Part shown: positions 1 to 64,000 of the stretch, in pieces
Numbering within the stretch: the first letter of the stretch is position 1
Layout of the letters: each line of letters opens with the position of its first letter
Assembly: GCA_029960065.1 (NCBI GenBank)
Contig: JASCOF010000001.1
Span: 62,001-126,000 of the forward strand
Source of the DNA: Flavobacteriaceae bacterium PS02336
GTDB taxonomy: Bacteria > Bacteroidota > Bacteroidia > Flavobacteriales > Flavobacteriaceae
Direction of reading: 5' to 3'
Length of the DNA stretch: 64,000 bases
Position numbers and translations under genes: made by a program
The notes under the pieces: model-generated
The model's input: the letters and a program-made list of their open reading frames with translations, nothing else
Databases searched by the model: none
Told to the model about the DNA's origin: nothing

Positions 1-1265
1 TCTTTATTGTACTCAATCGCTTTTGGCGTATCAATAATTACATGTCTTAAATTAGGAACTGCTGCAGGAAGCGCAGGATATTTATATTGATTTTCTTCTA
101 AATGGCGAACCACATCAAAGTTTTTGCCCATGAACCATTTTGAACTGAAATAAGCACTTCCGGAAACGTTTTTGAAACTTCTTGCAAAGTCAATCTGCGT
201 TGGAATTTCGGTCATATAATTCCAGTTTTTATCTGAGTCGCCTCTAATTTTATAAGAAGCATGACCAATATAAACGGCAGTATTATTTGAGTTTTCAGAC
301 CACCATTTTACCAATTTCGAATAAGATGCTCTTGTATTGTTCATACTCCAATACAATTGAGGCAGAATATAATCGATCCATTTTTGATCCATCCATAACA
401 TTGGATCTGCGTATAAATCATCGTAATTTGAAGTCGACTGCGTTTCGGAACCTCTCGGATCTTGCGATTTATTACGCCAAACCCCAAACGGACTAATTCC
501 GAACTGCACCCAAGGTTTGCTTTCTTTTATAGTTGTTGAAATAGCGTGTACAAAGTTGCTCACATTCGCTCGTCGCCAATCGGCAAGACTTAAACCTGCG
601 CCATATTTTCTAAAAGAAGCGGTATCATTAAAAACTTTTCCAGGTACAGCATATGGATAAAAATAATCATCAAAATGAATGGCATCAATATCATATTTGT
701 CTACCACTTCTTTAACCACTTTAGTTAAATGCGCCTGAACTTCTGGTAAAGCAGGATCATAGTATAATTTCCCGCCGTATTCGATCATCCATTCCGGATG
801 TTTGAAAACGTCATGTCCTGGACTTAAAAGGTTTTTATTTAAATCGAAAGTAGCACGATACGGATTCAGCCAAGCATGAAATTCAAATCCTCTAGCATGC
901 GCCTGCTCAATCATCCATGCCAATGTATCATAATACGGATTTGGTGCAATACCTTCTTTCCCTGTTAAAAAACGAGACCAAGGCGCAAATTCAGAAGGAT
1001 AAATGGCATCGCCAACACTTCGAACCTGAACAATTACGGCATTGTAATTCAGTTTTTTATAGGCTTCTAAAATTTCAAGATAATCCGCTTTTTCTTTCTC
1101 TACGTTATCTGTTGCTGTTTTTGGCCAGTCAATATTTACTACGGTTGCAATCCAGACACCTCTAAATTCATTTTTAGGATGCATTGTTTTTTCCTGCGCT
1201 TGAGAAAGAGTCGAAAAGAAAAATAGAGATAGAATAGAGAATATTAAATACTGACTTTTATGCAT
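1..1265 (-). CDS. DigH-like GHL10 family glycosylhydrolase, C-terminus cut by window edge
   Basis: The reading frame opens at 1265 and runs off the left edge, so about 421 residues are visible. It begins with a signal peptide (MHKSQYLIFSILSLFFFSTL, cleaved near SQAQ) and then FRGVWIATVVNIDWP, the typical start of the GHL10/DUF187 barrel (PF02638). Later blocks HFDDYFYPY and FGISPFGVWRNK match the paralogue at 18516-19997. E. coli DigH (YddW), in the same family, cuts peptide-free peptidoglycan glycan strands. Because this gene lies at the end of a run of muropeptide-salvage genes, I infer a periplasmic or surface enzyme cutting denuded glycans. The substrate is not proven by sequence. Confidence 0.85.
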   Translation of the reverse strand, partial: MHKSQYLIFSILSLFFFSTLSQAQEKTMHPKNEFRGVWIATVVNIDWPKTATDNVEKEKADYLEILEAYKKLNYNAVIVQVRSVGDAIYPSEFAPWSRFLTGKEGIAPNPYYDTLAWMIEQAHARGFEFHAWLNPYRATFDLNKNLLSPGHDVFKHPEWMIEYGGKLYYDPALPEVQAHLTKVVKEVVDKYDIDAIHFDDYFYPYAVPGKVFNDTASFRKYGAGLSLADWRRANVSNFVHAISTTIKESKPWVQFGISPFGVWRNKSQDPRGSETQSTSNYDDLYADPMLWMDQKWIDYILPQLYWSMNNTRASYSKLVKWWSENSNNTAVYIGHASYKIRGDSDKNWNYMTEIPTQIDFARSFKNVSGSAYFSSKWFMGKNFDVVRHLEENQYKYPALPAAVPNLRHVIIDTPKAIEYNK

Positions 1266-1358
1266 TTCAATGTTTTTTAACAAAAACCAAAAATAGTTTT
1301 TTTAGATGATTAAAGGAAATTTAAATTTCGCAATAATAATACCATACTTTCTGAAATG

Positions 1359-2630
1359 CTAAACTTTGAATATCAGTTTCCTTTTATATAAAATCCATAA
1401 GATAATTGACCAGAAAAGCGCATAAGCCAGTGCATAAGCCAAAGATGCATTTAATGGATTTTCAAAATTAGGAACAATCCCAAATTGGTATACATAGGCT
1501 TGAAAACCAATTTCTTCACCGCCAATTTCTGGATTTTGCATTTTTATAGAACTCATCACTCTCGGAATTATTCCAGAAAAGTAAAATACAATCATTGGAT
1601 TTACACCCCAGATTAAAAACAATTTGGCCCACTTTTTATAATTTGCCACATCAATAACATAATACAGAAAGGTCAAGCATAAAGTAGCAATACCACCAGT
1701 GTACAGAACATAAGAGCTTGTCCAAAGTGATTTGTTAATTGGGAAAATAATATTCCAAAGTAATCCAGAGATCAATAGGACAATTCCTGCGATTGCCAGT
1801 TTTTTTACAATTTCGATTTTGGTAGCAGATAAATTTAAAATTTGTCCAATGAACATTCCAGTGATTCCAGTTGCAATGGCTGGTAAAGTGCTTAAAATTC
1901 CTTCCGGATCCCAAGTTTTAGAAACGCTCCAAAGGTGTCCGTTTAAAAGTAAATTATCGAGCCAAGCTGCCAAATTAGTACCTTTTTCAAAATTGGCTTC
2001 TCCAATTCCAGGAACAGGGACAAAAGCCATCAAAAGATAATACCCAACTAGAATTGAAACTGCAGTTATGATTTGTGTTTTTAAATTGGTTTTTAGATAT
2101 AGAAGAGATGTAAAGAAATAAACAATAGCAATTCGCTGTAAAACACCTGGAATTCTAGTATCTTCAAAATGTTCTAAACCGCTGTAGGCCAAAAATAATA
2201 ATAAAGCTAAGATTCCGAAAACAAGATATGTTTTGACTTTTAGGCTAAAATTTCCCAAAAGGGCATAAGCGATTCCAAAGAAAATAACGAGTCTTATTGC
2301 TAAAAGCGGCAATCCTTCCAGACCAAATAAATGTATTCTGCCGAAAAAACTTAAAGAAAATCCTAAGCAGAAAATCCTAAGCGATCTCACTAAAATTTTA
2401 TTAAAAACAGCACCATCAAGATGTTTAACCGGCATGGCAAAAGGTATTGCTGTTCCCATTATAAAAATAAAAAACGGGAAAACTAAATCAGTTGGTGTAC
2501 AGCCGTGCCATTCTGCATGTTCTAATGGCGGATAAATAGAAGACCAGCTTCCGGGATTATTTACTATTGTCATTAAAAAAATAGTAAATCCTCTAAATAC
2601 GTCCAGTGAGGTTAAACGTTCTTTTGTCAT
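1359..2630 (-). CDS. NagX-like inner-membrane acyltransferase (DUF5009/HGSNAT-like)
   Basis: This is a 423-residue polytopic membrane protein with roughly ten hydrophobic segments. It opens with RLTSLDVFRGFTIFLMTIVN, the LDVxRG signature of the heparan-alpha-glucosaminide N-acetyltransferase-like/DUF5009 family, followed by LVFPFFIFIMGTAIPF. Members called NagX recur in GlcNAc-use gene clusters; their reaction is uncertain (acetyl transfer to an amino sugar, or transport). It lies 52 bp downstream of anmK and upstream of a DigH-like gene, which fits a role in amino-sugar handling. The family call is firm, the function is inference. Confidence 0.8.
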   Translation of the reverse strand: MTKERLTSLDVFRGFTIFLMTIVNNPGSWSSIYPPLEHAEWHGCTPTDLVFPFFIFIMGTAIPFAMPVKHLDGAVFNKILVRSLRIFCLGFSLSFFGRIHLFGLEGLPLLAIRLVIFFGIAYALLGNFSLKVKTYLVFGILALLLFLAYSGLEHFEDTRIPGVLQRIAIVYFFTSLLYLKTNLKTQIITAVSILVGYYLLMAFVPVPGIGEANFEKGTNLAAWLDNLLLNGHLWSVSKTWDPEGILSTLPAIATGITGMFIGQILNLSATKIEIVKKLAIAGIVLLISGLLWNIIFPINKSLWTSSYVLYTGGIATLCLTFLYYVIDVANYKKWAKLFLIWGVNPMIVFYFSGIIPRVMSSIKMQNPEIGGEEIGFQAYVYQFGIVPNFENPLNASLAYALAYALFWSIILWILYKRKLIFKV

Positions 2631-2682
2631 GGTTTTGGTTATTAATAGTTTGTGGTTTATTGTTTTTTGTTGGTTTTAAAAA

Positions 2683-3888
2683 TTAATCAGGGAATGAAAT
2701 TTTTCCCATAGTTACTGATGGAATTTTTACAGAATTAAATTTAAAATCGCCTCCAGCAACGGTTTCGTTGGCTAAAACAGCAAAAAGAATCGCTTCTTTG
2801 GCATCGCTGTTTATTCCTAAATCATTGCTTTTGAAGAAAGAACAAGGCAGTAATTCTTTTAGCCATTGTACTAACAACGGATTATTTGCTCCTCCGCCAG
2901 AAAGATAAATTTTAAAATCTTCAATTTTATATTCGGTATTTTGAATGGTAAATTGAATCGCTTCTGCAATGGTTTCAGCAGTAAAACGAGTTAAAGTAGC
3001 CAATAAATCGGGTGCTAAAATATCGGTGAGATTGCTTTTAGAAAGTGCTAATTCGACATATTCAGCATTAAATAATTCCTGACCTATTGTTTTTGGGAAT
3101 CCTTTTTTGAAAAAAGCATTGTCTTTCAGATTCTCCAATAAAATTTGATTTACAGTTCCTTGTTTGGCTATTTCGGCATCTTTATCGTAACTTTTATCTA
3201 AGAAGTATTTCTTGACAAAAAGATCAATTAATGTGTTTCCTGTTCCCGTATCGGTAACAAAAGTTTCTTGGGTTTTTAAAGCAGCGGGCAGATAGGTAAA
3301 GTTGGCAATCCCGCCAATATTGAGCATAATTCTGTTTTCGCCTTCTTTTCCAAACAAAAAATAATCACCGTAAACTGCTAACGGAGCACCTTCGCCGCCA
3401 GCAGCAACATGTTTCTGTCTGAAATCGGATAATGTGATAATTCCAGTTTTTACTGCAATATGATCGCCGTCTCCAATTTGTAAAGTGGCATTTGGAAATT
3501 TTTCCTGCTGATGTAAAAATTTCGGCGCATGTAAAACGGTTTGTCCGTGAGAAGCAATTAGGTCAATATCTGATGCTGGAATATTCCATTTTTTTAAAGT
3601 ATCATTTATCATCCCAGCATGAAGTAAACCAATCCATTCGTTAAGTAAAGCCAAATGCTGGAAATCGATACTTTTTTGAGCAAAAACTTTACGAATTTCA
3701 GTTTTGATTTCTTCGGAGTAACTAATGGTTTCAAATTCAGCCAGTTTTACCTTTGTGTTAACACCAGATTCTGAAATTTCGCATAAGGCAATATCAAGTC
3801 CGTCGAGAGAAGTTCCCGACATTAGCCCAATAATACGTTTCGTCTCTTTTTGAGCAATTTGATAAAGTGCTTCAATATTTTTGTTCAT
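2683..3888 (-). CDS. anmK: Anhydro-N-acetylmuramic acid kinase
   Basis: AnmK opens 1,6-anhydro-MurNAc with ATP and phosphorylates it to MurNAc-6-phosphate in the cytoplasm, feeding MurQ. The 401-residue protein has the N-terminal nucleotide-binding motif IGLMSGTSLDGLD (residues 20-32), then ASHGQTVLHAP, IGDGDHIAVKTG, AAGGEGAPL, MLNIGGIANFTYLP and TDTGTGNTLID, all typical of AnmK. The length is slightly above the usual ~370. It is separated from the NagZ-AmiE gene by a 194-bp gap with a repeat and is followed closely by the NagX-like gene. It is the only amino-sugar kinase seen in the window. Confidence 0.95.
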   Translation of the reverse strand: MNKNIEALYQIAQKETKRIIGLMSGTSLDGLDIALCEISESGVNTKVKLAEFETISYSEEIKTEIRKVFAQKSIDFQHLALLNEWIGLLHAGMINDTLKKWNIPASDIDLIASHGQTVLHAPKFLHQQEKFPNATLQIGDGDHIAVKTGIITLSDFRQKHVAAGGEGAPLAVYGDYFLFGKEGENRIMLNIGGIANFTYLPAALKTQETFVTDTGTGNTLIDLFVKKYFLDKSYDKDAEIAKQGTVNQILLENLKDNAFFKKGFPKTIGQELFNAEYVELALSKSNLTDILAPDLLATLTRFTAETIAEAIQFTIQNTEYKIEDFKIYLSGGGANNPLLVQWLKELLPCSFFKSNDLGINSDAKEAILFAVLANETVAGGDFKFNSVKIPSVTMGKISFPD

Positions 3889-3950
3889 GAAAAAACAATT
3901 GATTAATTAGCGATTATTTTACAGATATAAGCAAAGACTATTTTTTTAAT

Positions 3951-4033
3951 CTCGCAAAGGCGCGGAGGCGCAAAGCTGTTTTCTTTTTTCTAAAATCTTT
4001 TAATAAAACTTCGCGACTTCGCGTCTTTGCGAG
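3951..4033. repeat. Imperfect inverted repeat, 'CGCAAAG' family
   Basis: Between anmK and the NagZ-AmiE gene, an arm beginning CTCGCAAAGGCGCGGAGGCG (from 3951) is answered by an arm ending GCGTCTTTGCGAG (to 4033). Related sequence occurs at 28173-28203 and 35632-35656, so this is a dispersed intergenic repeat. It could fold as an RNA hairpin between the two transcription units. Confidence 0.6.
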
Positions 4034-4082
4034 CAATTCTCTTTGACAAATAAATATATGTTTTTGTGCGATAAAGTTAACT

Positions 4083-7082
4083 TTACTTCATTATAGATTC
4101 ATAAATTATTTTCTGAATATCTTCACGGATCTTTTCTTTCGCCAGTTTATTTCCCTCTTCGCCAACTTCTGGATACGTTCTGTTTGATAAAAAGACATAA
4201 ACCGTTTCGTTTTCTGGATCAACCCAAGCCATATTTCCAGTAAAACCAGTATGACCAAAACTTGATTTTGAAGCACATTGACAAGTCGGACCGTCTTTTC
4301 CTAATCTTTTGTCGAAACCTAAACCTCTTTCAACGCCTTGATCACAATAAAAACAGGTGTTAAAAGTATCAAAAGTAGCTTCAGAAAAATAGCGTTGGCC
4401 GCCGTAACTTCCTTTTTGAAGAAACAACTGCATCATTTTGGCAACGTCCATAGCGTTCGAAAAAATTCCTGCATGTCCAGCAACTCCGCCTTCCATTGCT
4501 GCAGCCATGTCGTGAACATAACCTTGTATCAATTGATGTCTGAAATAATTATCAATTTCTGTTGGGGCAATGTTTTTTTTATCAAATTTCAACAAAGGAT
4601 TATAAGTGGTATAATTCATTCCAAGTGAATTGAAAAAGTTTTTCGGACTTAAATCTTCTAATTTTTGATGTGTTGCTCTTTCTAGATAATCTTTTAAAAT
4701 GATAAAAGTAAAATCGCTGTATTTGTATTCTTTTTTAAGTGAAATAGGAGAGTCGGCAATAAATTTCATGATCGTGTCATGATAATCATTTCGAATATAA
4801 AGACTATCAGCTACTTTAGTTGTAAAATTATTTTCTGCAACTTTTCGATAATATTTATCAGAAGGAAAACCTTTGGCATCTAATGTTGATTTGTAAAACG
4901 GACTCCACGCAATTAATCCCGCATAATGATTTAAAAGATCTTTAAACGAAATATCTTTTTTGTTTGATTTAGCAAACAGCGGAAGCATTGTTCCTAGTTT
5001 TGTTTCCAGCGTAACTTTGTTTTTATCGTATTGCTGCATTACGTTTGGAAGCGTAGAAATCATTTTTGAAATCGAAGCAACATCGTATAAATCGGTATTG
5101 GTAACTTTTACAGTTTTATCGTAAGTCTGATATCCGTATGATTTCTGAAAAACAACATTGCCTCTTCTTGCCACTAAAACTTGCATTCCGGGAGCCATTT
5201 TTCCATTAATTGCTTTTTGGGCAATGGCATCAATTTTAGAAAGAATTGCAGAACTCATTCCAACACTTTCTGGTGTTTCAAAACCCAAACGATCGATTTT
5301 TTCGGTGTCAATTCCATCGTTAACATGAAAATTATCGTTGATTGAAACCGGTAATTTTCCTTTCGCACTTTTTGCTCCGAATAATATTTCGGCAGAAACA
5401 ATCTGAGAAATGGTTGAGTTTTGGTACGAAACCATCAATCCTTCGATAGCATCAAAATTTTGGATGGATAGGAGCGAATAAGGTTTTGCAAAAACATCTA
5501 AAATCACTTTATTGTTCTCGGCAATTTTATTCAGGAAAAACAATTCATTTGATGAGAAATCTTGTTTTTCCCAAGCTTTGTTTACTTTGTGATAACTTAC
5601 AATAACCAAATCGTATTTCTTTAATTCTTTGTTTAAAGAATCCACGTTTGTGTTGGAAACCTCTGTTATTTCAGTGTATTTTTTTAAAGTAGAAACAAAA
5701 GCACTGTTTACATCTTCTCCCAGTTTTACGTAAGCAATTTTCTGATCCAGATTTTTGATCGGAAGAATGTCTTTTTTGTTTTTTAAAACCGTAGCCGCAT
5801 TTTCGAATAAAGAATATTGAAGTGCATCTTTATCAGGGCTTGTTAAATCTTTCTGTAGATTTTTTAAGTCAACCGGTTTGTATTTATTTAAACCAGCTTT
5901 GAATTTATAATGAAGGATTTTTTTAATAGAATGTGCCAAACGTTCTTCCGTAATTTGACCATTTGCATAAAATATTTTTAATTTTTCTAAAGCTGCTGGA
6001 ACGTCGTCGGGACAAAGAAAAATATCATTTCCTGCTTGTAAAACTGCTAATTCAAGATCACCAACAGGTTTAAAATTGCTAGCGCCTTTCATGCCTAAAC
6101 CGTCTGTAAAAATCAAGCCTTCAAAACCTAATTGTTTTTGAAGTAATTCAGTCACAACGTTATAAGAAGCAGAAGAAGGAATGTTTTCGCCAGGTTCTAA
6201 ACTCGGAATATTAAGGTGGGCAACCATTACAGAAGCCAGACCTTCGTCAAAAAGCTGTTTATAAGGGTATATTTCGACTTCATCTAAATGTTCTTTAGTA
6301 AAAGAAACGGTTGGAAGTGCTTTATGAGAATCGACAGCCGTATCGCCGTGACCCGGAAAATGTTTTCCTGTACACAAAACGCCTTGGCTCTGAATGCCTT
6401 TCATAATTGCCGATGCACGATTGGCAACATTTGTTTTGCTTTCGCCAAAAGAACGATTTCCAATAATGGGATTCAGCGGATTGGTATTAATATCTAAAAC
6501 GGGAGCAAAGTTGAAATGAATGCCCATTCTTTTGCATTCGCTTCCCATTTGTCTTCCGACTTTTTCAATAAGATTTAAATCCTGAATTGCGCCCAAAGTC
6601 ATGTTCCAAGGATATGCATAAGTGGAGTCTAAACGCATGCTTAATCCCCATTCGGCATCAAGACCAATAAATAATGGAACTTTGGCTTTTGACTGATAGA
6701 TGTTGGTTAATTTCGCTTGACGAACTGGTCCGCCTTGAAAGAAAATAATACCTCCTATCTTATATTTTGAAACTAGTTCTTTTACCTTGTTAACATGTAC
6801 AGAGTCTTTATTAGAATAAGCATTTGCAAAAAACAATTGGCCCAGTTTTTCGTCCAGCGTCATCTGACTGTAAATGCTGTCTGCCCAGCGATTTTCGGCA
6901 TCACAATCTGGAACAAAAGGTTTTTTTTCTGATTTGTTTTTAGGAACGTAAACTTCTTTGTTTTCTGTCGAAATAGGTTCATTTGTTACGACAGTTGTTT
7001 TAGTCTTTTTTGATACGCCGCAATTGACAATTAAAAAAAGAACAGCTGTAAATAAACCTATTTTTATAATAGCATTTTTCAT
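4083..7082 (-). CDS. Two-domain lipoprotein: GH3 beta-N-acetylglucosaminidase (NagZ-like) fused to AmiE-like serine hydrolase
   Basis: The 999-residue protein is a predicted lipoprotein (lipobox IVNC, Cys21). Residues ~65-400 are a GH3 domain with KHFPGHGDTAVDSH (240-253; His253 the expected general acid of NagZ) and the nucleophile motif FTDGLGM (Asp327). A linker or GH3 C-terminal domain follows. Residues ~610-999 form a class C beta-lactamase-like domain with SISK (Ser670-Lys673), YSD (788-790) and HTGFTG (944-949). In Bacillus subtilis, NagZ and the MurNAc-L-Ala amidase AmiE are separate neighbouring genes; here both activities seem joined in one chain. Inferred roles are removal of non-reducing GlcNAc and of stem peptide from muropeptides outside the cytoplasm. 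Confidence 0.9.
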   Translation of the reverse strand: MKNAIIKIGLFTAVLFLIVNCGVSKKTKTTVVTNEPISTENKEVYVPKNKSEKKPFVPDCDAENRWADSIYSQMTLDEKLGQLFFANAYSNKDSVHVNKVKELVSKYKIGGIIFFQGGPVRQAKLTNIYQSKAKVPLFIGLDAEWGLSMRLDSTYAYPWNMTLGAIQDLNLIEKVGRQMGSECKRMGIHFNFAPVLDINTNPLNPIIGNRSFGESKTNVANRASAIMKGIQSQGVLCTGKHFPGHGDTAVDSHKALPTVSFTKEHLDEVEIYPYKQLFDEGLASVMVAHLNIPSLEPGENIPSSASYNVVTELLQKQLGFEGLIFTDGLGMKGASNFKPVGDLELAVLQAGNDIFLCPDDVPAALEKLKIFYANGQITEERLAHSIKKILHYKFKAGLNKYKPVDLKNLQKDLTSPDKDALQYSLFENAATVLKNKKDILPIKNLDQKIAYVKLGEDVNSAFVSTLKKYTEITEVSNTNVDSLNKELKKYDLVIVSYHKVNKAWEKQDFSSNELFFLNKIAENNKVILDVFAKPYSLLSIQNFDAIEGLMVSYQNSTISQIVSAEILFGAKSAKGKLPVSINDNFHVNDGIDTEKIDRLGFETPESVGMSSAILSKIDAIAQKAINGKMAPGMQVLVARRGNVVFQKSYGYQTYDKTVKVTNTDLYDVASISKMISTLPNVMQQYDKNKVTLETKLGTMLPLFAKSNKKDISFKDLLNHYAGLIAWSPFYKSTLDAKGFPSDKYYRKVAENNFTTKVADSLYIRNDYHDTIMKFIADSPISLKKEYKYSDFTFIILKDYLERATHQKLEDLSPKNFFNSLGMNYTTYNPLLKFDKKNIAPTEIDNYFRHQLIQGYVHDMAAAMEGGVAGHAGIFSNAMDVAKMMQLFLQKGSYGGQRYFSEATFDTFNTCFYCDQGVERGLGFDKRLGKDGPTCQCASKSSFGHTGFTGNMAWVDPENETVYVFLSNRTYPEVGEEGNKLAKEKIREDIQKIIYESIMK

Positions 7083-7137
7083 GAAATCATTTTTTTAAGC
7101 ATTCAGACAAAAATTCTGAACTGCTTTATTTAGGCTT

Positions 7138-8643
7138 TTAGAAAGAGATTTTTTCTTCTGTGCGTTTACTGGTGAAATAAATTCCGATATAGGTAAATAA
7201 TCCGTTTATAATAATTAATTCGTTATCAAAAGTATACCCGAATAATTGTGCTGAATTTTCGCTTAAGAAATACGTGAATATTGGCGAAATGATACAGATA
7301 ATCGGAATCAATTTGTCGTTTACTAATCTTGATTTTTGTAATAATCCAAAAGCATATAATCCTAATAAAGGTCCGTAAGTATACGATGCAGCTCTAAAAA
7401 TTAATGCTACAACAGAAGCGTCATTAAAGGAATTCAAAACAATGATTACCAGAAAAAGTAAGATTGAAAAGGCGAAATGCACCCAATGCCTAATTTTTAC
7501 ATTTTTACTATTACCAAGATTTTCAGATTTATCCATTCCAAGAAAATCAACGCAGAAAGAAGTTGTCAGCGCTGTTAAAGCTGAATCAGTTGTGGCAAAA
7601 GTGGCGGCAATAATTCCTAAAAGGAAAACAAAAGCGGGAACAATTGACAAATGATTTAAAGCAATTTCTGGAAAAAGTAAATCGGTTCTTGGTTTTCCTG
7701 TCGCTAAATCCAGCGGAATTTGAACATTATTTTTTGCAGCATAGATGTACAATAAAGCGCCTAAACTCAAGAAAATAATATTGATTAAAACAAAAATTCC
7801 TGTAAAAGTGAACATGTTTTTTTGTGCTTCGCCAATGTTTTTACAGCTTAGATTTTTCTGCATTAAATCTTGATCGAGCCCAACCATTGCGATAGTAACA
7901 AACATTCCTCCTAAAATTTGTTTTACAAAGTGGTACTTGCTTGTAAAGAAATCATCGAAGAAAAATATTTTAGAATAATTACTTTTCTGAATGGTTGAAA
8001 CCGACTCAAGAACAGTCAGATTAAGACTGTCACAAACAAAATAAATGGTTATAAACACTGAACTAACTAAAAAAAACGTCTGTAAGGTATCGGTAATAAT
8101 AATCGTTTTTAAACCGCTTCTAAAAGTGTATAAAAAGATAAGCGCTAAAGCTAAAAGGACCGTTACCGGAAATGGGATATGAAAATCGTTGAAGACATAT
8201 CGCTGTAAAACAATAACCACCAAATACAATCTAAAAGCTGAGCTGATGGTTCTGCTTACTAAAAATATAGAAGCTGCTGTTTTGTAACTTCTAATTCCCA
8301 TTCTTTGTTCGATATAACTATAAATCGAAGTCAGATTCATTCTGTAATAGAGTGGAAGCAAGACTTTAGCAATGATAATAAACCCAATTGCATTTCCTAA
8401 AACAAATTGAAAATATTTAAATTGTTCTCCGTTTGGCGAACCTACTTCACCCGGAACAGAGATAAATGTAACGCCGGAAAGGGCTGTTCCAATCATACCA
8501 AAAGCAACTAAATACCATTTGGAATTTTTATTTGCTTTGAAAAAAGAATCATTGTCCTGTCCTTTTTTGCTGATTACGTTTGAAATAAAAAGTAAAAGTC
8601 CAAAATAAACAAAGATAAAAATGAGAATTGTAGTAGAAGACAT
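7138..8643 (-). CDS. Sodium:solute symporter (SSS family), probable MurNAc/amino-sugar importer
   Basis: The 501-residue protein has about thirteen hydrophobic segments and the SSS-family N-terminal region WYLVAFGMIGTALSGVTFIS plus the TATFATTDSALTALTTSF-like core. SSS proteins bring sugars, amino acids or sialic acid across the inner membrane with sodium. It lies 24 bp downstream of murQ and 55 bp upstream of the NagZ-AmiE gene, so it is probably co-transcribed with them. From this position I infer uptake of MurNAc, anhydroMurNAc or GlcNAc from the periplasm. The sequence alone does not fix the substrate. Confidence 0.88.
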   Translation of the reverse strand: MSSTTILIFIFVYFGLLLFISNVISKKGQDNDSFFKANKNSKWYLVAFGMIGTALSGVTFISVPGEVGSPNGEQFKYFQFVLGNAIGFIIIAKVLLPLYYRMNLTSIYSYIEQRMGIRSYKTAASIFLVSRTISSAFRLYLVVIVLQRYVFNDFHIPFPVTVLLALALIFLYTFRSGLKTIIITDTLQTFFLVSSVFITIYFVCDSLNLTVLESVSTIQKSNYSKIFFFDDFFTSKYHFVKQILGGMFVTIAMVGLDQDLMQKNLSCKNIGEAQKNMFTFTGIFVLINIIFLSLGALLYIYAAKNNVQIPLDLATGKPRTDLLFPEIALNHLSIVPAFVFLLGIIAATFATTDSALTALTTSFCVDFLGMDKSENLGNSKNVKIRHWVHFAFSILLFLVIIVLNSFNDASVVALIFRAASYTYGPLLGLYAFGLLQKSRLVNDKLIPIICIISPIFTYFLSENSAQLFGYTFDNELIIINGLFTYIGIYFTSKRTEEKISF

Positions 8644-8667
8644 TTTGGTTTGAATTTAGAAATTAGG

Positions 8668-9489
8668 TTATTTTTTGCTGTTGTGATCTAACAAAACAGC
8701 GCGTACACTTTTATGTTTTTGCAGTAATTCTTCGGCTAAATCATATTCAATTCCCAATTCTTCCATAATCATTTTTATGCCTCGTTTTACTAGTTTTTCG
8801 TTAGACAACTGCATGTCGACCATTTTGTTGCCTTTTACTTTTCCAAGTTTAATCATCACTGAAGTTGAAATCATGTTCAAAGTCAGTTTTTGAGCTGTTC
8901 CAGCTTTCATTCTTGTACTTCCAGTTAAGAACTCGGGTCCAACAATTACTTCAATAGGATAATCAGCTTCTTGTGCTATAAGTCCGTTGCTGATGCACGA
9001 AATACTTCCTGTTTTGATATTATGTTCTTTCGCTTTTTTCAAAGCACCCAAAACATAAGGCGTATTTCCAGAAGCCGCAATTCCGATAATAAAATCTAAA
9101 CTTGAAATCTCAAATTTAGCTAAATCTTTCCAAGCTTGTTCGGTATCGTCTTCGGCATTTTCAACAGCTTTACGAATCGCAGTATCTCCGCCGGCAATTA
9201 TTCCAATAATCATATCATGCGGCACACCAAATGTTGGCGGACATTCAGAGGCATCTAAAATTCCGATACGCCCAGAAGTTCCAGCTCCAATATAAAATAA
9301 TCGGCCGCCCAATTGCATTTTTTTAACTATTGCTTTAACCAATTTTTCAATTTTAGGAATCTGTCCTTCGATAATCTGCGGTACTTTTTGATCTTCTGTA
9401 TTGATGTTGGTCAATAGTTCTTTCACGGTCATTTGATCCAAGTCTTTGTATAAAGATTCTTGTTCAGTTTCAGGATTTTTATTCTTCAT
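8668..9489 (-). CDS. murQ: N-acetylmuramic acid 6-phosphate etherase
   Basis: MurQ splits the lactyl ether of MurNAc-6-phosphate to GlcNAc-6-phosphate and D-lactate in the cytoplasm. The 273-residue protein has a SIS domain with GAGTSGRIGILDASEC (68-83) and SECPPTFG (81-88). Glu82 and Glu113 (in NAEDD) fall where the catalytic Glu83 and Glu114 of the E. coli enzyme lie. GIAASGNTPYVLGAL and GSTRMKAGTAQKLTLNM complete the signature. It is slightly shorter than the usual ~300 residues. It is followed at 24 bp by the symporter gene. Confidence 0.96.
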   Translation of the reverse strand: MKNKNPETEQESLYKDLDQMTVKELLTNINTEDQKVPQIIEGQIPKIEKLVKAIVKKMQLGGRLFYIGAGTSGRIGILDASECPPTFGVPHDMIIGIIAGGDTAIRKAVENAEDDTEQAWKDLAKFEISSLDFIIGIAASGNTPYVLGALKKAKEHNIKTGSISCISNGLIAQEADYPIEVIVGPEFLTGSTRMKAGTAQKLTLNMISTSVMIKLGKVKGNKMVDMQLSNEKLVKRGIKMIMEELGIEYDLAEELLQKHKSVRAVLLDHNSKK

Positions 9490-9620
9490 TTTTTTCTTTT
9501 TTTGGTTGAGAAATGGCAGATTTTCTTGGAATCTTTCATTTCGATAATTTATATAGGAAATCTCTATTTGTTAAAAAATAGAAAGTTTTGGGGTTTTTGG
9601 CGGGGAATGAAAAGTTTTAT

Positions 9621-10820
9621 TTAATACAATAAATAAGGTTTTCTCATGATTTGAAAAGCTTTTAAATCTTTTTTCCAGCTTTGGCGAATTTCTTTTTCAG
9701 AAACACCTGTTTCAATTTGCTGCTGTAATTTTTTTGTTCCTGCCAGTTTGGTAAAAAAGGCATTAAAAAATTTAGATTTGTCGCTGGTATTTTGATAGGC
9801 TTTTAAGAGCCATTTTAATTCTAATTGTTTGAGTTTTGGATATGACGTTAAATCTTCTCCAAAACATTCTTTTTCGTTATATAGCGGATCTTTGGCTCCA
9901 AAATTAGGTTTCGGCGTAAAACTGAAATTGGTTTTGGTTAAAAAAGGAGAACCATAAATTTGAAATTGCTTCTCCGTTCCGCGTCCCATACTTACATTTG
10001 TTCCTTCAAAAAGACATAAACTGGCGTACAGATTTATAGCTTGATCGTTTGGTAAATTGGGAGACGGTTTAACCAATAAACTGTATGCCATATTTCGGTT
10101 ATAATTCAAACACGGAATAACAGTTAGTTTGCACTGAGCTCCATCTTTAAGCCATTTTTGTCCGTTAATCATTTGAGCATATTCTCCAATTGTCATTCCG
10201 TGAAGGAGCGGAATAGGGTGCATGCCGACAAAGCTGGTAAATTCTTTTTCTAAAAGCGGACCGTCAACAATACTTCCATTCGGATTTGGTCTGTCTAAAA
10301 TGATAAGCGGGACATTATTTTCGGCGCAAGCCTCCATTACATAATGCAAAGAAGAAATATAAGTGTAAAAACGTGCTCCCACATCTTGTAAATCGAAAAT
10401 CATAATATCGATTCCGTTTAATTGTGCAGGTTTTGGTTTTTTATTATCTCCATAAAGAGAAATGATGGATAACCCTGTTTTTGGATCTTTTCCGTCAACG
10501 ATATGTTCTCCAGCATCAGCAGTTCCTCTAAAACCATGTTCTGGTGCAAAGATGGTTTGAACGGCAACTTTTTTCTCCAGTAAAAAATCAACTAAATGGG
10601 TTTTGTCAGATAGAATTCCCGTTTGATTGGTTACTATTCCTATTTTTTTGTCTTTTAAAAGTGGTAAATATTTCTCGTAATTATCTGCTCCAGTTTTTAT
10701 TGCCGGAGGATTAATTTTTGAAGTGCCGCAGTTTGTGTCTGTTGATAACGAATTCGAATACGTTGGCGTAATGAACAGAGAGGCTACAAGAAAAACAATT
10801 TTTGAGATGAATTTTATCAT
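9621..10820 (-). CDS. namZ: Exo-beta-N-acetylmuramidase NamZ (DUF1343, GH171), copy 1
   Basis: NamZ removes single MurNAc residues from the non-reducing end of glycan fragments, complementing NagZ. The 399-residue protein has a signal peptide (MIKFISKIVFLVASLFITPT) and family motifs VTNQTGI, TIFAPEHGFRGTADAGEH, MIFDLQDVGARFYTY, ILDRPNPNG, PSPNLPND, FEGTNVSMGRGTEKQFQ and GSPF. The Glu of PEHGFRG is a likely catalytic residue (family knowledge). It is strongly similar along its length to copy 2 (23988-25133). It lies between susD, from which a terminator separates it, and murQ (131 bp away). Confidence 0.93.
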   Translation of the reverse strand: MIKFISKIVFLVASLFITPTYSNSLSTDTNCGTSKINPPAIKTGADNYEKYLPLLKDKKIGIVTNQTGILSDKTHLVDFLLEKKVAVQTIFAPEHGFRGTADAGEHIVDGKDPKTGLSIISLYGDNKKPKPAQLNGIDIMIFDLQDVGARFYTYISSLHYVMEACAENNVPLIILDRPNPNGSIVDGPLLEKEFTSFVGMHPIPLLHGMTIGEYAQMINGQKWLKDGAQCKLTVIPCLNYNRNMAYSLLVKPSPNLPNDQAINLYASLCLFEGTNVSMGRGTEKQFQIYGSPFLTKTNFSFTPKPNFGAKDPLYNEKECFGEDLTSYPKLKQLELKWLLKAYQNTSDKSKFFNAFFTKLAGTKKLQQQIETGVSEKEIRQSWKKDLKAFQIMRKPYLLY

Positions 10821-10996
10821 TTTAAGTACAGTTAATAGTTAAAGGCAAAAAATGGACTAGTAAAATTAAATTATTATTTGATTGGTTGTTGTTTGTGATT
10901 GATGATGAGAAACAATTATCTGAAAATTTCAGATTTGGGCTTTAATTTTCGTCAGTTTTTTGTCTGTGCTATAAAGAGAGAAAAGAGATTTTTAAT

Positions 10997-11031
10997 AACT
11001 GCCTCTGTTTTGATTATTTCCAGAGGCAGTT
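10997..11031 (-). terminator. Hairpin terminator after susD
   Basis: AACTGCCTCTG (10997-11007) pairs perfectly with CAGAGGCAGTT (11021-11031), an 11-bp stem just past the susD stop. The T-run after it on the minus strand is weak, so some read-through into namZ is possible. Confidence 0.6.
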
Positions 11032-11065
11032 TATTATTTTAGGGCAAAGTTTATTTTATAATTGA

Positions 11066-12799
11066 TTACCAGCCAGGGTTTTGTTTTAATTCAACTCCTT
11101 GCGCTTTGTACAAATCAATATCGTTGGTAGGGATATTCATTAAATAATGTTTTGGTTCAAAATTTCTAGTACTTGCTGGATAAATTTTCACGTATCCATT
11201 CGCATCAACTTGTGTTTGTGAACCAACTGGAGTTCCAATTCTGGCTCCAAGATTTACATCAAGATTTTTAGAAGTATCTAAGTAATCGCCTTTTTTCCAA
11301 CGGTAAATATCTGCTTGTCTTAAAGTAGTCCAGCTCATAAATTCGATCTGACGCTCACGACGCACTTCCCAAATAATAGGACTTACAATTCCTGTAAGCT
11401 GCTCTAAAGAAGATGTTCTTCTTGGATCATTAATTTGAACACCGTTTGCCGAAGCATTTACACCATCTGTAGTTAAGGGAGCAATTCCTGCACGAGCACG
11501 TACTTTGTTAATTGAAAGATCAAGATCAGCATTTGTTGCATTTCCAAGTTCAGCACAAGCTTCAGCATAATTTAAATATACTTCACTTAAGGTAAATAAA
11601 GGTGCGTCAGTGTAGTTACGTCCTCCGGTTGTAACATCAGGACCTGTTGTTGCAGGATTATTGTATAATTCAAATACATATCCTGACATAGAAACCAAAG
11701 CTGCTGTACCGAAAGGTTTTCCTTTGTAGCCGTAATTGGCAGGGTTTACAGTTTTGCTGAAACGAGGATCTCTGTTCGTAAAAGTACTTGTAACAGTATT
11801 GTCACCAAGGTATTGAGCGTTTCCTGCTTGCTGAATAGGTAAGCCGTTTGTAGTAACATAACTGTCAGCAGCCCATTTTGTTAAACCATATTGAATAGTT
11901 GAAGTGTTTGTATAGTTTTGAAGAGAGTGCATTAATACGTTTGTTAAATAACGTTTCGCAAGAATAACTTCAGTGTTTCCTAGTAACTCAACTGAGTTGT
12001 AAAGCGATTTCCAATCTGCATTTAATTTGTAGCTTGGATTGTTCATGATTAATAATGAAGCTGCTTTAGCTTTATTTAAATAAGAACTTCCATCTTGATT
12101 TAAATGATATTTTCTGTAAGTTCCTTCGTAAAGACAAGCATTACTTAAAGCGGCATAAGCAGTGTATTTATTTACTGTAACATTTTTATCATCAGCAGTA
12201 AGCATTAAGTCGGCAGCTTCATTCAATTCAGCAATTACTTTGTCCATGATTTCAGCTCTTGGTTTTGCAGGAGCATAAACATCAGTATCTCCTTGCGCTA
12301 AAAATTTATCAGTGTACGGAACATCTCCGAATTTTTGAACCAAACGAAAGTAAGTATAAGCTCTGAAAAATTTAGCAACTCCAATGTAATGGTTCTTTTT
12401 TTCTTGCGGCATGTTTACATTTGGAACTTTTTCCAACATTAAATTGCAGCGGCGAATAAGGGTGTAATATTCATTCCACGAATAAACATTTGTAGTTGCT
12501 GCAGTAATTGGCATTTGATAAAATGTAAAAGCGGCTAAGTTGTCGTCTACTTTATAATCACTTCCATGATAATAGAAAAAGGAAAGTCCAATGGTTGTTC
12601 CGTTTCCATATCCGTAAAAAGTGTCATAGTTTAACCATGAAAATGTCTTTACGTTGTCTTCTGACTGCCAGAAGTTATCGTTTGTAAATTTATCTGCGGG
12701 ATCATCTGTTAGATAATCTGAACAGCTAACTGCACTTATTGAAGCTACTGTGGCAGCAAAAAACAGCAGAAATTTCGATTTTATATTTGATTTTTTCAT
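11066..12799 (-). CDS. SusD/RagB-family outer-membrane glycan-binding lipoprotein
   Basis: SusD proteins are surface lipoproteins that lid a SusC porin and capture glycan. This 577-residue protein has a lipoprotein signal (SAVSC, Cys26) followed by SDYLTDDPADKFTNDNFWQS, then the TPR-rich SusD body (YTLIRRCNLMLEKV, AYTYFRLVQKFGDVPYTD) and the C-terminal pattern SEVYLNYAEACAELG ... INKVRARAGI ... EVRRERQIEF. It lies 24 bp after susC. Because the surrounding genes all act on peptidoglycan, I infer that it binds muropeptides or glycan fragments. Confidence 0.95.
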   Translation of the reverse strand: MKKSNIKSKFLLFFAATVASISAVSCSDYLTDDPADKFTNDNFWQSEDNVKTFSWLNYDTFYGYGNGTTIGLSFFYYHGSDYKVDDNLAAFTFYQMPITAATTNVYSWNEYYTLIRRCNLMLEKVPNVNMPQEKKNHYIGVAKFFRAYTYFRLVQKFGDVPYTDKFLAQGDTDVYAPAKPRAEIMDKVIAELNEAADLMLTADDKNVTVNKYTAYAALSNACLYEGTYRKYHLNQDGSSYLNKAKAASLLIMNNPSYKLNADWKSLYNSVELLGNTEVILAKRYLTNVLMHSLQNYTNTSTIQYGLTKWAADSYVTTNGLPIQQAGNAQYLGDNTVTSTFTNRDPRFSKTVNPANYGYKGKPFGTAALVSMSGYVFELYNNPATTGPDVTTGGRNYTDAPLFTLSEVYLNYAEACAELGNATNADLDLSINKVRARAGIAPLTTDGVNASANGVQINDPRRTSSLEQLTGIVSPIIWEVRRERQIEFMSWTTLRQADIYRWKKGDYLDTSKNLDVNLGARIGTPVGSQTQVDANGYVKIYPASTRNFEPKHYLMNIPTNDIDLYKAQGVELKQNPGW

Positions 12800-12823
12800 T
12801 TTAAAAGTTTTGTATCGTTAGTA

Positions 12824-15800
12824 TTAGAAAGAAAGCTCAACACCAAAAGACCATGTTTTGGTATAAGGATAAGCTCTTCCCCAGAAAACTTCTGTCTCAT
12901 CAATTTCAGGATCAACAGGAAGGCGTTTATCTTTCCAAGTCAATAAGTTTTCACCTGAGGTATATAATCTTACTTTTTCTAATCCAGCTTTGCTTACTAA
13001 GTCTTTTGGAAGTGAATATCCAAGACTAAAGTTTTTAAGACGGAAATAAGACATGTCTAATAAATATCTTGTTTGAGTTACAAAGTTGTTTTGACCGGTT
13101 GTACTAGCTCCAAAAGTATTGGCTTCATTTCCATAATATGGGTTTGGCCAATAGGCTCCTGTATTCTCTGGTGTCCAGTAATCAGCTTGGTTTTCATACA
13201 TTTGCTGCGGTGCACGGAAAAAAGGTAGTACAGCATCTGATGATGCCCAGTAATCACGTTTCCCAACTCCTTGGAAGAACGCCGAAATATCAAAACCGCG
13301 ATATTTTCCTCCTAGTGTGATTCCGTATTTATAACGTGGTGTAGAGTTACCAATTTTTTGTAAATCACCATGGTCGTCAGCAGTTCCAGCGCCTCGAGTT
13401 ATAGCACCATCACCATCAACATCTATATAATGAACATCACCAGCTCCATATCTAAAGTTTCCTCCAATTGTTTTTGAATAATCAATACCATTAACTGTTT
13501 TTCCATTATTAGTTATAATATCATCAGCTTGAAGAAGTCGATCACTCGTTAATCCCCAAATTTGGCCAATTTCATATCCATCATAATAAGTAGTCAGCAA
13601 TTTTGAAGAGTTATTCCATTTAGTAACTACAGATTTGTAATCTGATAAAGCTAAATCAACAAAAACCGAAGCATTTTCGCTTAACTGCTTATTAAAGTTT
13701 AAAGCAAGTTCCCATCCTCTTGTTCTCATGTTTCCTGAGTTGGTTTGAGCAGCAGATTGGCCAAATGATCCAGGAAGTGTAATACCAGGAGCAAGCATTC
13801 CTTTAGTATCTCGCTGGTACCAGTCAAATGAAGCGCCCAGCATATCAAATATTCTAATGTCAATACCAACATCTTTAGTATATACTTTTTCCCAAGTTAA
13901 GGCTGGATCAACATTAGTTGGTAATCCAGTAGAAGGAGGTAAAGTACTTCCGCTATTTACCCATGAAGGATTTGCAGAGTTTAAAATTGATAAGAAAGCA
14001 TTGTTACCAACGTTTTGGTTTCCAATAGCTCCAATAGAGCCACGCAGTTTAAGATCGGTTAACCAGCTGCGCGTGTTTTCCATAAACTTTTCGTTTACAA
14101 TTTTATATCCAAAAGAAGCAGAAGGGAAGAATCCCCATTGTTCGTTTGTTGGAAATCTTGAAGAACCATCATAACGAGCATTCAATTCTAAAAGATAAAT
14201 TCCGTTGTAATCATAATTGATACGGCCAAAGAAACCAGCAATAGAATATTCAGTTTCTGCAGGATTAAGAGTACTGTTAGCAGATCCAGAAACAAATTGT
14301 TCTCCTACTGCAAGGTTAAATTCAGGTTTTGATTTGTCTAAAAGGGTATTTCTTCTTGCATAATTACGTGAGAAATTCTGCCATTCTGAGTTGAAACCAC
14401 CTAAGAATTTGAAATTATGATTTCCGAATTGTTTTTTATAGTTACCATAGATGTTGACAACATTAGTAACCGATTCTGATTTAGATTGTGCTACATAGTC
14501 ATTACCTGCTTCAAGAGTTGCAGGGGTAGCAGTTTGAATTGTAGTAGCATTGTATGGCATGGCAGACCAGCTGTCCCATGCTAAGAATTTACCACCATTT
14601 TGTTTTCTGTTGTAAGTTTCATTTACATTGCTGACTTCAACAATAAGATTTAAGTCTTTAGCAATATCTGCAGTAAGTTTTGCACTTAGCCTATTATTAC
14701 GTTTTACGTTTTCATTTCTCGAAGCATTTGAAATATATCCTCCAGCTGTACGGAAATTATATCCTCTATAAGTTCCAAAGTTTGGAAAATACTGTCCCCA
14801 ACGAAGCGCATAACCAAAGTAACCTCCGTAACCAGTATCATCTGTACCGGAACCGCCATAATAGTTAAATGGCTGATCATAGGTATTGTTGATCGTCATT
14901 ACTTTAAAATCTCCTGTAAGCCAGTCAGCTAATTTTGTGGTAAATCCTAAATTAATGTTGGTTCTTTGTCTTTCTTCTTGATTTACTCGCAGCATACCTT
15001 CTTGGTTGGTATAAGCAAAAGAAGCGAAGAAAGAACTCTTTTCCCCTAAATTACCTTGAGCAGAAATGTTATGTGTAGTTTGAAGAGCATCTTTTGCATA
15101 TAATTCCTTATTAGCATCCCACACTCTGTAGAAATAAGGCGTACCATTTCTAATTTCCCAGTCTTCACCATAAACCATTTCATGACTAGTACGATTATTT
15201 GCATATTTTGCTTTCCAGTTTTTAATTCCTTCAAGTAATATACTGTAGTTTTGACCAAAAATCTCCGGAGTAGAACCATCTGTACGTGTTCCTGCAGCAA
15301 TTAAACCAGGAATTTCATCTGTTGGATCTAAGAATTTTAACGTAGAAATTGGATTTACAAAAGCGGTATTGGCACTGTAAGAGAATCTTACTTTTCCTTC
15401 GCCTGTTTTACCTCCTTTAGTGGTAATAAGAACTACACCAAAAGCAGCACGAGCTCCATATATAGAAGCAGAAGCGGCATCTTTAAGAACTGACATTGTA
15501 GCAATATCATTTGGATTGATTAAAGCTAAATCTGTTGGAACCCCGTCTACTAATATTAAAGGAGCATCAGAACCATTGATAGTACCAGATCCACGTATAT
15601 TAATGTTTGCTGCACGGTTTATATTCCCTGAGTTAAAAGAAACATTTACTCCAGGTGTGGTTCCCTGCAATGCTTTACTAACATCTGTTAATGGTCTGCT
15701 TCCTATTGTTTTAGCGACATCAATTGAGGCAACCGCACCAGTTAAATTTGTTTTTTTCTGAGAAGAGAATCCTACTACAACAACTTCATCTAGTTTTGAA

Positions 15801-16090
15801 GTACTTTCTGTAAGACTGACATTAATTTTTTGCTGTCCATCTACTTTTATCACAGTAGTTTCATAACCCATGTAGCTAAAAGCTAGACTTTGACCTGACG
15901 AAATACTAATGCTGTAGTTTCCATCAAAATCGGTGGTTGTACCATTTGAAGTCCCCTGAATTAGGACACTAACTCCAGGGATAGGAATTCCGTCTGCTTT
16001 GTTTTTTACCGTTCCAGTGATCGTTTTTGTTTGTCCAAAAGATGCTTGAACGAACAAAACCAACAATGAAATAAGAAATAGTTTTTTCAT
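12824..16090 (-). CDS. SusC/RagA-family TonB-dependent outer-membrane transporter
   Basis: The 1088-residue protein starts at 16090 (MKKLFLISLLVLFVQASFGQ, a clean signal peptide). An in-frame extension to 16195 adds 35 residues with no signal character and overlaps the promoter, so I reject it. Domains in order: carboxypeptidase-D-like (GTVKNKADGIPIPGVSVLIQ), TonB plug (LDEVVVVGFSSQKKTNLTGA, NIRGSGTINGSDAPLILVDG), then a large beta-barrel ending in a terminal aromatic (FGVELSF). A minus-strand -7 box TATATTTG lies at 16122-16129 with probable DeoR operators upstream. Inferred substrate: oligomeric peptidoglycan fragments. Confidence 0.95.
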   Translation of the reverse strand: MKKLFLISLLVLFVQASFGQTKTITGTVKNKADGIPIPGVSVLIQGTSNGTTTDFDGNYSISISSGQSLAFSYMGYETTVIKVDGQQKINVSLTESTSKLDEVVVVGFSSQKKTNLTGAVASIDVAKTIGSRPLTDVSKALQGTTPGVNVSFNSGNINRAANINIRGSGTINGSDAPLILVDGVPTDLALINPNDIATMSVLKDAASASIYGARAAFGVVLITTKGGKTGEGKVRFSYSANTAFVNPISTLKFLDPTDEIPGLIAAGTRTDGSTPEIFGQNYSILLEGIKNWKAKYANNRTSHEMVYGEDWEIRNGTPYFYRVWDANKELYAKDALQTTHNISAQGNLGEKSSFFASFAYTNQEGMLRVNQEERQRTNINLGFTTKLADWLTGDFKVMTINNTYDQPFNYYGGSGTDDTGYGGYFGYALRWGQYFPNFGTYRGYNFRTAGGYISNASRNENVKRNNRLSAKLTADIAKDLNLIVEVSNVNETYNRKQNGGKFLAWDSWSAMPYNATTIQTATPATLEAGNDYVAQSKSESVTNVVNIYGNYKKQFGNHNFKFLGGFNSEWQNFSRNYARRNTLLDKSKPEFNLAVGEQFVSGSANSTLNPAETEYSIAGFFGRINYDYNGIYLLELNARYDGSSRFPTNEQWGFFPSASFGYKIVNEKFMENTRSWLTDLKLRGSIGAIGNQNVGNNAFLSILNSANPSWVNSGSTLPPSTGLPTNVDPALTWEKVYTKDVGIDIRIFDMLGASFDWYQRDTKGMLAPGITLPGSFGQSAAQTNSGNMRTRGWELALNFNKQLSENASVFVDLALSDYKSVVTKWNNSSKLLTTYYDGYEIGQIWGLTSDRLLQADDIITNNGKTVNGIDYSKTIGGNFRYGAGDVHYIDVDGDGAITRGAGTADDHGDLQKIGNSTPRYKYGITLGGKYRGFDISAFFQGVGKRDYWASSDAVLPFFRAPQQMYENQADYWTPENTGAYWPNPYYGNEANTFGASTTGQNNFVTQTRYLLDMSYFRLKNFSLGYSLPKDLVSKAGLEKVRLYTSGENLLTWKDKRLPVDPEIDETEVFWGRAYPYTKTWSFGVELSF

Positions 16091-16121
16091 GATTACTTGG
16101 TTTTTTTTAATGGTTGTTGAG

Positions 16122-16129
16122 CAAATATA
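16122..16129 (-). promoter_or_regulatory. susC -7 promoter box (TATATTTG)
   Basis: The minus strand reads TATATTTG, a match to the Bacteroidota -7 consensus TAnnTTTG, 32 bp before the chosen susC start. A TTG lies 15 bp upstream, slightly closer than the usual -33 spacing. Confidence 0.65.
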
Positions 16130-16138
16130 TTTATTTAT

Positions 16139-16152
16139 TGCATACAAATGCA
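16139..16152. promoter_or_regulatory. Palindrome TGCATACAAATGCA upstream of susC -7 box
   Basis: TGCAT and ATGCA flank a 4-bp centre immediately upstream of the susC -7 box. Each arm resembles the ...ATGCA half-site seen in the neighbouring repeat arrays, so this may be another regulator site placed to block or recruit polymerase at susC. Confidence 0.45.
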
Positions 16153-16185
16153 TTTTATTTGTTAATATTTTTAAAAAATCTTCTA

Positions 16186-16204
16186 AATAACGCAAAATAA
16201 CGCA
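16186..16204. promoter_or_regulatory. Probable DeoR operator: two AATAACGCA half-sites 10 bp apart
   Basis: AATAACGCA occurs at 16186-16194 and again at 16196-16204, exactly one helical turn apart, 57 bp upstream of the susC -7 box. The same word recurs at 17151-17159 and, reversed, at 17125-17133, upstream of the esterase gene. Tandem half-sites of this kind are common for DeoR-family regulators. Confidence 0.6.
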
Positions 16205-16246
16205 TTTTTTAAGTCTGTTATTTTTCTGTTTTTATTTTTTTAGTTA

Positions 16247-16265
16247 AAACATGCAAACTAATGCA
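16247..16265. promoter_or_regulatory. Probable DeoR operator: AAACATGCA and ACTAATGCA, 10 bp apart
   Basis: Two degenerate half-sites ending in ATGCA lie at 16247-16255 and 16257-16265, upstream of the deoR -7 box (16306-16313). Spacing and core match the AATAACGCA pair, which suggests autoregulation. Confidence 0.5.
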
Positions 16266-16305
16266 TATATTAAAAGTGCTTTTCGATTTCAATAAAATTA
16301 TTTGA

Positions 16306-16313
16306 TATATTTG
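16306..16313 (+). promoter_or_regulatory. deoR -7 promoter box (TATATTTG)
   Basis: A perfect TAnnTTTG match 24 bp before the regulator start codon, giving a very short leader. Confidence 0.6.
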
Positions 16314-16337
16314 TCGGAAACTTAAACTTTTAATACA

Positions 16338-17087
16338 ATGCTGAAAGCCGAAAGACATAAATACATCATGAGTAAACTTGTTGAAGAACAGAAAGTTGTT
16401 ACAACTGATTTGGCTTTGGCTCTAGATTTGTCTGAAGATACAATTAGGAGAGATTTAAACGAATTGGATAGTAAAAAGCTCTTAGAGAAGGTTTACGGAG
16501 GCGCAGTTCAAGTTTCAGAAAATGCTGCCGATGTTTTTAATATCAGCATATCAGATGAAGACGAGAAGAAAAAGATAGTTGCAAAAGCATTGTCTCTGCT
16601 TCATGATGATCAGGTCATTATAATGAGTGGAGGAAGCACTAATCTAGTTTTTGCAAAATTAATTCCAGCTAATTTAAAAGCTACAATCTACACTTACAGT
16701 CTTCCTATAGCAATGCAGTTGTCACAGCATCCTAATATTGATTTAATCTTTATTGGAGGTAAAATGCAGAAAAATGCAATGGTAACAATAGGTATGGATG
16801 TAATTCAGGTGGTTTCTAAAATCAAAGCCGATATCTGTTTTATAGGTGCCAGCAGTATAAACGTAAAACAAGGGCTGACAGAGATTGGATACGAAATTTC
16901 AATTGTTAAAAAAGCAATGATAGAAGCTTCTGATAGAGTGGTTTCAATGTTTTCTTCGGATAAATTGAACACAAAAATGCCTCATGTAGTTTGCGATTTA
17001 AAACAATTGGATACTATTGTTACTAATTTAGATCCAGAGGATTCTAGTCTTGAGGACTATAGAAAATCTGGCGTAATTATACTTTAA
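16338..17087 (+). CDS. DeoR-family transcriptional regulator, likely regulator of the peptidoglycan-salvage locus
   Basis: The 249-residue protein has an N-terminal HTH (residues ~1-58: ERHKYIMSKLVEEQKVVTTD, then SEDTIRRDLNELDSK, the DeoR signature) and a C-terminal DeoR sensor domain related to ISOCOT folds (IIMSGGSTNLVFAKLIP, DICFIGASSINVKQGLTEIG). DeoR proteins usually sense a phosphorylated sugar; here MurNAc-6-P or GlcNAc-6-P is a reasonable guess. The gene diverges from susC and precedes the plus-strand arm. Its own promoter, the susC promoter and the esterase promoter share half-site arrays. Confidence 0.93.
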   Translation: MLKAERHKYIMSKLVEEQKVVTTDLALALDLSEDTIRRDLNELDSKKLLEKVYGGAVQVSENAADVFNISISDEDEKKKIVAKALSLLHDDQVIIMSGGSTNLVFAKLIPANLKATIYTYSLPIAMQLSQHPNIDLIFIGGKMQKNAMVTIGMDVIQVVSKIKADICFIGASSINVKQGLTEIGYEISIVKKAMIEASDRVVSMFSSDKLNTKMPHVVCDLKQLDTIVTNLDPEDSSLEDYRKSGVIIL

Positions 17088-17114
17088 AATAATAAAAGCC
17101 TTTTAGTTTTTTTT

Positions 17115-17169
17115 TGCATGTTTTTGCGTTATTTGCGTTTTATTTTGTTAAATAACGCAAAATAATGTA
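17115..17169. promoter_or_regulatory. Five-half-site operator array upstream of the esterase operon
   Basis: Three half-sites in one orientation (TGCATGTTT 17115-17123, TGCGTTATT 17125-17133, TGCGTTTTA 17134-17142) face two in the other (AATAACGCA 17151-17159, AATAATGTA 17161-17169), mostly 10 bp apart. The array ends 18 bp before a -7 box TATATTTG at 17188-17195. It is the densest copy of the putative DeoR sites. Confidence 0.65.
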
Positions 17170-17187
17170 TTTGATTTGTTTTTTGTA

Positions 17188-17195
17188 TATATTTG
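17188..17195 (+). promoter_or_regulatory. Esterase-gene -7 promoter box (TATATTTG)
   Basis: TAnnTTTG match 31 bp before the start codon at 17227, directly downstream of the half-site array. Confidence 0.6.
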
Positions 17196-17226
17196 TTAAA
17201 ACTATTTTCTAACAAAACCAAATTAT

Positions 17227-18120
17227 ATGAAAAGCTATATTTCCTCTAAGAATAGATTTCGAAAAAATGAAAAAACTTTATTTAGAGAAAAGCATAAAAT
17301 AAACATACTCTATTCCTTATATTTAATTCTCTTCTTTTTTTCTGCAAAAGCAGCTACAGTTGATACCATTCAGGTTTTCAGTCCTTCAATGAATAAGAAT
17401 ATCAAAAGCTGTATAATAGTTCCAGAAAGTTATAAAAAAAGCAGTAAAAAATTCCCGGTTGTGTATCTTCTTCATGGATACAGCGGTAATTACGGTTCTT
17501 GGGCAAAAGATTTTAAAGAGCTTAAAAATCAGGTCGATCAATACAACTTTATTGTTGTCGGCGTAGACGGAAATTATTCAAGCTGGTATTTTGATAGTCC
17601 AATAGATCCTAATTTTAAATATGAAACATATGTTGTAAAAGAGCTCGTTCCTTACATAGATAAAAAATACAATACTATTGCAAACCGCGAAAACAGAGCC
17701 ATTTCTGGTTTAAGTATGGGGGGGCACGGCGCTTTATACTTATCTTTTAAACATCAGGATGTATTTGGTGCAGCAGGAAGCATGAGCGGCGGCGTAGATT
17801 TTAGACCATTTCCTGATAATTGGGATATTAAAAAACGTCTTGGTACTATAACAGAATTCCCCGAAAATTGGGAGAAAAATACCGTTACCAATATGCTGGA
17901 TCTGGTAAAAGACAATAATTTAAAGTTGATTATAGACTGTGGCTTTGATGATTTTTTTATGGAAGTAAACCGACAGCTTCATACCAAAATGTTAGCCTTG
18001 AAAATAAATCACGACTATATAGAACGCCCAGGAAAACATGATCTTAAATACTGGGAGAATTCTTTAAAATTTCAGCTGTTGTTTTTTAATAACTTTTTTA
18101 ACGACAAAATAAAAAATTAG
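17227..18120 (+). CDS. Secreted alpha/beta-hydrolase, esterase D/feruloyl-esterase-like (PF00756)
   Basis: The 297-residue protein has a basic N-terminus and a hydrophobic stretch (ILYSLYLILFFFSAKAA), so it is probably exported. The catalytic triad is visible: nucleophile in GLSMGGHGAL, Asp in IIDCGFDD, His in RPGKHDLKYW, plus VVYLLHGYSGNYGSW for the oxyanion hole. The family includes acetyl-xylan and feruloyl esterases. In this locus a role in removing O-acetyl groups from MurNAc is attractive but unproven. It is the first gene after the operator array and is followed by a strong terminator, so it may form its own unit. Confidence 0.85.
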   Translation: MKSYISSKNRFRKNEKTLFREKHKINILYSLYLILFFFSAKAATVDTIQVFSPSMNKNIKSCIIVPESYKKSSKKFPVVYLLHGYSGNYGSWAKDFKELKNQVDQYNFIVVGVDGNYSSWYFDSPIDPNFKYETYVVKELVPYIDKKYNTIANRENRAISGLSMGGHGALYLSFKHQDVFGAAGSMSGGVDFRPFPDNWDIKKRLGTITEFPENWEKNTVTNMLDLVKDNNLKLIIDCGFDDFFMEVNRQLHTKMLALKINHDYIERPGKHDLKYWENSLKFQLLFFNNFFNDKIKN

Positions 18121-18188
18121 ATAAGTAATTGTGTGTTGCGATTTTACCCATAAAAAAGTAATGCATAAATTTTGGTTGGTTACCTATT

Positions 18189-18226
18189 CCTAACAGGTTT
18201 TTAAAACCTGTTAGGTATTTTTTTCA
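18189..18226 (+). terminator. Terminator after the esterase gene
   Basis: CCTAACAGGTTT pairs with AAACCTGTTAGG and is followed by TATTTTTTTC: a 12-bp stem with a T-run. Confidence 0.8.
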
Positions 18227-18515
18227 GTAAATTAGAATAGGTGTCGAGTAAAAGATTAACTTTTTTTAGTCAAGACCCGAGTTATAAGGAATTGGCGAAG
18301 CAATCGCACGAATTAATGTGTAGAATTTGCATGAAGTAAAAAATAGCTACAGATAAAGACATTAGAAAGATTAGAAAACTTTGCGGTTCTGCTCCCGATA
18401 GCTATCGGGATTACGAGATTAAAAAATAAAGATTATAAAAAAGCTTTGCGAAACTTGCGTAAACCATCTTACGCTTGTGCAGTTATTTTATCCATAAATA
18501 AAAAACATACTAACT
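18227..18515. other. Intergenic region before the second DigH-like gene
   Basis: Between the esterase terminator and the gene at 18516 there is no convincing gene. It holds a 17-bp palindrome CCCGATAGCTATCGGGA (18394-18410) of a dispersed type. No clear -7 box was found, so the promoter of the downstream operon is not identified. Confidence 0.5.
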
Positions 18516-19997
18516 ATGAAAATCCTAAAAATCATAATCCTAATAGTGCTCTTTCAAACGAAACTTTTCAGTCAGGAATCACCAAAAAGAGAAATGCGTG
18601 CAGCGTGGATTTCGACTGTAGACAATATCGACTGGCCATCAAAACCAGGATTGTCAGATAAACAGATGAAAGCTGAAATGATTTCTATTTTGGATAATTT
18701 ACGATCTAATAATTTGAACACCGTAATTTTCCAAATTCGCCCGACTGCCGATGCGTATTACAAATCGACAAAAGAACCGGCATCACATTGGATTACAGGA
18801 ACTCAAGGTGTAGCTCCGGGATTTGATCCGCTGCAAATGATGATTGACGAAGCTGGAAAAAAAGGAATGAATGTCCATGTGTGGTTAAATCCGTATAGAG
18901 TACAAAAAGATACCGTAAAAGATGTATTGACTAAATCGCATTTGTATTTTAAGAAACCAGAATTGTTTTTAACGTACGGAAAATCAAGATATTTTAATCC
19001 AGGTTATAAAGAAACCAGAGATTTCGTTTCATCTGTAGTAGGAGAAATAGTTCGAAATTATGATATTCAAGCCGTTCATATGGATGATTATTTTTATCCG
19101 TATAAAATCGCTGGACAAGAATTTCCAGATGAAAAAGCTTTCGCTAAAGAACCGCGTCAGTTTAAAGACAAAGACGATTGGAGAAGAGATAATGTTGATT
19201 TAATCATCAAACAAATCAGAGATACTATTATTGCTAATAAACCAGAAGTCGAGTTCGGAATTTCACCTTTTGGTGTTTGGCGAAATATTGCTAAAGATTC
19301 AGAAGGTTCTAATACCGTGGCAGGTGCAACCAATTATGACGATTTGTATGCTAATATTTTAAAATGGCAAAAGGAAAACTGGATCGATTATGTAACACCG
19401 CAATTGTATTGGCATATAGGTTTTGACAGAGCCAATTTTGAAGTTTTGGCAAAATGGTGGGCAGCGCACAAATACGGAGCAAATGTTTATGTTGGCCACG
19501 GCGATTATAAGATTTCAAATACTGCCAAAGAACCAGAGTGGAGAAGTCCAGATCAAATTGTAAAACAAATCGAAATGATTCGTAAAATACCTCAAATAGA
19601 CGGTTCGATGCATTTTACAGCAAATTCATTCTTTAAAAAAGGCGATACTTTACGAAATCCGCTTATTCAAAAACCATATAAATACATTGCTTTAACGCCT
19701 GAAGCAAACAGAATTACAAGAATAAAACCAAATGCTCCGACAAATGCTGTAATTGCTAAAAAAGGAGATAAAGCTGTTTTGAGCTGGAAAGCTGAATTAT
19801 ACGATAAGAAATATGTCATTTATAAATTTCCGAAAGGAAAAATAACTGATTTCTCTAATTCAGCGAATATTTATTACGTGACAACAGCAACAAAATTAGA
19901 AGTTCCAAACGCTGATTTGGATAATTATATTTACGCCATTTCTGCTTTAAGTCAGACCCAGACAGAAAGCGCTCCCGTAGAATTTGCAACAAAATAA
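18516..19997 (+). CDS. DigH-like GHL10 family glycosylhydrolase, second copy
   Basis: This 493-residue protein has a signal peptide (MKILKIIILIVLFQTKLFSQ), then MRAAWISTVDNIDWPSKPG and the GHL10 barrel (~25-390) with FQIRPTADAYYKS, VHMDDYFYPY, FGISPFGVWRNI and DYVTPQLYW. A C-terminal fibronectin-like segment follows (~405-493). It is homologous to the gene at 1-1265. DigH of the same family acts on peptidoglycan strands lacking peptides. It heads a tight run with the GH20 gene (14 bp gap), the AmiE-like gene and namZ copy 2. Confidence 0.88.
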   Translation: MKILKIIILIVLFQTKLFSQESPKREMRAAWISTVDNIDWPSKPGLSDKQMKAEMISILDNLRSNNLNTVIFQIRPTADAYYKSTKEPASHWITGTQGVAPGFDPLQMMIDEAGKKGMNVHVWLNPYRVQKDTVKDVLTKSHLYFKKPELFLTYGKSRYFNPGYKETRDFVSSVVGEIVRNYDIQAVHMDDYFYPYKIAGQEFPDEKAFAKEPRQFKDKDDWRRDNVDLIIKQIRDTIIANKPEVEFGISPFGVWRNIAKDSEGSNTVAGATNYDDLYANILKWQKENWIDYVTPQLYWHIGFDRANFEVLAKWWAAHKYGANVYVGHGDYKISNTAKEPEWRSPDQIVKQIEMIRKIPQIDGSMHFTANSFFKKGDTLRNPLIQKPYKYIALTPEANRITRIKPNAPTNAVIAKKGDKAVLSWKAELYDKKYVIYKFPKGKITDFSNSANIYYVTTATKLEVPNADLDNYIYAISALSQTQTESAPVEFATK

Positions 19998-20010
19998 AAA
20001 GATAAAAGCC

Positions 20011-22515
20011 ATGAGAAAAATTATTTTACTAATTGCCATTTTTCTAAGTTCTTTAAGTTGTCTACAGGCACAGCAACTAGATATAATTCCGAAACCAGTT
20101 AAGATTGAGCAAAAAGAGGGAACATTTAGTATTCCGTCATCGGTACAAATTATTGTAGACAAAAAAGTTGCAAAAAGTACTGATTATATAAAGACTTCTT
20201 TTTCAAAATATACAGGAATTAGTCCAGTTGTTTCTATCGGAAATAAACATAAAAAAAACACCATTGCCTTTTTAGTAGATGAAAAAATGAACGTTCCAAA
20301 TGATGGTTATAAATTGATCATCAACAAAAAAGGAATTCTCATAAAAGGAAAATCTTCAAATGGTGTTTTAAACGGTTTGCAGACTTTATTACAGATTTCT
20401 TCAGCAAAAGAGGTTAAAAAAGGAAAAGTTCCGTTTGTAAAAATAGAAGATTATCCGCGCTTTGAATGGCGCGGTATGATGCTCGATTGCTCCAGACAGT
20501 TTTTTGATAAACAAACTGTTCTGAATTATATCGACTGGCTTGCAGCGCATAAAATGAATGTTTTTCATTGGCATTTAACCGATGATAATGGCTGGAGAGC
20601 CGAAATCAAATCAATGCCAGATTTAACTTCAAAAGGAGCTTGGAGAGGACCTGGAGAAGTTTTATTACCATCTTACGGATCTGGAGATAAACGTTACGGC
20701 GGATTTTATACGCAGGCCGATATGAAAGAAGTAGTGGCATATGCATCGGCTCGTGGTATCTCTGTTATGCCTGAAATTGAAATTCCAGGACACTCACGCG
20801 CGGTAACGGCTTCGTATCCAGAAGTTGGCTGTGCGATAACACAGGAACTCAAAAGTGTTCAGGGAGAAGTAAAAAATGTTTGGTGTGTGGGACGTGAAGA
20901 AAACTACCAAATTTTAGATTCGATTATCAGGGAATTTTCAGAAATATTTCCGTTTGAATATATTCATGTTGCAGGAGACGAAGTTAATCGTGCCAACTGG
21001 GAGCATTGCCCAAAATGTCAGGCTTTGATGGCGAAAGAAGGTTTTACAGATAGTTTTCAGCTTCAGAATTATTTCTTTAAAAGAGTTCAAAAAATCGTAG
21101 ATAAATACCATAAAAAGACGAACGGTTGGAATGAAATTTTGAAAGGTGGAGAAATAAACCCAAACACTTTAATTTCTGCATGGCAGGGCATTAGTTACGG
21201 AATTGAATCGGCTAAAAAAGGATATGAAACCATAATGATGCCAGGACAATATCTATATTTTGATATGGCACAATCTGATACTGAAAGAGGGCATCGCTGG
21301 GCGGCTATTACAGATACCAAAAGAGCGTATTCGTTTGAGCCAATTCCCAATGATGATTTGACGCCAGAACAGCAAAAATTGATAAAAGGAGTTCAAGGTG
21401 CTTTATGGAGTGAATATTTAGATCGTCCGGCACGAATTATGGAATATCAAAGTTATCCAAGAATCAGCGCTTTGTCTGAAATTGGATGGTCTCAAAAAGA
21501 AGATAAAAACTGGGATGATTTCTACGGAAGATTAACGCACAGCCATTTACAACGTTTGGCTAATATGGGAATTGCTTTTAGAGATTTTCCGCCAACAGCA
21601 ATTTATCAAAAAGGAATAATTACCGTAACGCCCCCTTATGAAGGTGCAGTTGTACGTTATGATGCGCAAGGAAACGAACCAACAAGGCAATCGCTTTTGT
21701 ATACAAAACCAATTCAAACAAAAGATTACGAACAATATACTTTCCGTACATTTTTTAATGAAGATGTGGCGAGCCCAGCAGTAAAAGCAGAAAAATTGCC
21801 TGTTGCCAATTGGAATACTTCAAAAGTGGAAATTTTAAATATTTCAGAAAATATTTCAGAACATGTAGAGAAAAACGGTATTTGGTACTTAACTTTTAAT
21901 CCAACAACAGACGGAAGTGCAAACGGTGTTATTAGAACGGTTTCACTTTTTGAGAATGACAAATTAATTCAACGTTTTCCTGAAGAAAGAACATTGAAAT
22001 CAAAACCTCGTTTGCGATTTGTAATTGAAAATTATAACGAAAAAAACACCTATCGTTTAGATTTTACGGTTGAAAATAAAGAAGCAAAAGAATCCTCTGC
22101 AAAAGTAAATTTCAATTGTTCGCCGTATTTAGAGCCAGAAGTAAAAGTGACTTCTTCGATGGCTGAAAATCCTAAATTTCCAATTTCAACTTTAGAAGAC
22201 TATAATGCCGAAACCTATCTGCGTACAGATGTTGCATGTGCAAGTGGTGATTGGATTTTATACACTTTCACAAATCCTGTAACAACTTCTAAAATTGATG
22301 TGTTAACCGGAATTCCGCATCACCCGAGATTCATTGTGAATAATGGTTATGTAGAATATTCGTATAACGGAATTGATTTCGTAAAAGGAGATGCTTTTGA
22401 TTACGGAAATGCATCAATCTATCCAAAACAACCGGTAAAAGCAGTAAGAATTAGTATTACTGGAACAAATAACGAGCCTCTTATGGCAGCGCAGGACTTA
22501 AGAATTAATCCATAA
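20011..22515 (+). CDS. GH20 beta-N-acetylhexosaminidase with C-terminal discoidin-like domain
   Basis: GH20 enzymes remove terminal beta-GlcNAc/GalNAc by substrate-assisted catalysis. I place the start at 20011 (MRKIILLIAIFLSSLSCLQA, signal peptide); a TTG further upstream overlaps the preceding gene and adds no signal. The 834-residue protein has the GH20b N-terminal domain (~22-145), the barrel (WRGMMLDCSRQFF, FHWHLTDDNGWR, PEIEIPGHSRA) and the catalytic Asp-Glu pair in HVAGDEV (Asp323-Glu324). The last ~140 residues look like an F5/8-type carbohydrate-binding fold. It probably trims GlcNAc from glycan fragments in the periplasm or on the surface. Confidence 0.93.
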   Translation: MRKIILLIAIFLSSLSCLQAQQLDIIPKPVKIEQKEGTFSIPSSVQIIVDKKVAKSTDYIKTSFSKYTGISPVVSIGNKHKKNTIAFLVDEKMNVPNDGYKLIINKKGILIKGKSSNGVLNGLQTLLQISSAKEVKKGKVPFVKIEDYPRFEWRGMMLDCSRQFFDKQTVLNYIDWLAAHKMNVFHWHLTDDNGWRAEIKSMPDLTSKGAWRGPGEVLLPSYGSGDKRYGGFYTQADMKEVVAYASARGISVMPEIEIPGHSRAVTASYPEVGCAITQELKSVQGEVKNVWCVGREENYQILDSIIREFSEIFPFEYIHVAGDEVNRANWEHCPKCQALMAKEGFTDSFQLQNYFFKRVQKIVDKYHKKTNGWNEILKGGEINPNTLISAWQGISYGIESAKKGYETIMMPGQYLYFDMAQSDTERGHRWAAITDTKRAYSFEPIPNDDLTPEQQKLIKGVQGALWSEYLDRPARIMEYQSYPRISALSEIGWSQKEDKNWDDFYGRLTHSHLQRLANMGIAFRDFPPTAIYQKGIITVTPPYEGAVVRYDAQGNEPTRQSLLYTKPIQTKDYEQYTFRTFFNEDVASPAVKAEKLPVANWNTSKVEILNISENISEHVEKNGIWYLTFNPTTDGSANGVIRTVSLFENDKLIQRFPEERTLKSKPRLRFVIENYNEKNTYRLDFTVENKEAKESSAKVNFNCSPYLEPEVKVTSSMAENPKFPISTLEDYNAETYLRTDVACASGDWILYTFTNPVTTSKIDVLTGIPHHPRFIVNNGYVEYSYNGIDFVKGDAFDYGNASIYPKQPVKAVRISITGTNNEPLMAAQDLRINP

Positions 22516-22519
22516 GAAT

Positions 22520-23824
22520 ATGAAAAATATTGGTGCTAAAATTATCATTGCTTCTTTGATTTTTTTCGGAGCAAATTGCTATTCGCAGAAAAACTCAAAA
22601 CAATTTCCTGATTTAAAACAGAATGAAGTTTTCATCGATTCGATGATGACAAATGCGCTGGAAAAAGGTTTTTTTCCAGGAGCACAAATTATCGTTGGCA
22701 CAGGAGATTTTAATCTGATATCTAAAAACTATGGTTATCATGATTATACTAAAAAGCAATTAGTAAAAACAGAAGATGTTTTTGATCTGGCTTCGATGTC
22801 TAAAGTTTTAGGAGCAACGCTTGTAACAATGCGTTTGGTTGGAGATGGAAAAATCAAACTTACAGATCAAGTGGGTGAAATTGTTCCGTTTTATAAAAAC
22901 ACAGCTATTTCCAATTTAACGCTTTTTGAACTGTTAACGCATACTTCTGGATTAACACCGAGTATCACTTTTTATCAGGCACTGCTTTCTACACCAGATA
23001 ATTCGCCTTTGTTGAGCAATCAAAAATCGGAACAATATCCTGAGCAGTTTGATAATATGTACGTGAATAAAAACATTGTTTACGATTCTAAATATCTCAT
23101 TTTTGAGCCAAAACAAAATTGGGTTCAGATTTATAAAAACATGTGGCTGAATCCAGAATTTTACGCATCAGTTTATGAAAGAATTGCGAAGGCGAATAAA
23201 AATCCGAGAGGAAAATATTTGTACAGCGATTTGAATTTACTTTTGGTGAAGCAAATGATTGAAACCAAAACAGGAAAGAAATTAGATCAGCTGACAAATG
23301 AAATTTATACCGAATTAGGCATTTCAAAAATTGGATATAATCCGCTAAAATGGACTTCTATTGATAATGTAATGCCAACCGAAGTAGATAATTTTTTTAG
23401 AAAAGATACCATTAAAGGATATGTTCACGATGAAGCGGCGGCGATTTTTGGTGGCGTTTCTGGAAATGCTGGTTTGTTTGCCAACGCAGAATCGATTGCC
23501 GTAATCTGTAAAATGCTAATGAACAACGGAAATTATAAAGGAAAACAAATTCTGAAAGCAAAAGTGGTGAAAGAGTTTACAGAATCTCCGCTTGCAAAAG
23601 AAGGTATTTATAGAGGTTTAGGTTTTGATAAAAGAAAACCAGATGAGTTTTTTACAAAAGATGATTTTGGACATACGGGTTTTACGGGAACATTTTTCTT
23701 TATGAATAGGGATACAAATCGATTTTTAATTATTCTGACCAATCGAGTAAATCCAACAAGAACAAACAGATTAATGTATAAAGATGATTTTAGCGCCAAA
23801 ATTTGGAAGCAAATCAATAATTAA
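22520..23824 (+). CDS. AmiE-like serine hydrolase (class C beta-lactamase fold), probable MurNAc-L-Ala amidase
   Basis: The 434-residue protein starts 4 bp after the GH20 stop and has a signal peptide ending near CYSQ. Active-site motifs are SMSK (Ser92-Lys95), YSD in KYLYSDLNL, and HTGFTG. It resembles the C-terminal half of the 4083-7082 fusion, sharing ATEVDNF-like, GYVHD-AAA and RGLGFDKR blocks. In B. subtilis the AmiE amidase of this fold strips stem peptide from MurNAc and is encoded beside nagZ and namZ, the same neighbourhood as here. Penicillin resistance is not suggested. Confidence 0.85.
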   Translation: MKNIGAKIIIASLIFFGANCYSQKNSKQFPDLKQNEVFIDSMMTNALEKGFFPGAQIIVGTGDFNLISKNYGYHDYTKKQLVKTEDVFDLASMSKVLGATLVTMRLVGDGKIKLTDQVGEIVPFYKNTAISNLTLFELLTHTSGLTPSITFYQALLSTPDNSPLLSNQKSEQYPEQFDNMYVNKNIVYDSKYLIFEPKQNWVQIYKNMWLNPEFYASVYERIAKANKNPRGKYLYSDLNLLLVKQMIETKTGKKLDQLTNEIYTELGISKIGYNPLKWTSIDNVMPTEVDNFFRKDTIKGYVHDEAAAIFGGVSGNAGLFANAESIAVICKMLMNNGNYKGKQILKAKVVKEFTESPLAKEGIYRGLGFDKRKPDEFFTKDDFGHTGFTGTFFFMNRDTNRFLIILTNRVNPTRTNRLMYKDDFSAKIWKQINN

Positions 23825-23828
23825 ACGA

Positions 23829-23970
23829 TAGCCACAGATTAAAAGGATTTTTTTGGTTTGACATAAAATCTAAAATTTTTTCTCGCAGATTCAGCAGATA
23901 ATTTTTAAAAATAAAATCTCCTAAATCTGCGAGAGGCAAAAATCATTTTTAATCCTGTCAATCTGTGGCA
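23829..23970. repeat. Inverted repeat of the 'CCACAGATTAAAAGGATT' family
   Basis: GCCACAGATTAAAAGGATT near 23829 is answered by AATCCTGTCAATCTGTGGC ending near 23970, filling most of the gap between the AmiE-like gene and namZ copy 2. Inside it, CTCGCAGATTCAGCAGAT faces CTGCGAG. Other copies occur at 28219-28457, 29737 and 39974-40039. Confidence 0.65.
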
Positions 23971-23987
23971 AGAAAAAAACAAACCGT

Positions 23988-25133
23988 ATGAAAAAACTAA
24001 TTATTTGCATATTAATCACAACAATATCTTTTGCGCAGCAAATAAAAACAGGAGCTGAAAATTACACAGCGTATTTGCCTTTAATAGAAGGTAAAAGTGT
24101 TGGTGTTGTAACCAATCAAACCGGAATTATAGATGAGAAAACGCATTTGGTTGATTTTTTAGCATCAAAAAATATCAAAATCAAAACGATTTTCGCTCCG
24201 GAACACGGTTTTAGAGGAACTGCTGATGCCGGTGAACATGTATCTGATGAAATCGACGCAAAAACAGGTTTGTCGATTACTTCGCTTTATGGTAAAAACA
24301 ACAAACCAACTCCAGAACAATTGAAAAACATTGATGTCATGATTTTTGATCTGCAGGATGTTGGAACAAGATTATATACTTACGTTTCTACCATGCACAG
24401 AATTATGGAAGCTTGTGCAGAGAATAATGTTCCGCTGATTGTACTAGATCGCCCAAATCCAAATATTGCAATTGTCGACGGTCCAGTTTTGGATATTGCT
24501 TTTCAAAGCGGTATTGGAATGCATCGAACGCCTTTGCTTCACGGAATGACTTTGGGTGAAGAAGCGAAAATGATAAATGGTCAAAAATGGTTAAAAAATG
24601 GGATACAATGCAAGCTGACGGTTATTCCGTGTTTGAATTATAACCGAAAAATGAATTATAGTCTGCCTGTTCGTCCTTCGCCAAATTTACCAAACGACCA
24701 ATCGGTTAATTTATATGTGAGTTTATGTCTTTTTGAAGGAACGAATGTAAGCATGGGAAGAGGAACAGAAAAACAATTCCAGATTTATGGTTCGCCTTAT
24801 CTGCCAAAAAGCAATTTTGCTTTTACTCCAAAACCTAATTTTGGAGACAAAGATCCTTTGTATAATGGCGTGGAATGCAATGGAGAAGATTTGTCTTCCA
24901 TTCCGAGAATCAATCGATTGGAAATAAAATGGCTAATCAAAGCCTATCAAACCACTGCGGATAAATCCAAATTTTTCGACAAAAGAAAGTTTTCTATCAG
25001 AGCAGGAAATGAAAAATTACAGCAGCAGATTGAAGCTGGAGTTTCTGAAGAAGAAATTAGAAAAAGCTGGGAAAAGGATTTACAAACTTTCAAAAAAATG
25101 CGAAAGGAATATTTGATTTACAAAAATGCCTAA
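23988..25133 (+). CDS. namZ: Exo-beta-N-acetylmuramidase NamZ (DUF1343, GH171), copy 2
   Basis: The 381-residue protein has a short signal peptide (MKKLIICILITTISFAQ) and all NamZ motifs of copy 1: VTNQTGIIDEKTHLVDFL, APEHGFRGTADAGEH, MIFDLQDVGTRLYTY, VLDRPNPN, PSPNLPND and FEGTNVSMGRGTEKQFQ. The two copies look well over half identical by eye and are collinear to the last helix. It closes the plus-strand arm. Two NamZ proteins could differ in location, chain length or preference for peptide-bearing ends. Confidence 0.93.
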   Translation: MKKLIICILITTISFAQQIKTGAENYTAYLPLIEGKSVGVVTNQTGIIDEKTHLVDFLASKNIKIKTIFAPEHGFRGTADAGEHVSDEIDAKTGLSITSLYGKNNKPTPEQLKNIDVMIFDLQDVGTRLYTYVSTMHRIMEACAENNVPLIVLDRPNPNIAIVDGPVLDIAFQSGIGMHRTPLLHGMTLGEEAKMINGQKWLKNGIQCKLTVIPCLNYNRKMNYSLPVRPSPNLPNDQSVNLYVSLCLFEGTNVSMGRGTEKQFQIYGSPYLPKSNFAFTPKPNFGDKDPLYNGVECNGEDLSSIPRINRLEIKWLIKAYQTTADKSKFFDKRKFSIRAGNEKLQQQIEAGVSEEEIRKSWEKDLQTFKKMRKEYLIYKNA

Positions 25134-25205
25134 AAAGTTTTAAGAAAGGTATTTAATCACTTTATTTTAATCGAATATAATCGAATATAACTATTGAAAT
25201 TACAG

Positions 25206-25213
25206 TAATTTTG
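25206..25213 (+). promoter_or_regulatory. -7 promoter box (TAATTTTG) of the FAD/Fe-S oxidase gene
   Basis: TAnnTTTG match 52 bp before the start at 25266. Just upstream TCGAATATAA is repeated twice in tandem (25171-25190), a possible regulator site. Confidence 0.5.
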
Positions 25214-25265
25214 TAATCTCATCAAAAAGAAATAAAATCAGTTTTAGACAACAAATTAGAATATA

Positions 25266-28169
25266 ATGTCAAACCAAGAGTTACAGCAGTTATCCGAATC
25301 TTTAGAAGGAACACTTTTATATGATGATCTTCATAAAACACTTTATTCTACCGATGCTTCGGTATACAGAATTAAACCCAATGCCGTAGCGATTCCTAAA
25401 ACAACGGCAGACATAAGTAAGTTAATTCGTTTCGCGGCAAAACATAATATTTCGGTTACACCAAGAACTGCAGGAACTTCATTAGCAGGTCAGGCAGTTG
25501 GGGACGGATTGGTAATAGATGTTTCGAAACATTTTACTAAAATACTGGGGTATAATGCTGATAAAAAAACAGTAACAGTGCAGCCGGGAGTTATTCGCGA
25601 TGAATTGAATTTATTTCTGAAACCTTACAATGTTTTCTTTGCACCAATTACTTCAACTTCAAACCGAGCTATGATTGGCGGAATGGTGGGAAATAATTCT
25701 TCGGGAACTACTTCGATTCGTTATGGTGTAACTCGTGATAAAATTGTTGAGGTAAAAACAATTTTAAGTGATGGAACTGAGGTCGCTTTTGGCGAATTGA
25801 CTTCGGCAGAATTTATAGAAAAAACCAAAGGAGATTCATTAGAAAATAAAATCTACAAAAGCGTTTACGACGAACTTTCCAATAAAGAAAATCAGGAAGA
25901 AATTATAAAGGAATTTCCAAAACCAGAAATTCATAGAAGAAATACGGGATATGCTGTTGATATTCTTTTAAAATCAGAGCTTTTTGGAGGAACAGAACCA
26001 ACAATAAACATCGGGAAATTACTTTGCGGAAGTGAAGGAACTTTGGCTTTTACAACCGAAATTACATTAAAAGTTGACGATTTACCGCCCGTACATAACA
26101 TTATGGTCGTTGCACATTATCATACGATTCAAGAATCGCTGGAATCTGTTGTTGTGGCAATGAAACATCATTTGTATACGTGCGAAATGATCGATGACAC
26201 GATTTTAGATTGTACCAAAACGAATCGGGAACACATAAAAAACCGTTTCTTTTTGGTGGGCGAACCGAAAGCGATTATGTTGTTTGAAGTCGCTTCACAC
26301 ACTTTAGAAGATGCAGAAAATCAAGCAAATGCTTTAATTGCAGATTTAGAAAAACACAATTTTGGTTATGCCAGCGTAAAAATTTACGGTCCTGATATTG
26401 ATAAGGCGAACGAATTGAGAAAAGCAGGTCTTGGGCTTTTAGGAAGTATTGTGGGCGACAATAAAGCAGCTGATTCGATTGAAGATACAGCAGTAGAATT
26501 AAGTGATTTACCAGCTTACATCGCAGAATTTTCGGCGATGATGTTAAGCCACGGACAAGAAGCGATTTATTACGCGCATGCTGGAGCGGGCGAATTGCAC
26601 CTGCGTCCGGTTTTGAACTTAAAGAAAACATCAGATTTAAAATTATTCAGAACCATTGCGACCGATGTAGCGCATTTGGTTAAAAAATATAGAGGTTCGT
26701 TAAGTGGTGAACACGGCGACGGAATCGTGCGCGGAGAATTTATTCCGTTTATGATTGGAGACAAGAATTACGAACTCCTTAAACGACTTAAGTTAGCCTT
26801 TGATCCAAATTCGGTTTTAAATATTGGTAAGATTGTCAATGCGCTGAAAATGGATGAAAACCATCGTGTGATTTCTGGAAGAGTAGAACCAGATATTAAA
26901 ACATTTCAGGATTTCTCGGACAGTTTAGGGATTTTACGTGCTGCCGAAAAATGCAATGGTTCTGGCGATTGCCGAAAAATGCCGTCTGCTGGAGGAGCAA
27001 TGTGTCCAAGTTATCGTGCGACACGAAATGAGAAAGAAACGACTCGTGCAAGAGCAAATGCTTTGCGTGAATATTTGACGTATTCTGAAAAAGAAAACAA
27101 ATTTGACCAGAAAGAATTATACGAAGTTTTTGAGTTGTGTGTAAGCTGTAAAGCCTGCGCGAGCGAATGTCCGAGTAATGTTGACGTTGCGACTCTTAAA
27201 GCAGAATTTTTATACCAATATCAAAAAGCAAACGGATTCTCAACCCGTAGTAAGATTTTTGCCAACAATGCAAAATTGAACAAAATGGGAAGTTTGTTTC
27301 CGTCGATTACGAATTTTATTTCGAATCAGTCGCTTGTTAAAAAATCAATGGGAATTGCCCCTGAAAGACAAGTGCCGCTTTTGGCGAAAAAGACATTTAG
27401 AAAATGGTATCAAAATCATAAAACAGAAACGACAGATTTTCCGAATGGAAGATTGTATTTGTTTGTAGATGAATTTACGAATTATTATGATGTCAATATT
27501 GGAATTGATGCTTTTGAATTATTGACAAAATTAGGTTATCAGGTTTTGGTAATAGATCATGAAGAAAGCGGTAGAACCTATCTTTCGAAAGGATTTTTAG
27601 AAGAAGCGAAGAAGATTGCCAATCATAACGTAAATGTATTTAAAGATTTGGTTTTGGCGAATGCACCTTTAATTGGAATCGAACCTTCGGCAATTTTGAC
27701 TTTTAGAGACGAATATCTTCGTTTAGCTGATGATAAAGAAGCAGCAGAAAAATTATCGAGAAATGCTTTCACTATAGAAGAATTCTTTAAAAAAGAAATT
27801 ATTGACGGAAAAATTACGCCAGATTCATTTTCAGAGGAAACGAAAGAAATTAAAATTCACGGACATTGTCATCAAAAGTCATTGAGTTCTGTTGAAGCTA
27901 CTTTTGCAATGCTAAATCTTCCAAAAAATAATACCGTTACAATTTACAATTCAGGCTGCTGCGGAATGGCGGGTTCTTTTGGTTATGAGAAAGAACATTA
28001 TAAAGTAAGTATGCAAATGGGAGAAGATACATTATTCCCAAAAGTGCGTAACACTGCCGAAAACGTAAAAATTGCTGCTGCAGGAACAAGCTGCCGTCAT
28101 CAAATTTATGATGGTACAAAAAGAGAAGCACAACATCCAGTTAGTATTTTGAGAAGCTGCTTGAAGTAA
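25266..28169 (+). CDS. FAD-linked oxidase with Fe-S and CCG domains, D-lactate/2-hydroxyacid dehydrogenase-like
   Basis: The 967-residue protein fuses a VAO-type FAD-binding domain (PRTAGTSLAGQAVGDGLVID; GGMVGNNSSGTTSIRYG), an FAD-oxidase C-terminal domain (SGEHGDGIVRGEF), ferredoxin-like clusters (CNGSGDC...MCPSYRATR and CVSCKACASECP) and a C-terminal CCG pair (GHCHQKSL; SGCCGMAGSFGYEKEHY). This layout is that of D-lactate or D-2-hydroxyglutarate dehydrogenases such as YdiJ, which pass electrons to the respiratory chain. MurQ makes D-lactate, so its place beside the salvage locus suggests D-lactate oxidation. It has its own -7 box. Confidence 0.87.
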   Translation: MSNQELQQLSESLEGTLLYDDLHKTLYSTDASVYRIKPNAVAIPKTTADISKLIRFAAKHNISVTPRTAGTSLAGQAVGDGLVIDVSKHFTKILGYNADKKTVTVQPGVIRDELNLFLKPYNVFFAPITSTSNRAMIGGMVGNNSSGTTSIRYGVTRDKIVEVKTILSDGTEVAFGELTSAEFIEKTKGDSLENKIYKSVYDELSNKENQEEIIKEFPKPEIHRRNTGYAVDILLKSELFGGTEPTINIGKLLCGSEGTLAFTTEITLKVDDLPPVHNIMVVAHYHTIQESLESVVVAMKHHLYTCEMIDDTILDCTKTNREHIKNRFFLVGEPKAIMLFEVASHTLEDAENQANALIADLEKHNFGYASVKIYGPDIDKANELRKAGLGLLGSIVGDNKAADSIEDTAVELSDLPAYIAEFSAMMLSHGQEAIYYAHAGAGELHLRPVLNLKKTSDLKLFRTIATDVAHLVKKYRGSLSGEHGDGIVRGEFIPFMIGDKNYELLKRLKLAFDPNSVLNIGKIVNALKMDENHRVISGRVEPDIKTFQDFSDSLGILRAAEKCNGSGDCRKMPSAGGAMCPSYRATRNEKETTRARANALREYLTYSEKENKFDQKELYEVFELCVSCKACASECPSNVDVATLKAEFLYQYQKANGFSTRSKIFANNAKLNKMGSLFPSITNFISNQSLVKKSMGIAPERQVPLLAKKTFRKWYQNHKTETTDFPNGRLYLFVDEFTNYYDVNIGIDAFELLTKLGYQVLVIDHEESGRTYLSKGFLEEAKKIANHNVNVFKDLVLANAPLIGIEPSAILTFRDEYLRLADDKEAAEKLSRNAFTIEEFFKKEIIDGKITPDSFSEETKEIKIHGHCHQKSLSSVEATFAMLNLPKNNTVTIYNSGCCGMAGSFGYEKEHYKVSMQMGEDTLFPKVRNTAENVKIAAAGTSCRHQIYDGTKREAQHPVSILRSCLK

Positions 28170-28218
28170 ATTAACCGCAAAGGTCGCAAAGAATTACGCA
28201 AAGAGCGCTAAGATTTTT

Positions 28219-28457
28219 TTGCCACAGATTAAAAGGATTAAAAGGATTTTTAAAGAATATTTTAAACAAACTTAATCCTTAAAGTTTGTCATTTCGACGA
28301 AGGAGAAATCTTCACCAGTAAATCTACAAAGATGGGATTCTAGTTGCGGAGCTACTTTTGAAGATTTGCTTCGCCAGTTCGCTATCGCTCGAGTCTCCTT
28401 CGTCCAAATGACATAAAATGAGAAAAAAAAATCATTTTAATCCTTTTAATCTGTGGC
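28219..28457. repeat. Nested palindromic repeats between convergent genes
   Basis: An outer pair of the 'CCACAGATTAAAAGGATT' family (GCCACAGATT near 28219, AATCTGTGGC near 28447-28456) encloses a second palindromic element at 28285-28413: TTTGTCATTTCGACGAAGG at the left, CCTTCGTCCAAATGACA at the right. The inner element's centre (TACAAAGATGGGATTCTAG) resembles those at 32121-32227 and 34421-34516. Confidence 0.65.
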
Positions 28458-28464
28458 AAAAAAA

Positions 28465-29625
28465 CTATTTCAAACTAACTTTCTTCCCAGTTTCTGCAGC
28501 TTTATAGATCGCATTAATGATTTTAACATCTTTAATTCCTTCTTCGCCTGTAATATGATTTGGAAGTTTTTTGTTTGCTAAAATCACTTTACAAATCTCA
28601 TCCATTTGAGTTTGCTGTTGGTTTATGACCGGAAAATTAAATGCTTTTCCATCAGATCTTTTACCTACAAAAGGACCGTAGCTTACAGCAGGACTCATTT
28701 CAAAGAAACCTTCATCTGCAGCGGCGTGAAATCTATCAATTCCAAAACCATAAGAACTGCTGCAATTGGCAACAGCGCCGCTTGGAAATTCCATCTGCCA
28801 GGTAATATTTTCTTCGACTTGCGTAAATCGTTTTTTATTATTTACGGTTCCAAACTGTGCTGTAACAGCAATTGGTTCTTCGCCTAAAACATAGCGCGAA
28901 ACCTGAATGCAATAAACACCTAAATTGATTAATGGACCGCCTCCTGCTAGTTTTTTAGTAATTCTCCATTCATTACGGTCATTCAAATTGACAGCTTTAT
29001 TAAGATCTTTAAAATCATAAGTACTATAACCTAGTGAAGCTTCGATATAGCGAACCTGTCCAAGAACTTTTTCTTGTCCTAATCTTTTTACCTCTAAATG
29101 ATTCGGTTCATAATGCAAACGATATCCCATTGCCAGTTGTACGTTATTATCGTTGCAGGTTTTGATCATTTCTTCACAATCCTCAATAGTTATTGCCATT
29201 GGTTTTTCGACAATAACATGTTTTCCTGCCTTTGCGGCGCGGACAGTAAATTCTTTATGAAGTGCGTTTGGAGTCACAACATACACTAAATCAATATCTT
29301 TGTTTTTTACTATAGAATCAAAATTTTCATAATTGTAAATGTTCTTTTCAGGAATGTTATATTTCTTTTTCCAAGTTTCGGCTTTAGACGGTGTTCCAGT
29401 AACAATTCCAGCAAGCTGGCAATACTCAGAAACCTGAAGTGCTTCCGCTAATAAAGAAGCGTAGTTTCCTAAACGGCACAAAGCAATATTTAATTTTTTT
29501 CCGGTATAAGGGATATGAGTTTTTTCGGTTTCGCTTAAAAAAGAAGGCAGCGTAGTCATAACAACCGAAGCGCCAACGCCAAGTCCAAATTTATTTACAA
29601 AAGAGCGTCTTGAAATTTTTTCCAT
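28465..29625 (-). CDS. Tat-exported Gfo/Idh/MocA-family oxidoreductase
   Basis: The 386-residue protein begins with a twin-arginine signal (ISRRSFVNKFGLGVGASVVM), so it is probably exported folded to the periplasm. Then come a Rossmann NAD(P)-binding domain, a VTPNALHKEF stretch, the family hallmark EKPMAI, and the GFO_IDH_MocA C-terminal domain (LAGGGPLINLGVYCIQ). The layout is like periplasmic glucose-fructose oxidoreductase with tightly held NADP. The substrate cannot be read from sequence. It is convergent with the FAD oxidase gene and separated from it by repeats. Confidence 0.85.
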   Translation of the reverse strand: MEKISRRSFVNKFGLGVGASVVMTTLPSFLSETEKTHIPYTGKKLNIALCRLGNYASLLAEALQVSEYCQLAGIVTGTPSKAETWKKKYNIPEKNIYNYENFDSIVKNKDIDLVYVVTPNALHKEFTVRAAKAGKHVIVEKPMAITIEDCEEMIKTCNDNNVQLAMGYRLHYEPNHLEVKRLGQEKVLGQVRYIEASLGYSTYDFKDLNKAVNLNDRNEWRITKKLAGGGPLINLGVYCIQVSRYVLGEEPIAVTAQFGTVNNKKRFTQVEENITWQMEFPSGAVANCSSSYGFGIDRFHAAADEGFFEMSPAVSYGPFVGKRSDGKAFNFPVINQQQTQMDEICKVILANKKLPNHITGEEGIKDVKIINAIYKAAETGKKVSLK

Positions 29626-30122
29626 ACAATGATTCTTAAAAAATTAAATACTCTTAATTAGTACCCTCGTTTTAAGAAATGTTACATTTGTAATGATGAT
29701 TTAAGCAATTGTAAAGAGTTCCGCAAAGATTCTTCTGCCACAGATTAAAGGATTAAAAAAGATTTTTGTTCACATAAATTGAGCAGATTTAATTTTACAA
29801 AAGCGGCGTAAATTTTTTTTGGCGTAATCAAAATCTGCATTATCTGCTAAGTCTGCGTGAGAAAAAATATAGTTACAGATTAAAGAAAAAAACACGACCG
29901 TAATCTGTGAAATCAGAGGCAAAAATAAATTAGAGAGAATTCGTGAATTTGTGGCTAAAAAACTTCCATTATTAGTGTCTTTACAGCAGAAAAAATAATT
30001 CGTGAAATCGTGGCAAAAAAAAATCACGTTTCATAAATTTGATTTAACGATAAAATTTGCATTATTTGCAAAATAAAACAGAAACGACTGAATTAAATTA
30101 ATTTATAACAGCAAAACAATAT
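29626..30122. repeat. Gene-free 497-bp gap with degenerate 'CCACAGATT' repeats
   Basis: This divergent intergenic region between the oxidoreductase and the permease contains many short words of the 'CCACAGATTAAAG', 'TCTGCGTGAGAAAA', 'AATTCGTGAAATCGTGGC' type in both orientations. An open frame on the minus strand across it reads only repeat-derived sequence and is not counted as a gene. No clear promoter was identified. Confidence 0.6.
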
Positions 30123-32054
30123 ATGGCATTTTCAAGTTTATTCCGAAAGAAAACAGTACAGGATATTCTGAAGCAGGTTGCGCAGAACGAAACAGACGGT
30201 CATAATGCCTTAGGAAAACATTTGACAACTAGAGATTTAACGGCTTTTGGAATAGCAGCTATTGTTGGAGCAGGAATTTTTAGCACAATTGGAAAAGCCA
30301 GCGCAGACGGTGGACCAGCAGTAATTTTCTTATTCTTATTTACCGCTTTAGCGTGTAGTTTCGCAGCTTTCGCTTATGCCGAGTTTGCTTCGATGGTACC
30401 GGTTTCAGGAAGTGCTTACACGTATTCGTATGTTGCTTTTGGAGAATTAATTGCTTGGATTATCGGTTGGGCATTAATTATGGAATATGCCGTCGGAAAT
30501 ATAACGGTCGCCATATCTTGGAGTGATTATTTTACAGGACTGCTCCAGAGTGGCGGAATTCATCTCCCGGAATGGATTCAGATGGATTATCTAACTGCTT
30601 CAAACGGATTTAGAGATGCCGAAGCTCTTATGCGAGGCGGAAAATCATTCGAAAATTTAAGTACAGCTTTGCAGCAAGCACACACAGCCTGGACAACAGC
30701 ACCAACTTTAGGATCATTTCATTTTGTGACTGATTTACCAGCTTTATTTATCATCATCTTAATTACAGCCTTGGTTTATCGAGGAATGAAGGAATCTCGT
30801 AATGCAAGTAACTTAATGGTTGTGGTGAAACTTTGCGTAGTACTTTTAGTAATTGCAGTAGGTGTGTTTTATGTAGATACAGCAAACTGGGATCCTTTTG
30901 CGCCAAATGGAGTTGGAGGAGTTTTAAAAGGAGTTTCAGCCGTTTTCTTTGCTTACATTGGTTTTGATGCCATTTCGACAACTGCCGAAGAGTGTAAAAA
31001 TCCGCAGCGTGATTTACCACGCGGAATGATGTGGGCGATTATCATTTGTACAATACTTTATATTGCTATTGCTTTGGTTTTAACCGGAATGGTAAAATAT
31101 CACGAATTAAATGTTGGAGATCCTCTGGCGTTTGTATTCGATAAATTAGATTTAAAATGGATGTCAGGAATTATTGCCGTGAGTGCAGTTGTGGCAATGG
31201 CGAGCGTTTTATTGGTTTTTCAAATGGGACAGCCTCGTATTTGGATGAGCATGAGCCGTGATGGTTTATTGCCAAAGAAATTTTCTACAGTTCACCCAAA
31301 ATTTAAAACACCATCTTTTGCTACAATTGTGACCGGTTTTGTGGTTGCAGTTCCAGCTTTGTTTTTGAATTTGACAATGGTAACCGATTTGTGCAGCATC
31401 GGAACTTTATTTGCTTTTGTGCTAGTTTGTGCTGGAGTTTTAGTTCTGCAGAACAAACCTGAGATTCCAAGAGGAAAATTCAAAACACCTTATGTCAATT
31501 CAAAATATATTTTACCAGTTTTAATGATTGCTGGATTGTATTATGCATTTGCGTTCAATAATAAAGCGACAAAGGCGTTTATCAATAACGAACCGCAGAT
31601 TTATGATGCAACTTCGATTGTAACCTCTTTAGATAAATCAGAATCAGAGCAGGTTTTTAAATACTTAGAAAGTATCGAAGTAAACAATAAAACTGCTGAA
31701 ACATCAGATTTAGAACATTTATTAGGACAATATCAAGACGACGAAGCAAAATATGCGGAAGTTGTAAAAGGCTTACCACTTTCTGATTCTGCAAAATACG
31801 AATCAGGTTTCAGTTTATTCAAACACAAAATTCCAATGTGGATATTCTTATTCGTTTTGGTTGGATTGGCAGTTTGGGCGTTTAGAAGAAATCTATCTTT
31901 AATTCCGCTTTTAGGATTAATCTGCTGTCTTTACATGATGGCAGAATTAAGCGTTTGGAACTGGATTTATTTTACAATTTGGTTATTGATTGGACTATTT
32001 ATTTACTTTACTTACAGCAGAAAAAACAGTAAACTTAATGTTGTGAAGTTATAA
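30123..32054 (+). CDS. APC-superfamily amino acid permease with a large soluble insert
   Basis: The 643-residue membrane protein resembles YfnA/CAT-type cationic amino acid transporters: TTRDLTAFGIAAIVGAGIFS, PAVIFLFLFTALACSFAAF, SMVPVSGSAYTYSYVAFGE, FFAYIGFDAISTTAEE and RIWMSMSRDGLLP. About twelve to fourteen membrane segments are visible. Unlike typical members it carries a ~90-residue hydrophilic stretch (~479-569, rich in Glu, Asp and Ser) between late membrane segments. Substrate inferred only to family level. A hairpin terminator follows at 32080-32117. Confidence 0.88.
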   Translation: MAFSSLFRKKTVQDILKQVAQNETDGHNALGKHLTTRDLTAFGIAAIVGAGIFSTIGKASADGGPAVIFLFLFTALACSFAAFAYAEFASMVPVSGSAYTYSYVAFGELIAWIIGWALIMEYAVGNITVAISWSDYFTGLLQSGGIHLPEWIQMDYLTASNGFRDAEALMRGGKSFENLSTALQQAHTAWTTAPTLGSFHFVTDLPALFIIILITALVYRGMKESRNASNLMVVVKLCVVLLVIAVGVFYVDTANWDPFAPNGVGGVLKGVSAVFFAYIGFDAISTTAEECKNPQRDLPRGMMWAIIICTILYIAIALVLTGMVKYHELNVGDPLAFVFDKLDLKWMSGIIAVSAVVAMASVLLVFQMGQPRIWMSMSRDGLLPKKFSTVHPKFKTPSFATIVTGFVVAVPALFLNLTMVTDLCSIGTLFAFVLVCAGVLVLQNKPEIPRGKFKTPYVNSKYILPVLMIAGLYYAFAFNNKATKAFINNEPQIYDATSIVTSLDKSESEQVFKYLESIEVNNKTAETSDLEHLLGQYQDDEAKYAEVVKGLPLSDSAKYESGFSLFKHKIPMWIFLFVLVGLAVWAFRRNLSLIPLLGLICCLYMMAELSVWNWIYFTIWLLIGLFIYFTYSRKNSKLNVVKL

Positions 32055-32079
32055 GTTAAGAGCCTAAAAATTATAAATG

Positions 32080-32117
32080 AAAAGCCGTTCTGAAATTCAT
32101 CAGAATGGCTTTTTTAT
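32080..32117 (+). terminator. Terminator after the amino acid permease
   Basis: AAAAGCCGTTCTG pairs with CAGAATGGCTTTT (one G-T pair) around a short loop and runs into TTTTTT. Confidence 0.75.
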
Positions 32118-32120
32118 TTC

Positions 32121-32227
32121 ATTTTTGTCATCCTGAGGAACGAAGGATCACACTCGTGACTCGACAAAGATTGGCGATTTAGTTTGCGGATTTTCTTATG
32201 TGATCCTTCCTCCGTCAGGATGACAAA
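32121..32227. repeat. Palindromic intergenic repeat, 'TCATCCTGAGGAACGAAGG' family
   Basis: The left arm TTTGTCATCCTGAGG...GATCACA (from 32124) is answered by TGTGATCC...TCAGGATGACAAA (to 32227), with mismatches inside. The centre (GACAAAGATTGGCGATTTAG) matches the copy at 34421-34516, which has a perfect stem. Confidence 0.75.
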
Positions 32228-32254
32228 CAGAACGTTTAGAATTTAAAAAAAACT

Positions 32255-33499
32255 TTAGCGAATCTCTGCGAAAACCTCTTTGCGAACCGCTGCGGAATTT
32301 AAAATCCCAAGCTCAACCATACATTTTTTCATCATTTCATAAGTACGATCAATATCATTATCCAAACCAATAGAAAAACGAATCAAGCCATCGGTTAATC
32401 CCATTTCCTTTTGTTCTTCCAACGGAATTTCACTTGAAGTTGAGGTTCCCGGTGCGCTAAACAGCGTTTTATAAAAACCCAAACTTACAGCCAGATATCC
32501 AAGGTTGCGTTCCTGCATTAATTCCATTAATTCATTAGCTTTCTCTAAAGTTCCAACGTCAATCGTCAACATTCCGCCAAAACCATATTCAGGATTAATC
32601 ATCGTTTTGTACAATTCATGACTCGGATGACTTTTTAAACCGGGATAAACCGTTTTCAAACCGTCTTTTTCAAATTGGTCCGCCAGAAAATGTGCGTTAT
32701 GACTATGCTGTTTAATTCGGATATGAAGCGTTCTAAGGTTTTTCATCACACTTGCCGAACGTAAACTGTCCATTGTTGGACCCAAAAGCATACTTGCACC
32801 AGAATTTACATTTTTCAAAGCATTAATAAACTCTTTTGATGCACAAGTCACACCGCCAACAGTATCACTGCTTCCGTTAATGTATTTTGTCAAACTATGA
32901 ATCACGATATCAGCGCCCAATTTTGCAGGAGAAACGGATAAAGGTGAAAACGTATTATCGACAACCAATTTCAAATTATGTTTTTTTGCAATTTTAGCCA
33001 AACCCGCAATATCGGCAACTTCCAATAACGGATTACTAACCGTTTCACAATACAAAACTTTCGTATTTGGCGTAATTGCCGCTTCAACAACATCGAGTTT
33101 TGTAATGTCTACAAAGCTCGTTTCAATCCCAAATCTTGGAGTAAAGTTTTTTAGAAAAGCATAAGTGCCACCATAAATAGTTCGGCTCGAAACAATGTGA
33201 TCGCCCGCACCGCAAAGCTGTAATAGAGTAGGTGTAATCGCTCCCATTCCAGAAGCCGAAACATTTGCTGTTTCCGTTCCTTCCATCGCTGCCAAAGCCT
33301 GATCCAAATACAAATTACTTGGCGACGAATGGCGCGAATACAAATAACAGCCTTCCATATTTCCCTCGAAAGTATCAAACATAGTTTTCGCCGAAAGAAA
33401 AGTATAAGTCGAAGAATCAGAAATCGACGGATTCACACCGCCAAATTCACCAAAGTATTGCAAATCCTGAATTTTATCTGCTGGGTTAAAGTTTTTCAT
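32255..33499 (-). CDS. Cys/Met metabolism PLP-dependent enzyme (gamma-synthase/gamma-lyase family)
   Basis: This 414-residue protein belongs to the family of cystathionine gamma-synthase, O-acetylhomoserine sulfhydrylase and methionine gamma-lyase. The PLP lysine lies in VIHSLTKYINGSSDTVGG and the cofactor region in LVVDNTFSPL. YSRHSSPSN stands where YSRxxNPT is usual. The position occupied by the hallmark cysteine of methionine gamma-lyase reads TIYGGTY, which argues against a classic gamma-lyase. It diverges from an Lrp/AsnC regulator, an arrangement also known for methionine-degradation genes. The exact reaction is open. Confidence 0.82.
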   Translation of the reverse strand: MKNFNPADKIQDLQYFGEFGGVNPSISDSSTYTFLSAKTMFDTFEGNMEGCYLYSRHSSPSNLYLDQALAAMEGTETANVSASGMGAITPTLLQLCGAGDHIVSSRTIYGGTYAFLKNFTPRFGIETSFVDITKLDVVEAAITPNTKVLYCETVSNPLLEVADIAGLAKIAKKHNLKLVVDNTFSPLSVSPAKLGADIVIHSLTKYINGSSDTVGGVTCASKEFINALKNVNSGASMLLGPTMDSLRSASVMKNLRTLHIRIKQHSHNAHFLADQFEKDGLKTVYPGLKSHPSHELYKTMINPEYGFGGMLTIDVGTLEKANELMELMQERNLGYLAVSLGFYKTLFSAPGTSTSSEIPLEEQKEMGLTDGLIRFSIGLDNDIDRTYEMMKKCMVELGILNSAAVRKEVFAEIR

Positions 33500-33590
33500 A
33501 TAGTTAGTTTTTGTTTGTTTTGTTTCAAGTTTTAAGTTTTATGTTTTAAGTTTCAACAACCTGAAACTTGAAACCTGAAACATTTTTTTA

Positions 33591-33686
33591 GGAGCTATTT
33601 CCTGCTATCCGTTTCAATCTTTTGTGTCTCGTTAAAGAAACGAGACACAAAAGGATTTCCACTTCTATCAGGGCTAGGGGCTATTT
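33591..33686 (+). ncRNA. Candidate structured RNA element, copy 1
   Basis: The stretch begins GGAGCTATTTCCTGCTATCC and ends TCTATCAGGGCTAGGGG. Between them is a perfect 14-bp hairpin, TTTTGTGTCTCGTT (33620-33633) with AACGAGACACAAAA (33639-33652). A second sequence with the same framework but another centre lies at 56884-56983. Conserved flanks around a variable hairpin suggest a structured RNA or a mobile palindromic element. It may be the Flavo-1 RNA described in Flavobacteria, but I cannot confirm that from memory. It also accounts for the core of the 382-bp gap between 33500 and 33881. Confidence 0.35.
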
Positions 33687-33794
33687 TCAAAAGAAATTCT
33701 ATTCAAAGTAAATTGTAATTAGAAAATTAATCAACTATAAAATGAAAAATTAGATTTTAAAACTATTAATATGTTTTTATTATGATTTTTAATC

Positions 33795-33802
33795 TAAATT
33801 TG
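33795..33802 (+). promoter_or_regulatory. -7 promoter box (TAAATTTG) of the Lrp-family gene
   Basis: TAnnTTTG match 79 bp before the start at 33882, in the divergent region shared with the PLP enzyme gene. Confidence 0.5.
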
Positions 33803-33881
33803 ATCTGAGAAACACAGTTTAATAGATTTTCTTTCTTCTGTGATAAACTATCAACCATCAACCTAAAACCGTCAACTAAAA

Positions 33882-34340
33882 ATGACTCTAGACGAAATCG
33901 ATAAAAAACTCTTGGTTTTACTGCAAACCGATAGTAAAAAAACAAACAAAGAATTGTCTTTAAAACTCAATCTTTCGGTAACTGCAGTTTATGAAAGAAT
34001 CAAAAAACTCGAGCGCGAAGGAATCATAAAAAGCTACGCAGCGTTAGTAGATAAATCTAAAATTGAAAAAGGTTTTGTGGTTTTCTGCCATTTAAAATTG
34101 ATTCAGCATACAAAAGAATTCCTAACCAAATTCGAAAGCGAAGTCATTAAACTAAACGAAGTTTTAGAATGCCATCACGTAAGTGGCGATTACGATTATA
34201 TTCTGAAAGTCTTAGTAAAAGATATGGAAGCTTACAGGGAATTTTTAGTCACAAAACTTACGAGTTTACAACATATTGGAAGCACGCAAAGCATGTTTAT
34301 GATTAGCGAAGTGAAGAATTCGACGGTGATTTCTTTTTAG
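33882..34340 (+). CDS. Lrp/AsnC-family transcriptional regulator
   Basis: The 152-residue protein has the AsnC-type HTH (residues ~1-60: LDEIDKKLLVLLQTDSKKTN, LNLSVTAVYERIKKLEREGI) and a C-terminal RAM effector domain (~65-150, with CHHVSGDYDYILKVLVKDM). Such proteins sense amino acids and commonly control a divergent neighbour, here the Cys/Met-type PLP enzyme, so sulfur amino acid control is inferred. Confidence 0.92.
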   Translation: MTLDEIDKKLLVLLQTDSKKTNKELSLKLNLSVTAVYERIKKLEREGIIKSYAALVDKSKIEKGFVVFCHLKLIQHTKEFLTKFESEVIKLNEVLECHHVSGDYDYILKVLVKDMEAYREFLVTKLTSLQHIGSTQSMFMISEVKNSTVISF

Positions 34341-34386
34341 AGGAACTAAGATTCTAAGTTGCTGAGGTTCTAAGGTTTTTTCTGTA

Positions 34387-34404
34387 GAGACGCACAGCAG
34401 TGCG
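34387..34404. repeat. Short hairpin GACGCACAGCAGTGCGTC
   Basis: GACGCAC and GTGCGTC flank a 4-nt loop just past the Lrp-family gene. It may work as a terminator-like stem but has no T-run, and it adjoins a larger palindromic repeat. Confidence 0.5.
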
Positions 34405-34420
34405 TCTAACGTCCAGTTTT

Positions 34421-34516
34421 TCATCCTGAGGAACGAAGGATCACACGCGGAACTCTACAAAAATTGGCGATTTTGCATGAGGAGCTTCTAGTGTGATCCT
34501 TCGTTCCTCAGGATGA
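34421..34516. repeat. Perfect 26-bp inverted repeat, 'TCATCCTGAGGAACGAAGG' family
   Basis: The arm at 34421-34446 (TCATCCTGAGGAACGAAGG...) is exactly complementary to the arm at 34491-34516 around a 44-nt centre (TACAAAAATTGGCGATTTTG). Related elements lie at 32121-32227 and 28285-28413. With the small hairpin before it, this accounts for most of the 34341-34677 gap. Confidence 0.8.
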
Positions 34517-34651
34517 CTAGCTTGCGTACACACTTTGCAACTGTACTCCCGCTAGCTATTGGGATTGCGAGATAAAAAAACAAATAAATTTTGTGTATTT
34601 GAGCCTTTGTGGCAGAAAAAAAAATTAACATAATTGAATCATTATAAATCT

Positions 34652-34659
34652 TAAATTTG
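34652..34659 (+). promoter_or_regulatory. -7 promoter box (TAAATTTG) of the toxin-antitoxin pair
   Basis: TAnnTTTG match 18 bp before the antitoxin ATG, with TTG 15 bp upstream. It lies over a possible upstream TTG start, which supports the ATG at 34678. Confidence 0.55.
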
Positions 34660-34677
34660 AGTTTAAATACAAACAAA

Positions 34678-34923
34678 ATGGAAACGAAAGAATTAAGACG
34701 CAAGCTTATCAAAGATTTTGGGAAATTCATAGACGACGATTCAAAATTAGAGATTTTAGAAAGCGTTTTTGATGCAATAAATCACGATGAAAAAGATTCA
34801 ATTGTTCCTGATTCGCATTACAATTTGGTTGCAGAGGAAAGAGAAAAGTATCTTTCTGGCAATCATGAAGCAAGTTCTTGGGAAGAAGCAGAAAAACGTT
34901 TGAATTTAAAATATGGTTTTTAA
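34678..34923 (+). CDS. Type II antitoxin-like protein
   Basis: The 81-residue protein (METKELRRKLIKDFGKFIDD at the start) is small and acidic. Its end, SWEEAEKRLNLKYGF, resembles that of short addiction-module antitoxins whose C-terminus wraps the toxin. I choose the ATG at 34678 because the TTG at 34657 lies within the -7 box. It overlaps the next gene by 11 bp. The call rests mostly on the pairing with a RelE/ParE-type protein. Confidence 0.72.
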   Translation: METKELRRKLIKDFGKFIDDDSKLEILESVFDAINHDEKDSIVPDSHYNLVAEEREKYLSGNHEASSWEEAEKRLNLKYGF

Positions 34924-35203
34924 AATTATAATTTTACCATTAGCAGAAAAAGAAATTGATGAATCTATTGAATTTTACGAAAGTAGAAGTAAAGGTTTAG
35001 GAAAACAATTTCTAACTTATTTAAAATCTTATCTCAAAGTTTTAAAAACAAATCCAGAATTATTTGAAATTAAAAAGCAGCCGGGTTATCGTGAAATGAC
35101 TTTGGTTAAATTTCCATTTGTTATTATTTATGAGATCATCGGAAATGAAATAGTAATTTATTCTGTATTTCACACTTCTAGAAATCCAGAAAAGAAACCT
35201 TGA
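34913..35203 (+). CDS. RelE/ParE-superfamily toxin
   Basis: The 96-residue basic protein has the ParE/RelE layout: ILPLAEKEIDESIEFYES at the N-terminus, a helical middle, then KQPGYREMTLVKFPFVIIYE and the final strand IVIYSVFHTSRNPEKKP. Family members either block gyrase or cleave mRNA; which one cannot be told here. The overlap with the upstream antitoxin gene is typical of such modules. Confidence 0.85.
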   Translation: MVFKIIILPLAEKEIDESIEFYESRSKGLGKQFLTYLKSYLKVLKTNPELFEIKKQPGYREMTLVKFPFVIIYEIIGNEIVIYSVFHTSRNPEKKP

Positions 35204-35238
35204 TTTTAATTCGAATATATTATAATTTTTAATGTAAA

Positions 35239-35616
35239 ATGGTCATGCAGGAATGGGAACCAATATCTTTAGATGAACTTTATGTAGAGATTTTAAAAAC
35301 AGAAAAAGATTTGAGCGGAGAATTGAAAAATTTCTGGAATTTAATTAAAATCGATCCAATAAAATGGAAAGAAAAAGAATTCGGAGAAATGGGAGGAGGG
35401 TTCTGGGTTGTGGCTATTTGTGGTTCTCAAGTAATATGGTATAATGATATTGAAGAAGGCTTTAATATTTCTACATATAAAATATTTGGAGAAATCGAAA
35501 AATATTGGTGTAATCAGGATGAACTTGTTTGTTCAATTACTAAACTATATGAAATGATTAAATCGGCTGAGTATTTAATGAACAGATTTCGAGGTACTCA
35601 AGAAAGTCTGCAATAA
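35239..35616 (+). CDS. Conserved hypothetical protein beside the toxin-antitoxin pair
   Basis: I do not recognise a named family for this 125-residue soluble acidic protein. It has no signal peptide. The most distinctive stretch is EMGGGFWVVAICGSQVIWYN followed by DIEEGFNIS; it is rich in aromatic residues and reminds me of small immunity-type proteins, which is only an impression. The start may be 35239 or the Met two codons later. It follows the toxin gene by 35 bp. Confidence 0.65.
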   Translation: MVMQEWEPISLDELYVEILKTEKDLSGELKNFWNLIKIDPIKWKEKEFGEMGGGFWVVAICGSQVIWYNDIEEGFNISTYKIFGEIEKYWCNQDELVCSITKLYEMIKSAEYLMNRFRGTQESLQ

Positions 35617-35631
35617 AAAAGTAAATAAAAA

Positions 35632-35656
35632 CTTTGCGACGCTGCGTCTTTGCGAG
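35632..35656. repeat. 'CGCAAAG' family repeat, single arm
   Basis: CTTTGCGACGCTGCGTCTTT (from 35632) followed by GCGAG matches one arm of the inverted repeat at 3951-4033. Further degenerate sequence (CTTCGAGCCTTCGTGGCAG) follows. Confidence 0.5.
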
Positions 35657-35767
35657 ATTAAAAAGCAAAAAACTTTGTGCCTTCGAGCCTTCGTGGCAGA
35701 AAACCTTCAACCCAAAATTTCACACAAAAAACATTGAAAATTAAACTTCAAACAAAACTTTATTCCT

Positions 35768-35775
35768 TAATTTTG
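35768..35775 (+). promoter_or_regulatory. lpdA -7 promoter box (TAATTTTG)
   Basis: TAnnTTTG match 27 bp before the lpdA start. Confidence 0.55.
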
Positions 35776-35802
35776 TAACCGCTAAAATAAAAACAAAATA
35801 CT

Positions 35803-37206
35803 ATGAGTTCATTTGACGTAGTCATTATAGGTTCAGGTCCTGGAGGATATGTATCAGCAATTCGTTGCGCACAATTAGGTTTCAAAACTGCAATTGTAGA
35901 AAAATATAATTCATTGGGCGGAACTTGCCTTAACGTAGGTTGTATTCCTTCAAAAGCATTATTATCTTCTTCTCATCATTATGCTGAAATTGCTCATTTT
36001 GCAGATCACGGAATCGAAGTTTCTGGAGATGTAAAAATCAATTTAGAGAAAATGATCGCGCGCAAGCAAGCTGTTGTAGATCAAACCGTAGGTGGAATCA
36101 ACTACTTAATGGATAAAAATAAAATCACTGTTTTCAATGGTTTAGGTTCTTTCGTAGATGCAACTCACATTGCAGTTGCAAAAGCTGACGGAACATCAGA
36201 AACTATCGAAGCAAAATATACTGTAATTGCTACAGGATCAAAACCATCTTCTTTACCATTCATTAAAATTGATAAAGAAAGAATCATCACTTCTACTGAA
36301 GCTTTAGCTTTAAAAGAAGTTCCAAAACACTTAGTAATCATTGGTGGTGGAGTTATCGGAATCGAGCTTGGACAAGTTTACCTTCGTTTAGGAGCTCAGG
36401 TTTCTGTAGTTGAATTCATGGACAGAATCATTCCTGGAATGGACGGTTCTCTTTCTAAAGAATTAACTAAAGTATTGAAAAAACAAGGAATGAAATTCTA
36501 CGTTTCTCACAAAGTAAAATCAGTTGAAAGAAACGGCGATGCTGTTACAGTTCAGGCTGAAAATGCAAAAGGAGAAACTATTACTCTTGAAGGAGATTAT
36601 TCATTAGTTTCTGTTGGTCGTCGTCCTTACACAGACGGATTAAACGCAGACAAAGCTGGAGTAAAAATTTCAGACAGAGGACAAGTTGAAGTAAACGACC
36701 ATTTACAAACTAATGTTCCTAATATCTATGCAATTGGTGATGTTGTTCGTGGAGCAATGTTAGCACACAAAGCAGAGGAAGAAGGAGTAATGGTTGCTGA
36801 AATTTTAGCAGGTCAGAAACCACATATCGATTATAACTTAATTCCTGGTGTAGTTTACACTTGGCCAGAAGTTGCTGCAGTTGGACAAACGGAAGAGCAA
36901 TTGAAAGCGGCAGGAGTGGCGTATAAATCTGGAAGTTTCCCTTTCAAAGCATTAGGACGTGCAAGAGCAAGTGCTGACTTAGACGGATTCGTAAAAATCC
37001 TTGCTGACGAAAAAACTGATGAGGTTTTAGGAGTTCACATGATTGGAGCGCGTACAGCAGATTTAATTGCTGAAGCGGTTACAGCAATGGAATTCAAAGC
37101 TTCTGCTGAAGATATTTCAAGAATGAGCCATGCGCACCCAACTTTCGCGGAAGCGGTAAAAGAAGCAGCATTGGCAGCGACTGAAAATAGAGCTTTACAC
37201 GTATAA
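35803..37206 (+). CDS. lpdA: Dihydrolipoyl dehydrogenase (E3)
   Basis: This flavoenzyme reoxidises dihydrolipoamide of the pyruvate and 2-oxoglutarate dehydrogenase complexes. The 467-residue protein has the FAD motif GSGPGGYVSAI (10-20), the redox disulfide in GGTCLNVGCIPS (Cys42, Cys47), the NAD motif IIGGGVIGIELGQVYLRLG, NIYAIGDV, and the C-terminal HAHPTFAEAVKEA carrying the catalytic His. Length and motifs are standard. It stands alone between its own -7 box and a strong terminator; no E1/E2 genes are nearby. Confidence 0.97.
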   Translation: MSSFDVVIIGSGPGGYVSAIRCAQLGFKTAIVEKYNSLGGTCLNVGCIPSKALLSSSHHYAEIAHFADHGIEVSGDVKINLEKMIARKQAVVDQTVGGINYLMDKNKITVFNGLGSFVDATHIAVAKADGTSETIEAKYTVIATGSKPSSLPFIKIDKERIITSTEALALKEVPKHLVIIGGGVIGIELGQVYLRLGAQVSVVEFMDRIIPGMDGSLSKELTKVLKKQGMKFYVSHKVKSVERNGDAVTVQAENAKGETITLEGDYSLVSVGRRPYTDGLNADKAGVKISDRGQVEVNDHLQTNVPNIYAIGDVVRGAMLAHKAEEEGVMVAEILAGQKPHIDYNLIPGVVYTWPEVAAVGQTEEQLKAAGVAYKSGSFPFKALGRARASADLDGFVKILADEKTDEVLGVHMIGARTADLIAEAVTAMEFKASAEDISRMSHAHPTFAEAVKEAALAATENRALHV

Positions 37207-37228
37207 ATTTTTACGTTAAATCATATTG

Positions 37229-37262
37229 AAACCGTCTCGTTTTTTAACGAGACGGTTTTTTT
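37229..37262 (+). terminator. lpdA terminator
   Basis: AAACCGTCTCGTT (37229-37241) pairs with AACGAGACGGTTT (37246-37258), a 13-bp stem followed by a T-run. Confidence 0.9.
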
Positions 37263-37303
37263 ATGCTTTATTTTTATGCTATATATAATATAATAATTCA
37301 AAT

Positions 37304-37311
37304 TAATTTTG
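37304..37311 (+). promoter_or_regulatory. Lipocalin-gene -7 promoter box (TAATTTTG)
   Basis: TAnnTTTG match 55 bp before the start at 37367. Confidence 0.5.
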
Positions 37312-37366
37312 TAAATTAGATGAGCATTTCAGGTGTTATCTTTATGATAATTAAAAAGATAACATT

Positions 37367-37909
37367 ATGAAAAGTAAATATATAGTTCCAGTTTTAATTG
37401 GAGCAGGAATTGGCCTCGCATTGTATTCTTGCGGTGGTGGAATTCCTAAAAACGCACAAGCTGTTACAAACTTTGACAGCGCTAAATATCTCGGAAAATG
37501 GTATGAAATCGCCAGATTGGATTACAAATGGGAAAGGGATCTGAACAATGTAACTGCCGAGTATTCTTTAAACGAAGATAAAACTATAAAAGTCGATAAT
37601 AAGGGCTATAATGTCAAAAAAGACAAATGGGAACAAAGTGTCGGGAAAGCTAGATTTGTCAAAAAAGACAATATTGGTATGCTGAAAGTCTCATTTTTTG
37701 GTCCTTTTTATTCTGGTTACAATGTAGTAGCAATCGATCCTGATTACAAATATGCATTGGTGGCTGGAGAAAGTTTGAAATACATGTGGATACTTTCTAG
37801 AGAAAACACAATTCCTGAAAGTGTAAAAGCAGATTTTTTGATTAAAGCACAGGAAATTGGTTATAAAGTAACCGATTTAGTCTGGGTTAAACACGATAAA
37901 ACGAATTAA
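37367..37909 (+). CDS. Bacterial lipocalin, outer-membrane lipoprotein (Blc-like)
   Basis: The 180-residue protein has a lipobox (LYSC, Cys22) and the lipocalin signature at the first strand, YLGKWYEIARLDYKWE, followed by alternating beta segments and VAIDPDYKYALVAG. Blc-type lipocalins bind lysophospholipids or fatty acids and are tied to membrane maintenance under stress. It is monocistronic, between its own -7 box and a bidirectional terminator. Confidence 0.92.
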   Translation: MKSKYIVPVLIGAGIGLALYSCGGGIPKNAQAVTNFDSAKYLGKWYEIARLDYKWERDLNNVTAEYSLNEDKTIKVDNKGYNVKKDKWEQSVGKARFVKKDNIGMLKVSFFGPFYSGYNVVAIDPDYKYALVAGESLKYMWILSRENTIPESVKADFLIKAQEIGYKVTDLVWVKHDKTN

Positions 37910-37912
37910 AAT

Positions 37913-37948
37913 AAAAATCCGATAGCTTTTAAAAGCTATCGGATTTTT
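37913..37948. terminator. Bidirectional terminator, perfect 36-nt palindrome
   Basis: AAAAATCCGATAGCTTTT is followed directly by its exact complement, between convergent lipocalin and DoxX-like genes. A and T runs at both ends let it serve both strands. Confidence 0.9.
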
Positions 37949-37969
37949 ATTTTTAGTTTTAAAAAATTC

Positions 37970-38344
37970 TCAAGGTGTAAAAACACTTTTATAATTATCC
38001 CAGTATCTATATATTAAAAATACATTTCCTATGAAGAGTAAGACCGCAATGGGAAGACCTTCTGGAGCTAAAAAATAATTGATAAAAAGGATATTGATTG
38101 TGATAGGTAAAATCAAGATATTAGCTAGTGTTACAAAACGACCGCTAACGAAAGCAAGTCCACAAAGCAATTCTACTGATTTTGCTAGAGGCATTAAATA
38201 TGTCGCAGCCATTAAACCAACATTAAAGGCTTTGAAATTTCCGGTAGTTTCCGGTTCGGGCATTAGATGGAAAAAATAACTGATCGATGCAAAAAGCAAT
38301 AAAAGACCAATTAAAACACGGACAATAATGGTGGCAATTTTCAT
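37970..38344 (-). CDS. DoxX-like small membrane protein
   Basis: The 124-residue protein has four hydrophobic segments (IIVRVLIGLLLLFASISYFF; MAATYLMPLAKSVELLCGLAF; LANILILPITINILFINYFL; IAVLLFIGNVFLIYRYW), the usual layout of the DoxX-like family. PLAKSVELLCGLAFVSGRFV resembles its conserved core. Members act in membrane redox or are uncharacterised. No functional partner is adjacent. Confidence 0.78.
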   Translation of the reverse strand: MKIATIIVRVLIGLLLLFASISYFFHLMPEPETTGNFKAFNVGLMAATYLMPLAKSVELLCGLAFVSGRFVTLANILILPITINILFINYFLAPEGLPIAVLLFIGNVFLIYRYWDNYKSVFTP

Positions 38345-38643
38345 AATACTTAGGATTTTTTATGGTTAAAAAATATAATTAAGTTATTGGAAAAGATGCA
38401 GTTTTAAGTCTCAAATAAGAATCGTATATTATTTTTTTTACGATAGATTTTTAAGAATTATATAATCAAATTAATTCAATTTTGGGATTAATCTAATTGT
38501 ATATCAAATATAACGAATTTTTTCTTATAAATTAAATGTCTTTTTAACAGTTTTACAATCCGTTTTGCTTATTTCAATATTTTTTCTGTCGTCTTTTAAT
38601 CAAAGATTTTTGTCGTAATTTTGAAACTTAAATTTTCCCATTT
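38345..38643. other. AT-rich upstream region of pabB
   Basis: No gene seen. A -7 box TAATTTTG lies at 38616-38623, 20 bp before the TTG start of pabB, consistent with a very short leader. Confidence 0.5.
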
Positions 38644-39930
38644 TTGAGAGTTTCCATTCATAAAAATATTACCAATCCCAAACTGTTTAAAGAACAGCTT
38701 TTGAGTTGGGCGCAGCAGTTTAGAGAAGTCATTTTTTTAGACAGTAATTCGTATCCGCAGCAATATTCTAATTTCGATTGTATATTGGCTGTCGATGCTT
38801 TTACTTCTTTAAAGACTGATTATTTCAATGCTTTCGAAGATTTAAAACAGTATCAGCAAAATACAAAAGACTGGCTTTTTGGATATCTGTCTTATGATCT
38901 TAAAAATGATACAGAAAATCTTCAATCTAATAATTTCGATGGATTAAATTTTCCAGATTTGTTTTTCTTTCAGCCCAAAAAGCTTTTTATATTGAAAGGG
39001 AATGAACTTGAAATTCAATATTTAAGGTTTTGCGATGATGAAGCTGAAGAAGACTTTAATGAAATAGTCCTAAGTCCTAAGTCCAAAGTCCAAAATCTGG
39101 AGTCTTTAGAAATTAAACAACGAATTTCTAAAGATTTGTACGTTCAAAAAGTAAACAAAATGCTCGAACATATTCATATTGGCGATATGTACGAGGCTAA
39201 TTTTTGCATGGAATTTTATGCGGAAAATGCGGTTATAAATCCGTTGGAAAAGTTTCAGAAGTTAAACGAAATTTCACAAGCACCTTTTTCAGTTTTCTTT
39301 AAAAATTATAAGCATTATTTACTTTCTGCATCGCCAGAACGTTATATTAAAAAGGAAGGTGATAAAATTATTTCACAGCCTATCAAAGGAACATCAAAAC
39401 GTTTTGAAGATCCAATTGAAGACGAAAAATCAAAAGCAATTTTGGTTTCAGATGAAAAAGAACGTGCAGAAAACATCATGATTACCGATTTGGTACGAAA
39501 TGATTTATCGCATACCGCACAAAAAGGTTCGGTTGAAGTGGAAGAACTTTGCGGTATTTATTCGTTTCTGCAAGTGCATCAGATGATTTCTACAGTAACT
39601 TCAAAATTAGATTCGCAGTATTCGGTTGTAGATGTTTTAAAAACCACTTTTCCAATGGGAAGCATGACGGGAGCTCCAAAAATTTCTGTAATGGAAATTA
39701 TTGAAAATCTAGAAGAAACAAAAAGAGGATTGTACAGTGGAGCAATAGGTTATTTTTCACCTGAAGGAGATTTTGATTTTAATGTGGTTATCAGAAGTAT
39801 TTTATACAATCAGGAGAATCAATATGTTTCATTTTCAGTAGGAAGCGCGATTACATCATTGTCAATTCCTGAAAAAGAATATGAAGAATGTTTGCTGAAA
39901 GCGAAGGCAATGCACGAAGTTTTGCAATAA
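38644..39930 (+). CDS. pabB: Aminodeoxychorismate synthase component I (anthranilate synthase I family), TTG start
   Basis: PabB aminates chorismate toward 4-aminobenzoate for folate. The 428-residue protein has the chorismate-binding C-terminal domain with SASPERYIKK, QPIKGTSKRF, ENIMITDLVRNDL, FPMGSMTGAPKISVMEIIE and RGLYSGAIGYFSP. No ATG fits near the beginning of the conserved N-terminus (RVSIHKNITNPKLFKEQ), and the -7 box at 38616-38623 leaves room only for the TTG at 38644. No glutaminase partner or lyase gene is adjacent. TrpE is less likely given its length and N-terminus. Confidence 0.88.
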   Translation: MRVSIHKNITNPKLFKEQLLSWAQQFREVIFLDSNSYPQQYSNFDCILAVDAFTSLKTDYFNAFEDLKQYQQNTKDWLFGYLSYDLKNDTENLQSNNFDGLNFPDLFFFQPKKLFILKGNELEIQYLRFCDDEAEEDFNEIVLSPKSKVQNLESLEIKQRISKDLYVQKVNKMLEHIHIGDMYEANFCMEFYAENAVINPLEKFQKLNEISQAPFSVFFKNYKHYLLSASPERYIKKEGDKIISQPIKGTSKRFEDPIEDEKSKAILVSDEKERAENIMITDLVRNDLSHTAQKGSVEVEELCGIYSFLQVHQMISTVTSKLDSQYSVVDVLKTTFPMGSMTGAPKISVMEIIENLEETKRGLYSGAIGYFSPEGDFDFNVVIRSILYNQENQYVSFSVGSAITSLSIPEKEYEECLLKAKAMHEVLQ

Positions 39931-39935
39931 AAAAG

Positions 39936-40099
39936 TTGCCACGAATTGCACGAATTTTCACGAATTATTTTTTTTGCCACAGATTAAGAGGATTTGCACA
40001 GATTTTTTTTAATCATTTTAATCCTTTAATCTGTGGCAATATTTTTTTACCACAATTTAATAGAAAAAAATTAGCGTAAATTAGTGTAATTCGTGGCAA
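39936..40099. repeat. Nested palindromes of the 'CCACGAATT' and 'CCACAGATT' families
   Basis: Outer arms TTGCCACGAATT (39936-39947) and AATTCGTGGCAA (40088-40099) are perfectly complementary. They enclose TTGCCACAGATTAAGAGGAT (39974-39993) and ATCCTTTAATCTGTGGCAA (40021-40039). This fills the gap between pabB and tilS and could fold into a two-level stem. Confidence 0.75.
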
Positions 40100-40163
40100 A
40101 ATAAATAATACGCTTAACATTTCATTTAAAAATAGATCGAATTTAATTTTTTACATTTATCCA

Positions 40164-41474
40164 ATGTTTTCAAAATTTCAAAATCATATTGTTTCGAGTT
40201 TTCCTTTTTTAGCAGAAAAAAAGCTATTTCTTGCAGTCAGCGGTGGCTTAGATAGTATGGTTTTACTGCATCTGCTAGCTAAATTGCCTTTTGAAATTGC
40301 AGTTTTGCATTGCAACTTTCAGCTTCGCGGAATGGAAAGTTTTGGAGATCAGGAATTTATTCAAAAATATTGTGAGCAGCATAATATTCCAATTTTCTTG
40401 ACTCATTTTGATACTGAAGCTTTCGCTAAAGATTATAAGTTGTCAACACAAGTTGCGGCAAGGGAACTTCGATACAGCTGGTTTTATGAATTATTGGAAG
40501 AGAAAAACTTCGATTATATTCTGACAGCACATCATGCCGATGATAATTTGGAAACTTTTATTATCAATCTAACACGCGGAACTGGTCTAGAAGGATTAAC
40601 TGGAATTCCAGAACAAAACGATAAAATTATCCGTCCGCTGCTGCCGTTTTCAAGAGAAGAAATTTTGAAATATGCAGAAGAAAATAAAATAGAATGGCGC
40701 GAAGACAGCAGTAATGCTTCGACCAAATATCTAAGAAATAAGATCCGTCATAATTTAGTTCCTGTTTTAAAAGAGATAAATCCGGGTTTTCTAGATGCTT
40801 TTAAAAAAACACAATCTTTTCTACAAGAGTCAAAAGAAATGGTTGAAGATGCTTCGATTATGGTTTATCAGCAGGTCGCAAAAGAAGCGGGCGAAGATAT
40901 TCATTTCGATTTAAACCAATTAAAAAAGCTTCCAAATTATAAATCGTATCTCTATCAATGGCTTAATGAATTTGGATTTTCTGCATGGAAAGATATTTAC
41001 GATCTAGTAGAAGGGCAATCGGGAAAACAAATTTTTTCAGAAGACTTCAGGTTGTTAAAAAACAGGGAAATGCTCATTTTAAGTCCGTATTCTGAAATAT
41101 CAGAAAAGGATGAATATGAAATCAATGAAAACGATACAGAAGTTAATTTTCCCTTAAAAATGAGTCTTTGTAACGTAGGTCACACAACATTCGATTCAAA
41201 TAGAGCTATATTTGTCGATGCTGATAAAATCCGTTTTCCTCTGACGTTACGTAAGTGGAGAGAAGGTGATGTTTTTCAGCCTTTTGGAATGGGCGGGAAG
41301 TCAAAGAAAGTTAGTAAACTTTTTAAGGATGAAAAATTATCATTGATTGAAAAAGAGAAAACGTGGCTTTTATGTTCAAATGACCAAATTATCTGGGTTG
41401 TTGGGTTGAGACAGGACGAACGTTTTAAAATAGAAAAAACCACAAATAATATACTAAAAATAGAATTGCAATAA
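40164..41474 (+). CDS. tilS: tRNA(Ile)-lysidine synthetase
   Basis: TilS attaches lysine to C34 of the CAU-anticodon isoleucine tRNA, so that it reads AUA. The 436-residue protein has the PP-loop SGGLDS (26-31), LHCNFQLRGMESFGDQEF, TAHHADDNLETFIINLTRGT, WREDSSNASTKYLRNKIRH and the C-terminal substrate-binding domain (RKWREGDVFQPFGM). The stop codon overlaps the dsbD start (TAATG), so the two are translationally coupled. Confidence 0.96.
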   Translation: MFSKFQNHIVSSFPFLAEKKLFLAVSGGLDSMVLLHLLAKLPFEIAVLHCNFQLRGMESFGDQEFIQKYCEQHNIPIFLTHFDTEAFAKDYKLSTQVAARELRYSWFYELLEEKNFDYILTAHHADDNLETFIINLTRGTGLEGLTGIPEQNDKIIRPLLPFSREEILKYAEENKIEWREDSSNASTKYLRNKIRHNLVPVLKEINPGFLDAFKKTQSFLQESKEMVEDASIMVYQQVAKEAGEDIHFDLNQLKKLPNYKSYLYQWLNEFGFSAWKDIYDLVEGQSGKQIFSEDFRLLKNREMLILSPYSEISEKDEYEINENDTEVNFPLKMSLCNVGHTTFDSNRAIFVDADKIRFPLTLRKWREGDVFQPFGMGGKSKKVSKLFKDEKLSLIEKEKTWLLCSNDQIIWVVGLRQDERFKIEKTTNNILKIELQ

Positions 41475-43564
41475 TGAACTTTACTCAAAATCATCAGAAC
41501 AGCTTGTTAAGAAATGTTTGGACTAAAACTGTTTTACTGCTGTTGTTTTTCTTTGCTTTTGCAAAAGGTAATGCTCAAATACTTGAGCCGGTAAAATGGA
41601 CTTCTAAAATTGAAAAAAAAGGAAATAATGCGGTGTTGATTTTCGATGCTGTTATCGAAAAAGACTGGCATATGTACTCGCAGTTTACTCCAGAAGGAGG
41701 ACCGCTTGCTTTGGAAATTTCTTTTAAAAATCAAAAAGGAAATTATGAATTAGTGGGCAAAGCCAAAGAAGGAAAAACCAGAACGGCTTACAACGATGTT
41801 TTTGAAGTAAATGAAACTTTTTTTGAAGGGAAAGCCCATATTGAACAAGAAATAAAAATCATTAACCCAAACTTGAAAACTGTTGATGTAGATTTTGATT
41901 TTCAGGTTTGTAAAGAAGTTTGTATCAATTCGAGCAAGAAATTCTCGATTGCAATCCCATCCACTTTTAAAATGGATCAGGTTCCTGTTATCGCAGAAGC
42001 GAAATTGGATGAAACAAAAACTGTTGGAATTGCGGTTGATACTGTAAAACCAGTTGTTGCAGATGCGGCAAAAATAGATGTAAAAGAAGTTAAAAATGAT
42101 GTTGCTGCTGCAAAAGAAGTTCCAGAACAAGCTCCAGCAAGAAGTTTGTGGTCGATATTTTTTATTGCATTTTTATCAGGATTTGCGGCATTGTTGACAC
42201 CTTGTGTTTTTCCAATGATTCCAATGACAGTAAGTTTCTTTACCAAACAAAGTAAAAGCAGGGCAAAAGGAATTAGAAATGCTATTATTTACGGACTTTC
42301 AATTATTGCTATTTATGTAGTTTTAGGTTTAATCGTGACTAAAATATTTGGTGCAGATGCTTTAAATGCTCTTTCTACTGATGTTTGGTTTAACTTGATT
42401 TTCTTTGTAATTCTTATCATTTTTGCTACTTCATTTTTAGGGGCTTTTGAAATTATGCTTCCAAATTCATGGGCAAACAAAGCCGATCAACAGGCGGATA
42501 AAGGCGGACTAATTGGAATATTGTTTATGGCTTTGGCTTTAGCAATTGTATCGTTTTCTTGTACAGGACCAATTGTTGGAACTTTATTGGTTGAAGCTGC
42601 ATCAAATGGTGGAATTGCTCCTGTTGTTGGGATGTTAGGATTCTCATCTGCATTAGCGCTTCCATTTATGTTATTTGCGATGTTCCCTGGCTGGTTAAAT
42701 TCGCTGCCAAAATCTGGAGGATGGCTGAATACTGTAAAAGTGGTTTTAGGATTCTTGGAATTGGCTTTAGCATTCAAATTTTTATCAAATGCCGATTTGG
42801 TACTGCAATTGCATTTCTTAGAAAGAGAAGTTTTTATCGCGATCTGGATTGCTATTTTTGGAGCTTTGACTTTATACTTATTCGGAAAAATTACATTGCC
42901 ACATGATAGTCCGACAAATCATATTTCTGTTGGAAGATTGTATTTAGGCTTACTTACTCTTGTGTTTACAATGTATTTAATTCCAGGACTTTGGGGAGCA
43001 CCATTAAAATTAATCAGCGCATTCCCGCCGCCGCCGCAATACAGTGAAAGTCCGTTTGGAGTTGGAGGATCAGGAAATGGGGTTTCTTCAGAGTCAATTA
43101 AAGGATTGCCAGAAGGAGCAGAATTAGGTCCGCATGGGATTATGGTATTCCATGATTACGAAGATGGTTTAGCTTATGCAAAAGAAATTAAAAAACCAAT
43201 AATGCTTGATTTTACAGGTTATGCTTGTGTAAATTGTAGAAAAATGGAAAACAATGTTTGGTCGGATCCAACAGTTTTGCCAATTCTAAAAAATGAAGTG
43301 GTTTTGATTTCTCTTTATGTTGATGATAAACGCGAACTTCCAAAAGAAGAACAGTTTACGACAGCTTCTGGAGATAAAATCATTACAGTTGGTGATAAAT
43401 GGACTGATTTTATGATTTCTAAATATAAAACTAATACACAGCCTTTATATGTGATTACAGATTTAGAAGGAAATAATCTAAATAATACTAAACCAACCAT
43501 CAGTTACGTTAGTACAAATGAATACCTGCAATGGCTGAAAGAAGGAATTTCTAATTTTAAATAG
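41474..43564 (+). CDS. dsbD: Thiol:disulfide interchange protein DsbD
   Basis: DsbD carries electrons from cytoplasmic thioredoxin across the inner membrane to periplasmic thiol proteins. The 696-residue protein has a signal segment, an N-terminal DsbD-alpha domain (~35-165) with CKEVC (146-150), an eight-helix membrane domain with LLTPCVFPMIP (Cys244) and VSFSCTGPIVG, and a C-terminal thioredoxin domain with YACVNCRKMENNVW. All three cysteine pairs are present, so it appears fully functional. It overlaps tilS by one base and is followed by a terminator at 43693-43722. Confidence 0.95.
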   Translation: MNFTQNHQNSLLRNVWTKTVLLLLFFFAFAKGNAQILEPVKWTSKIEKKGNNAVLIFDAVIEKDWHMYSQFTPEGGPLALEISFKNQKGNYELVGKAKEGKTRTAYNDVFEVNETFFEGKAHIEQEIKIINPNLKTVDVDFDFQVCKEVCINSSKKFSIAIPSTFKMDQVPVIAEAKLDETKTVGIAVDTVKPVVADAAKIDVKEVKNDVAAAKEVPEQAPARSLWSIFFIAFLSGFAALLTPCVFPMIPMTVSFFTKQSKSRAKGIRNAIIYGLSIIAIYVVLGLIVTKIFGADALNALSTDVWFNLIFFVILIIFATSFLGAFEIMLPNSWANKADQQADKGGLIGILFMALALAIVSFSCTGPIVGTLLVEAASNGGIAPVVGMLGFSSALALPFMLFAMFPGWLNSLPKSGGWLNTVKVVLGFLELALAFKFLSNADLVLQLHFLEREVFIAIWIAIFGALTLYLFGKITLPHDSPTNHISVGRLYLGLLTLVFTMYLIPGLWGAPLKLISAFPPPPQYSESPFGVGGSGNGVSSESIKGLPEGAELGPHGIMVFHDYEDGLAYAKEIKKPIMLDFTGYACVNCRKMENNVWSDPTVLPILKNEVVLISLYVDDKRELPKEEQFTTASGDKIITVGDKWTDFMISKYKTNTQPLYVITDLEGNNLNNTKPTISYVSTNEYLQWLKEGISNFK

Positions 43565-43575
43565 ATTTCGGGAAT

Positions 43576-43624
43576 AAAGAAGAAAGAAGAAAGAAGAAAG
43601 AAGAATATAGAATATAGAATATAG
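43576..43624. repeat. Two adjoining 7-bp tandem repeats
   Basis: AAAGAAG is repeated four times (43576-43603) and passes without a break into AATATAG repeated three times (43604-43624), just after the dsbD stop. The shared 7-bp period suggests slippage and drift of one array. Confidence 0.85.
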
Positions 43625-43692
43625 AATTTGAGCTTAAAGGCTGGATTCTAATTTTAAAGATTTTGTTGGGGTTGAATTAATTCAAGCTAAAG

Positions 43693-43722
43693 GCGCTCTA
43701 GATTATTTAGAGCGCTTTTTTT
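43693..43722 (+). terminator. dsbD terminator
   Basis: GCGCTCTA (43693-43700) pairs with TAGAGCGC (43708-43715), followed by eight T. Confidence 0.85.
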
Positions 43723-43818
43723 ATTGTTAAACTAATATTCCTGTCGTATATTATTTTGTTTAAGGAGATTGATTTTGAATACTTGTCTCAAGAAACTAAT
43801 AATAAGAAGTTATATAAA

Positions 43819-43847
43819 AAAAGCGCCCTAATTTCTTAGAGCGCTTT
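43819..43847 (-). terminator. amtB terminator
   Basis: On the minus strand AAAGCGCTCTAA pairs with TTAGGGCGCTTT (one mismatch) and continues as TTTT. It lies 32 bp past the amtB stop. With the tandem repeats and dsbD terminator it accounts for the gap 43565-43878. Confidence 0.8.
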
Positions 43848-43878
43848 AATATCAATATGAAAGTTGAAAATTAATATC

Positions 43879-45195
43879 TTACAAGAATTCTCCGTGTTGA
43901 GAGATGTCTAATCCTAATTCTTCTTTTTCTTCTGTAACTCTTAGAGGAGTAATTTTATTTACAACAAAGAATAAAATATAAGAAGCAACAAAAGCAAAGA
44001 TTGATACGACAACTAGAGCAATTAATTGGTTAATGAATAAAGTTGGAGTTCCGAAGATTAAACCTTGGTTGTCACCAACAGCTGGGTTGATCGCTTTTGA
44101 AGCAAAAACTCCAGTTAATAACATACCTACCATTCCACCAACACCGTGACAAGCAAATACATCTAAAGCATCATCGATTTTTCCTTTAGGGAATTTACTA
44201 ACTACAATGTTACTTACAATTGCAGAGAATAAACCGATGAAGATTGCGTGAGAAATACTAACGAAACCAGCAGCAGGAGTAATAGCAACAAGACCTACAA
44301 CAGCTCCGATACAAGCTCCAAGAGCTGATAATTTGTGTCCTAATATTTTGTCAAGGAAAACCCAAGCCATTGCAGCCGCAGCAGCTGCAACAGTAGTTGT
44401 TCCTAAAGCTTGAGCAGCAAGACCATTTGCTCCTAAAGCAGATCCAGCGTTGAAACCAAACCATCCAAACCAAAGTAATCCTGTTCCTAATAGTACATAA
44501 GTAATTCTAGCAGGATTTGCTTTTTGAACTTTTCTTTTTCCTAAGAAAATAGCTCCAGCTAATGCAGCCCATCCTGCACTCATGTGTACTACAGTTCCTC
44601 CAGCGAAGTCAAGAACTCCCATTTTGAAGAAAACTCCATCAGGATGCCATGTCATGTGAGCAAGCGGCGTATAGATGAATAAGATAAATAAAACCATGAA
44701 TAGTAAATAAGCCCAGAAACGTACACGTTCTGCAAAAGCACCTGTAATTAAGGCAGGTGTAATGATGGCAAATTTAGCCTGAAATAATGCGAATAATATA
44801 AAAGGAATTGTTGGTGCTAAGCTCCATGCTGTATTAGTTCCAACCCCTTCAAAGAATAAATTATAAGATGGATTTCCAATAATTCCTCCAATAGTTGGTC
44901 CAAAAGCTAATCCAAAAGCAACAACTGTCCATAGAATAGTAACAATTACCATTGCCATGAAACTTTGAAGCATAGTACTAATTACGTTTTTCTTACCTAC
45001 CATTCCTCCGTAGAAAAATCCTAAACCAGGAGTCATCAACAATACAAATGCAGTTGCAACGATCATCCAAGCCGTATCTCCTGTGTCAAACTTTACAGCT
45101 TCAGCTGGAATTGGGTTATCAGCGATGATAAAATTTGATATAAAGGTTAGTACCAAAATAGTGATAAGAATCACACTTAAAATAATTTTTCGCAT
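43879..45195 (-). CDS. amtB: Ammonium transporter (Amt family)
   Basis: The 438-residue protein has a signal-like N-terminus and eleven membrane segments with Amt motifs: AWMIVATAFVLLMTPGLGFF, GGMVGKKNVISTMLQSF, FAGGTVVHMSAGWAALAGA, LLWFGWFGFNAGSALG and DVFACHGVGGMVGMLLTG, which includes a conserved pore His. It conducts ammonium for nitrogen assimilation. No GlnK-type regulator gene is adjacent. Upstream, TACCCC and GGGGTA (45242-45247, 45260-45265) form a small inverted repeat that could be a control site. Confidence 0.96.
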   Translation of the reverse strand: MRKIILSVILITILVLTFISNFIIADNPIPAEAVKFDTGDTAWMIVATAFVLLMTPGLGFFYGGMVGKKNVISTMLQSFMAMVIVTILWTVVAFGLAFGPTIGGIIGNPSYNLFFEGVGTNTAWSLAPTIPFILFALFQAKFAIITPALITGAFAERVRFWAYLLFMVLFILFIYTPLAHMTWHPDGVFFKMGVLDFAGGTVVHMSAGWAALAGAIFLGKRKVQKANPARITYVLLGTGLLWFGWFGFNAGSALGANGLAAQALGTTTVAAAAAAMAWVFLDKILGHKLSALGACIGAVVGLVAITPAAGFVSISHAIFIGLFSAIVSNIVVSKFPKGKIDDALDVFACHGVGGMVGMLLTGVFASKAINPAVGDNQGLIFGTPTLFINQLIALVVVSIFAFVASYILFFVVNKITPLRVTEEKEELGLDISQHGEFL

Positions 45196-45535
45196 AGTTA
45201 TTTAGTTTTAAAATTTTTGATAAAAGTATAAAATGATTTAATACCCCCTAAAAAAATATGGGGTAGTGTTTAATTTTTGTTAATTTTTCATTTTAACCCC
45301 CTCTGTTTTGAGTGTATCTGTTAAAAATGACTTAAATTTTACAATTTCTTAATCAAAAAATGGAAGTGTTTGTGTTTTTAGCTGGTTTTTCGGGTAAAAA
45401 CTAGATAATAATGAGGTGTTTTTAGTTGTTTGTTGAAATATTGATTATGATTTTCTAAAAACAATTATTTTTTTAAAAGAAAATGGCATCAAACGAACTA
45501 CTCGCCTGATGCCATTTTTTAAAGGAAATTTTTAA
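45196..45535. other. Upstream region of amtB and terminator of the amidohydrolase pair
   Basis: No gene seen. The region holds the TACCCC/GGGGTA inverted repeat 47-70 bp upstream of the amtB start. It also holds a hairpin at 45481-45517 (AAATGGCATCA with TGATGCCATTT) that ends transcription of the minus-strand amidohydrolase genes, with a T-rich run after it on that strand. Confidence 0.6.
45481..45517 (-). terminator. Terminator after the amidohydrolase pair
   Basis: A perfect 11-bp stem, AAATGGCATCA (45481-45491) with TGATGCCATTT (45507-45517), 19 bp past the stop codon. Confidence 0.8.
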
Positions 45536-46843
45536 CTATTTCTGATTGTATTTTGCTTTAAATTTATCACTGAGCTTAACTTGAAAAGTTTCTAAATTGA
45601 TATTTCTTCCTTGAATGAATGCTGTAGTAAGTTTGTTTGTTCTCATATCAAGCGCATCACCTTCTGAAATAAACAGGGTAGCATCTTTCCCTGTCTCTAA
45701 TGTACCACAGATAGTATCAATACCTAATAACTTTGCTGTATTTGAGGTAATTAGCTGCAATGCTTTTTCTTTATCTAAACCAAAGGCAGCGCAAGTTCCA
45801 GCTAAAAACGGAAGGTTTCTAGCATTCATACGTTCGTTATCACCGCTGTTTTCTAATCCTACAAGAATGCCTTTTTCGGTTAATATTTTTGCCATTTTAT
45901 AAGGTAAGTTAACATCTTGATCTGCGCTTGTCGGCATGTCGTGTACACGTCTTAGCAATACTCCAACATTGTATTTCTGTAAAGTTGATGCTGCTTTATA
46001 AGCTTCAAAACCGCCTACAATTACAATTTTCTTAATACCGTTATCTGCTGCCAATTGAATGGCGTCTACAATCTGTTTTTCTTCATCTGCATGAATGTAT
46101 AATGTCAGTGTCCCATCAAACAATCCTTTTGTGGCTTCAAGCACAATATTTCTTTCTTTAGAAACATCTTGGTTGTATGCTTTAGCATTTATTAAAAAGG
46201 CATTGATTTCTTCCGATTGTTTTGGATAATCTTTATTTGCTTCGATCATTCCCGGCTCAAACCAGTTTCCCGATCTTCTAAAGCTTGATGGAAAGTTAAG
46301 ATGGATTCCGTCATTTTCTTTTAAAATAGCATCTTTCCAGCTCCAGGCATCCAATTGTACAACAGAAGAAGTTCCTGAAATTCTGCCTCCTCTTGGAGTA
46401 ACCTGCGCTATCAAAATACCATTTGGACGAGCGGTTTCTACTACTTTTGATTCAGAATTATAAGCCACAATACTTCTTACGTTTGGATTAAAACTCCCAA
46501 TTTCTTCCTCATCGTCAGATGCTTTTACGGCATCAATTTCTACTAAGCCAAGAGTAGAGTTAGGCGAAATAAAGCCGGGATAAACATGTTTTCCTGCAGC
46601 ATTAATTGTAGTATCATAAGCGTTGTCTGCTAATCGTATCGTTGAAGCATCTGCAACTAACGTCAGTTTACCATCTTTAAATCCGATTGCGCTGTTTTCA
46701 ATGACAGTTCCATTTCCTAAGTGCGCAGTAGCATTTAAGATTAAAACCGATTTGGATTGTTTTGGAGCTGGTATCTGCTGTGCGCTCAGCTGTGTGGAAG
46801 CACAAAATAGTAAAAACAGCTTAAATATATTTTTATGTGTCAT
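45536..46843 (-). CDS. Amidohydrolase-family exported protein with degenerate metal site
   Basis: I start this at 46843 (MTHKNIFKLFLLFCASTQLS, signal peptide); a Met six codons earlier is possible. The 435-residue protein has the composite fold of imidazolonepropionase-like amidohydrolases (GKHVYPGF, then LQLITSNTAKLLGIDTICG and LETGKDATLFIS). The metal-binding HxH expected after GFI reads NST (SPNSTLG), and no full set of zinc ligands is visible, so it may be non-catalytic. It follows the 999-residue paralogue by 37 bp. Confidence 0.8.
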   Translation of the reverse strand: MTHKNIFKLFLLFCASTQLSAQQIPAPKQSKSVLILNATAHLGNGTVIENSAIGFKDGKLTLVADASTIRLADNAYDTTINAAGKHVYPGFISPNSTLGLVEIDAVKASDDEEEIGSFNPNVRSIVAYNSESKVVETARPNGILIAQVTPRGGRISGTSSVVQLDAWSWKDAILKENDGIHLNFPSSFRRSGNWFEPGMIEANKDYPKQSEEINAFLINAKAYNQDVSKERNIVLEATKGLFDGTLTLYIHADEEKQIVDAIQLAADNGIKKIVIVGGFEAYKAASTLQKYNVGVLLRRVHDMPTSADQDVNLPYKMAKILTEKGILVGLENSGDNERMNARNLPFLAGTCAAFGLDKEKALQLITSNTAKLLGIDTICGTLETGKDATLFISEGDALDMRTNKLTTAFIQGRNINLETFQVKLSDKFKAKYNQK

Positions 46844-46880
46844 CTTTTCTCTATTAATCATTATGAATTTTCTAAAGTTC

Positions 46881-49880
46881 TTACCATTGTTCTAAAGTGT
46901 CGCAGTGGTATTCTTTTTTCTCTTTTCTGGTTGGTTGCTGCGTGCTGTTTCCTTTGTTTTTTTCCTGCAGCATTTGTCCAATCAATTCATTTCTTTCTTT
47001 GTTTATAGCTGTTTGTTTTTCAGCATCTTTTGCACTGTCAAAATAAACTACACCTTCAATAATCGTTTTTTCAGCTTTAGCATAAATAGATAAAGGGTTT
47101 TCGCTCCATAAAACAACATCAGCGTCTTTACCTACTTTTAAACTACCCACTTTATCATCGATATGTAATAGTTTAGCAGGATTCAGTGTCACAAATTTCC
47201 AGGCATCTTCTTCAGAAATATTTCCATATTTCACTGCTTTTGCCGCTTCTTGGTTTAAACGTCTCGACATTTCAGCATCATCAGAGTTGTACGCTACAAC
47301 TAATCCTTCATTATGCATAATTGGTCCGTTAAACGGAATTGCATCGTTTACTTCAAATTTGTAAGCCCACCAGTCTGAGAAAGTAGAAGCACCTACGCCA
47401 TGTTCTTTCATTTTATCAGCTACTTTATATCCTTCAAGAATATGAGTAAAAGTATTTACTCTGAAATTGAATTTTTCAGCAACATTCATCAGCATTAAAA
47501 TTTCAGATTCTACATAAGAGTGGCAGGTAATAAAACGTTCTTTATTTAAGATTTCAGCCAAAGTTTGCAGTTCTAAATCTACTCTTGGTGCTTTTCCTTT
47601 TTTATTTCCTGAATTGAATTTTTTCCAATTTTCATCATATTCTTTTGCTAATTGGAAATAATCTGTAAAAACTTGTTCAACACCCATTCTGGTCTGTGGA
47701 AAACGAGTAGGATTGTCAATTCCCCAATTGGACTGTTTCACGTTTTCACCTAGAGCAAATTTGATAAATTTAGGCTGGTTTTTATATAACATCTCTTCTG
47801 CCGATGAACCCCATTTCCATTTAACAATTGCAGAACGGCCTCCAATTGGGTTTGCCGAACCGTGTAATAATTGAGAAATCGTAACACCTCCGGCTAAATC
47901 TCTATAAATATTAATGTCTTCAGAGTTTACAACATCTTGAATCGTTACTTCGGCAGTAGAATTGTGGCCGCTTTCATTCACTCCTTTTGAGATTGCAATA
48001 TGCGAATGCTCGTCAATAATACCGCTTGTAATGTGTTTTCCTTTGGCATCAATCACAGTTGCACCTGCATCTGAAAGATTTTTACCAACGGCAGCGATTT
48101 TTCCATTCTTTATTAATACATCGCTTTCTGTCAAAATACCTTCTTTTTCGTTTGTCCAAACGGTAGCATTTTTAAACAATAAAGTTTGAGCAGTTTGTTT
48201 TTTTATATCTCCAAAAGCAACATTCGGATAGGTTACAGGTACTACAGGATTTAGTTTTTCTGCTTTTGTAGAATCTTTTACAGCTGTAAAAGCACTTGTT
48301 TTTATAGCATTCCAAACTAATTCTTCTCCGTTCGATAAAGTAGCTTTACCAGATAAGTTCTGCGAATTATCAATTAATCCAGTTAGGCGTGTAAAGCTAG
48401 ATTTGATTGTATCTTCCGGTTTAATGACCAAAGTAATCCAGTTTTTAGCGATAGAGAAAGTGCTTTTAATTTTTTTAGCATCCGCAGTGGTAATTTCAGA
48501 TTTCTGAGCTTCAGCTGTTCCGTCAATTTTCCATTTATAAATATCTTTGCCAACTGTTAAATCGTAGTTACCTCGGATATCTTTGGCATTCAAATCATTT
48601 ACGATAAATTTAGAACCTTGAACCCAGTTTTCATATAAAACTGTTTTTTCGTCAAAGATTTCTCCAGAAGTAATAATAAAGTTGGCAAAACTTCCTGTTT
48701 TTAAGCTTCCCACTTCGTTGCTTTTTCCTAATAGAGCAGCCGGAACAGTTGTTAAAGCTTCTAAGGCTTTTGTTTTATCGAAACCATATTTAATAGCTTT
48801 TAATAAATTAGGCTTAAAATCCTCAATTTTTTTCAATTTATCAGTAGTCAGAGCAAAAACAACTCCATTTTCAGAAAGAACTTTTAAGTTTGTTGGAGCC
48901 TGATTCCAGAATCGCATGTCTGCCAATTCAATTTGATTGGATAAATAAGGATTTGAAACATCATAAGCTTCGGGAAAATTTACAGGAATAATAAATTTTG
49001 CATTCGTGTTTTTTATTTCTTCTATTCTTTCAAACTCGTTTCCGCTTCCTTTTAAAATATAATTTAAGCCAAACTCTTTTGCAATTTTTGAAGCTCTTAA
49101 ACTGTTCAATTTGTCTTCTGTTGCAAATATCTGAACCAGTTTTTCGTTGGCAGATAATGCTTCCAATGACAAATCTTTAGTTTCAGAGTTCCCTTTTTTA
49201 TACCAATCCAGATCTAAATACATTTGACGAAGCAAAGCCATCATTCCCATTAAAGAACTAGGATATGCCTGATTCGTTAAAGCACTTTTTGTGAATGCAA
49301 AATGATTCGTAAGCTTGTTAGCAATTATTTGTTTGCTGTTATCTTGATTGTTCAATGCAATCAAAGCACCACTTCCTTGCGCAACCCCGTCAGGAACGTG
49401 AGTGCCGACAACTCCAAAACCAGCTTTTAATAATTCATCTGCTTTTGGCTGATCGTATTTAAAAGATTCAAAACCATTTACTTCAGGTCTGATACTTTCA
49501 TTCCAGTAATACCCCGTTTTTTTGGTATCGTAAATCTGATTGCGGTTTCTTCCTGGAGACAGGTTGTTTTTAGGATTTTCAATTCCAAAAGTGGTATAAA
49601 TGTCTATAAATGAAGGATAAATTGTTTTTCCTGTAAGATCAATAGTGATACTGTTTTTAGGAATTGTAATATTGGTTCCAACAGAAATTACTTTTCCATC
49701 CTGAATCAGTAAAGTTCCTTTTTCGATTTTTTGAGTTGGAGTAACATAAATTGTGGCATTAGTAAAAACAGTGTAATTTTTACTTTTATTATGCACACTT
49801 TCATTAATAGGGAAATAGTCTTGAGCGTACGTTTTTGTTAAAAAAACACTCAAAAAGAGTAGAAGTAGGGCTTTTTTCAT
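46881..49880 (-). CDS. Double amidohydrolase-domain exported protein (one intact, one degenerate domain)
   Basis: The 999-residue protein has a signal peptide (MKKALLLLFLSVFLTKTYAQ) and two amidohydrolase units. The second (~565-975) has GIIDEHSHIAI (His625, His627), FITCHSYVE, TFTHILEGY and AYNSDDAEM, as expected for a metal-dependent imidazolonepropionase-like enzyme. The first (~35-420) aligns, but the HxH position reads YTT (Tyr95, Thr97 in FIDIYTTFG). Substrates of these exported Bacteroidota proteins are not known to me; a peptide or cyclic amide is possible. It forms an operon with the smaller degenerate paralogue. Confidence 0.88.
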   Translation of the reverse strand: MKKALLLLFLSVFLTKTYAQDYFPINESVHNKSKNYTVFTNATIYVTPTQKIEKGTLLIQDGKVISVGTNITIPKNSITIDLTGKTIYPSFIDIYTTFGIENPKNNLSPGRNRNQIYDTKKTGYYWNESIRPEVNGFESFKYDQPKADELLKAGFGVVGTHVPDGVAQGSGALIALNNQDNSKQIIANKLTNHFAFTKSALTNQAYPSSLMGMMALLRQMYLDLDWYKKGNSETKDLSLEALSANEKLVQIFATEDKLNSLRASKIAKEFGLNYILKGSGNEFERIEEIKNTNAKFIIPVNFPEAYDVSNPYLSNQIELADMRFWNQAPTNLKVLSENGVVFALTTDKLKKIEDFKPNLLKAIKYGFDKTKALEALTTVPAALLGKSNEVGSLKTGSFANFIITSGEIFDEKTVLYENWVQGSKFIVNDLNAKDIRGNYDLTVGKDIYKWKIDGTAEAQKSEITTADAKKIKSTFSIAKNWITLVIKPEDTIKSSFTRLTGLIDNSQNLSGKATLSNGEELVWNAIKTSAFTAVKDSTKAEKLNPVVPVTYPNVAFGDIKKQTAQTLLFKNATVWTNEKEGILTESDVLIKNGKIAAVGKNLSDAGATVIDAKGKHITSGIIDEHSHIAISKGVNESGHNSTAEVTIQDVVNSEDINIYRDLAGGVTISQLLHGSANPIGGRSAIVKWKWGSSAEEMLYKNQPKFIKFALGENVKQSNWGIDNPTRFPQTRMGVEQVFTDYFQLAKEYDENWKKFNSGNKKGKAPRVDLELQTLAEILNKERFITCHSYVESEILMLMNVAEKFNFRVNTFTHILEGYKVADKMKEHGVGASTFSDWWAYKFEVNDAIPFNGPIMHNEGLVVAYNSDDAEMSRRLNQEAAKAVKYGNISEEDAWKFVTLNPAKLLHIDDKVGSLKVGKDADVVLWSENPLSIYAKAEKTIIEGVVYFDSAKDAEKQTAINKERNELIGQMLQEKNKGNSTQQPTRKEKKEYHCDTLEQW

Positions 49881-50013
49881 ATAGTATATACAATTTTGCT
49901 GCTAAAAATATGAAATAAATGTTATATCAGTTTTATTTTTTTAAAAATGGTTTTTCGCTTATTTTAGATAATTAATTGAAAGCATATTTTTTATAAAAAC
50001 TGAATCTGATTAA

Positions 50014-50985
50014 ATGGGAAAAGTAAGTCGTGTAAAGTGGGGAATTATTGGTCTGGGGAATATTGCAAGCCAGTTTGCAGCAGATTTATTGTTGTTGGAA
50101 GATGCCGAACTTACAGCTGTAGCTTCTAGAGATCTTACAAAAGCAGAACAGTTTGGAGAAAAATTTAATGCCTCACGAATATATAATTCGTACGATTTGA
50201 TTCTAAAAGACAAAGATGTTGAAATTATTTATATCGCAACTCCTCATAATTCACATGCCGAATTATCTATTAAAGCCTTAGAAAATGGAAAGCATGTTTT
50301 ATGTGAGAAACCAATGGCTCTGTCTTATCAAGATTCGAAAAGAATGGTCGAAGCTTCAAGAAAACACAATAAATTTTTTATGGAAGCATTTTGGACACGT
50401 TTTATTCCTTCTATTCAAGATGTTTTAGAAAAAGTAAATGGTGGAGTAATTGGAAACGTAAACTATATAAATGCTGATTTTGCTTTTTATGGAAGTGAAA
50501 CCGAAAACAAAAGACTTTTTGATAAAGAATTGGGAGGCGGTGCTTTGTTTGATATTGGTGTTTATCCTTTATTTTTATCGTATATACTATTAGGAAATCC
50601 GAAAGAAATTATCGCAAAAGCGCTTAAGCATAAAAGTGATGTTGATCTGCAGACTTCAATGATTTTGCAATACGAAACTGCTCAATCGGTTTTGCATGCT
50701 TCGATTGTTTCAGATTCTGAAATGAAAGCAACTATCAGCGGATCAAAAGGACGAATAGAATTAAATGCTCCTTGGTTTGTAGCCGATGGATATTCTTTGT
50801 TTAGAGAGGGAGAACAAGAAGCTGTTTTTACTTTACCAACATTAGGAAAAGGATATTCGCATGAAGCTATTGAATGTCAGAACTGTATTAGGAATAATAA
50901 AATTGAAAGCCAGCTTTGGTCACACCAAAATTGTTTGGATTTGAGTTTGATTGTAGAGGAGATTAAAACACAGATTAAGTTGTAA
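50014..50985 (+). CDS. Cytoplasmic Gfo/Idh/MocA-family oxidoreductase
   Basis: The 323-residue protein has the NAD(P) motif WGIIGLGNIASQFAADL, IATPHNSHAELSIKAL, the hallmark CEKPMALS, and the C-terminal substrate domain with GGGALFDIGVYPLFLSYILL. Unlike the member at 28465-29625 it has no export signal. The closest general type is the dimeric dihydrodiol dehydrogenase/xylose dehydrogenase group. Substrate unknown. Confidence 0.88.
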   Translation: MGKVSRVKWGIIGLGNIASQFAADLLLLEDAELTAVASRDLTKAEQFGEKFNASRIYNSYDLILKDKDVEIIYIATPHNSHAELSIKALENGKHVLCEKPMALSYQDSKRMVEASRKHNKFFMEAFWTRFIPSIQDVLEKVNGGVIGNVNYINADFAFYGSETENKRLFDKELGGGALFDIGVYPLFLSYILLGNPKEIIAKALKHKSDVDLQTSMILQYETAQSVLHASIVSDSEMKATISGSKGRIELNAPWFVADGYSLFREGEQEAVFTLPTLGKGYSHEAIECQNCIRNNKIESQLWSHQNCLDLSLIVEEIKTQIKL

Positions 50986-51015
50986 TTTTAAAAATTTCAT
51001 TCTAAGTATTATTAT

Positions 51016-51417
51016 ATGATTGAGAAAACAGAATTTCTTGTAAACAAAATAAATGAGTTTATTGCTCAATATGGAGAGGTTCCTCCGCAATGGGTTTTTA
51101 GACCAGATTCTCACCCATATAGTATTATTTGGAGATACGGAAGTGGTGACGAATATTGTGACTGTTTCTGTATTTGGTTTGAAGAAAATTGTAAAACAAC
51201 TGAAGAAAGAATTGCTTATTTTAAGAAATATAATCCACCGCCAAGATGGTTAGCATCAGTAGTTGACAGTATTTGGGAAACAGAAGGATGGAATGAGCCA
51301 TTTTTTGACTATACACCTTATTTTAAAAAACTCGACGAATATGGTTTTATAGGAACAGCCGAATATGAAAAAGATTTAGAGGATCAAAAATGGTTAGATA
51401 AAGAAAAAGGTCTCTAG
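51016..51417 (+). CDS. Hypothetical soluble protein
   Basis: I do not recognise this 133-residue acidic protein. It has no signal or membrane segment, is rich in Trp, Tyr and Phe, and has a central YGSGDEYCDCFCIWFEENC with four cysteines. PPQWVFRPDSHPYSIIWRYG and NPPPRWLASVVDSIW are other notable stretches. It follows the oxidoreductase by 30 bp and precedes yifB. Confidence 0.65.
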   Translation: MIEKTEFLVNKINEFIAQYGEVPPQWVFRPDSHPYSIIWRYGSGDEYCDCFCIWFEENCKTTEERIAYFKKYNPPPRWLASVVDSIWETEGWNEPFFDYTPYFKKLDEYGFIGTAEYEKDLEDQKWLDKEKGL

Positions 51418-51511
51418 ATTAATAATTAATATGAAGTAGTAAAATATTTACAAAAAATATTTTTTGCTCGTATTTAATTAAATACTTTTACAGTTTTATA
51501 AGAATTTATTT

Positions 51512-53047
51512 ATGCTAGTAAAAGTTTACGGAAGTGCTGTTTTTGGAGTAGAGGCTACCACTATCACGGTTGAGGTTCATATGGATAAAGGTATTGGTTA
51601 TCATTTAGTTGGATTACCAGATAATGCCATAAAAGAAAGCAGTTTCCGAATTGCGGCCGCGCTTAAAAACAACGGTTATAGTATGCCGGGAAAGAGAATT
51701 ACAATCAATATGGCTCCTGCCGATCTTCGCAAAGAAGGCTCATCATACGATTTAACTTTAGCAATGGGAATTTTGGTCGGTTCAGATCAAATAAAAGCTC
51801 CAGAAATTGAACGATACATTATAATGGGAGAGCTTTCGCTTGACGGAAGTTTACAGCCTATTCGCGGAGCGCTTCCTATTGCAATTAAAGCAAAAGAAGA
51901 AGGTTACAAAGGTTTTTTTCTTCCCGTTCAAAATGTAAAAGAAGCAGCTATTGTAGCAGGTCTTGAAGTTTATGGCGTAACGAACTTGAAAGAAATAATC
52001 GATTTCTTTTCAGGAAAAGGTACACTAGAACCAACCGTTATCGATACAAGAGAAGAATTTTACAAAACGCTGGATTTTCCAGAATTCGATTTCTCTGATG
52101 TACGAGGACAGGAAAGCATCAAACGCTGTATGGAAATTGCAGCTTCAGGAGGTCATAATATTATTTTAATTGGACCGCCCGGCGCGGGAAAAACCATGCT
52201 AGCCAAACGGGTACCAAGTATTCTGCCTCCAATGACTTTGCGAGAAGCGCTGGAAACTACAAAAATTCATAGTGTTGCAGGAAAATTAAAAGAAGTTGGT
52301 TTAATGAATCAAAGGCCATTTAGAAGTCCGCATCATACTATTTCGAATGTGGCTCTTGTTGGAGGTGGCAGTTACCCGCAACCGGGAGAAATTTCGATGG
52401 CACACAATGGTGTTTTATTTTTAGATGAACTGCCAGAATTTAAACGAGATGTTTTAGAAGTGATGCGTCAGCCTTTAGAAGATCGAGAAGTGACTATTTC
52501 TAGAGCTAAATTTACTATAACTTACCCATCGTCTTTTATGCTGGTAGCAAGTATGAATCCGAGTCCGAGCGGTTTTTTTAATGATCCAAGTATGCCAAAT
52601 ACTTCTTCACCACATGAAATGCAACGTTACATGAGCAAGATTTCAGGACCGTTGCTGGATAGAATTGATATTCACATAGAAGTTACTCCAGTTCCATTCG
52701 AAAAACTAGCCGATGACAGAAAAGCAGAAAGCAGTGTCGAGATTCGTAAAAGAGTAACTGCGGCAAGAGAAATACAAACCAAACGATTTGAAGCAATAGA
52801 AAATGTGCATTACAATGCACAAATGAGCAGTAAGCTAATTAGAGAGTATTGCGTTTTAGACCAAGCTTCAAAAGAATTACTCAAAACGGCAATGGAAAGA
52901 CTCAATTTGTCTGCAAGAGCCTACGATAGAATTTTGAAAGTTTCCAGAACTATTGCCGATTTAGATAATTCAGAAAATATAATTTCACAGCATATTTCAG
53001 AGGCGATTCAATATAGAAGTTTGGATCGAGAAGGATGGCTGGGATAA
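51512..53047 (+). CDS. YifB/ComM-family AAA+ ATPase (Mg-chelatase-like)
   Basis: The 511-residue protein has an N-terminal Lon-protease-like S5 fold (~5-165), Walker [10 protein letters not shown] (221-229), Walker [11 protein letters not shown], the arginine-rich [15 protein letters not shown] segment, and the Mg_chelatase_C domain ([20 protein letters not shown]). ComM is a helicase promoting branch migration during natural transformation. Most Bacteroidota carry it. Length and motifs are complete. Confidence 0.94.
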
Positions 53048-53101
53048 TAAATGTAAATGTATAAAAAGGTATCGTTTTTACATTTTACATCATAATTTTT
53101 T

Positions 53102-53971
53102 CTATTGTTGGGTTTGAGGATAAAAGAATTTGAATGAGTTTGCAACCGCTGGATGCAGAATAGTTCCGTGGTTTTCTTCTGGAAAATAATCGAAATAAAC
53201 CTTTATGTTTTTGCTTTTAGATGCTTTTATCTTTTCTGCTAATAAATTGGCGTCAACTTCCATAACTCGTGGAATTGCCGTTGGAGTTAACCCTTCTTTG
53301 CCGACTGCAATATAAATATCAGTTTGTTGTTTAAAATTTTCGTTCAATATTTGAGAATCTAAATCCAATAAAGAACCATTATTCCACCATAAACTCGGAC
53401 TTACTATAACATATTTATTAAAAAGAAATGGTTTTTTAAGCAGGATTTCGGTTTCTAGTAATCCACCTAAAGACTGGCCAATAATAGTTTTAGAGTCGTT
53501 TGTTTTGTATTTTTTTGCAATAAAAGGTTGTAATTCTTTTTCGATAAAAGCAATAAATTGATCTGAATGACCTGTTGTTGGAAAACGGGTTTTATCATTT
53601 TCAATGGTTGTTGGAAATGTAAAATCTCTTCTTCGATCTACGGTTGCAATGCCTACTACAATTGATTTCGGAACCTGATTGATCCATTCAAAACTATTAA
53701 ATTGAACTAATCCTGAGATATGTATAAAATCCTCATCAGCAGAACCATCAAGTAAATAAATAACGGGATACTTTGTGTCTTCTGATGGATTATATCCTTC
53801 GGGAAGATAGATGTTTAAAATCCTTTTTTCATTTAATTCTTTTGATTGAATTTCATCAATTACACCTAAAACGAACGGTTTAGAAGTTTCTGCAGTTTTA
53901 GTTTTGTTTTTTTGACTGAATATTAAACTTGAAGAAAGAAGTAAGAAAAAAAGGGAAATAAATTTGGTCAT
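53102..53971 (-). CDS. Exported esterase of the PF00756 family
   Basis: The 289-residue protein has a signal peptide (MTKFISLFFLLLSSSLIFSQ) and an alpha/beta-hydrolase fold with PVIYLLDGSADED, nucleophile motif IIGQSLGGLLE and final His in FPEENHGTILHP. It resembles IroE/Fes-like or S-formylglutathione-hydrolase-type esterases. It is distinct from the esterase at 17227-18120, with GQSLGG instead of GLSMGG. Its substrate is unknown, and neighbours do not help. Confidence 0.85.
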   Translation of the reverse strand: MTKFISLFFLLLSSSLIFSQKNKTKTAETSKPFVLGVIDEIQSKELNEKRILNIYLPEGYNPSEDTKYPVIYLLDGSADEDFIHISGLVQFNSFEWINQVPKSIVVGIATVDRRRDFTFPTTIENDKTRFPTTGHSDQFIAFIEKELQPFIAKKYKTNDSKTIIGQSLGGLLETEILLKKPFLFNKYVIVSPSLWWNNGSLLDLDSQILNENFKQQTDIYIAVGKEGLTPTAIPRVMEVDANLLAEKIKASKSKNIKVYFDYFPEENHGTILHPAVANSFKFFYPQTQQ

Positions 53972-54053
53972 TATTTTTCGATATGTTGCGGTATGTTTTC
54001 AGGGCTTATTCTTATTCAGGTTAAAAAAACTGATTTGCATCGAAAATACAAAA

Positions 54054-54077
54054 AAATCCTGCATTTAGGCAGGATTT
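54054..54077 (-). terminator. Terminator after the SRPBCC genes
   Basis: AAATCCTGC (54054-54062) pairs with GCAGGATTT (54069-54077), with a run of T after it on the minus strand, separating the SRPBCC genes from the esterase gene. Confidence 0.8.
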
Positions 54078-54103
54078 AACAAATTGTATAATTTATTATT
54101 TTT

Positions 54104-54604
54104 TTAAGCTTTCCCAGCAAAAATCTCGTCTAAACCTTCCATTGCAATGGTAAAGCCCTCTTTAAAGCCCATTTGTATAATTGCTTCCAAATCTGAAAGT
54201 TTATCGTGTTTAATTACGATATCTACAAAAGTACTATTTCCTTCTTCAGAGAAAGACACATCCCAATTCGAACGGGGAAAATCGTTGTTGAGGTTTCCTT
54301 CGCTGTCACAAAAAGCATCCAGATACTTAAAATTAGTCTTTGGGCTTATCGATGTAAAATCGGCAATTGCCCAATGTTCTTCTCCTTCAGGACCAACCAT
54401 CGCATATAGTCTGCGTCCTCCTTCTTTAAAATCCATACTTTTTGTTCTGGATTTCCAAGGAGCAGGAGCCCACCATTGATCTAGAATTGCAGCTTCTGTC
54501 CAAGCAGACCAAACATTTGGTAAAGATGCACTGAATTCACGTTTCACATTTACAGTATTATTTTCTTTGTCTACAGTAAAATTCATTAACAGATTTGATT
54601 TCAT
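54104..54604 (-). CDS. SRPBCC/AHSA1-family protein, copy 2
   Basis: The 166-residue soluble protein has the START/AHA1-like pattern VKREFSASLPNVWSAWTEAA, LDQWWAPAPW, MDFKEGGRRLYAMVGPEG and FKEGFTIAMEGLDEIF. The fold binds hydrophobic ligands or assists stress functions. It is a tandem duplicate of the gene at 54652-55152 (47 bp apart), clearly alike along its full length. ArsR-SRPBCC operons are common and usually of unknown substrate. Confidence 0.85.
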   Translation of the reverse strand: MKSNLLMNFTVDKENNTVNVKREFSASLPNVWSAWTEAAILDQWWAPAPWKSRTKSMDFKEGGRRLYAMVGPEGEEHWAIADFTSISPKTNFKYLDAFCDSEGNLNNDFPRSNWDVSFSEEGNSTFVDIVIKHDKLSDLEAIIQMGFKEGFTIAMEGLDEIFAGKA

Positions 54605-54651
54605 TTTCTTTAGATTTTTTAATTCACGAAGAATTGTGTTATTAAATCGTT

Positions 54652-55152
54652 TTATTGTTTTGCTTCCAAAATTTTGTCCAAAGTCTGCAGTGTACTTGTA
54701 AAACCTTCTTTGAAACCCATTTCGATTATTTTCTCTAGTTCGGCTAAACTGTCGCGTTTTATTGCAATATCAACCACTGTCAAATCACCTTTTTCAGAAA
54801 ACGTTAAATCCCAATAGGAACTTCCTATCTCTGTATTGGGATTTCCTTCAGAATCGCAAAAAGTAGAAGAATGCTTAAAATTTGTTTTCGGAGAAATCGA
54901 AGTATATTCAAAAATTGCCCAGCGTTCTTCTCCTTCTTCACTTACCATAGCATACAATCTTTTACCGCCTTCTCTAAAATCCATAAATTTTGTTTTGGAT
55001 TTAAAAGGAGCGGGTGCCCACCATTTATCTAGAATAGAGGCATCTGTCCAGGCAGACCAAACGTTTTGCAATGATGCATTGAATTCGCGTTTAATATTTA
55101 CTGTTTTATTTTCCTTGTCAACAGCAAAACTCATTAAAAGATCAGATTTCAT
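54652..55152 (-). CDS. SRPBCC/AHSA1-family protein, copy 1
   Basis: This 166-residue protein matches copy 2 block for block (VKREF/IKREF, WSAWTDASILDKWWAPAPF, MDFREGGKRLYAMVSEEGEE, MGFKEGFTSTLQTLDKIL). Its start codon lies inside the upstream ArsR gene (11-bp overlap), so the two are translationally coupled. The same length in both copies suggests a simple, fairly old tandem duplication. Confidence 0.86.
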   Translation of the reverse strand: MKSDLLMSFAVDKENKTVNIKREFNASLQNVWSAWTDASILDKWWAPAPFKSKTKFMDFREGGKRLYAMVSEEGEERWAIFEYTSISPKTNFKHSSTFCDSEGNPNTEIGSSYWDLTFSEKGDLTVVDIAIKRDSLAELEKIIEMGFKEGFTSTLQTLDKILEAKQ

Positions 55153-55468
55153 TTTCGTTAGATTTTAAATTTAGTAATACTTGATCCAATTGGTCAAAAC
55201 GTTGTTCCCAAAGCTTCTTGAATTGTTCCAGCCATTGATCTATTTCTTTCATTTTATCGATTTTGAGCTGATAATAAATCTCTCTGCCCAATTTTTTTTC
55301 TTCCAATAAATCACATTCATTTAATATTTTAATGTGTTTAGAAACGGCTTGTCTTGTAGTTTGAAATTGTTCTGCAATTGCATTTGGTGTCAATGCAGTC
55401 GAAGAAATCAAAACTAAAATTGCTCTGCGTGTCGGATCGGCAATTGCCTGAAATATATCTCGTTTCAT
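55142..55468 (-). CDS. ArsR-family winged-helix regulator
   Basis: The 108-residue protein begins MKRDIFQAIADPTRRAILVL, the standard start of the ArsR group that partners SRPBCC proteins. The recognition helix is FQTTRQAVSKHIKILNECDL and the wing KKLGREIYYQL. It lacks a CxC metal-binding motif, so it is unlikely to sense arsenic or zinc. It likely represses its own operon with the two SRPBCC genes. Confidence 0.9.
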   Translation of the reverse strand: MKRDIFQAIADPTRRAILVLISSTALTPNAIAEQFQTTRQAVSKHIKILNECDLLEEKKLGREIYYQLKIDKMKEIDQWLEQFKKLWEQRFDQLDQVLLNLKSNENEI

Positions 55469-55572
55469 TTTTAATCAAAATTAAGCAACTAATCAGTTGC
55501 AAATATATGCAACTTTTTGATTGCATAATTAAAAAAAGTGAATTATTTTTCATTTAGTAAAAGAACATAAAC

Positions 55573-55603
55573 AAAAAAGGCGCATAAAGTTGCGCCTTTT
55601 TTT
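55573..55603 (-). terminator. Terminator after the 55623-56810 lipoprotein gene
   Basis: AAAAAAGGCGCA and TGCGCCTTTTTT form a 12-bp stem with T-runs, 20 bp past the stop codon. Confidence 0.85.
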
Positions 55604-55622
55604 CTATAATTGTGTTACATAA

Positions 55623-56810
55623 TTATCGTCTAAATTTATTTCTTACGATGATATCTTTAAGTTTGCCTTTTAAATCTTCGCCGGTATCAAACACCATTTG
55701 TTCATTATTCGGAAACGGAACAGGACGTTTAGAAAAATAGTTTTGATAGGTATCTTCGCAGGCATTTCGGTCTCCTTTATATTTCGAATACACATTCTCA
55801 AAAACAAATTCACTGCTAATTGGAAACGTCTGCACCAGCTGATTCGTTTTCAAATCCACATAATCCACTTTTGCCGTAACCTGACAAGATTTAAATTGTC
55901 TGAATTCATAAACCGTTGCACGCAGGATTTTAAAATTATCCACTTTAATTTCTTTCCCTAAACTATCTTTTACAGGCCTTCCGCGACTGTCCAAAAGTGT
56001 TTTCACGCCATCTTTTACCTGTCTTTCTTTACTAAATTCTTTCTCTTTAATTTGCTCAGGCGAAATATAAATATCTCTAAAATTGATGATCAGACTGTAA
56101 TCGTAATTGGTGTTTTTCTGTCTTACACTGTGGTAAACGGTCCATTTATCATTTAAGCCATAGGTTTTAAAATCCAGTAAATCTTCCTGAAGCATTTTCG
56201 GAATCACCATATTGGTTTCATTTTTTGCATAAACATCCACAAAATCAGTTCCCTTAAAAAGGGCATCCGCCATTAATTTTTTGGTGTTTTTATAACCAGG
56301 ATTAATGCTTTCTAAATAAGCAAAATCATCGTAAGCTTTTCTAAAATCCATTTTGTTAGTAGATTTCAAAAGAGCAGAAGCATTTTCATACAAATATTTC
56401 GAAAGCGCATTTTTGCTGTTTACAATTTCATTCGAATAATTATCAAAAGGGAAATAAGCATTTTTTCCCAGCTTTATCAGCTTCAAAGGTAAAATAGGAT
56501 TAATTTTTTCCTGACGGTTGTTCAGTTGCAAATACGTATTGTAAATACGTTCGGCATTGGCAGGATTAGCATCTTTAGACAACATTTCCAGATTACGCAG
56601 ATCTCGGTCTTTCGCTTTCGCAAAAGCCTCTTCGAGTAAGTAAACATAATCTTGTTTTCCTTTAGAGTCTTTATTGGTTCTCAAAGCTTCTACCGCGCGG
56701 TCAATAGCGCCGTCATAATTTCCATCGCTTATTAAAGCTTGTGTCGTTTTAACGCCGCACGAGGAAAGAACCAAAAAGAATATAGAAACGAGTAAAGTAG
56801 TTTTTTGCAT
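55623..56810 (-). CDS. Hypothetical lipoprotein with TPR-like helical N-terminus
   Basis: I start this at 56810 (MQKTTLLVSIFFLVLSSCGV, lipobox SSC, Cys18); an 11-codon extension upstream lacks signal character. The 395-residue protein begins with a repeat-like helical part (ALISDGNYDGAIDRAVEALR ... AERIYNTYLQLNNRQEKI) suggesting TPR-type pairs, then a beta-rich C-terminal part (YSLIINFRDIYISPEQ, TAKVDYVDLKTNQLVQTFP). I do not recognise a named family; an envelope role is inferred from the lipid anchor. Confidence 0.75.
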   Translation of the reverse strand: MQKTTLLVSIFFLVLSSCGVKTTQALISDGNYDGAIDRAVEALRTNKDSKGKQDYVYLLEEAFAKAKDRDLRNLEMLSKDANPANAERIYNTYLQLNNRQEKINPILPLKLIKLGKNAYFPFDNYSNEIVNSKNALSKYLYENASALLKSTNKMDFRKAYDDFAYLESINPGYKNTKKLMADALFKGTDFVDVYAKNETNMVIPKMLQEDLLDFKTYGLNDKWTVYHSVRQKNTNYDYSLIINFRDIYISPEQIKEKEFSKERQVKDGVKTLLDSRGRPVKDSLGKEIKVDNFKILRATVYEFRQFKSCQVTAKVDYVDLKTNQLVQTFPISSEFVFENVYSKYKGDRNACEDTYQNYFSKRPVPFPNNEQMVFDTGEDLKGKLKDIIVRNKFRR

Positions 56811-56883
56811 AGTATCTCTTTTGAAGGTGTAAATATATTTCATTTAACTTTCAACAACTATGCCTTTTTAGAGATTTATTTTA

Positions 56884-56983
56884 AGGAGCAGTAATCCTTG
56901 TTTTCAAAATAACGTGCAGTCCCGCTTTCGCCTTTATCTCTCCATTTCATTACGAGGATATCGGCTTTATCGGGGCTAGATTA
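56884..56983 (+). ncRNA. Candidate structured RNA element, copy 2
   Basis: The stretch starts GGAGCAGTAATCCTTG and ends GGCTTTATCGGGGCTAG, the same framework as 33591-33686 (GGAGC...TCC at the start, GGAT-TC-...-TATCnGGGCTAG at the end) with a different centre (CCCGCTTTCGCCTTTATCTC). It lies between two minus-strand lipoprotein genes. Element identity is inference; it may be a Flavo-1-type RNA. Confidence 0.35.
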
Positions 56984-57022
56984 GTTCATTTAATTTTTAA
57001 AAAGAAATAGTGAAGAGTTCTT

Positions 57023-57742
57023 TTAATTCTCCCAATTTTCAATCAAATTATCTTTCCATAATTTTTGGGCAAATTCTTTAAACACTTTCGGACCTTTTTT
57101 AAACTTTTCATCTAATTTGTATTCACCACCAATAAATTGTTTTTCGCCGTTATCAAGAAGACCAACCTGAACTCTGCTTTCTCCGCGCATTGCATACTTT
57201 TGATTTCCTTCGTACATAATAATTTTCATGTCGCACGGACTCACATCTCCATGACAGGTTGTTTTGTACATAACCCATGTCTCGGCAATTCCGTTGTTGT
57301 TTAAATCAGTAATCTGAAAAGTATTTTTGACAAACGAAGCCACAATATCTACAGGGCAATCCGAAATAAAATCGTAAACTCTCCACGTTTGTTTGACCTC
57401 GTTTCCCGAAACTATAAAATGATAGGCAAATAGTTCAGCATCAGAACCATTAGATTCATGATCAAATTTTTTATTGATGTGATAACCTGTTTCCGTTGTA
57501 ATTACAATGTTATCACCGAGTTTGTCTTTCCAGCGAACAGCATTTTTGACAAATCCTTCGTATTTAATGGAAGACGGAAACTGCGTAGAATCGATTTTTT
57601 CTACTGTTAGAACAAATGGTTCTTCTTTGGTTGGAGTCTCTTTTAAAACAACTTGATTCGCTTCTTTTTTGTCTGGTTTACAATTGGAAAAAAGAATAAT
57701 AAAAACGAATAAAGATAAAATGTTTTTCATAAGTAATTTCAT
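57023..57742 (-). CDS. Hypothetical lipoprotein
   Basis: The 239-residue protein has a lipoprotein-type signal (SLFVFIILFSNCKPDKK); the start may be 57742 or Met5 (57730). The body (DKLGDNIVITTETGYHINKK, AYHFIVSGNEVKQTWRVYDF, TDLNNNGIAETWVMYKTTCH) looks like a beta-rich domain with a calcium-type D-N-N-G loop and two conserved-looking cysteines. No family name recognised. It lies 8 bp from the DUF2314 gene, likely one operon. Confidence 0.7.
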   Translation of the reverse strand: MKLLMKNILSLFVFIILFSNCKPDKKEANQVVLKETPTKEEPFVLTVEKIDSTQFPSSIKYEGFVKNAVRWKDKLGDNIVITTETGYHINKKFDHESNGSDAELFAYHFIVSGNEVKQTWRVYDFISDCPVDIVASFVKNTFQITDLNNNGIAETWVMYKTTCHGDVSPCDMKIIMYEGNQKYAMRGESRVQVGLLDNGEKQFIGGEYKLDEKFKKGPKVFKEFAQKLWKDNLIENWEN

Positions 57743-57750
57743 AATATAAA

Positions 57751-58242
57751 TTAATCTATCTGCATACCGCTTTCGGCATCAAATTGTTTGCGTTCTTCTT
57801 CACTCAATCTGTTTCGTAAAGCTTTTATAGTATAGCCGCCAAATAATTTTCCGTTTTCGATATACATCCAATCGCTGATTTTGGAAGGATCAACATCTAT
57901 ACTGTCACCAGATTTATACTCTTTAACATATTCAGGATCATTGTTTAAAATACCAGAATATTTGCCATCTTTAAAAACAATATTTCCAACCCACATATGT
58001 TCAATACCACTTGAATTTGTAAACTTCACTTTTAAAGCGTGGCTTTCCGTTTTAGGATTTAATAAACCAGCATTAAAATCATCTAAGGTTTCATTTGCCT
58101 TTAATATTGCTGCGTTCATTTCTTTATCTTCACTTTCCACACCATAAATTGTAGGCTCGTTTTCTCTTTCAATTTTATTTGATTCTTTGCAGCTTATTAG
58201 GCAAAGAAGGCTTATTAAAAATATAATTTTTGTTTTCATCAT
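57751..58242 (-). CDS. DUF2314-domain lipoprotein (YegJ-like)
   Basis: The 163-residue protein has a lipobox (LISC, Cys18) and the DUF2314 pattern: EMNAAILKANETLDDF, KVKFTNSSGIEHMWVGNIVF, GILNNDPEYVKEYKSGDSID and DWMYIENGKLFGGYTIKALR. The function of this domain is unknown. It starts one base after the stop of the DinB-like gene. Confidence 0.85.
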   Translation of the reverse strand: MMKTKIIFLISLLCLISCKESNKIERENEPTIYGVESEDKEMNAAILKANETLDDFNAGLLNPKTESHALKVKFTNSSGIEHMWVGNIVFKDGKYSGILNNDPEYVKEYKSGDSIDVDPSKISDWMYIENGKLFGGYTIKALRNRLSEEERKQFDAESGMQID

Positions 58243-58243
58243 T

Positions 58244-58717
58244 TTATTTTATTACTAATTTTTTAATTAAAACAATCTGTCCTAAATGGTAATAACTATG
58301 CTCAATCATGGCATCAATATTTCTTCGATAGGTTCCATACTTTTCATCTGCAAAAAACTGATCTAATTTCTCGTCAGACATTTGTTCGGCAAAAGAGGCA
58401 AATTTTTCTGTATCATTCCAAAATCTGTTTAGAAACTTTTCCCAATCTTCCTGCGAAGAAATAGGAGGAAAGTCAAAGCTGAATTTATCTTTTATATCCA
58501 ATGTTCCTCCTTTAAAAACAGAATTCATTCCGTCAATATAATAATGAATGTGCTGCGCTAAAAGAGCAATAGAATTTACATTTTGAAGAGGAGCAACTGC
58601 AATTTTCCAGTCCAGGTTTTCGAGCTGGTCTTTATAATTAGTATTGGCAACCCAAGTTCCGTTAAGAATAATTTCTCTAAAACGATTGGCAATTTCTAGT
58701 CCACATTTCATAATCAA
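58244..58717 (-). CDS. DinB-like four-helix protein
   Basis: The 157-residue protein is helical and shows the DinB/YfiT metal-site pattern: a His in LAQHIHYYIDG and the C-terminal MIEHSYYHLGQIVLIKK. Family members are thiol-dependent transferases or hydrolases, mostly uncharacterised. It lies between two lipoprotein genes in a same-strand run. Confidence 0.82.
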   Translation of the reverse strand: MIMKCGLEIANRFREIILNGTWVANTNYKDQLENLDWKIAVAPLQNVNSIALLAQHIHYYIDGMNSVFKGGTLDIKDKFSFDFPPISSQEDWEKFLNRFWNDTEKFASFAEQMSDEKLDQFFADEKYGTYRRNIDAMIEHSYYHLGQIVLIKKLVIK

Positions 58718-58738
58718 ATAATTTAATTTACTGTAAAT

Positions 58739-59290
58739 TTATTCCTGCTGAATCCATTCGTATTTTCCGTTTTTCAAGTAAATAATCCCTCCGCCGCAGC
58801 TTTCTTCAGCATGAATAAAGATTCCGTCGTTTGGGAGTTTTATTTTGTCTTCTTCTTTAATTTCTTCTTCGCCCATAATTTCGCCATCATCATTTACATT
58901 GTTCCAGACAATTTCTCCTTTTGGTACTTTTTCGAATATTCCTGCCCAGTCAATTTCATCAAAACCTTGTTCTAAAACAGTATTTCCTAAACCAAGATAA
59001 TCGATTTTTTTTCCATTTCCGTAAAGAATTCTCAAACCGCTTTTATCACTTTTTGTGCTTCGCACAATTTCTACAGTTTCATTTTTTCCGTCTCCGTCCA
59101 AATCACATACAATTTGATTGATTTTATGTTTTTTAGAAATTACAATAGTGTCTTTTTCTTCTATTTTTTGTTCCTGTTTTGGAGTAATTTCTGTAGTATC
59201 TTTTTTTATGACTTGTGAAGTTTCGGTTTTGATTTCTTTTTTACAAGAAATAAGAATTAAGGCAGATAGGAGTAAAATTTTAATTTTCAT
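58739..59290 (-). CDS. Hypothetical lipoprotein
   Basis: I prefer the start at 59290 (MKIKILLLSALILISCKKE, lipobox LISC) over a Met seven codons upstream. The 183-residue protein has a charged Thr/Lys/Glu-rich linker after the lipid anchor, then ICDLDGDGKNETVEIV-like sequence (VCDLDGDGKNETVEIVRSTK), a D-x-D-x-D-x-x-x-E loop typical of FG-GAP/integrin-type calcium sites. No enzyme motif is visible. Confidence 0.72.
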   Translation of the reverse strand: MKIKILLLSALILISCKKEIKTETSQVIKKDTTEITPKQEQKIEEKDTIVISKKHKINQIVCDLDGDGKNETVEIVRSTKSDKSGLRILYGNGKKIDYLGLGNTVLEQGFDEIDWAGIFEKVPKGEIVWNNVNDDGEIMGEEEIKEEDKIKLPNDGIFIHAEESCGGGIIYLKNGKYEWIQQE

Positions 59291-59340
59291 AATTTGTTTT
59301 CTGGCTGGCAAATTTAGTATTGAAGATGGGAACTATTCTT

Positions 59341-60108
59341 TTATTTCAGCAGTTTTGCTATTTCGTTAAGCTTCATTTTTGCTGCAATTTGAACAGGTTT
59401 TTTTCCATACGAAATATCATCGCCGGCATCAAATGTTTCCGGTTTGTTTTTATCTGCACCTTTTTTTAGAAGGTATTTTACCATTTCAATATTATTCTTT
59501 TTTACAGCAATTATGAGTGCAGTTTCTCCGTCGTAATTATTAGAATCTAAAGTCGCTTTATCTAACTTTAAGGCATTCAAAACCTCATAATCAGATTTTC
59601 TGACAGCTTGTTCAAATACCCATAATTTTCCTCTGATATCTCCTTTGTCTTGATTTGCGCCTTTTAGAAGCAGCAATTTTGCGCAGTCATAAAAATGACT
59701 GAAACCAGCGGTGTTAAAAGCTTTTGAGTTCGTTATATTACCGCCTTTCTGAATTAAATACTGCACTATTTCCAAAGTGCCTTTTTCAGCGGCAGTTTCA
59801 ATATACGATTCATCACTTTTGGGTTTATTGATAACTGCTCCGCCTTCAACCAGCGCTTTAACAAGTATTAGGTTGTTTTGCCAGATTGCAGCCTGTATAG
59901 GTGCAATTTTATTATTTGGTTCGTAATTAGCAGGGAATTTTGTGCCAATCATTTTAAGTGCTTTTTGTGTATTATTAGCAAAAATGGCATCATAAAATTC
60001 TTCGACAACTTCTCTTGAAGGAATAACTTGTTTTGGTTTTGCCTGCGAAAAACAAGTGTTCAAAGCAGTAAGGAAAGCGACCATAACAATTAGTTTTGGG
60101 TTTTTCAT
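59341..60108 (-). CDS. Secreted ankyrin-repeat protein
   Basis: The 255-residue protein has a signal peptide (MKNPKLIVMVAFLTALNTCF, then SQAKPKQ) and about five to six ankyrin repeats: APIQAAIWQNNLILVKALVE, ETAAEKGTLEIVQYLIQKGG, FDGETALIIAV-like (YDGETALIIAVKKNNIEMVK) YLLKKGADKNKPE and PVQIAAKMKLNEIAKLL. Such proteins bind other proteins in the periplasm; the partner is unknown. Confidence 0.9.
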   Translation of the reverse strand: MKNPKLIVMVAFLTALNTCFSQAKPKQVIPSREVVEEFYDAIFANNTQKALKMIGTKFPANYEPNNKIAPIQAAIWQNNLILVKALVEGGAVINKPKSDESYIETAAEKGTLEIVQYLIQKGGNITNSKAFNTAGFSHFYDCAKLLLLKGANQDKGDIRGKLWVFEQAVRKSDYEVLNALKLDKATLDSNNYDGETALIIAVKKNNIEMVKYLLKKGADKNKPETFDAGDDISYGKKPVQIAAKMKLNEIAKLLK

Positions 60109-60216
60109 AGTAGGTTATTTTGGCTTAGAAAAATTCAAATTGCTAATATAAAAAAATACGTACAAAACGGGCTTGTTTTTTCTCCTTTAATAGAAATAAA
60201 AGGCGTTTCTATTTTT

Positions 60217-61377
60217 TTAAATGTACTTCAGCCACCAATGTTGATTTTCAGCCTTGTATTTTCCAAAATATTGGCAAGGTTTATAAAGTATGGCAACAAC
60301 AAAAATCCAGATTAAATAAATTATCCCGAGAGAAAGGCCGCTTTCAACACCTTTAGGTCTTCCAAAAGTTCCTGTTGCAAATTCAAACTGAGAAAAACTG
60401 AAACCTTGTAGGTAAAGCATAAAAAGTGTCAGAATATGAATAACATAAAAATGAACGACAAAATAAAACAAAGGCACTTTTCCGTAAACCAAAGTCACTT
60501 TTTTGACTGCATTATGAAATCGTTCAGCAAAGGCAAGCAGTATAAACATAACTCCTAAAGTAACCAAACAGAATAAGAGTGAAGGCGGATATTTGGTCAC
60601 ATTCATAAAAGACAAAAAGGTAAAAACCGAGTCTTTCTGCGTTGTCCATAAAGCTGGATCGCCATAAATATTTATAAAACGGATTATGGTAAATAAGACT
60701 AAAGCACTTAAACCAATTTTGGTGAATAGTTTTTTTCTTTTCTCTTCTGCCAAATCAAAGAATTTTCCAGTAGCAAAACCAACCAGCATAATTCCAAGCC
60801 AAGGAATTGGCGGATATCCCATGATAAAGGCTCTTCCCGAAAACGGAAATACAACTGGACTGAAAAATGGTGTTAAAACAGTTTTTACAGCCGAATTTTC
60901 TGCAAATGGAATTAGCGGTAAAAGATTGTGAAAAAAGAGAATTACCAATCCGATTATTCCGAGTGTTTGGGAACGAATTTTTAATAATAAACTCAAAGCG
61001 ATAAACCCAAAACCAATTGCAGCAATTACTTCGAACAAAAGCGAGTGAAAACCAATATCGAAGAACAATCCAAAATTTACAAGTGTAAATTCAGCTAGAA
61101 GTAGCCAAAGTCCTCTTTTGAGTAAAAACGTTCTGGTTTCTGAAATATTATTTTTGTTTTGAAGCGAAAGATAAACCGAAGTTCCTGCCAAGAAAACAAA
61201 AGTGGGGGCGCACAAATGCGTGATAAAACGCGTAAAAAACAACAAAGGCGAAGTAGTCGCTAAATCGGTTGGACTTTGTGTAATCGAATCGACATGCATC
61301 AAATCCCGGACATGATCGAGAGCCATAATAATCATTACAATGCCGCGAACAATGTCTATTGATGGTTGTCGTTTCAT
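60217..61377 (-). CDS. DUF1624/HGSNAT-like membrane acyltransferase
   Basis: The 386-residue polytopic protein starts with RQPSIDIVRGIVMIIMALDH, the D-x-x-R-G motif shared with the NagX-like protein at 1359-2630, followed by FFTRFITHLCAPTFVFLAGT typical of DUF1624. About ten membrane segments follow, ending in IYLIWIFVVAILYKPCQYFG. It is a distant cousin rather than a close paralogue of the NagX-like gene. Acyl donor and acceptor are unknown. Confidence 0.83.
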   Translation of the reverse strand: MKRQPSIDIVRGIVMIIMALDHVRDLMHVDSITQSPTDLATTSPLLFFTRFITHLCAPTFVFLAGTSVYLSLQNKNNISETRTFLLKRGLWLLLAEFTLVNFGLFFDIGFHSLLFEVIAAIGFGFIALSLLLKIRSQTLGIIGLVILFFHNLLPLIPFAENSAVKTVLTPFFSPVVFPFSGRAFIMGYPPIPWLGIMLVGFATGKFFDLAEEKRKKLFTKIGLSALVLFTIIRFINIYGDPALWTTQKDSVFTFLSFMNVTKYPPSLLFCLVTLGVMFILLAFAERFHNAVKKVTLVYGKVPLFYFVVHFYVIHILTLFMLYLQGFSFSQFEFATGTFGRPKGVESGLSLGIIYLIWIFVVAILYKPCQYFGKYKAENQHWWLKYI

Positions 61378-61446
61378 GAATTTGATTTTTAAATACTTAG
61401 GAGTAAAACTAATAAATTATTTTTAAGTATTTATGATAGAATGAAT

Positions 61447-62076
61447 TTATCTAATTTCTATCCAATCAGCTTTTATATTTGTTCTTTTCGGTATGGCAGG
61501 AACTTCCATTTCGATATATTCTCCAATTAAATTGTTTTCATTGGTCATAAATATAAATTGCAGATTGTTTTTTTCATCTTGCATAAATTCCCAGTTCATC
61601 ATTACATCCTGATTAACTTTAATGTCTGGATATTTTGCAATTATTTCTGCAACAGTAGATTTAGAATTTAGATTATTAAAAGTTTTGATATTTTTGCTTA
61701 TTGCTGCAATCGCTAATATTTCATCAAAATCCCTTTTAGGAATTAATGCTATAATAGGTTCATTTTCTAACGAATAAATATAGGCAGAACCGCCTCCGTC
61801 AAAACCAAAATCGTATGCGTCGGTTTGTGTTTTGTTTAATTGATTTAGGAATTTTTCAGCATCTCTAAGCTTCATTCCAATTTTAATTTCTCCAACCTGT
61901 CCTTTTGATATTTTGAATTTTTCGAAATCAAATTTTGTTTTGTTTTGTTGAGAAAGATCAGATTTTTTAAATTCGGTTTTCTGGTTTTTGGTTATAGGTA
62001 AAACTTGCTTTTCTTCCTTTTTATTACAAGAAATTTGAAGTAAAATTAGAAATAGAACAGTTAATTTTAACTTCAT
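61447..62076 (-). CDS. Hypothetical lipoprotein
   Basis: The 209-residue protein has a lipobox (LQISC, Cys17) and a Lys/Glu/Thr-rich linker, then a globular part containing KIGMKLRDAEKFLNQL and a Gly-rich GFDGGGSAYIYSLE. No named family recognised. It begins inside the preceding membrane-protein gene (4-bp overlap), so the two are coupled. Confidence 0.7.
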   Translation of the reverse strand: MKLKLTVLFLILLQISCNKKEEKQVLPITKNQKTEFKKSDLSQQNKTKFDFEKFKISKGQVGEIKIGMKLRDAEKFLNQLNKTQTDAYDFGFDGGGSAYIYSLENEPIIALIPKRDFDEILAIAAISKNIKTFNNLNSKSTVAEIIAKYPDIKVNQDVMMNWEFMQDEKNNLQFIFMTNENNLIGEYIEMEVPAIPKRTNIKADWIEIR

Positions 62077-62435
62077 GATTTCCTAATTTTCACCTGATAC
62101 ACAATCTCCCAAAAAATTATTGAAAAAACAGCATTAGCAAATATCGCAGTCTTAACCTGATAGGGATCGTAATCGATAAGCAGATGTAAATTAGTAAATT
62201 GCAAAGCTAAGAACAACGACAAAGCAGCAATTCCGACAGCGAAAACAATATTTAAAACAGGTTTCCATTTTAAAGCTAAAAAAGCATAGATAAGATTAAA
62301 AATAGCAAAACCACACCCTAAAGTAACATACGGATCTGTCTTTAATTTTTGCCCTACAGAAAGGAAAAATGAAGTCGCTGTAAGGTATAAAAAGAACAAG
62401 ATCGAGTAAAGTAAGATTCGTATTTGTGGTTTCAT
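62073..62435 (-). CDS. Hypothetical four-helix membrane protein
   Basis: The 120-residue protein has four hydrophobic segments (ILLYSILFFLYLTATSFFLS; VTLGCGFAIFNLIYAFLAL; PVLNIVFAVGIAALSLFLAL; TAIFANAVFSIIFWEIVYQV). No catalytic motif is visible. It overlaps the lipoprotein gene downstream by 4 bp. Confidence 0.7.
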   Translation of the reverse strand: MKPQIRILLYSILFFLYLTATSFFLSVGQKLKTDPYVTLGCGFAIFNLIYAFLALKWKPVLNIVFAVGIAALSLFLALQFTNLHLLIDYDPYQVKTAIFANAVFSIIFWEIVYQVKIRKS

Positions 62436-62520
62436 TTGGATATTTTTTATGATGAAATTTTTTTTACACGAAGATAATACTAAATGTTGAATGTTTTTTA
62501 ATGATGATTCGACAGTCTTT

Positions 62521-62816
62521 CTGGATAAACTAAGGCTTTCGCCCTTTCAGGGCTTTAGTTGTATCAGTTTTATGCATAATGCGTTGCATTATGTTTTTTC
62601 TTTGGCTCTTTCAGAGCTGTAGGAGTTACTATTTTTAGGCATAAGGTGCTGCATTATTTTTTTGCTTTGGCTTTTCAGAACTTATTTAGAATGTTTTATA
62701 TTTATGCACTTATTTAGTAATCTTTTTAGATGGACTGAAAGTCCAAAAGCTAAAACGAAGTGCATGGCACTGCGAATTCAAAACTCAATTAAGATTACCC
62801 TGAAAGGGTAAAATCA
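62521..62816. repeat. REP-like cluster in a 390-bp gene-free gap
   Basis: Units built on GCATAA-n-GnTGCATTAT followed by T-run and CTTTGGCTnTTTCAGAnC occur at about 62570-62619 and 62636-62683 (66-bp period). A partial unit lies at 62531-62557 (GGCTTTCGCCCTTTCAGGGC), and a degenerate inverted unit at about 62729-62778 (GGACTGAAAGTCC...). The cluster ends with ACCCTGAAAGGGT (62797-62809). Mixed orientation and small palindromes are typical of REP/BIME-type elements. No gene lies in 62436-62825. Confidence 0.65.
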
Positions 62817-62825
62817 AATTAATTG

Positions 62826-63275
62826 TTATTCTAAAATTGTCTCCACTTTAGTTTCAGATTTTTCCTTTAATGGACTATCTGCTTTCAAACTCCAAATCAC
62901 TAAAAATTTACCTTTAGCAATATATTCCTCCGGATGCTCATCTGTTGGTTCGCCTGCTTTTCCCCAAAGCAAACCTTGCAGGAATCGGTCGCCTTTAAAA
63001 ACGTGATCAAATTCAAAATACATAATAGAGCCTTTGTCTCCTTTGTTTTTAAAACTCTGTATGGCTTTACTTTTTACCGTTCCAACAATATTGCTGTAGG
63101 TTTCAATGTCAGTATAAAAGTTGCAAGCCTGGGGAGTTACACAAATCTGACCATCGATGGGTGTGTAACCTTTTGGGATTTCTTTTGGTTTTAGTTTTAA
63201 ATCGGCGACAGTTTGGCTGAATAAATTGTTTGTGAATAGTAGGAATAGTGTTGATAAAAGAATTGTAGGTTTCAT
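62826..63275 (-). CDS. Hypothetical secreted protein
   Basis: The 149-residue protein has a signal peptide (MKPTILLSTLFLLFTNNLFS, cleaved near QTVAD). The mature part has two cysteines close together (CVTPQAC) and a stretch YSNIVGTVKSKAIQSFKNKG then MYFEFDHVFKGDRFLQGLLW, suggesting a small beta-barrel-like domain. No named family recognised. Confidence 0.7.
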   Translation of the reverse strand: MKPTILLSTLFLLFTNNLFSQTVADLKLKPKEIPKGYTPIDGQICVTPQACNFYTDIETYSNIVGTVKSKAIQSFKNKGDKGSIMYFEFDHVFKGDRFLQGLLWGKAGEPTDEHPEEYIAKGKFLVIWSLKADSPLKEKSETKVETILE

Positions 63276-63331
63276 AAGTTTTGGGATTGGGATTATAAAG
63301 CTATAATAGAAGTTTTATTTGTATCTGTTTA

Positions 63332-63802
63332 TTAGGTAAATCGTTTGTAAAATTGTTCGCTGTCTTTTGTGTCAATTACAATTGTTTTTGCCAGTAAATC
63401 TCCAAGTCTTTGATTATATTGAGTGTTTTTTATCAGTATAATTCCCAACAATCCAAAGAACCATAAATCAAGAATATCAAACATATGTCTTTTAAAAGAT
63501 TGCCACAAAGTTAGATTTGTTGTTTTGTTGTCTTTTATAGATAAAACTTGTAAATCAAACATCAGATTGCCAAGAGTTCCGCCAAATTTGACTTCAAAAC
63601 CAATTAGATAACTAAACCATATCAGTGCATTTACCAATGCTGGAAAACCATTTAATTGATATCCATTTTCAATTTTTTCACCAAAATAAATAAATAAAAC
63701 AATTGTAACTCCAATCAATAAAGTATAATCAATTAATCCTGCGAATATTCTCTTTCTAAGATTTGGTTTTGTGGCTATTTGTTCTGGGGTCATTTTGGTC
63801 AT
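63332..63802 (-). CDS. RDD-family membrane protein
   Basis: The 156-residue protein has the RDD signature near its start (LRKRIFAGLIDYTLLIGVTI: Arg followed by Asp), three hydrophobic segments, and GGTLGNLMFDLQVLSIKDNK, the family's second block. RDD proteins are suspected transport or envelope-stress factors. The start may be 63802 or Met4 (63793). Confidence 0.88.
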   Translation of the reverse strand: MTKMTPEQIATKPNLRKRIFAGLIDYTLLIGVTIVLFIYFGEKIENGYQLNGFPALVNALIWFSYLIGFEVKFGGTLGNLMFDLQVLSIKDNKTTNLTLWQSFKRHMFDILDLWFFGLLGIILIKNTQYNQRLGDLLAKTIVIDTKDSEQFYKRFT

Positions 63803-63823
63803 TTTGGTCTTTTTAGTTTACAA

Positions 63824-63857
63824 AAAAAGCACAAAATAAAATGTTATTTGTGCTTTT
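63824..63857 (-). terminator. Terminator between the RDD gene and the gene at the right edge
   Basis: AAAAAGCACAAA pairs with TTTGTGCTTTTT on either side of a short AT loop. It ends the minus-strand gene at 63882-64000. Confidence 0.8.
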
Positions 63858-63881
63858 TTAGAATTTTATTTTTTGAGAAAA

Positions 63882-64000
63882 TTATTTCCCTTTCAGTAAT
63901 TTTTCTAAATACTCCACTTTGTCTTTTTCAGCCTGAACCAAACGTTCGTAAAGTTCTACAACTTTATCAAGTGGATTGAATGTGCAAGAATTATTAATTC
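63882..64000 (-). CDS. C-terminal fragment of a protein, probably an XRE-type DNA-binding regulator
   Basis: Only the last 39 codons are visible, because the gene runs off the right edge. The fragment contains NPLDKVVELYERLVQAEKDK and ends EKLLKGK, a coiled-coil tail of the kind I know from Bacteroidota XRE/HTH regulators. The DNA-binding part is not in the window, so the call is tentative. Confidence 0.55.
   Translation of the reverse strand, partial: INNSCTFNPLDKVVELYERLVQAEKDKVEYLEKLLKGK

Follow-up and report, generated by a model that had tools for sequence, protein, structure and literature searches.

Helix-phased tandem half-sites as candidate operators of a DeoR-family regulator in a peptidoglycan-sugar utilisation cluster

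Introduction

In murQ operons, the MurQ-dependent use of MurNAc is controlled by MurR, an RpiR-type regulator, and NagB acts after MurQ on the route from MurNAc-6-P. The deoxyribose operon repressor DeoR, for its part, works through long-range looping operators. The top matches of our literature search, which took in a minority of subscription journals and regulon databases, included no DeoR-family MurNAc regulator in Bacteroidota.

Tandem operators have been described for the DeoR family. The motifs predicted for the DeoR-family regulator RhaR consist of two imperfect direct repeats with 10–11 bp periodicity and a group-specific sequence (PMC3870299). A DeoR-family site with tandem structure has been reported as well, and the same survey took DeoR-family sites for repressor sites from their location in 5' UTRs or across promoters (PMC8579813). 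In SorC-family DeoR and CggR of Bacillus subtilis, a dimer of dimers is joined through the effector domains and the tetramers occupy one side of the operator, which is 45 bp long for CggR (PMC11229326).

The locus described here resembles that of RhaR in having a DeoR-family regulator of a sugar pathway and tandem 10–11 bp repeats, and thus fits an operator kind that has already been described (PMC3870299). It differs in the half-site, TGC[G/A]TT[A/T]TT, in the pathway, which is that of amino sugar and muramic acid, and in the words that face each other with helix-phased spacing at the cluster promoters. The likeness to MurR would be the control of MurQ-dependent MurNAc use, with the difference that a DeoR-type protein would exert it here. 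The SorC-family proteins belong to a different family from the HTH_DeoR and DeoRC protein of this locus and serve as an analogy only (PMC11229326).

Gene content of the locus

The window, by which we mean the whole 64,000-nucleotide stretch analysed (G000:C11:62001-126000, from a genome of 5.8 Mb that by its gene content we take to be that of a Flavobacterium-like Bacteroidota), holds a gene set for muramic-acid and peptidoglycan-sugar catabolism (Table 1). The MurNAc-6-P etherase and associated enzymes are present in the cluster, as in a MurNAc catabolic regulon. In an NCBIfam scan, the cluster MurQ (TIGR00274) and AnmK (NF007149) scored over their curated cut-offs, and the NagX-like protein did not reach its own. 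The GH3 glycosidase of the minus-strand cluster is fused to a beta-lactamase-like domain, and an FAD-linked oxidase gene also lies on the plus strand of the window cluster. Two NamZ exo-muramidase genes flank deoR (9621-10820 and 23988-25133). SusC and SusD are presumed identities, the first being the name used in an earlier sequence-only reading of this DNA.

The regulator has an N-terminal HTH_DeoR domain (PF08220, 52.6 bits against a cut-off of 21) and a C-terminal DeoRC sensor domain (PF00455, 127 bits against 31.8). None of the 10 NCBIfam DeoR-family models scanned (GlpR, SrlR, UlaR, AgaR, DeoR, YgbI and others) reached its cut-off; the best was GlpR (NF041397, 142.1 bits against 300), and the model for the repressor DeoR gave 92.5 against 244. 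Among solved sequences, a match with an E value of 0.001 or less was obtained only for 7l6l (residues 75-238, E 9.8e-11), a deoxyribose operon repressor that we take to be E. coli DeoR. Two DeoR paralogs are encoded in the same genome, on C36 (39% identity) and C33 (33%). The C36 gene (G000:C36:248944-249690, L061) has a different upstream word, TTGCAATATATTGCAA.

Table 1. Features of the deoR locus and their positions in the window.
Feature	Position	Strand	Evidence or remark
Divergent cluster: SusC, SusD, NamZ, MurQ, sodium/solute symporter, GH3 + beta-lactamase-like, AnmK, NagX-like protein	2683..16090	-	
susC -7-like box TATATTTG	16122..16129	-	similar in ortholog alignment
Half-site-like words TGCATACAA (16139-16147) and TGCATTTTA (16149-16157), 10 bp apart, susC promoter-proximal	16139..16157	+	ortholog alignment
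Tandem pair TGCGTTATT-T-TGCGTTATT on the susC side, words repeating at 10 bp	16186..16204	-	words, pair statistics, orthologs
Weak pair TGCATTAGT-T-TGCATGTTT before deoR, candidate autoregulatory site	16247..16265	-	low conservation rank
deoR -7-like box TATATTTG	16306..16313	+	
deoR, 249 aa DeoR-family regulator, HTH_DeoR + DeoRC sensor	16338..17087	+	Pfam
Possible intragenic pair inside deoR	16760..16778	-	recurs in relatives; largely explained by coded KMQKNA
Left tandem pair TGCATGTTT-T-TGCGTTATT of array behind deoR	17115..17133	+	words at 17115, 17125
Right tandem pair AATAACGCA (17151), AATAATGTA (17161) of array behind deoR, facing left pair	17151..17169	-	
Esterase -7-like box TATATTTG	17188..17195	+	
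Putative esterase, adjoins array behind deoR in this genome	17227..18120	+	PF00756
GHL10, GH20, beta-lactamase-like, second NamZ, downstream of esterase	18516..25133	+	Pfam

Half-site arrays in the window

The sequence-only reading had proposed half-site arrays upstream of three genes, those for SusC, DeoR and the esterase, and the words that it named are all present. Half-sites of the consensus TGC[G/A]TT[A/T]TT stand in pairs at 10 bp before each of the three genes. On the susC side the pair, which reads AATAACGCA at 16186-16194 and 16196-16204, was confirmed, but two further half-site-like words had been missed there; relative to the susC -7 box, the starts of TGCATACAA and TGCATTTTA are 10 and 20 bp upstream, and the start of TGCATTTTA is 37 bp from the word at 16186, where most orthologs have 36. 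In the array behind deoR the inner words are 26 bp apart, start to start, and the right pair ends 19 bp before the esterase -7 box. A fifth esterase-side half-site, TGCGTTTTA at 17134, had been counted in this array but is not conserved in relatives, and the pair before deoR, though present, is the weakest and least conserved of all.

Each array had been placed upstream of a -7 box, and TATATTTG was indeed found at all three promoters, with 8 occurrences of the 8-mer on the two strands of the window. No TTTG or TTG element was found 17–23 bp before these boxes, the expected spacing of a -33 element, and sigma-70-type promoters occurred at shuffle level (6 found against 6.8 expected).

Single words were at chance frequency in the window. 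TGCRTTATT was found 6 times against 3.1 expected, a count reached by 9 of 100 shuffles, and TGCGTTATT with one mismatch was found 20 times against 24.7 expected. The 10-bp pair with at most three mismatches, by contrast, occupies three places where 0.05 were expected, and none of the 100 shuffles reached three. Within the window, the concern that the words might occur at random held for the single words and not for the pair.

A motif scan of the complete genome, as the same reading had suggested, placed the best pairs in the deoR locus. The degenerate pair with at most three mismatches was found at 57 places, compared with 39 for a reversed control; both places with 0 or 1 mismatch and three of the seven with at most two are in the deoR locus, as are the top four matches of the pair profile. 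Because the best pair and profile matches are confined to the locus, the clear sites in this genome are local. A genome-wide regulon in this genome was rejected beyond the locus, the remaining matches being weak and no trans target being found.

The possible intragenic pair covers Ala147, whose codon is GCA in 22 of 28 orthologs and ranks 11 of 160 columns in a codon-bias test. The protein sequence explains most of this preference, and the pair is therefore listed as a possible site only.

Conservation and geometry of the arrays

We defined orthologs by at least 60% identity and found one in 28 of the 121 sampled genus genomes, the genome of the window included; together with 7 orthologs outside the half-site matrix, these 28 genus loci make up 35 ortholog loci. 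L001 was dropped as it repeats the window. These 28 loci themselves supplied the words, picked for likeness, that went into the half-site matrix and the profile, so that matches in those loci arise by construction, and counts over related loci are not independent.

Direct 10 bp pairs were present on the susC side in 22 and behind deoR in 18 of the 28 loci. Words facing each other recurred at few distances: 36 bp in 17 and 46 bp in 15 loci on the susC side, and 36 bp in 15 and 26 bp in 13 loci behind deoR, whereas no single distance occurred in more than two loci in a control of 200 shuffles. Over all 35 ortholog loci, the susC-side pair scored at least 19 at 10 bp in 34 and 18.0 in the remaining one; a score of at least 19 was reached in 0 of 35 loci at each of the spacings 7, 8, 9 and 11–14, and in 0 of 3500 mononucleotide shuffles.

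This conservation shows the putative operator unit to be a tandem pair of such half-sites 10 bp apart, and the direct repeats upstream of the local targets have the 10–11 bp period of RhaR-like tandem operators. The GC cores of the facing words are 32, 42 and 52 bp apart, or 3.05, 4.0 and 4.95 turns for a helical repeat of 10.5 bp. As these distances are near whole turns, facing words at 26, 36 or 46 bp by their geometry put the cores on one face of the helix. The earlier suggestion that the spacing points to a multimer binding one DNA face is supported, as regards the single face, by both the pairs kept at 10 bp and this helical phasing.

In 15 close loci the half-sites were on average better conserved than their surroundings (0.87 against 0.76 and 0.89 against 0.75 outside), with some half-sites that do not stand out. 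For the deoR-promoter pair in the same 15 loci, 120 and 101 of 202 nine-base windows were equally or more conserved, and autoregulation through this weak pair is uncertain.

The gene behind deoR and the link to MurQ

SusC is divergent from deoR in all 35 ortholog loci. The gene behind deoR changes: in the 28 genus loci its product is an FAD-linked oxidase (10 loci), a NagB/PIG-L fusion (9), the esterase (4), a GH3 protein from a convergent gene (2) or an unrecognised protein (3). Over the 35 loci, the array behind deoR was kept in 31 of the 33 where the neighbour is not convergent and in neither of the two where it is; sorted by neighbour, it was kept with the esterase in 4/4, the oxidase in 11/12, NagB in 11/11 and others in 5/6. 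In L017 and L255 the array is missing although the neighbour is not convergent.

The one NagB protein scanned reached 267.8 bits for TIGR00502, above the cut-off of 236.9. The FAD-oxidase contains FAD_binding_4, FAD-oxidase_C and Fe-S domains and stays below all listed NCBIfam cut-offs; it may take the D-lactate released by MurQ.

MurQ was present in 120 of the 121 genus genomes; in the main it is a copy that does not follow deoR and has 58–68% identity to the one in the cluster. The genome of the window has this genus-wide copy (G000:C11:477153-477935) in addition to the cluster copy (window 8668-9489). A second, cluster-type MurQ of about 70% identity or more was found in 28 genomes, pieces in G017 counted, and co-occurs with deoR in 27 genomes with one exception each way: G046 (300 contigs) has this MurQ without deoR and G070 (190 contigs) has deoR without it, both being fragmented assemblies. 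All 12 deoR neighbourhoods examined at 20 kb contained MurQ, one of them a fragmentary one. Among the effectors proposed for the regulator, MurNAc-6-P would fit the gene content best. A fragment of a second deoR copy with one in-frame stop was also seen in G070 (G070:C139:3551-3958).

Sites at unlinked genes

For a search beyond the locus, the pair profile R1 was aligned from 61 of the 72 distinct pair sequences, after 11 that were weak or nearly repeated another had been set aside by eye, and was run over 27 ortholog-carrying relatives and 26 of 93 sampled genomes without an ortholog. The best match reached at least 20 bits in 25 of the 27 carriers and in none of the 26 others, but as the profile was trained on carrier loci, only the unlinked matches amount to a fair test. 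In the two exceptional carriers, G102 and G120, the top matches (19.5 bits) were at a response-regulator gene and the deoR loci themselves scored weaker.

Unlinked matches were found at genes for class-C GHL10 proteins. All seven of the unlinked genes (G042, G063, G006, G045, G015, G116 and G098) have an upstream pair of at least 23, the eighth class-C gene (G044) lies inside the cluster behind susC and susD, and all eight genomes carry deoR. A T9SS sorting tail on both of the two class-C proteins scanned makes it probable that these proteins are secreted. Among the matches listed, the other GHL10 classes had a pair of at least 19 within 1.5 kb in 0 of 30 loci; class-C-like genes (36–37% identity) in G051 and G031, both without an ortholog, had no pair of at least 17, and no class-C gene was found in the genome of the window at the threshold used. 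The second SusC-like loci of G095, G098 and G070 have pairs too. This recurrence before unlinked genes of related function lends comparative support to the shared candidate DeoR operator put forward in the sequence-only reading.

Some details of these loci may be recorded here. The trans pair of G045 overlaps a 111-aa frame, predicted ahead of the GHL10 gene, in which it is wholly contained; we took this frame as a chance one. The class-C genes of G042, G063 and G006 (L135, L136 and L137) are preceded by two or three pairs, 260–314 bp apart, far enough for the DNA between them to loop. The GHL10 gene at G116:C2:317255-319075 has one in-frame stop.

The beginning of a 149-aa response-regulator gene (PF00072) also matches R1; this match was rejected as a site and taken as coding conservation that occurs with and without an ortholog (L140, L141, L143-L147, L149, L151, L152, L130, L131, L155-L157, L159, L167 and L168). 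Among the matches listed, it was the top match in G102, G120 and 6 of 20 ortholog-less loci, and this coding coincidence sets the noise level of the pair profile.

Distant homologues

Searches for more distant proteins matched 22 of 299 genomes of the family at 1e-60 and 28 of 395 genomes of the phylum at 1e-50. We considered 44 distant homologues (37–53% identity), namely the matches with complete returned loci, several of which come from one genome in seven cases; L225 and L233, at contig ends, were excluded. At a pair score of 12, the 10 bp spacing was found in 18 of them and any other spacing from 3 to 30 in at most 7. The count was 17 at 10 bp against 6 at a score of 15, and at 18 the lead shrank to 8 at 10 bp against 5 at 21 bp; by the half-site matrix, 26 of the 44 had no 10 bp pair. 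A peptidoglycan-sugar gene (MurQ, NamZ, AnmK, GH3, NagX-like, symporter or GHL10) lay within 1.5 kb in 18 of the 44 loci, 22 others were near SusC or SusD, and 4 were near neither. These data suggest a phylum-wide group of muramic-acid DeoR regulators, of which the matrix fits fewer than half.

Proposed function and competing explanations

In our view the adjacent DeoR-family protein probably uses the arrays as its operators and represses a cluster for the utilisation of peptidoglycan sugar (muramic acid). DeoR would most likely bind as a tetramer or as a dimer of dimers. At susC and at the esterase gene, the closest words lie about 10–30 bp ahead of the -7 box, within the stretch that polymerase would occupy, so that bound DeoR should block initiation. 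The effector would be a phosphorylated intermediate, most likely MurNAc-6-phosphate, whose binding to the DeoRC domain would free the DNA. In relatives, the same candidate operator also stands before NagB, the FAD-linked oxidase and an unlinked secreted-type GHL10 gene.

Position relative to the promoter is also what might speak for DeoR binding these sites as an activator or dual regulator. The strong susC pair precedes the -7 box by 57 bp, which could suit an activator too, and the absence of a -33 element at 17–23 bp agrees with such a role. However, the promoter-proximal words on the susC side and the esterase-side pair would be under polymerase, and DeoR-family sites have been read as repressor sites by their position (PMC8579813). 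Activation or dual regulation is an unlikely reading, if the best placed of the alternatives.

Slightly less likely again is that the arrays belong to some other regulator, such as either of the DeoR paralogs in this genome, and that the neighbouring DeoR is coincidental. Besides the existence of these paralogs, a paralog locus of an ortholog-less relative (L030) has TGCGTTATT and TGCATTATT, 20 bp apart. Yet none of the 26 ortholog-less genomes, 10 of them with a paralog at an E value of 1e-30 or less, gave a match of at least 20 bits to the carrier-trained profile; the C36 paralog is preceded by its own, different word, and the arrays lie on both sides of deoR, all of which argues for the neighbouring DeoR as binder.

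The inverted words behind deoR could in principle reflect RNA pairing, in a hairpin or deoR terminator, and the facing arms at window 17121-17163 do fold better than 200 shuffles (z -3.39), with A-T replacing G-C at the fourth base in two loci. No terminator-like site was called, however; over 22 loci, including at least 4 that are poorly placed, pairing is kept in 211 of 286 stem cells, and the seventh base of the half-site is A-A or T-T in 14 loci with a restoring T-A in none. The same pairs occur upstream of genes on the susC side and at the trans GHL10 sites. We rejected the hairpin as the main reading of this array on the pairing counts and regard it as very improbable. Chance in an AT-rich intergenic region combined with promoter conservation can be dismissed almost entirely, since pair spacing and facing distances are far above shuffles and pairs recur at unlinked genes, even though single words are at chance and the 15 close loci show fair intergenic conservation beyond the sites as well (0.75–0.76).

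Significance

One may go on to a broader proposal, for and against which we see equal weight: that a clade of Bacteroidota DeoR proteins is a dedicated muramic-acid sensor in control of SusCD-type peptidoglycan-utilisation loci, with one tetramer reading facing tandem half-site pairs at integral helix-turn spacing, with the array fixed while its target is swapped (esterase, NagB or FAD-oxidase), and with a secreted glycosidase controlled in trans. The helix-phased, multi-site design offers a way into the question of how DeoR multimers recognise DNA, and the ortholog loci form a natural series in which the operator stays in place while the adjoining gene changes. For the use of peptidoglycan sugars in Bacteroidota, the locus provides a testable operator code and a candidate regulator.
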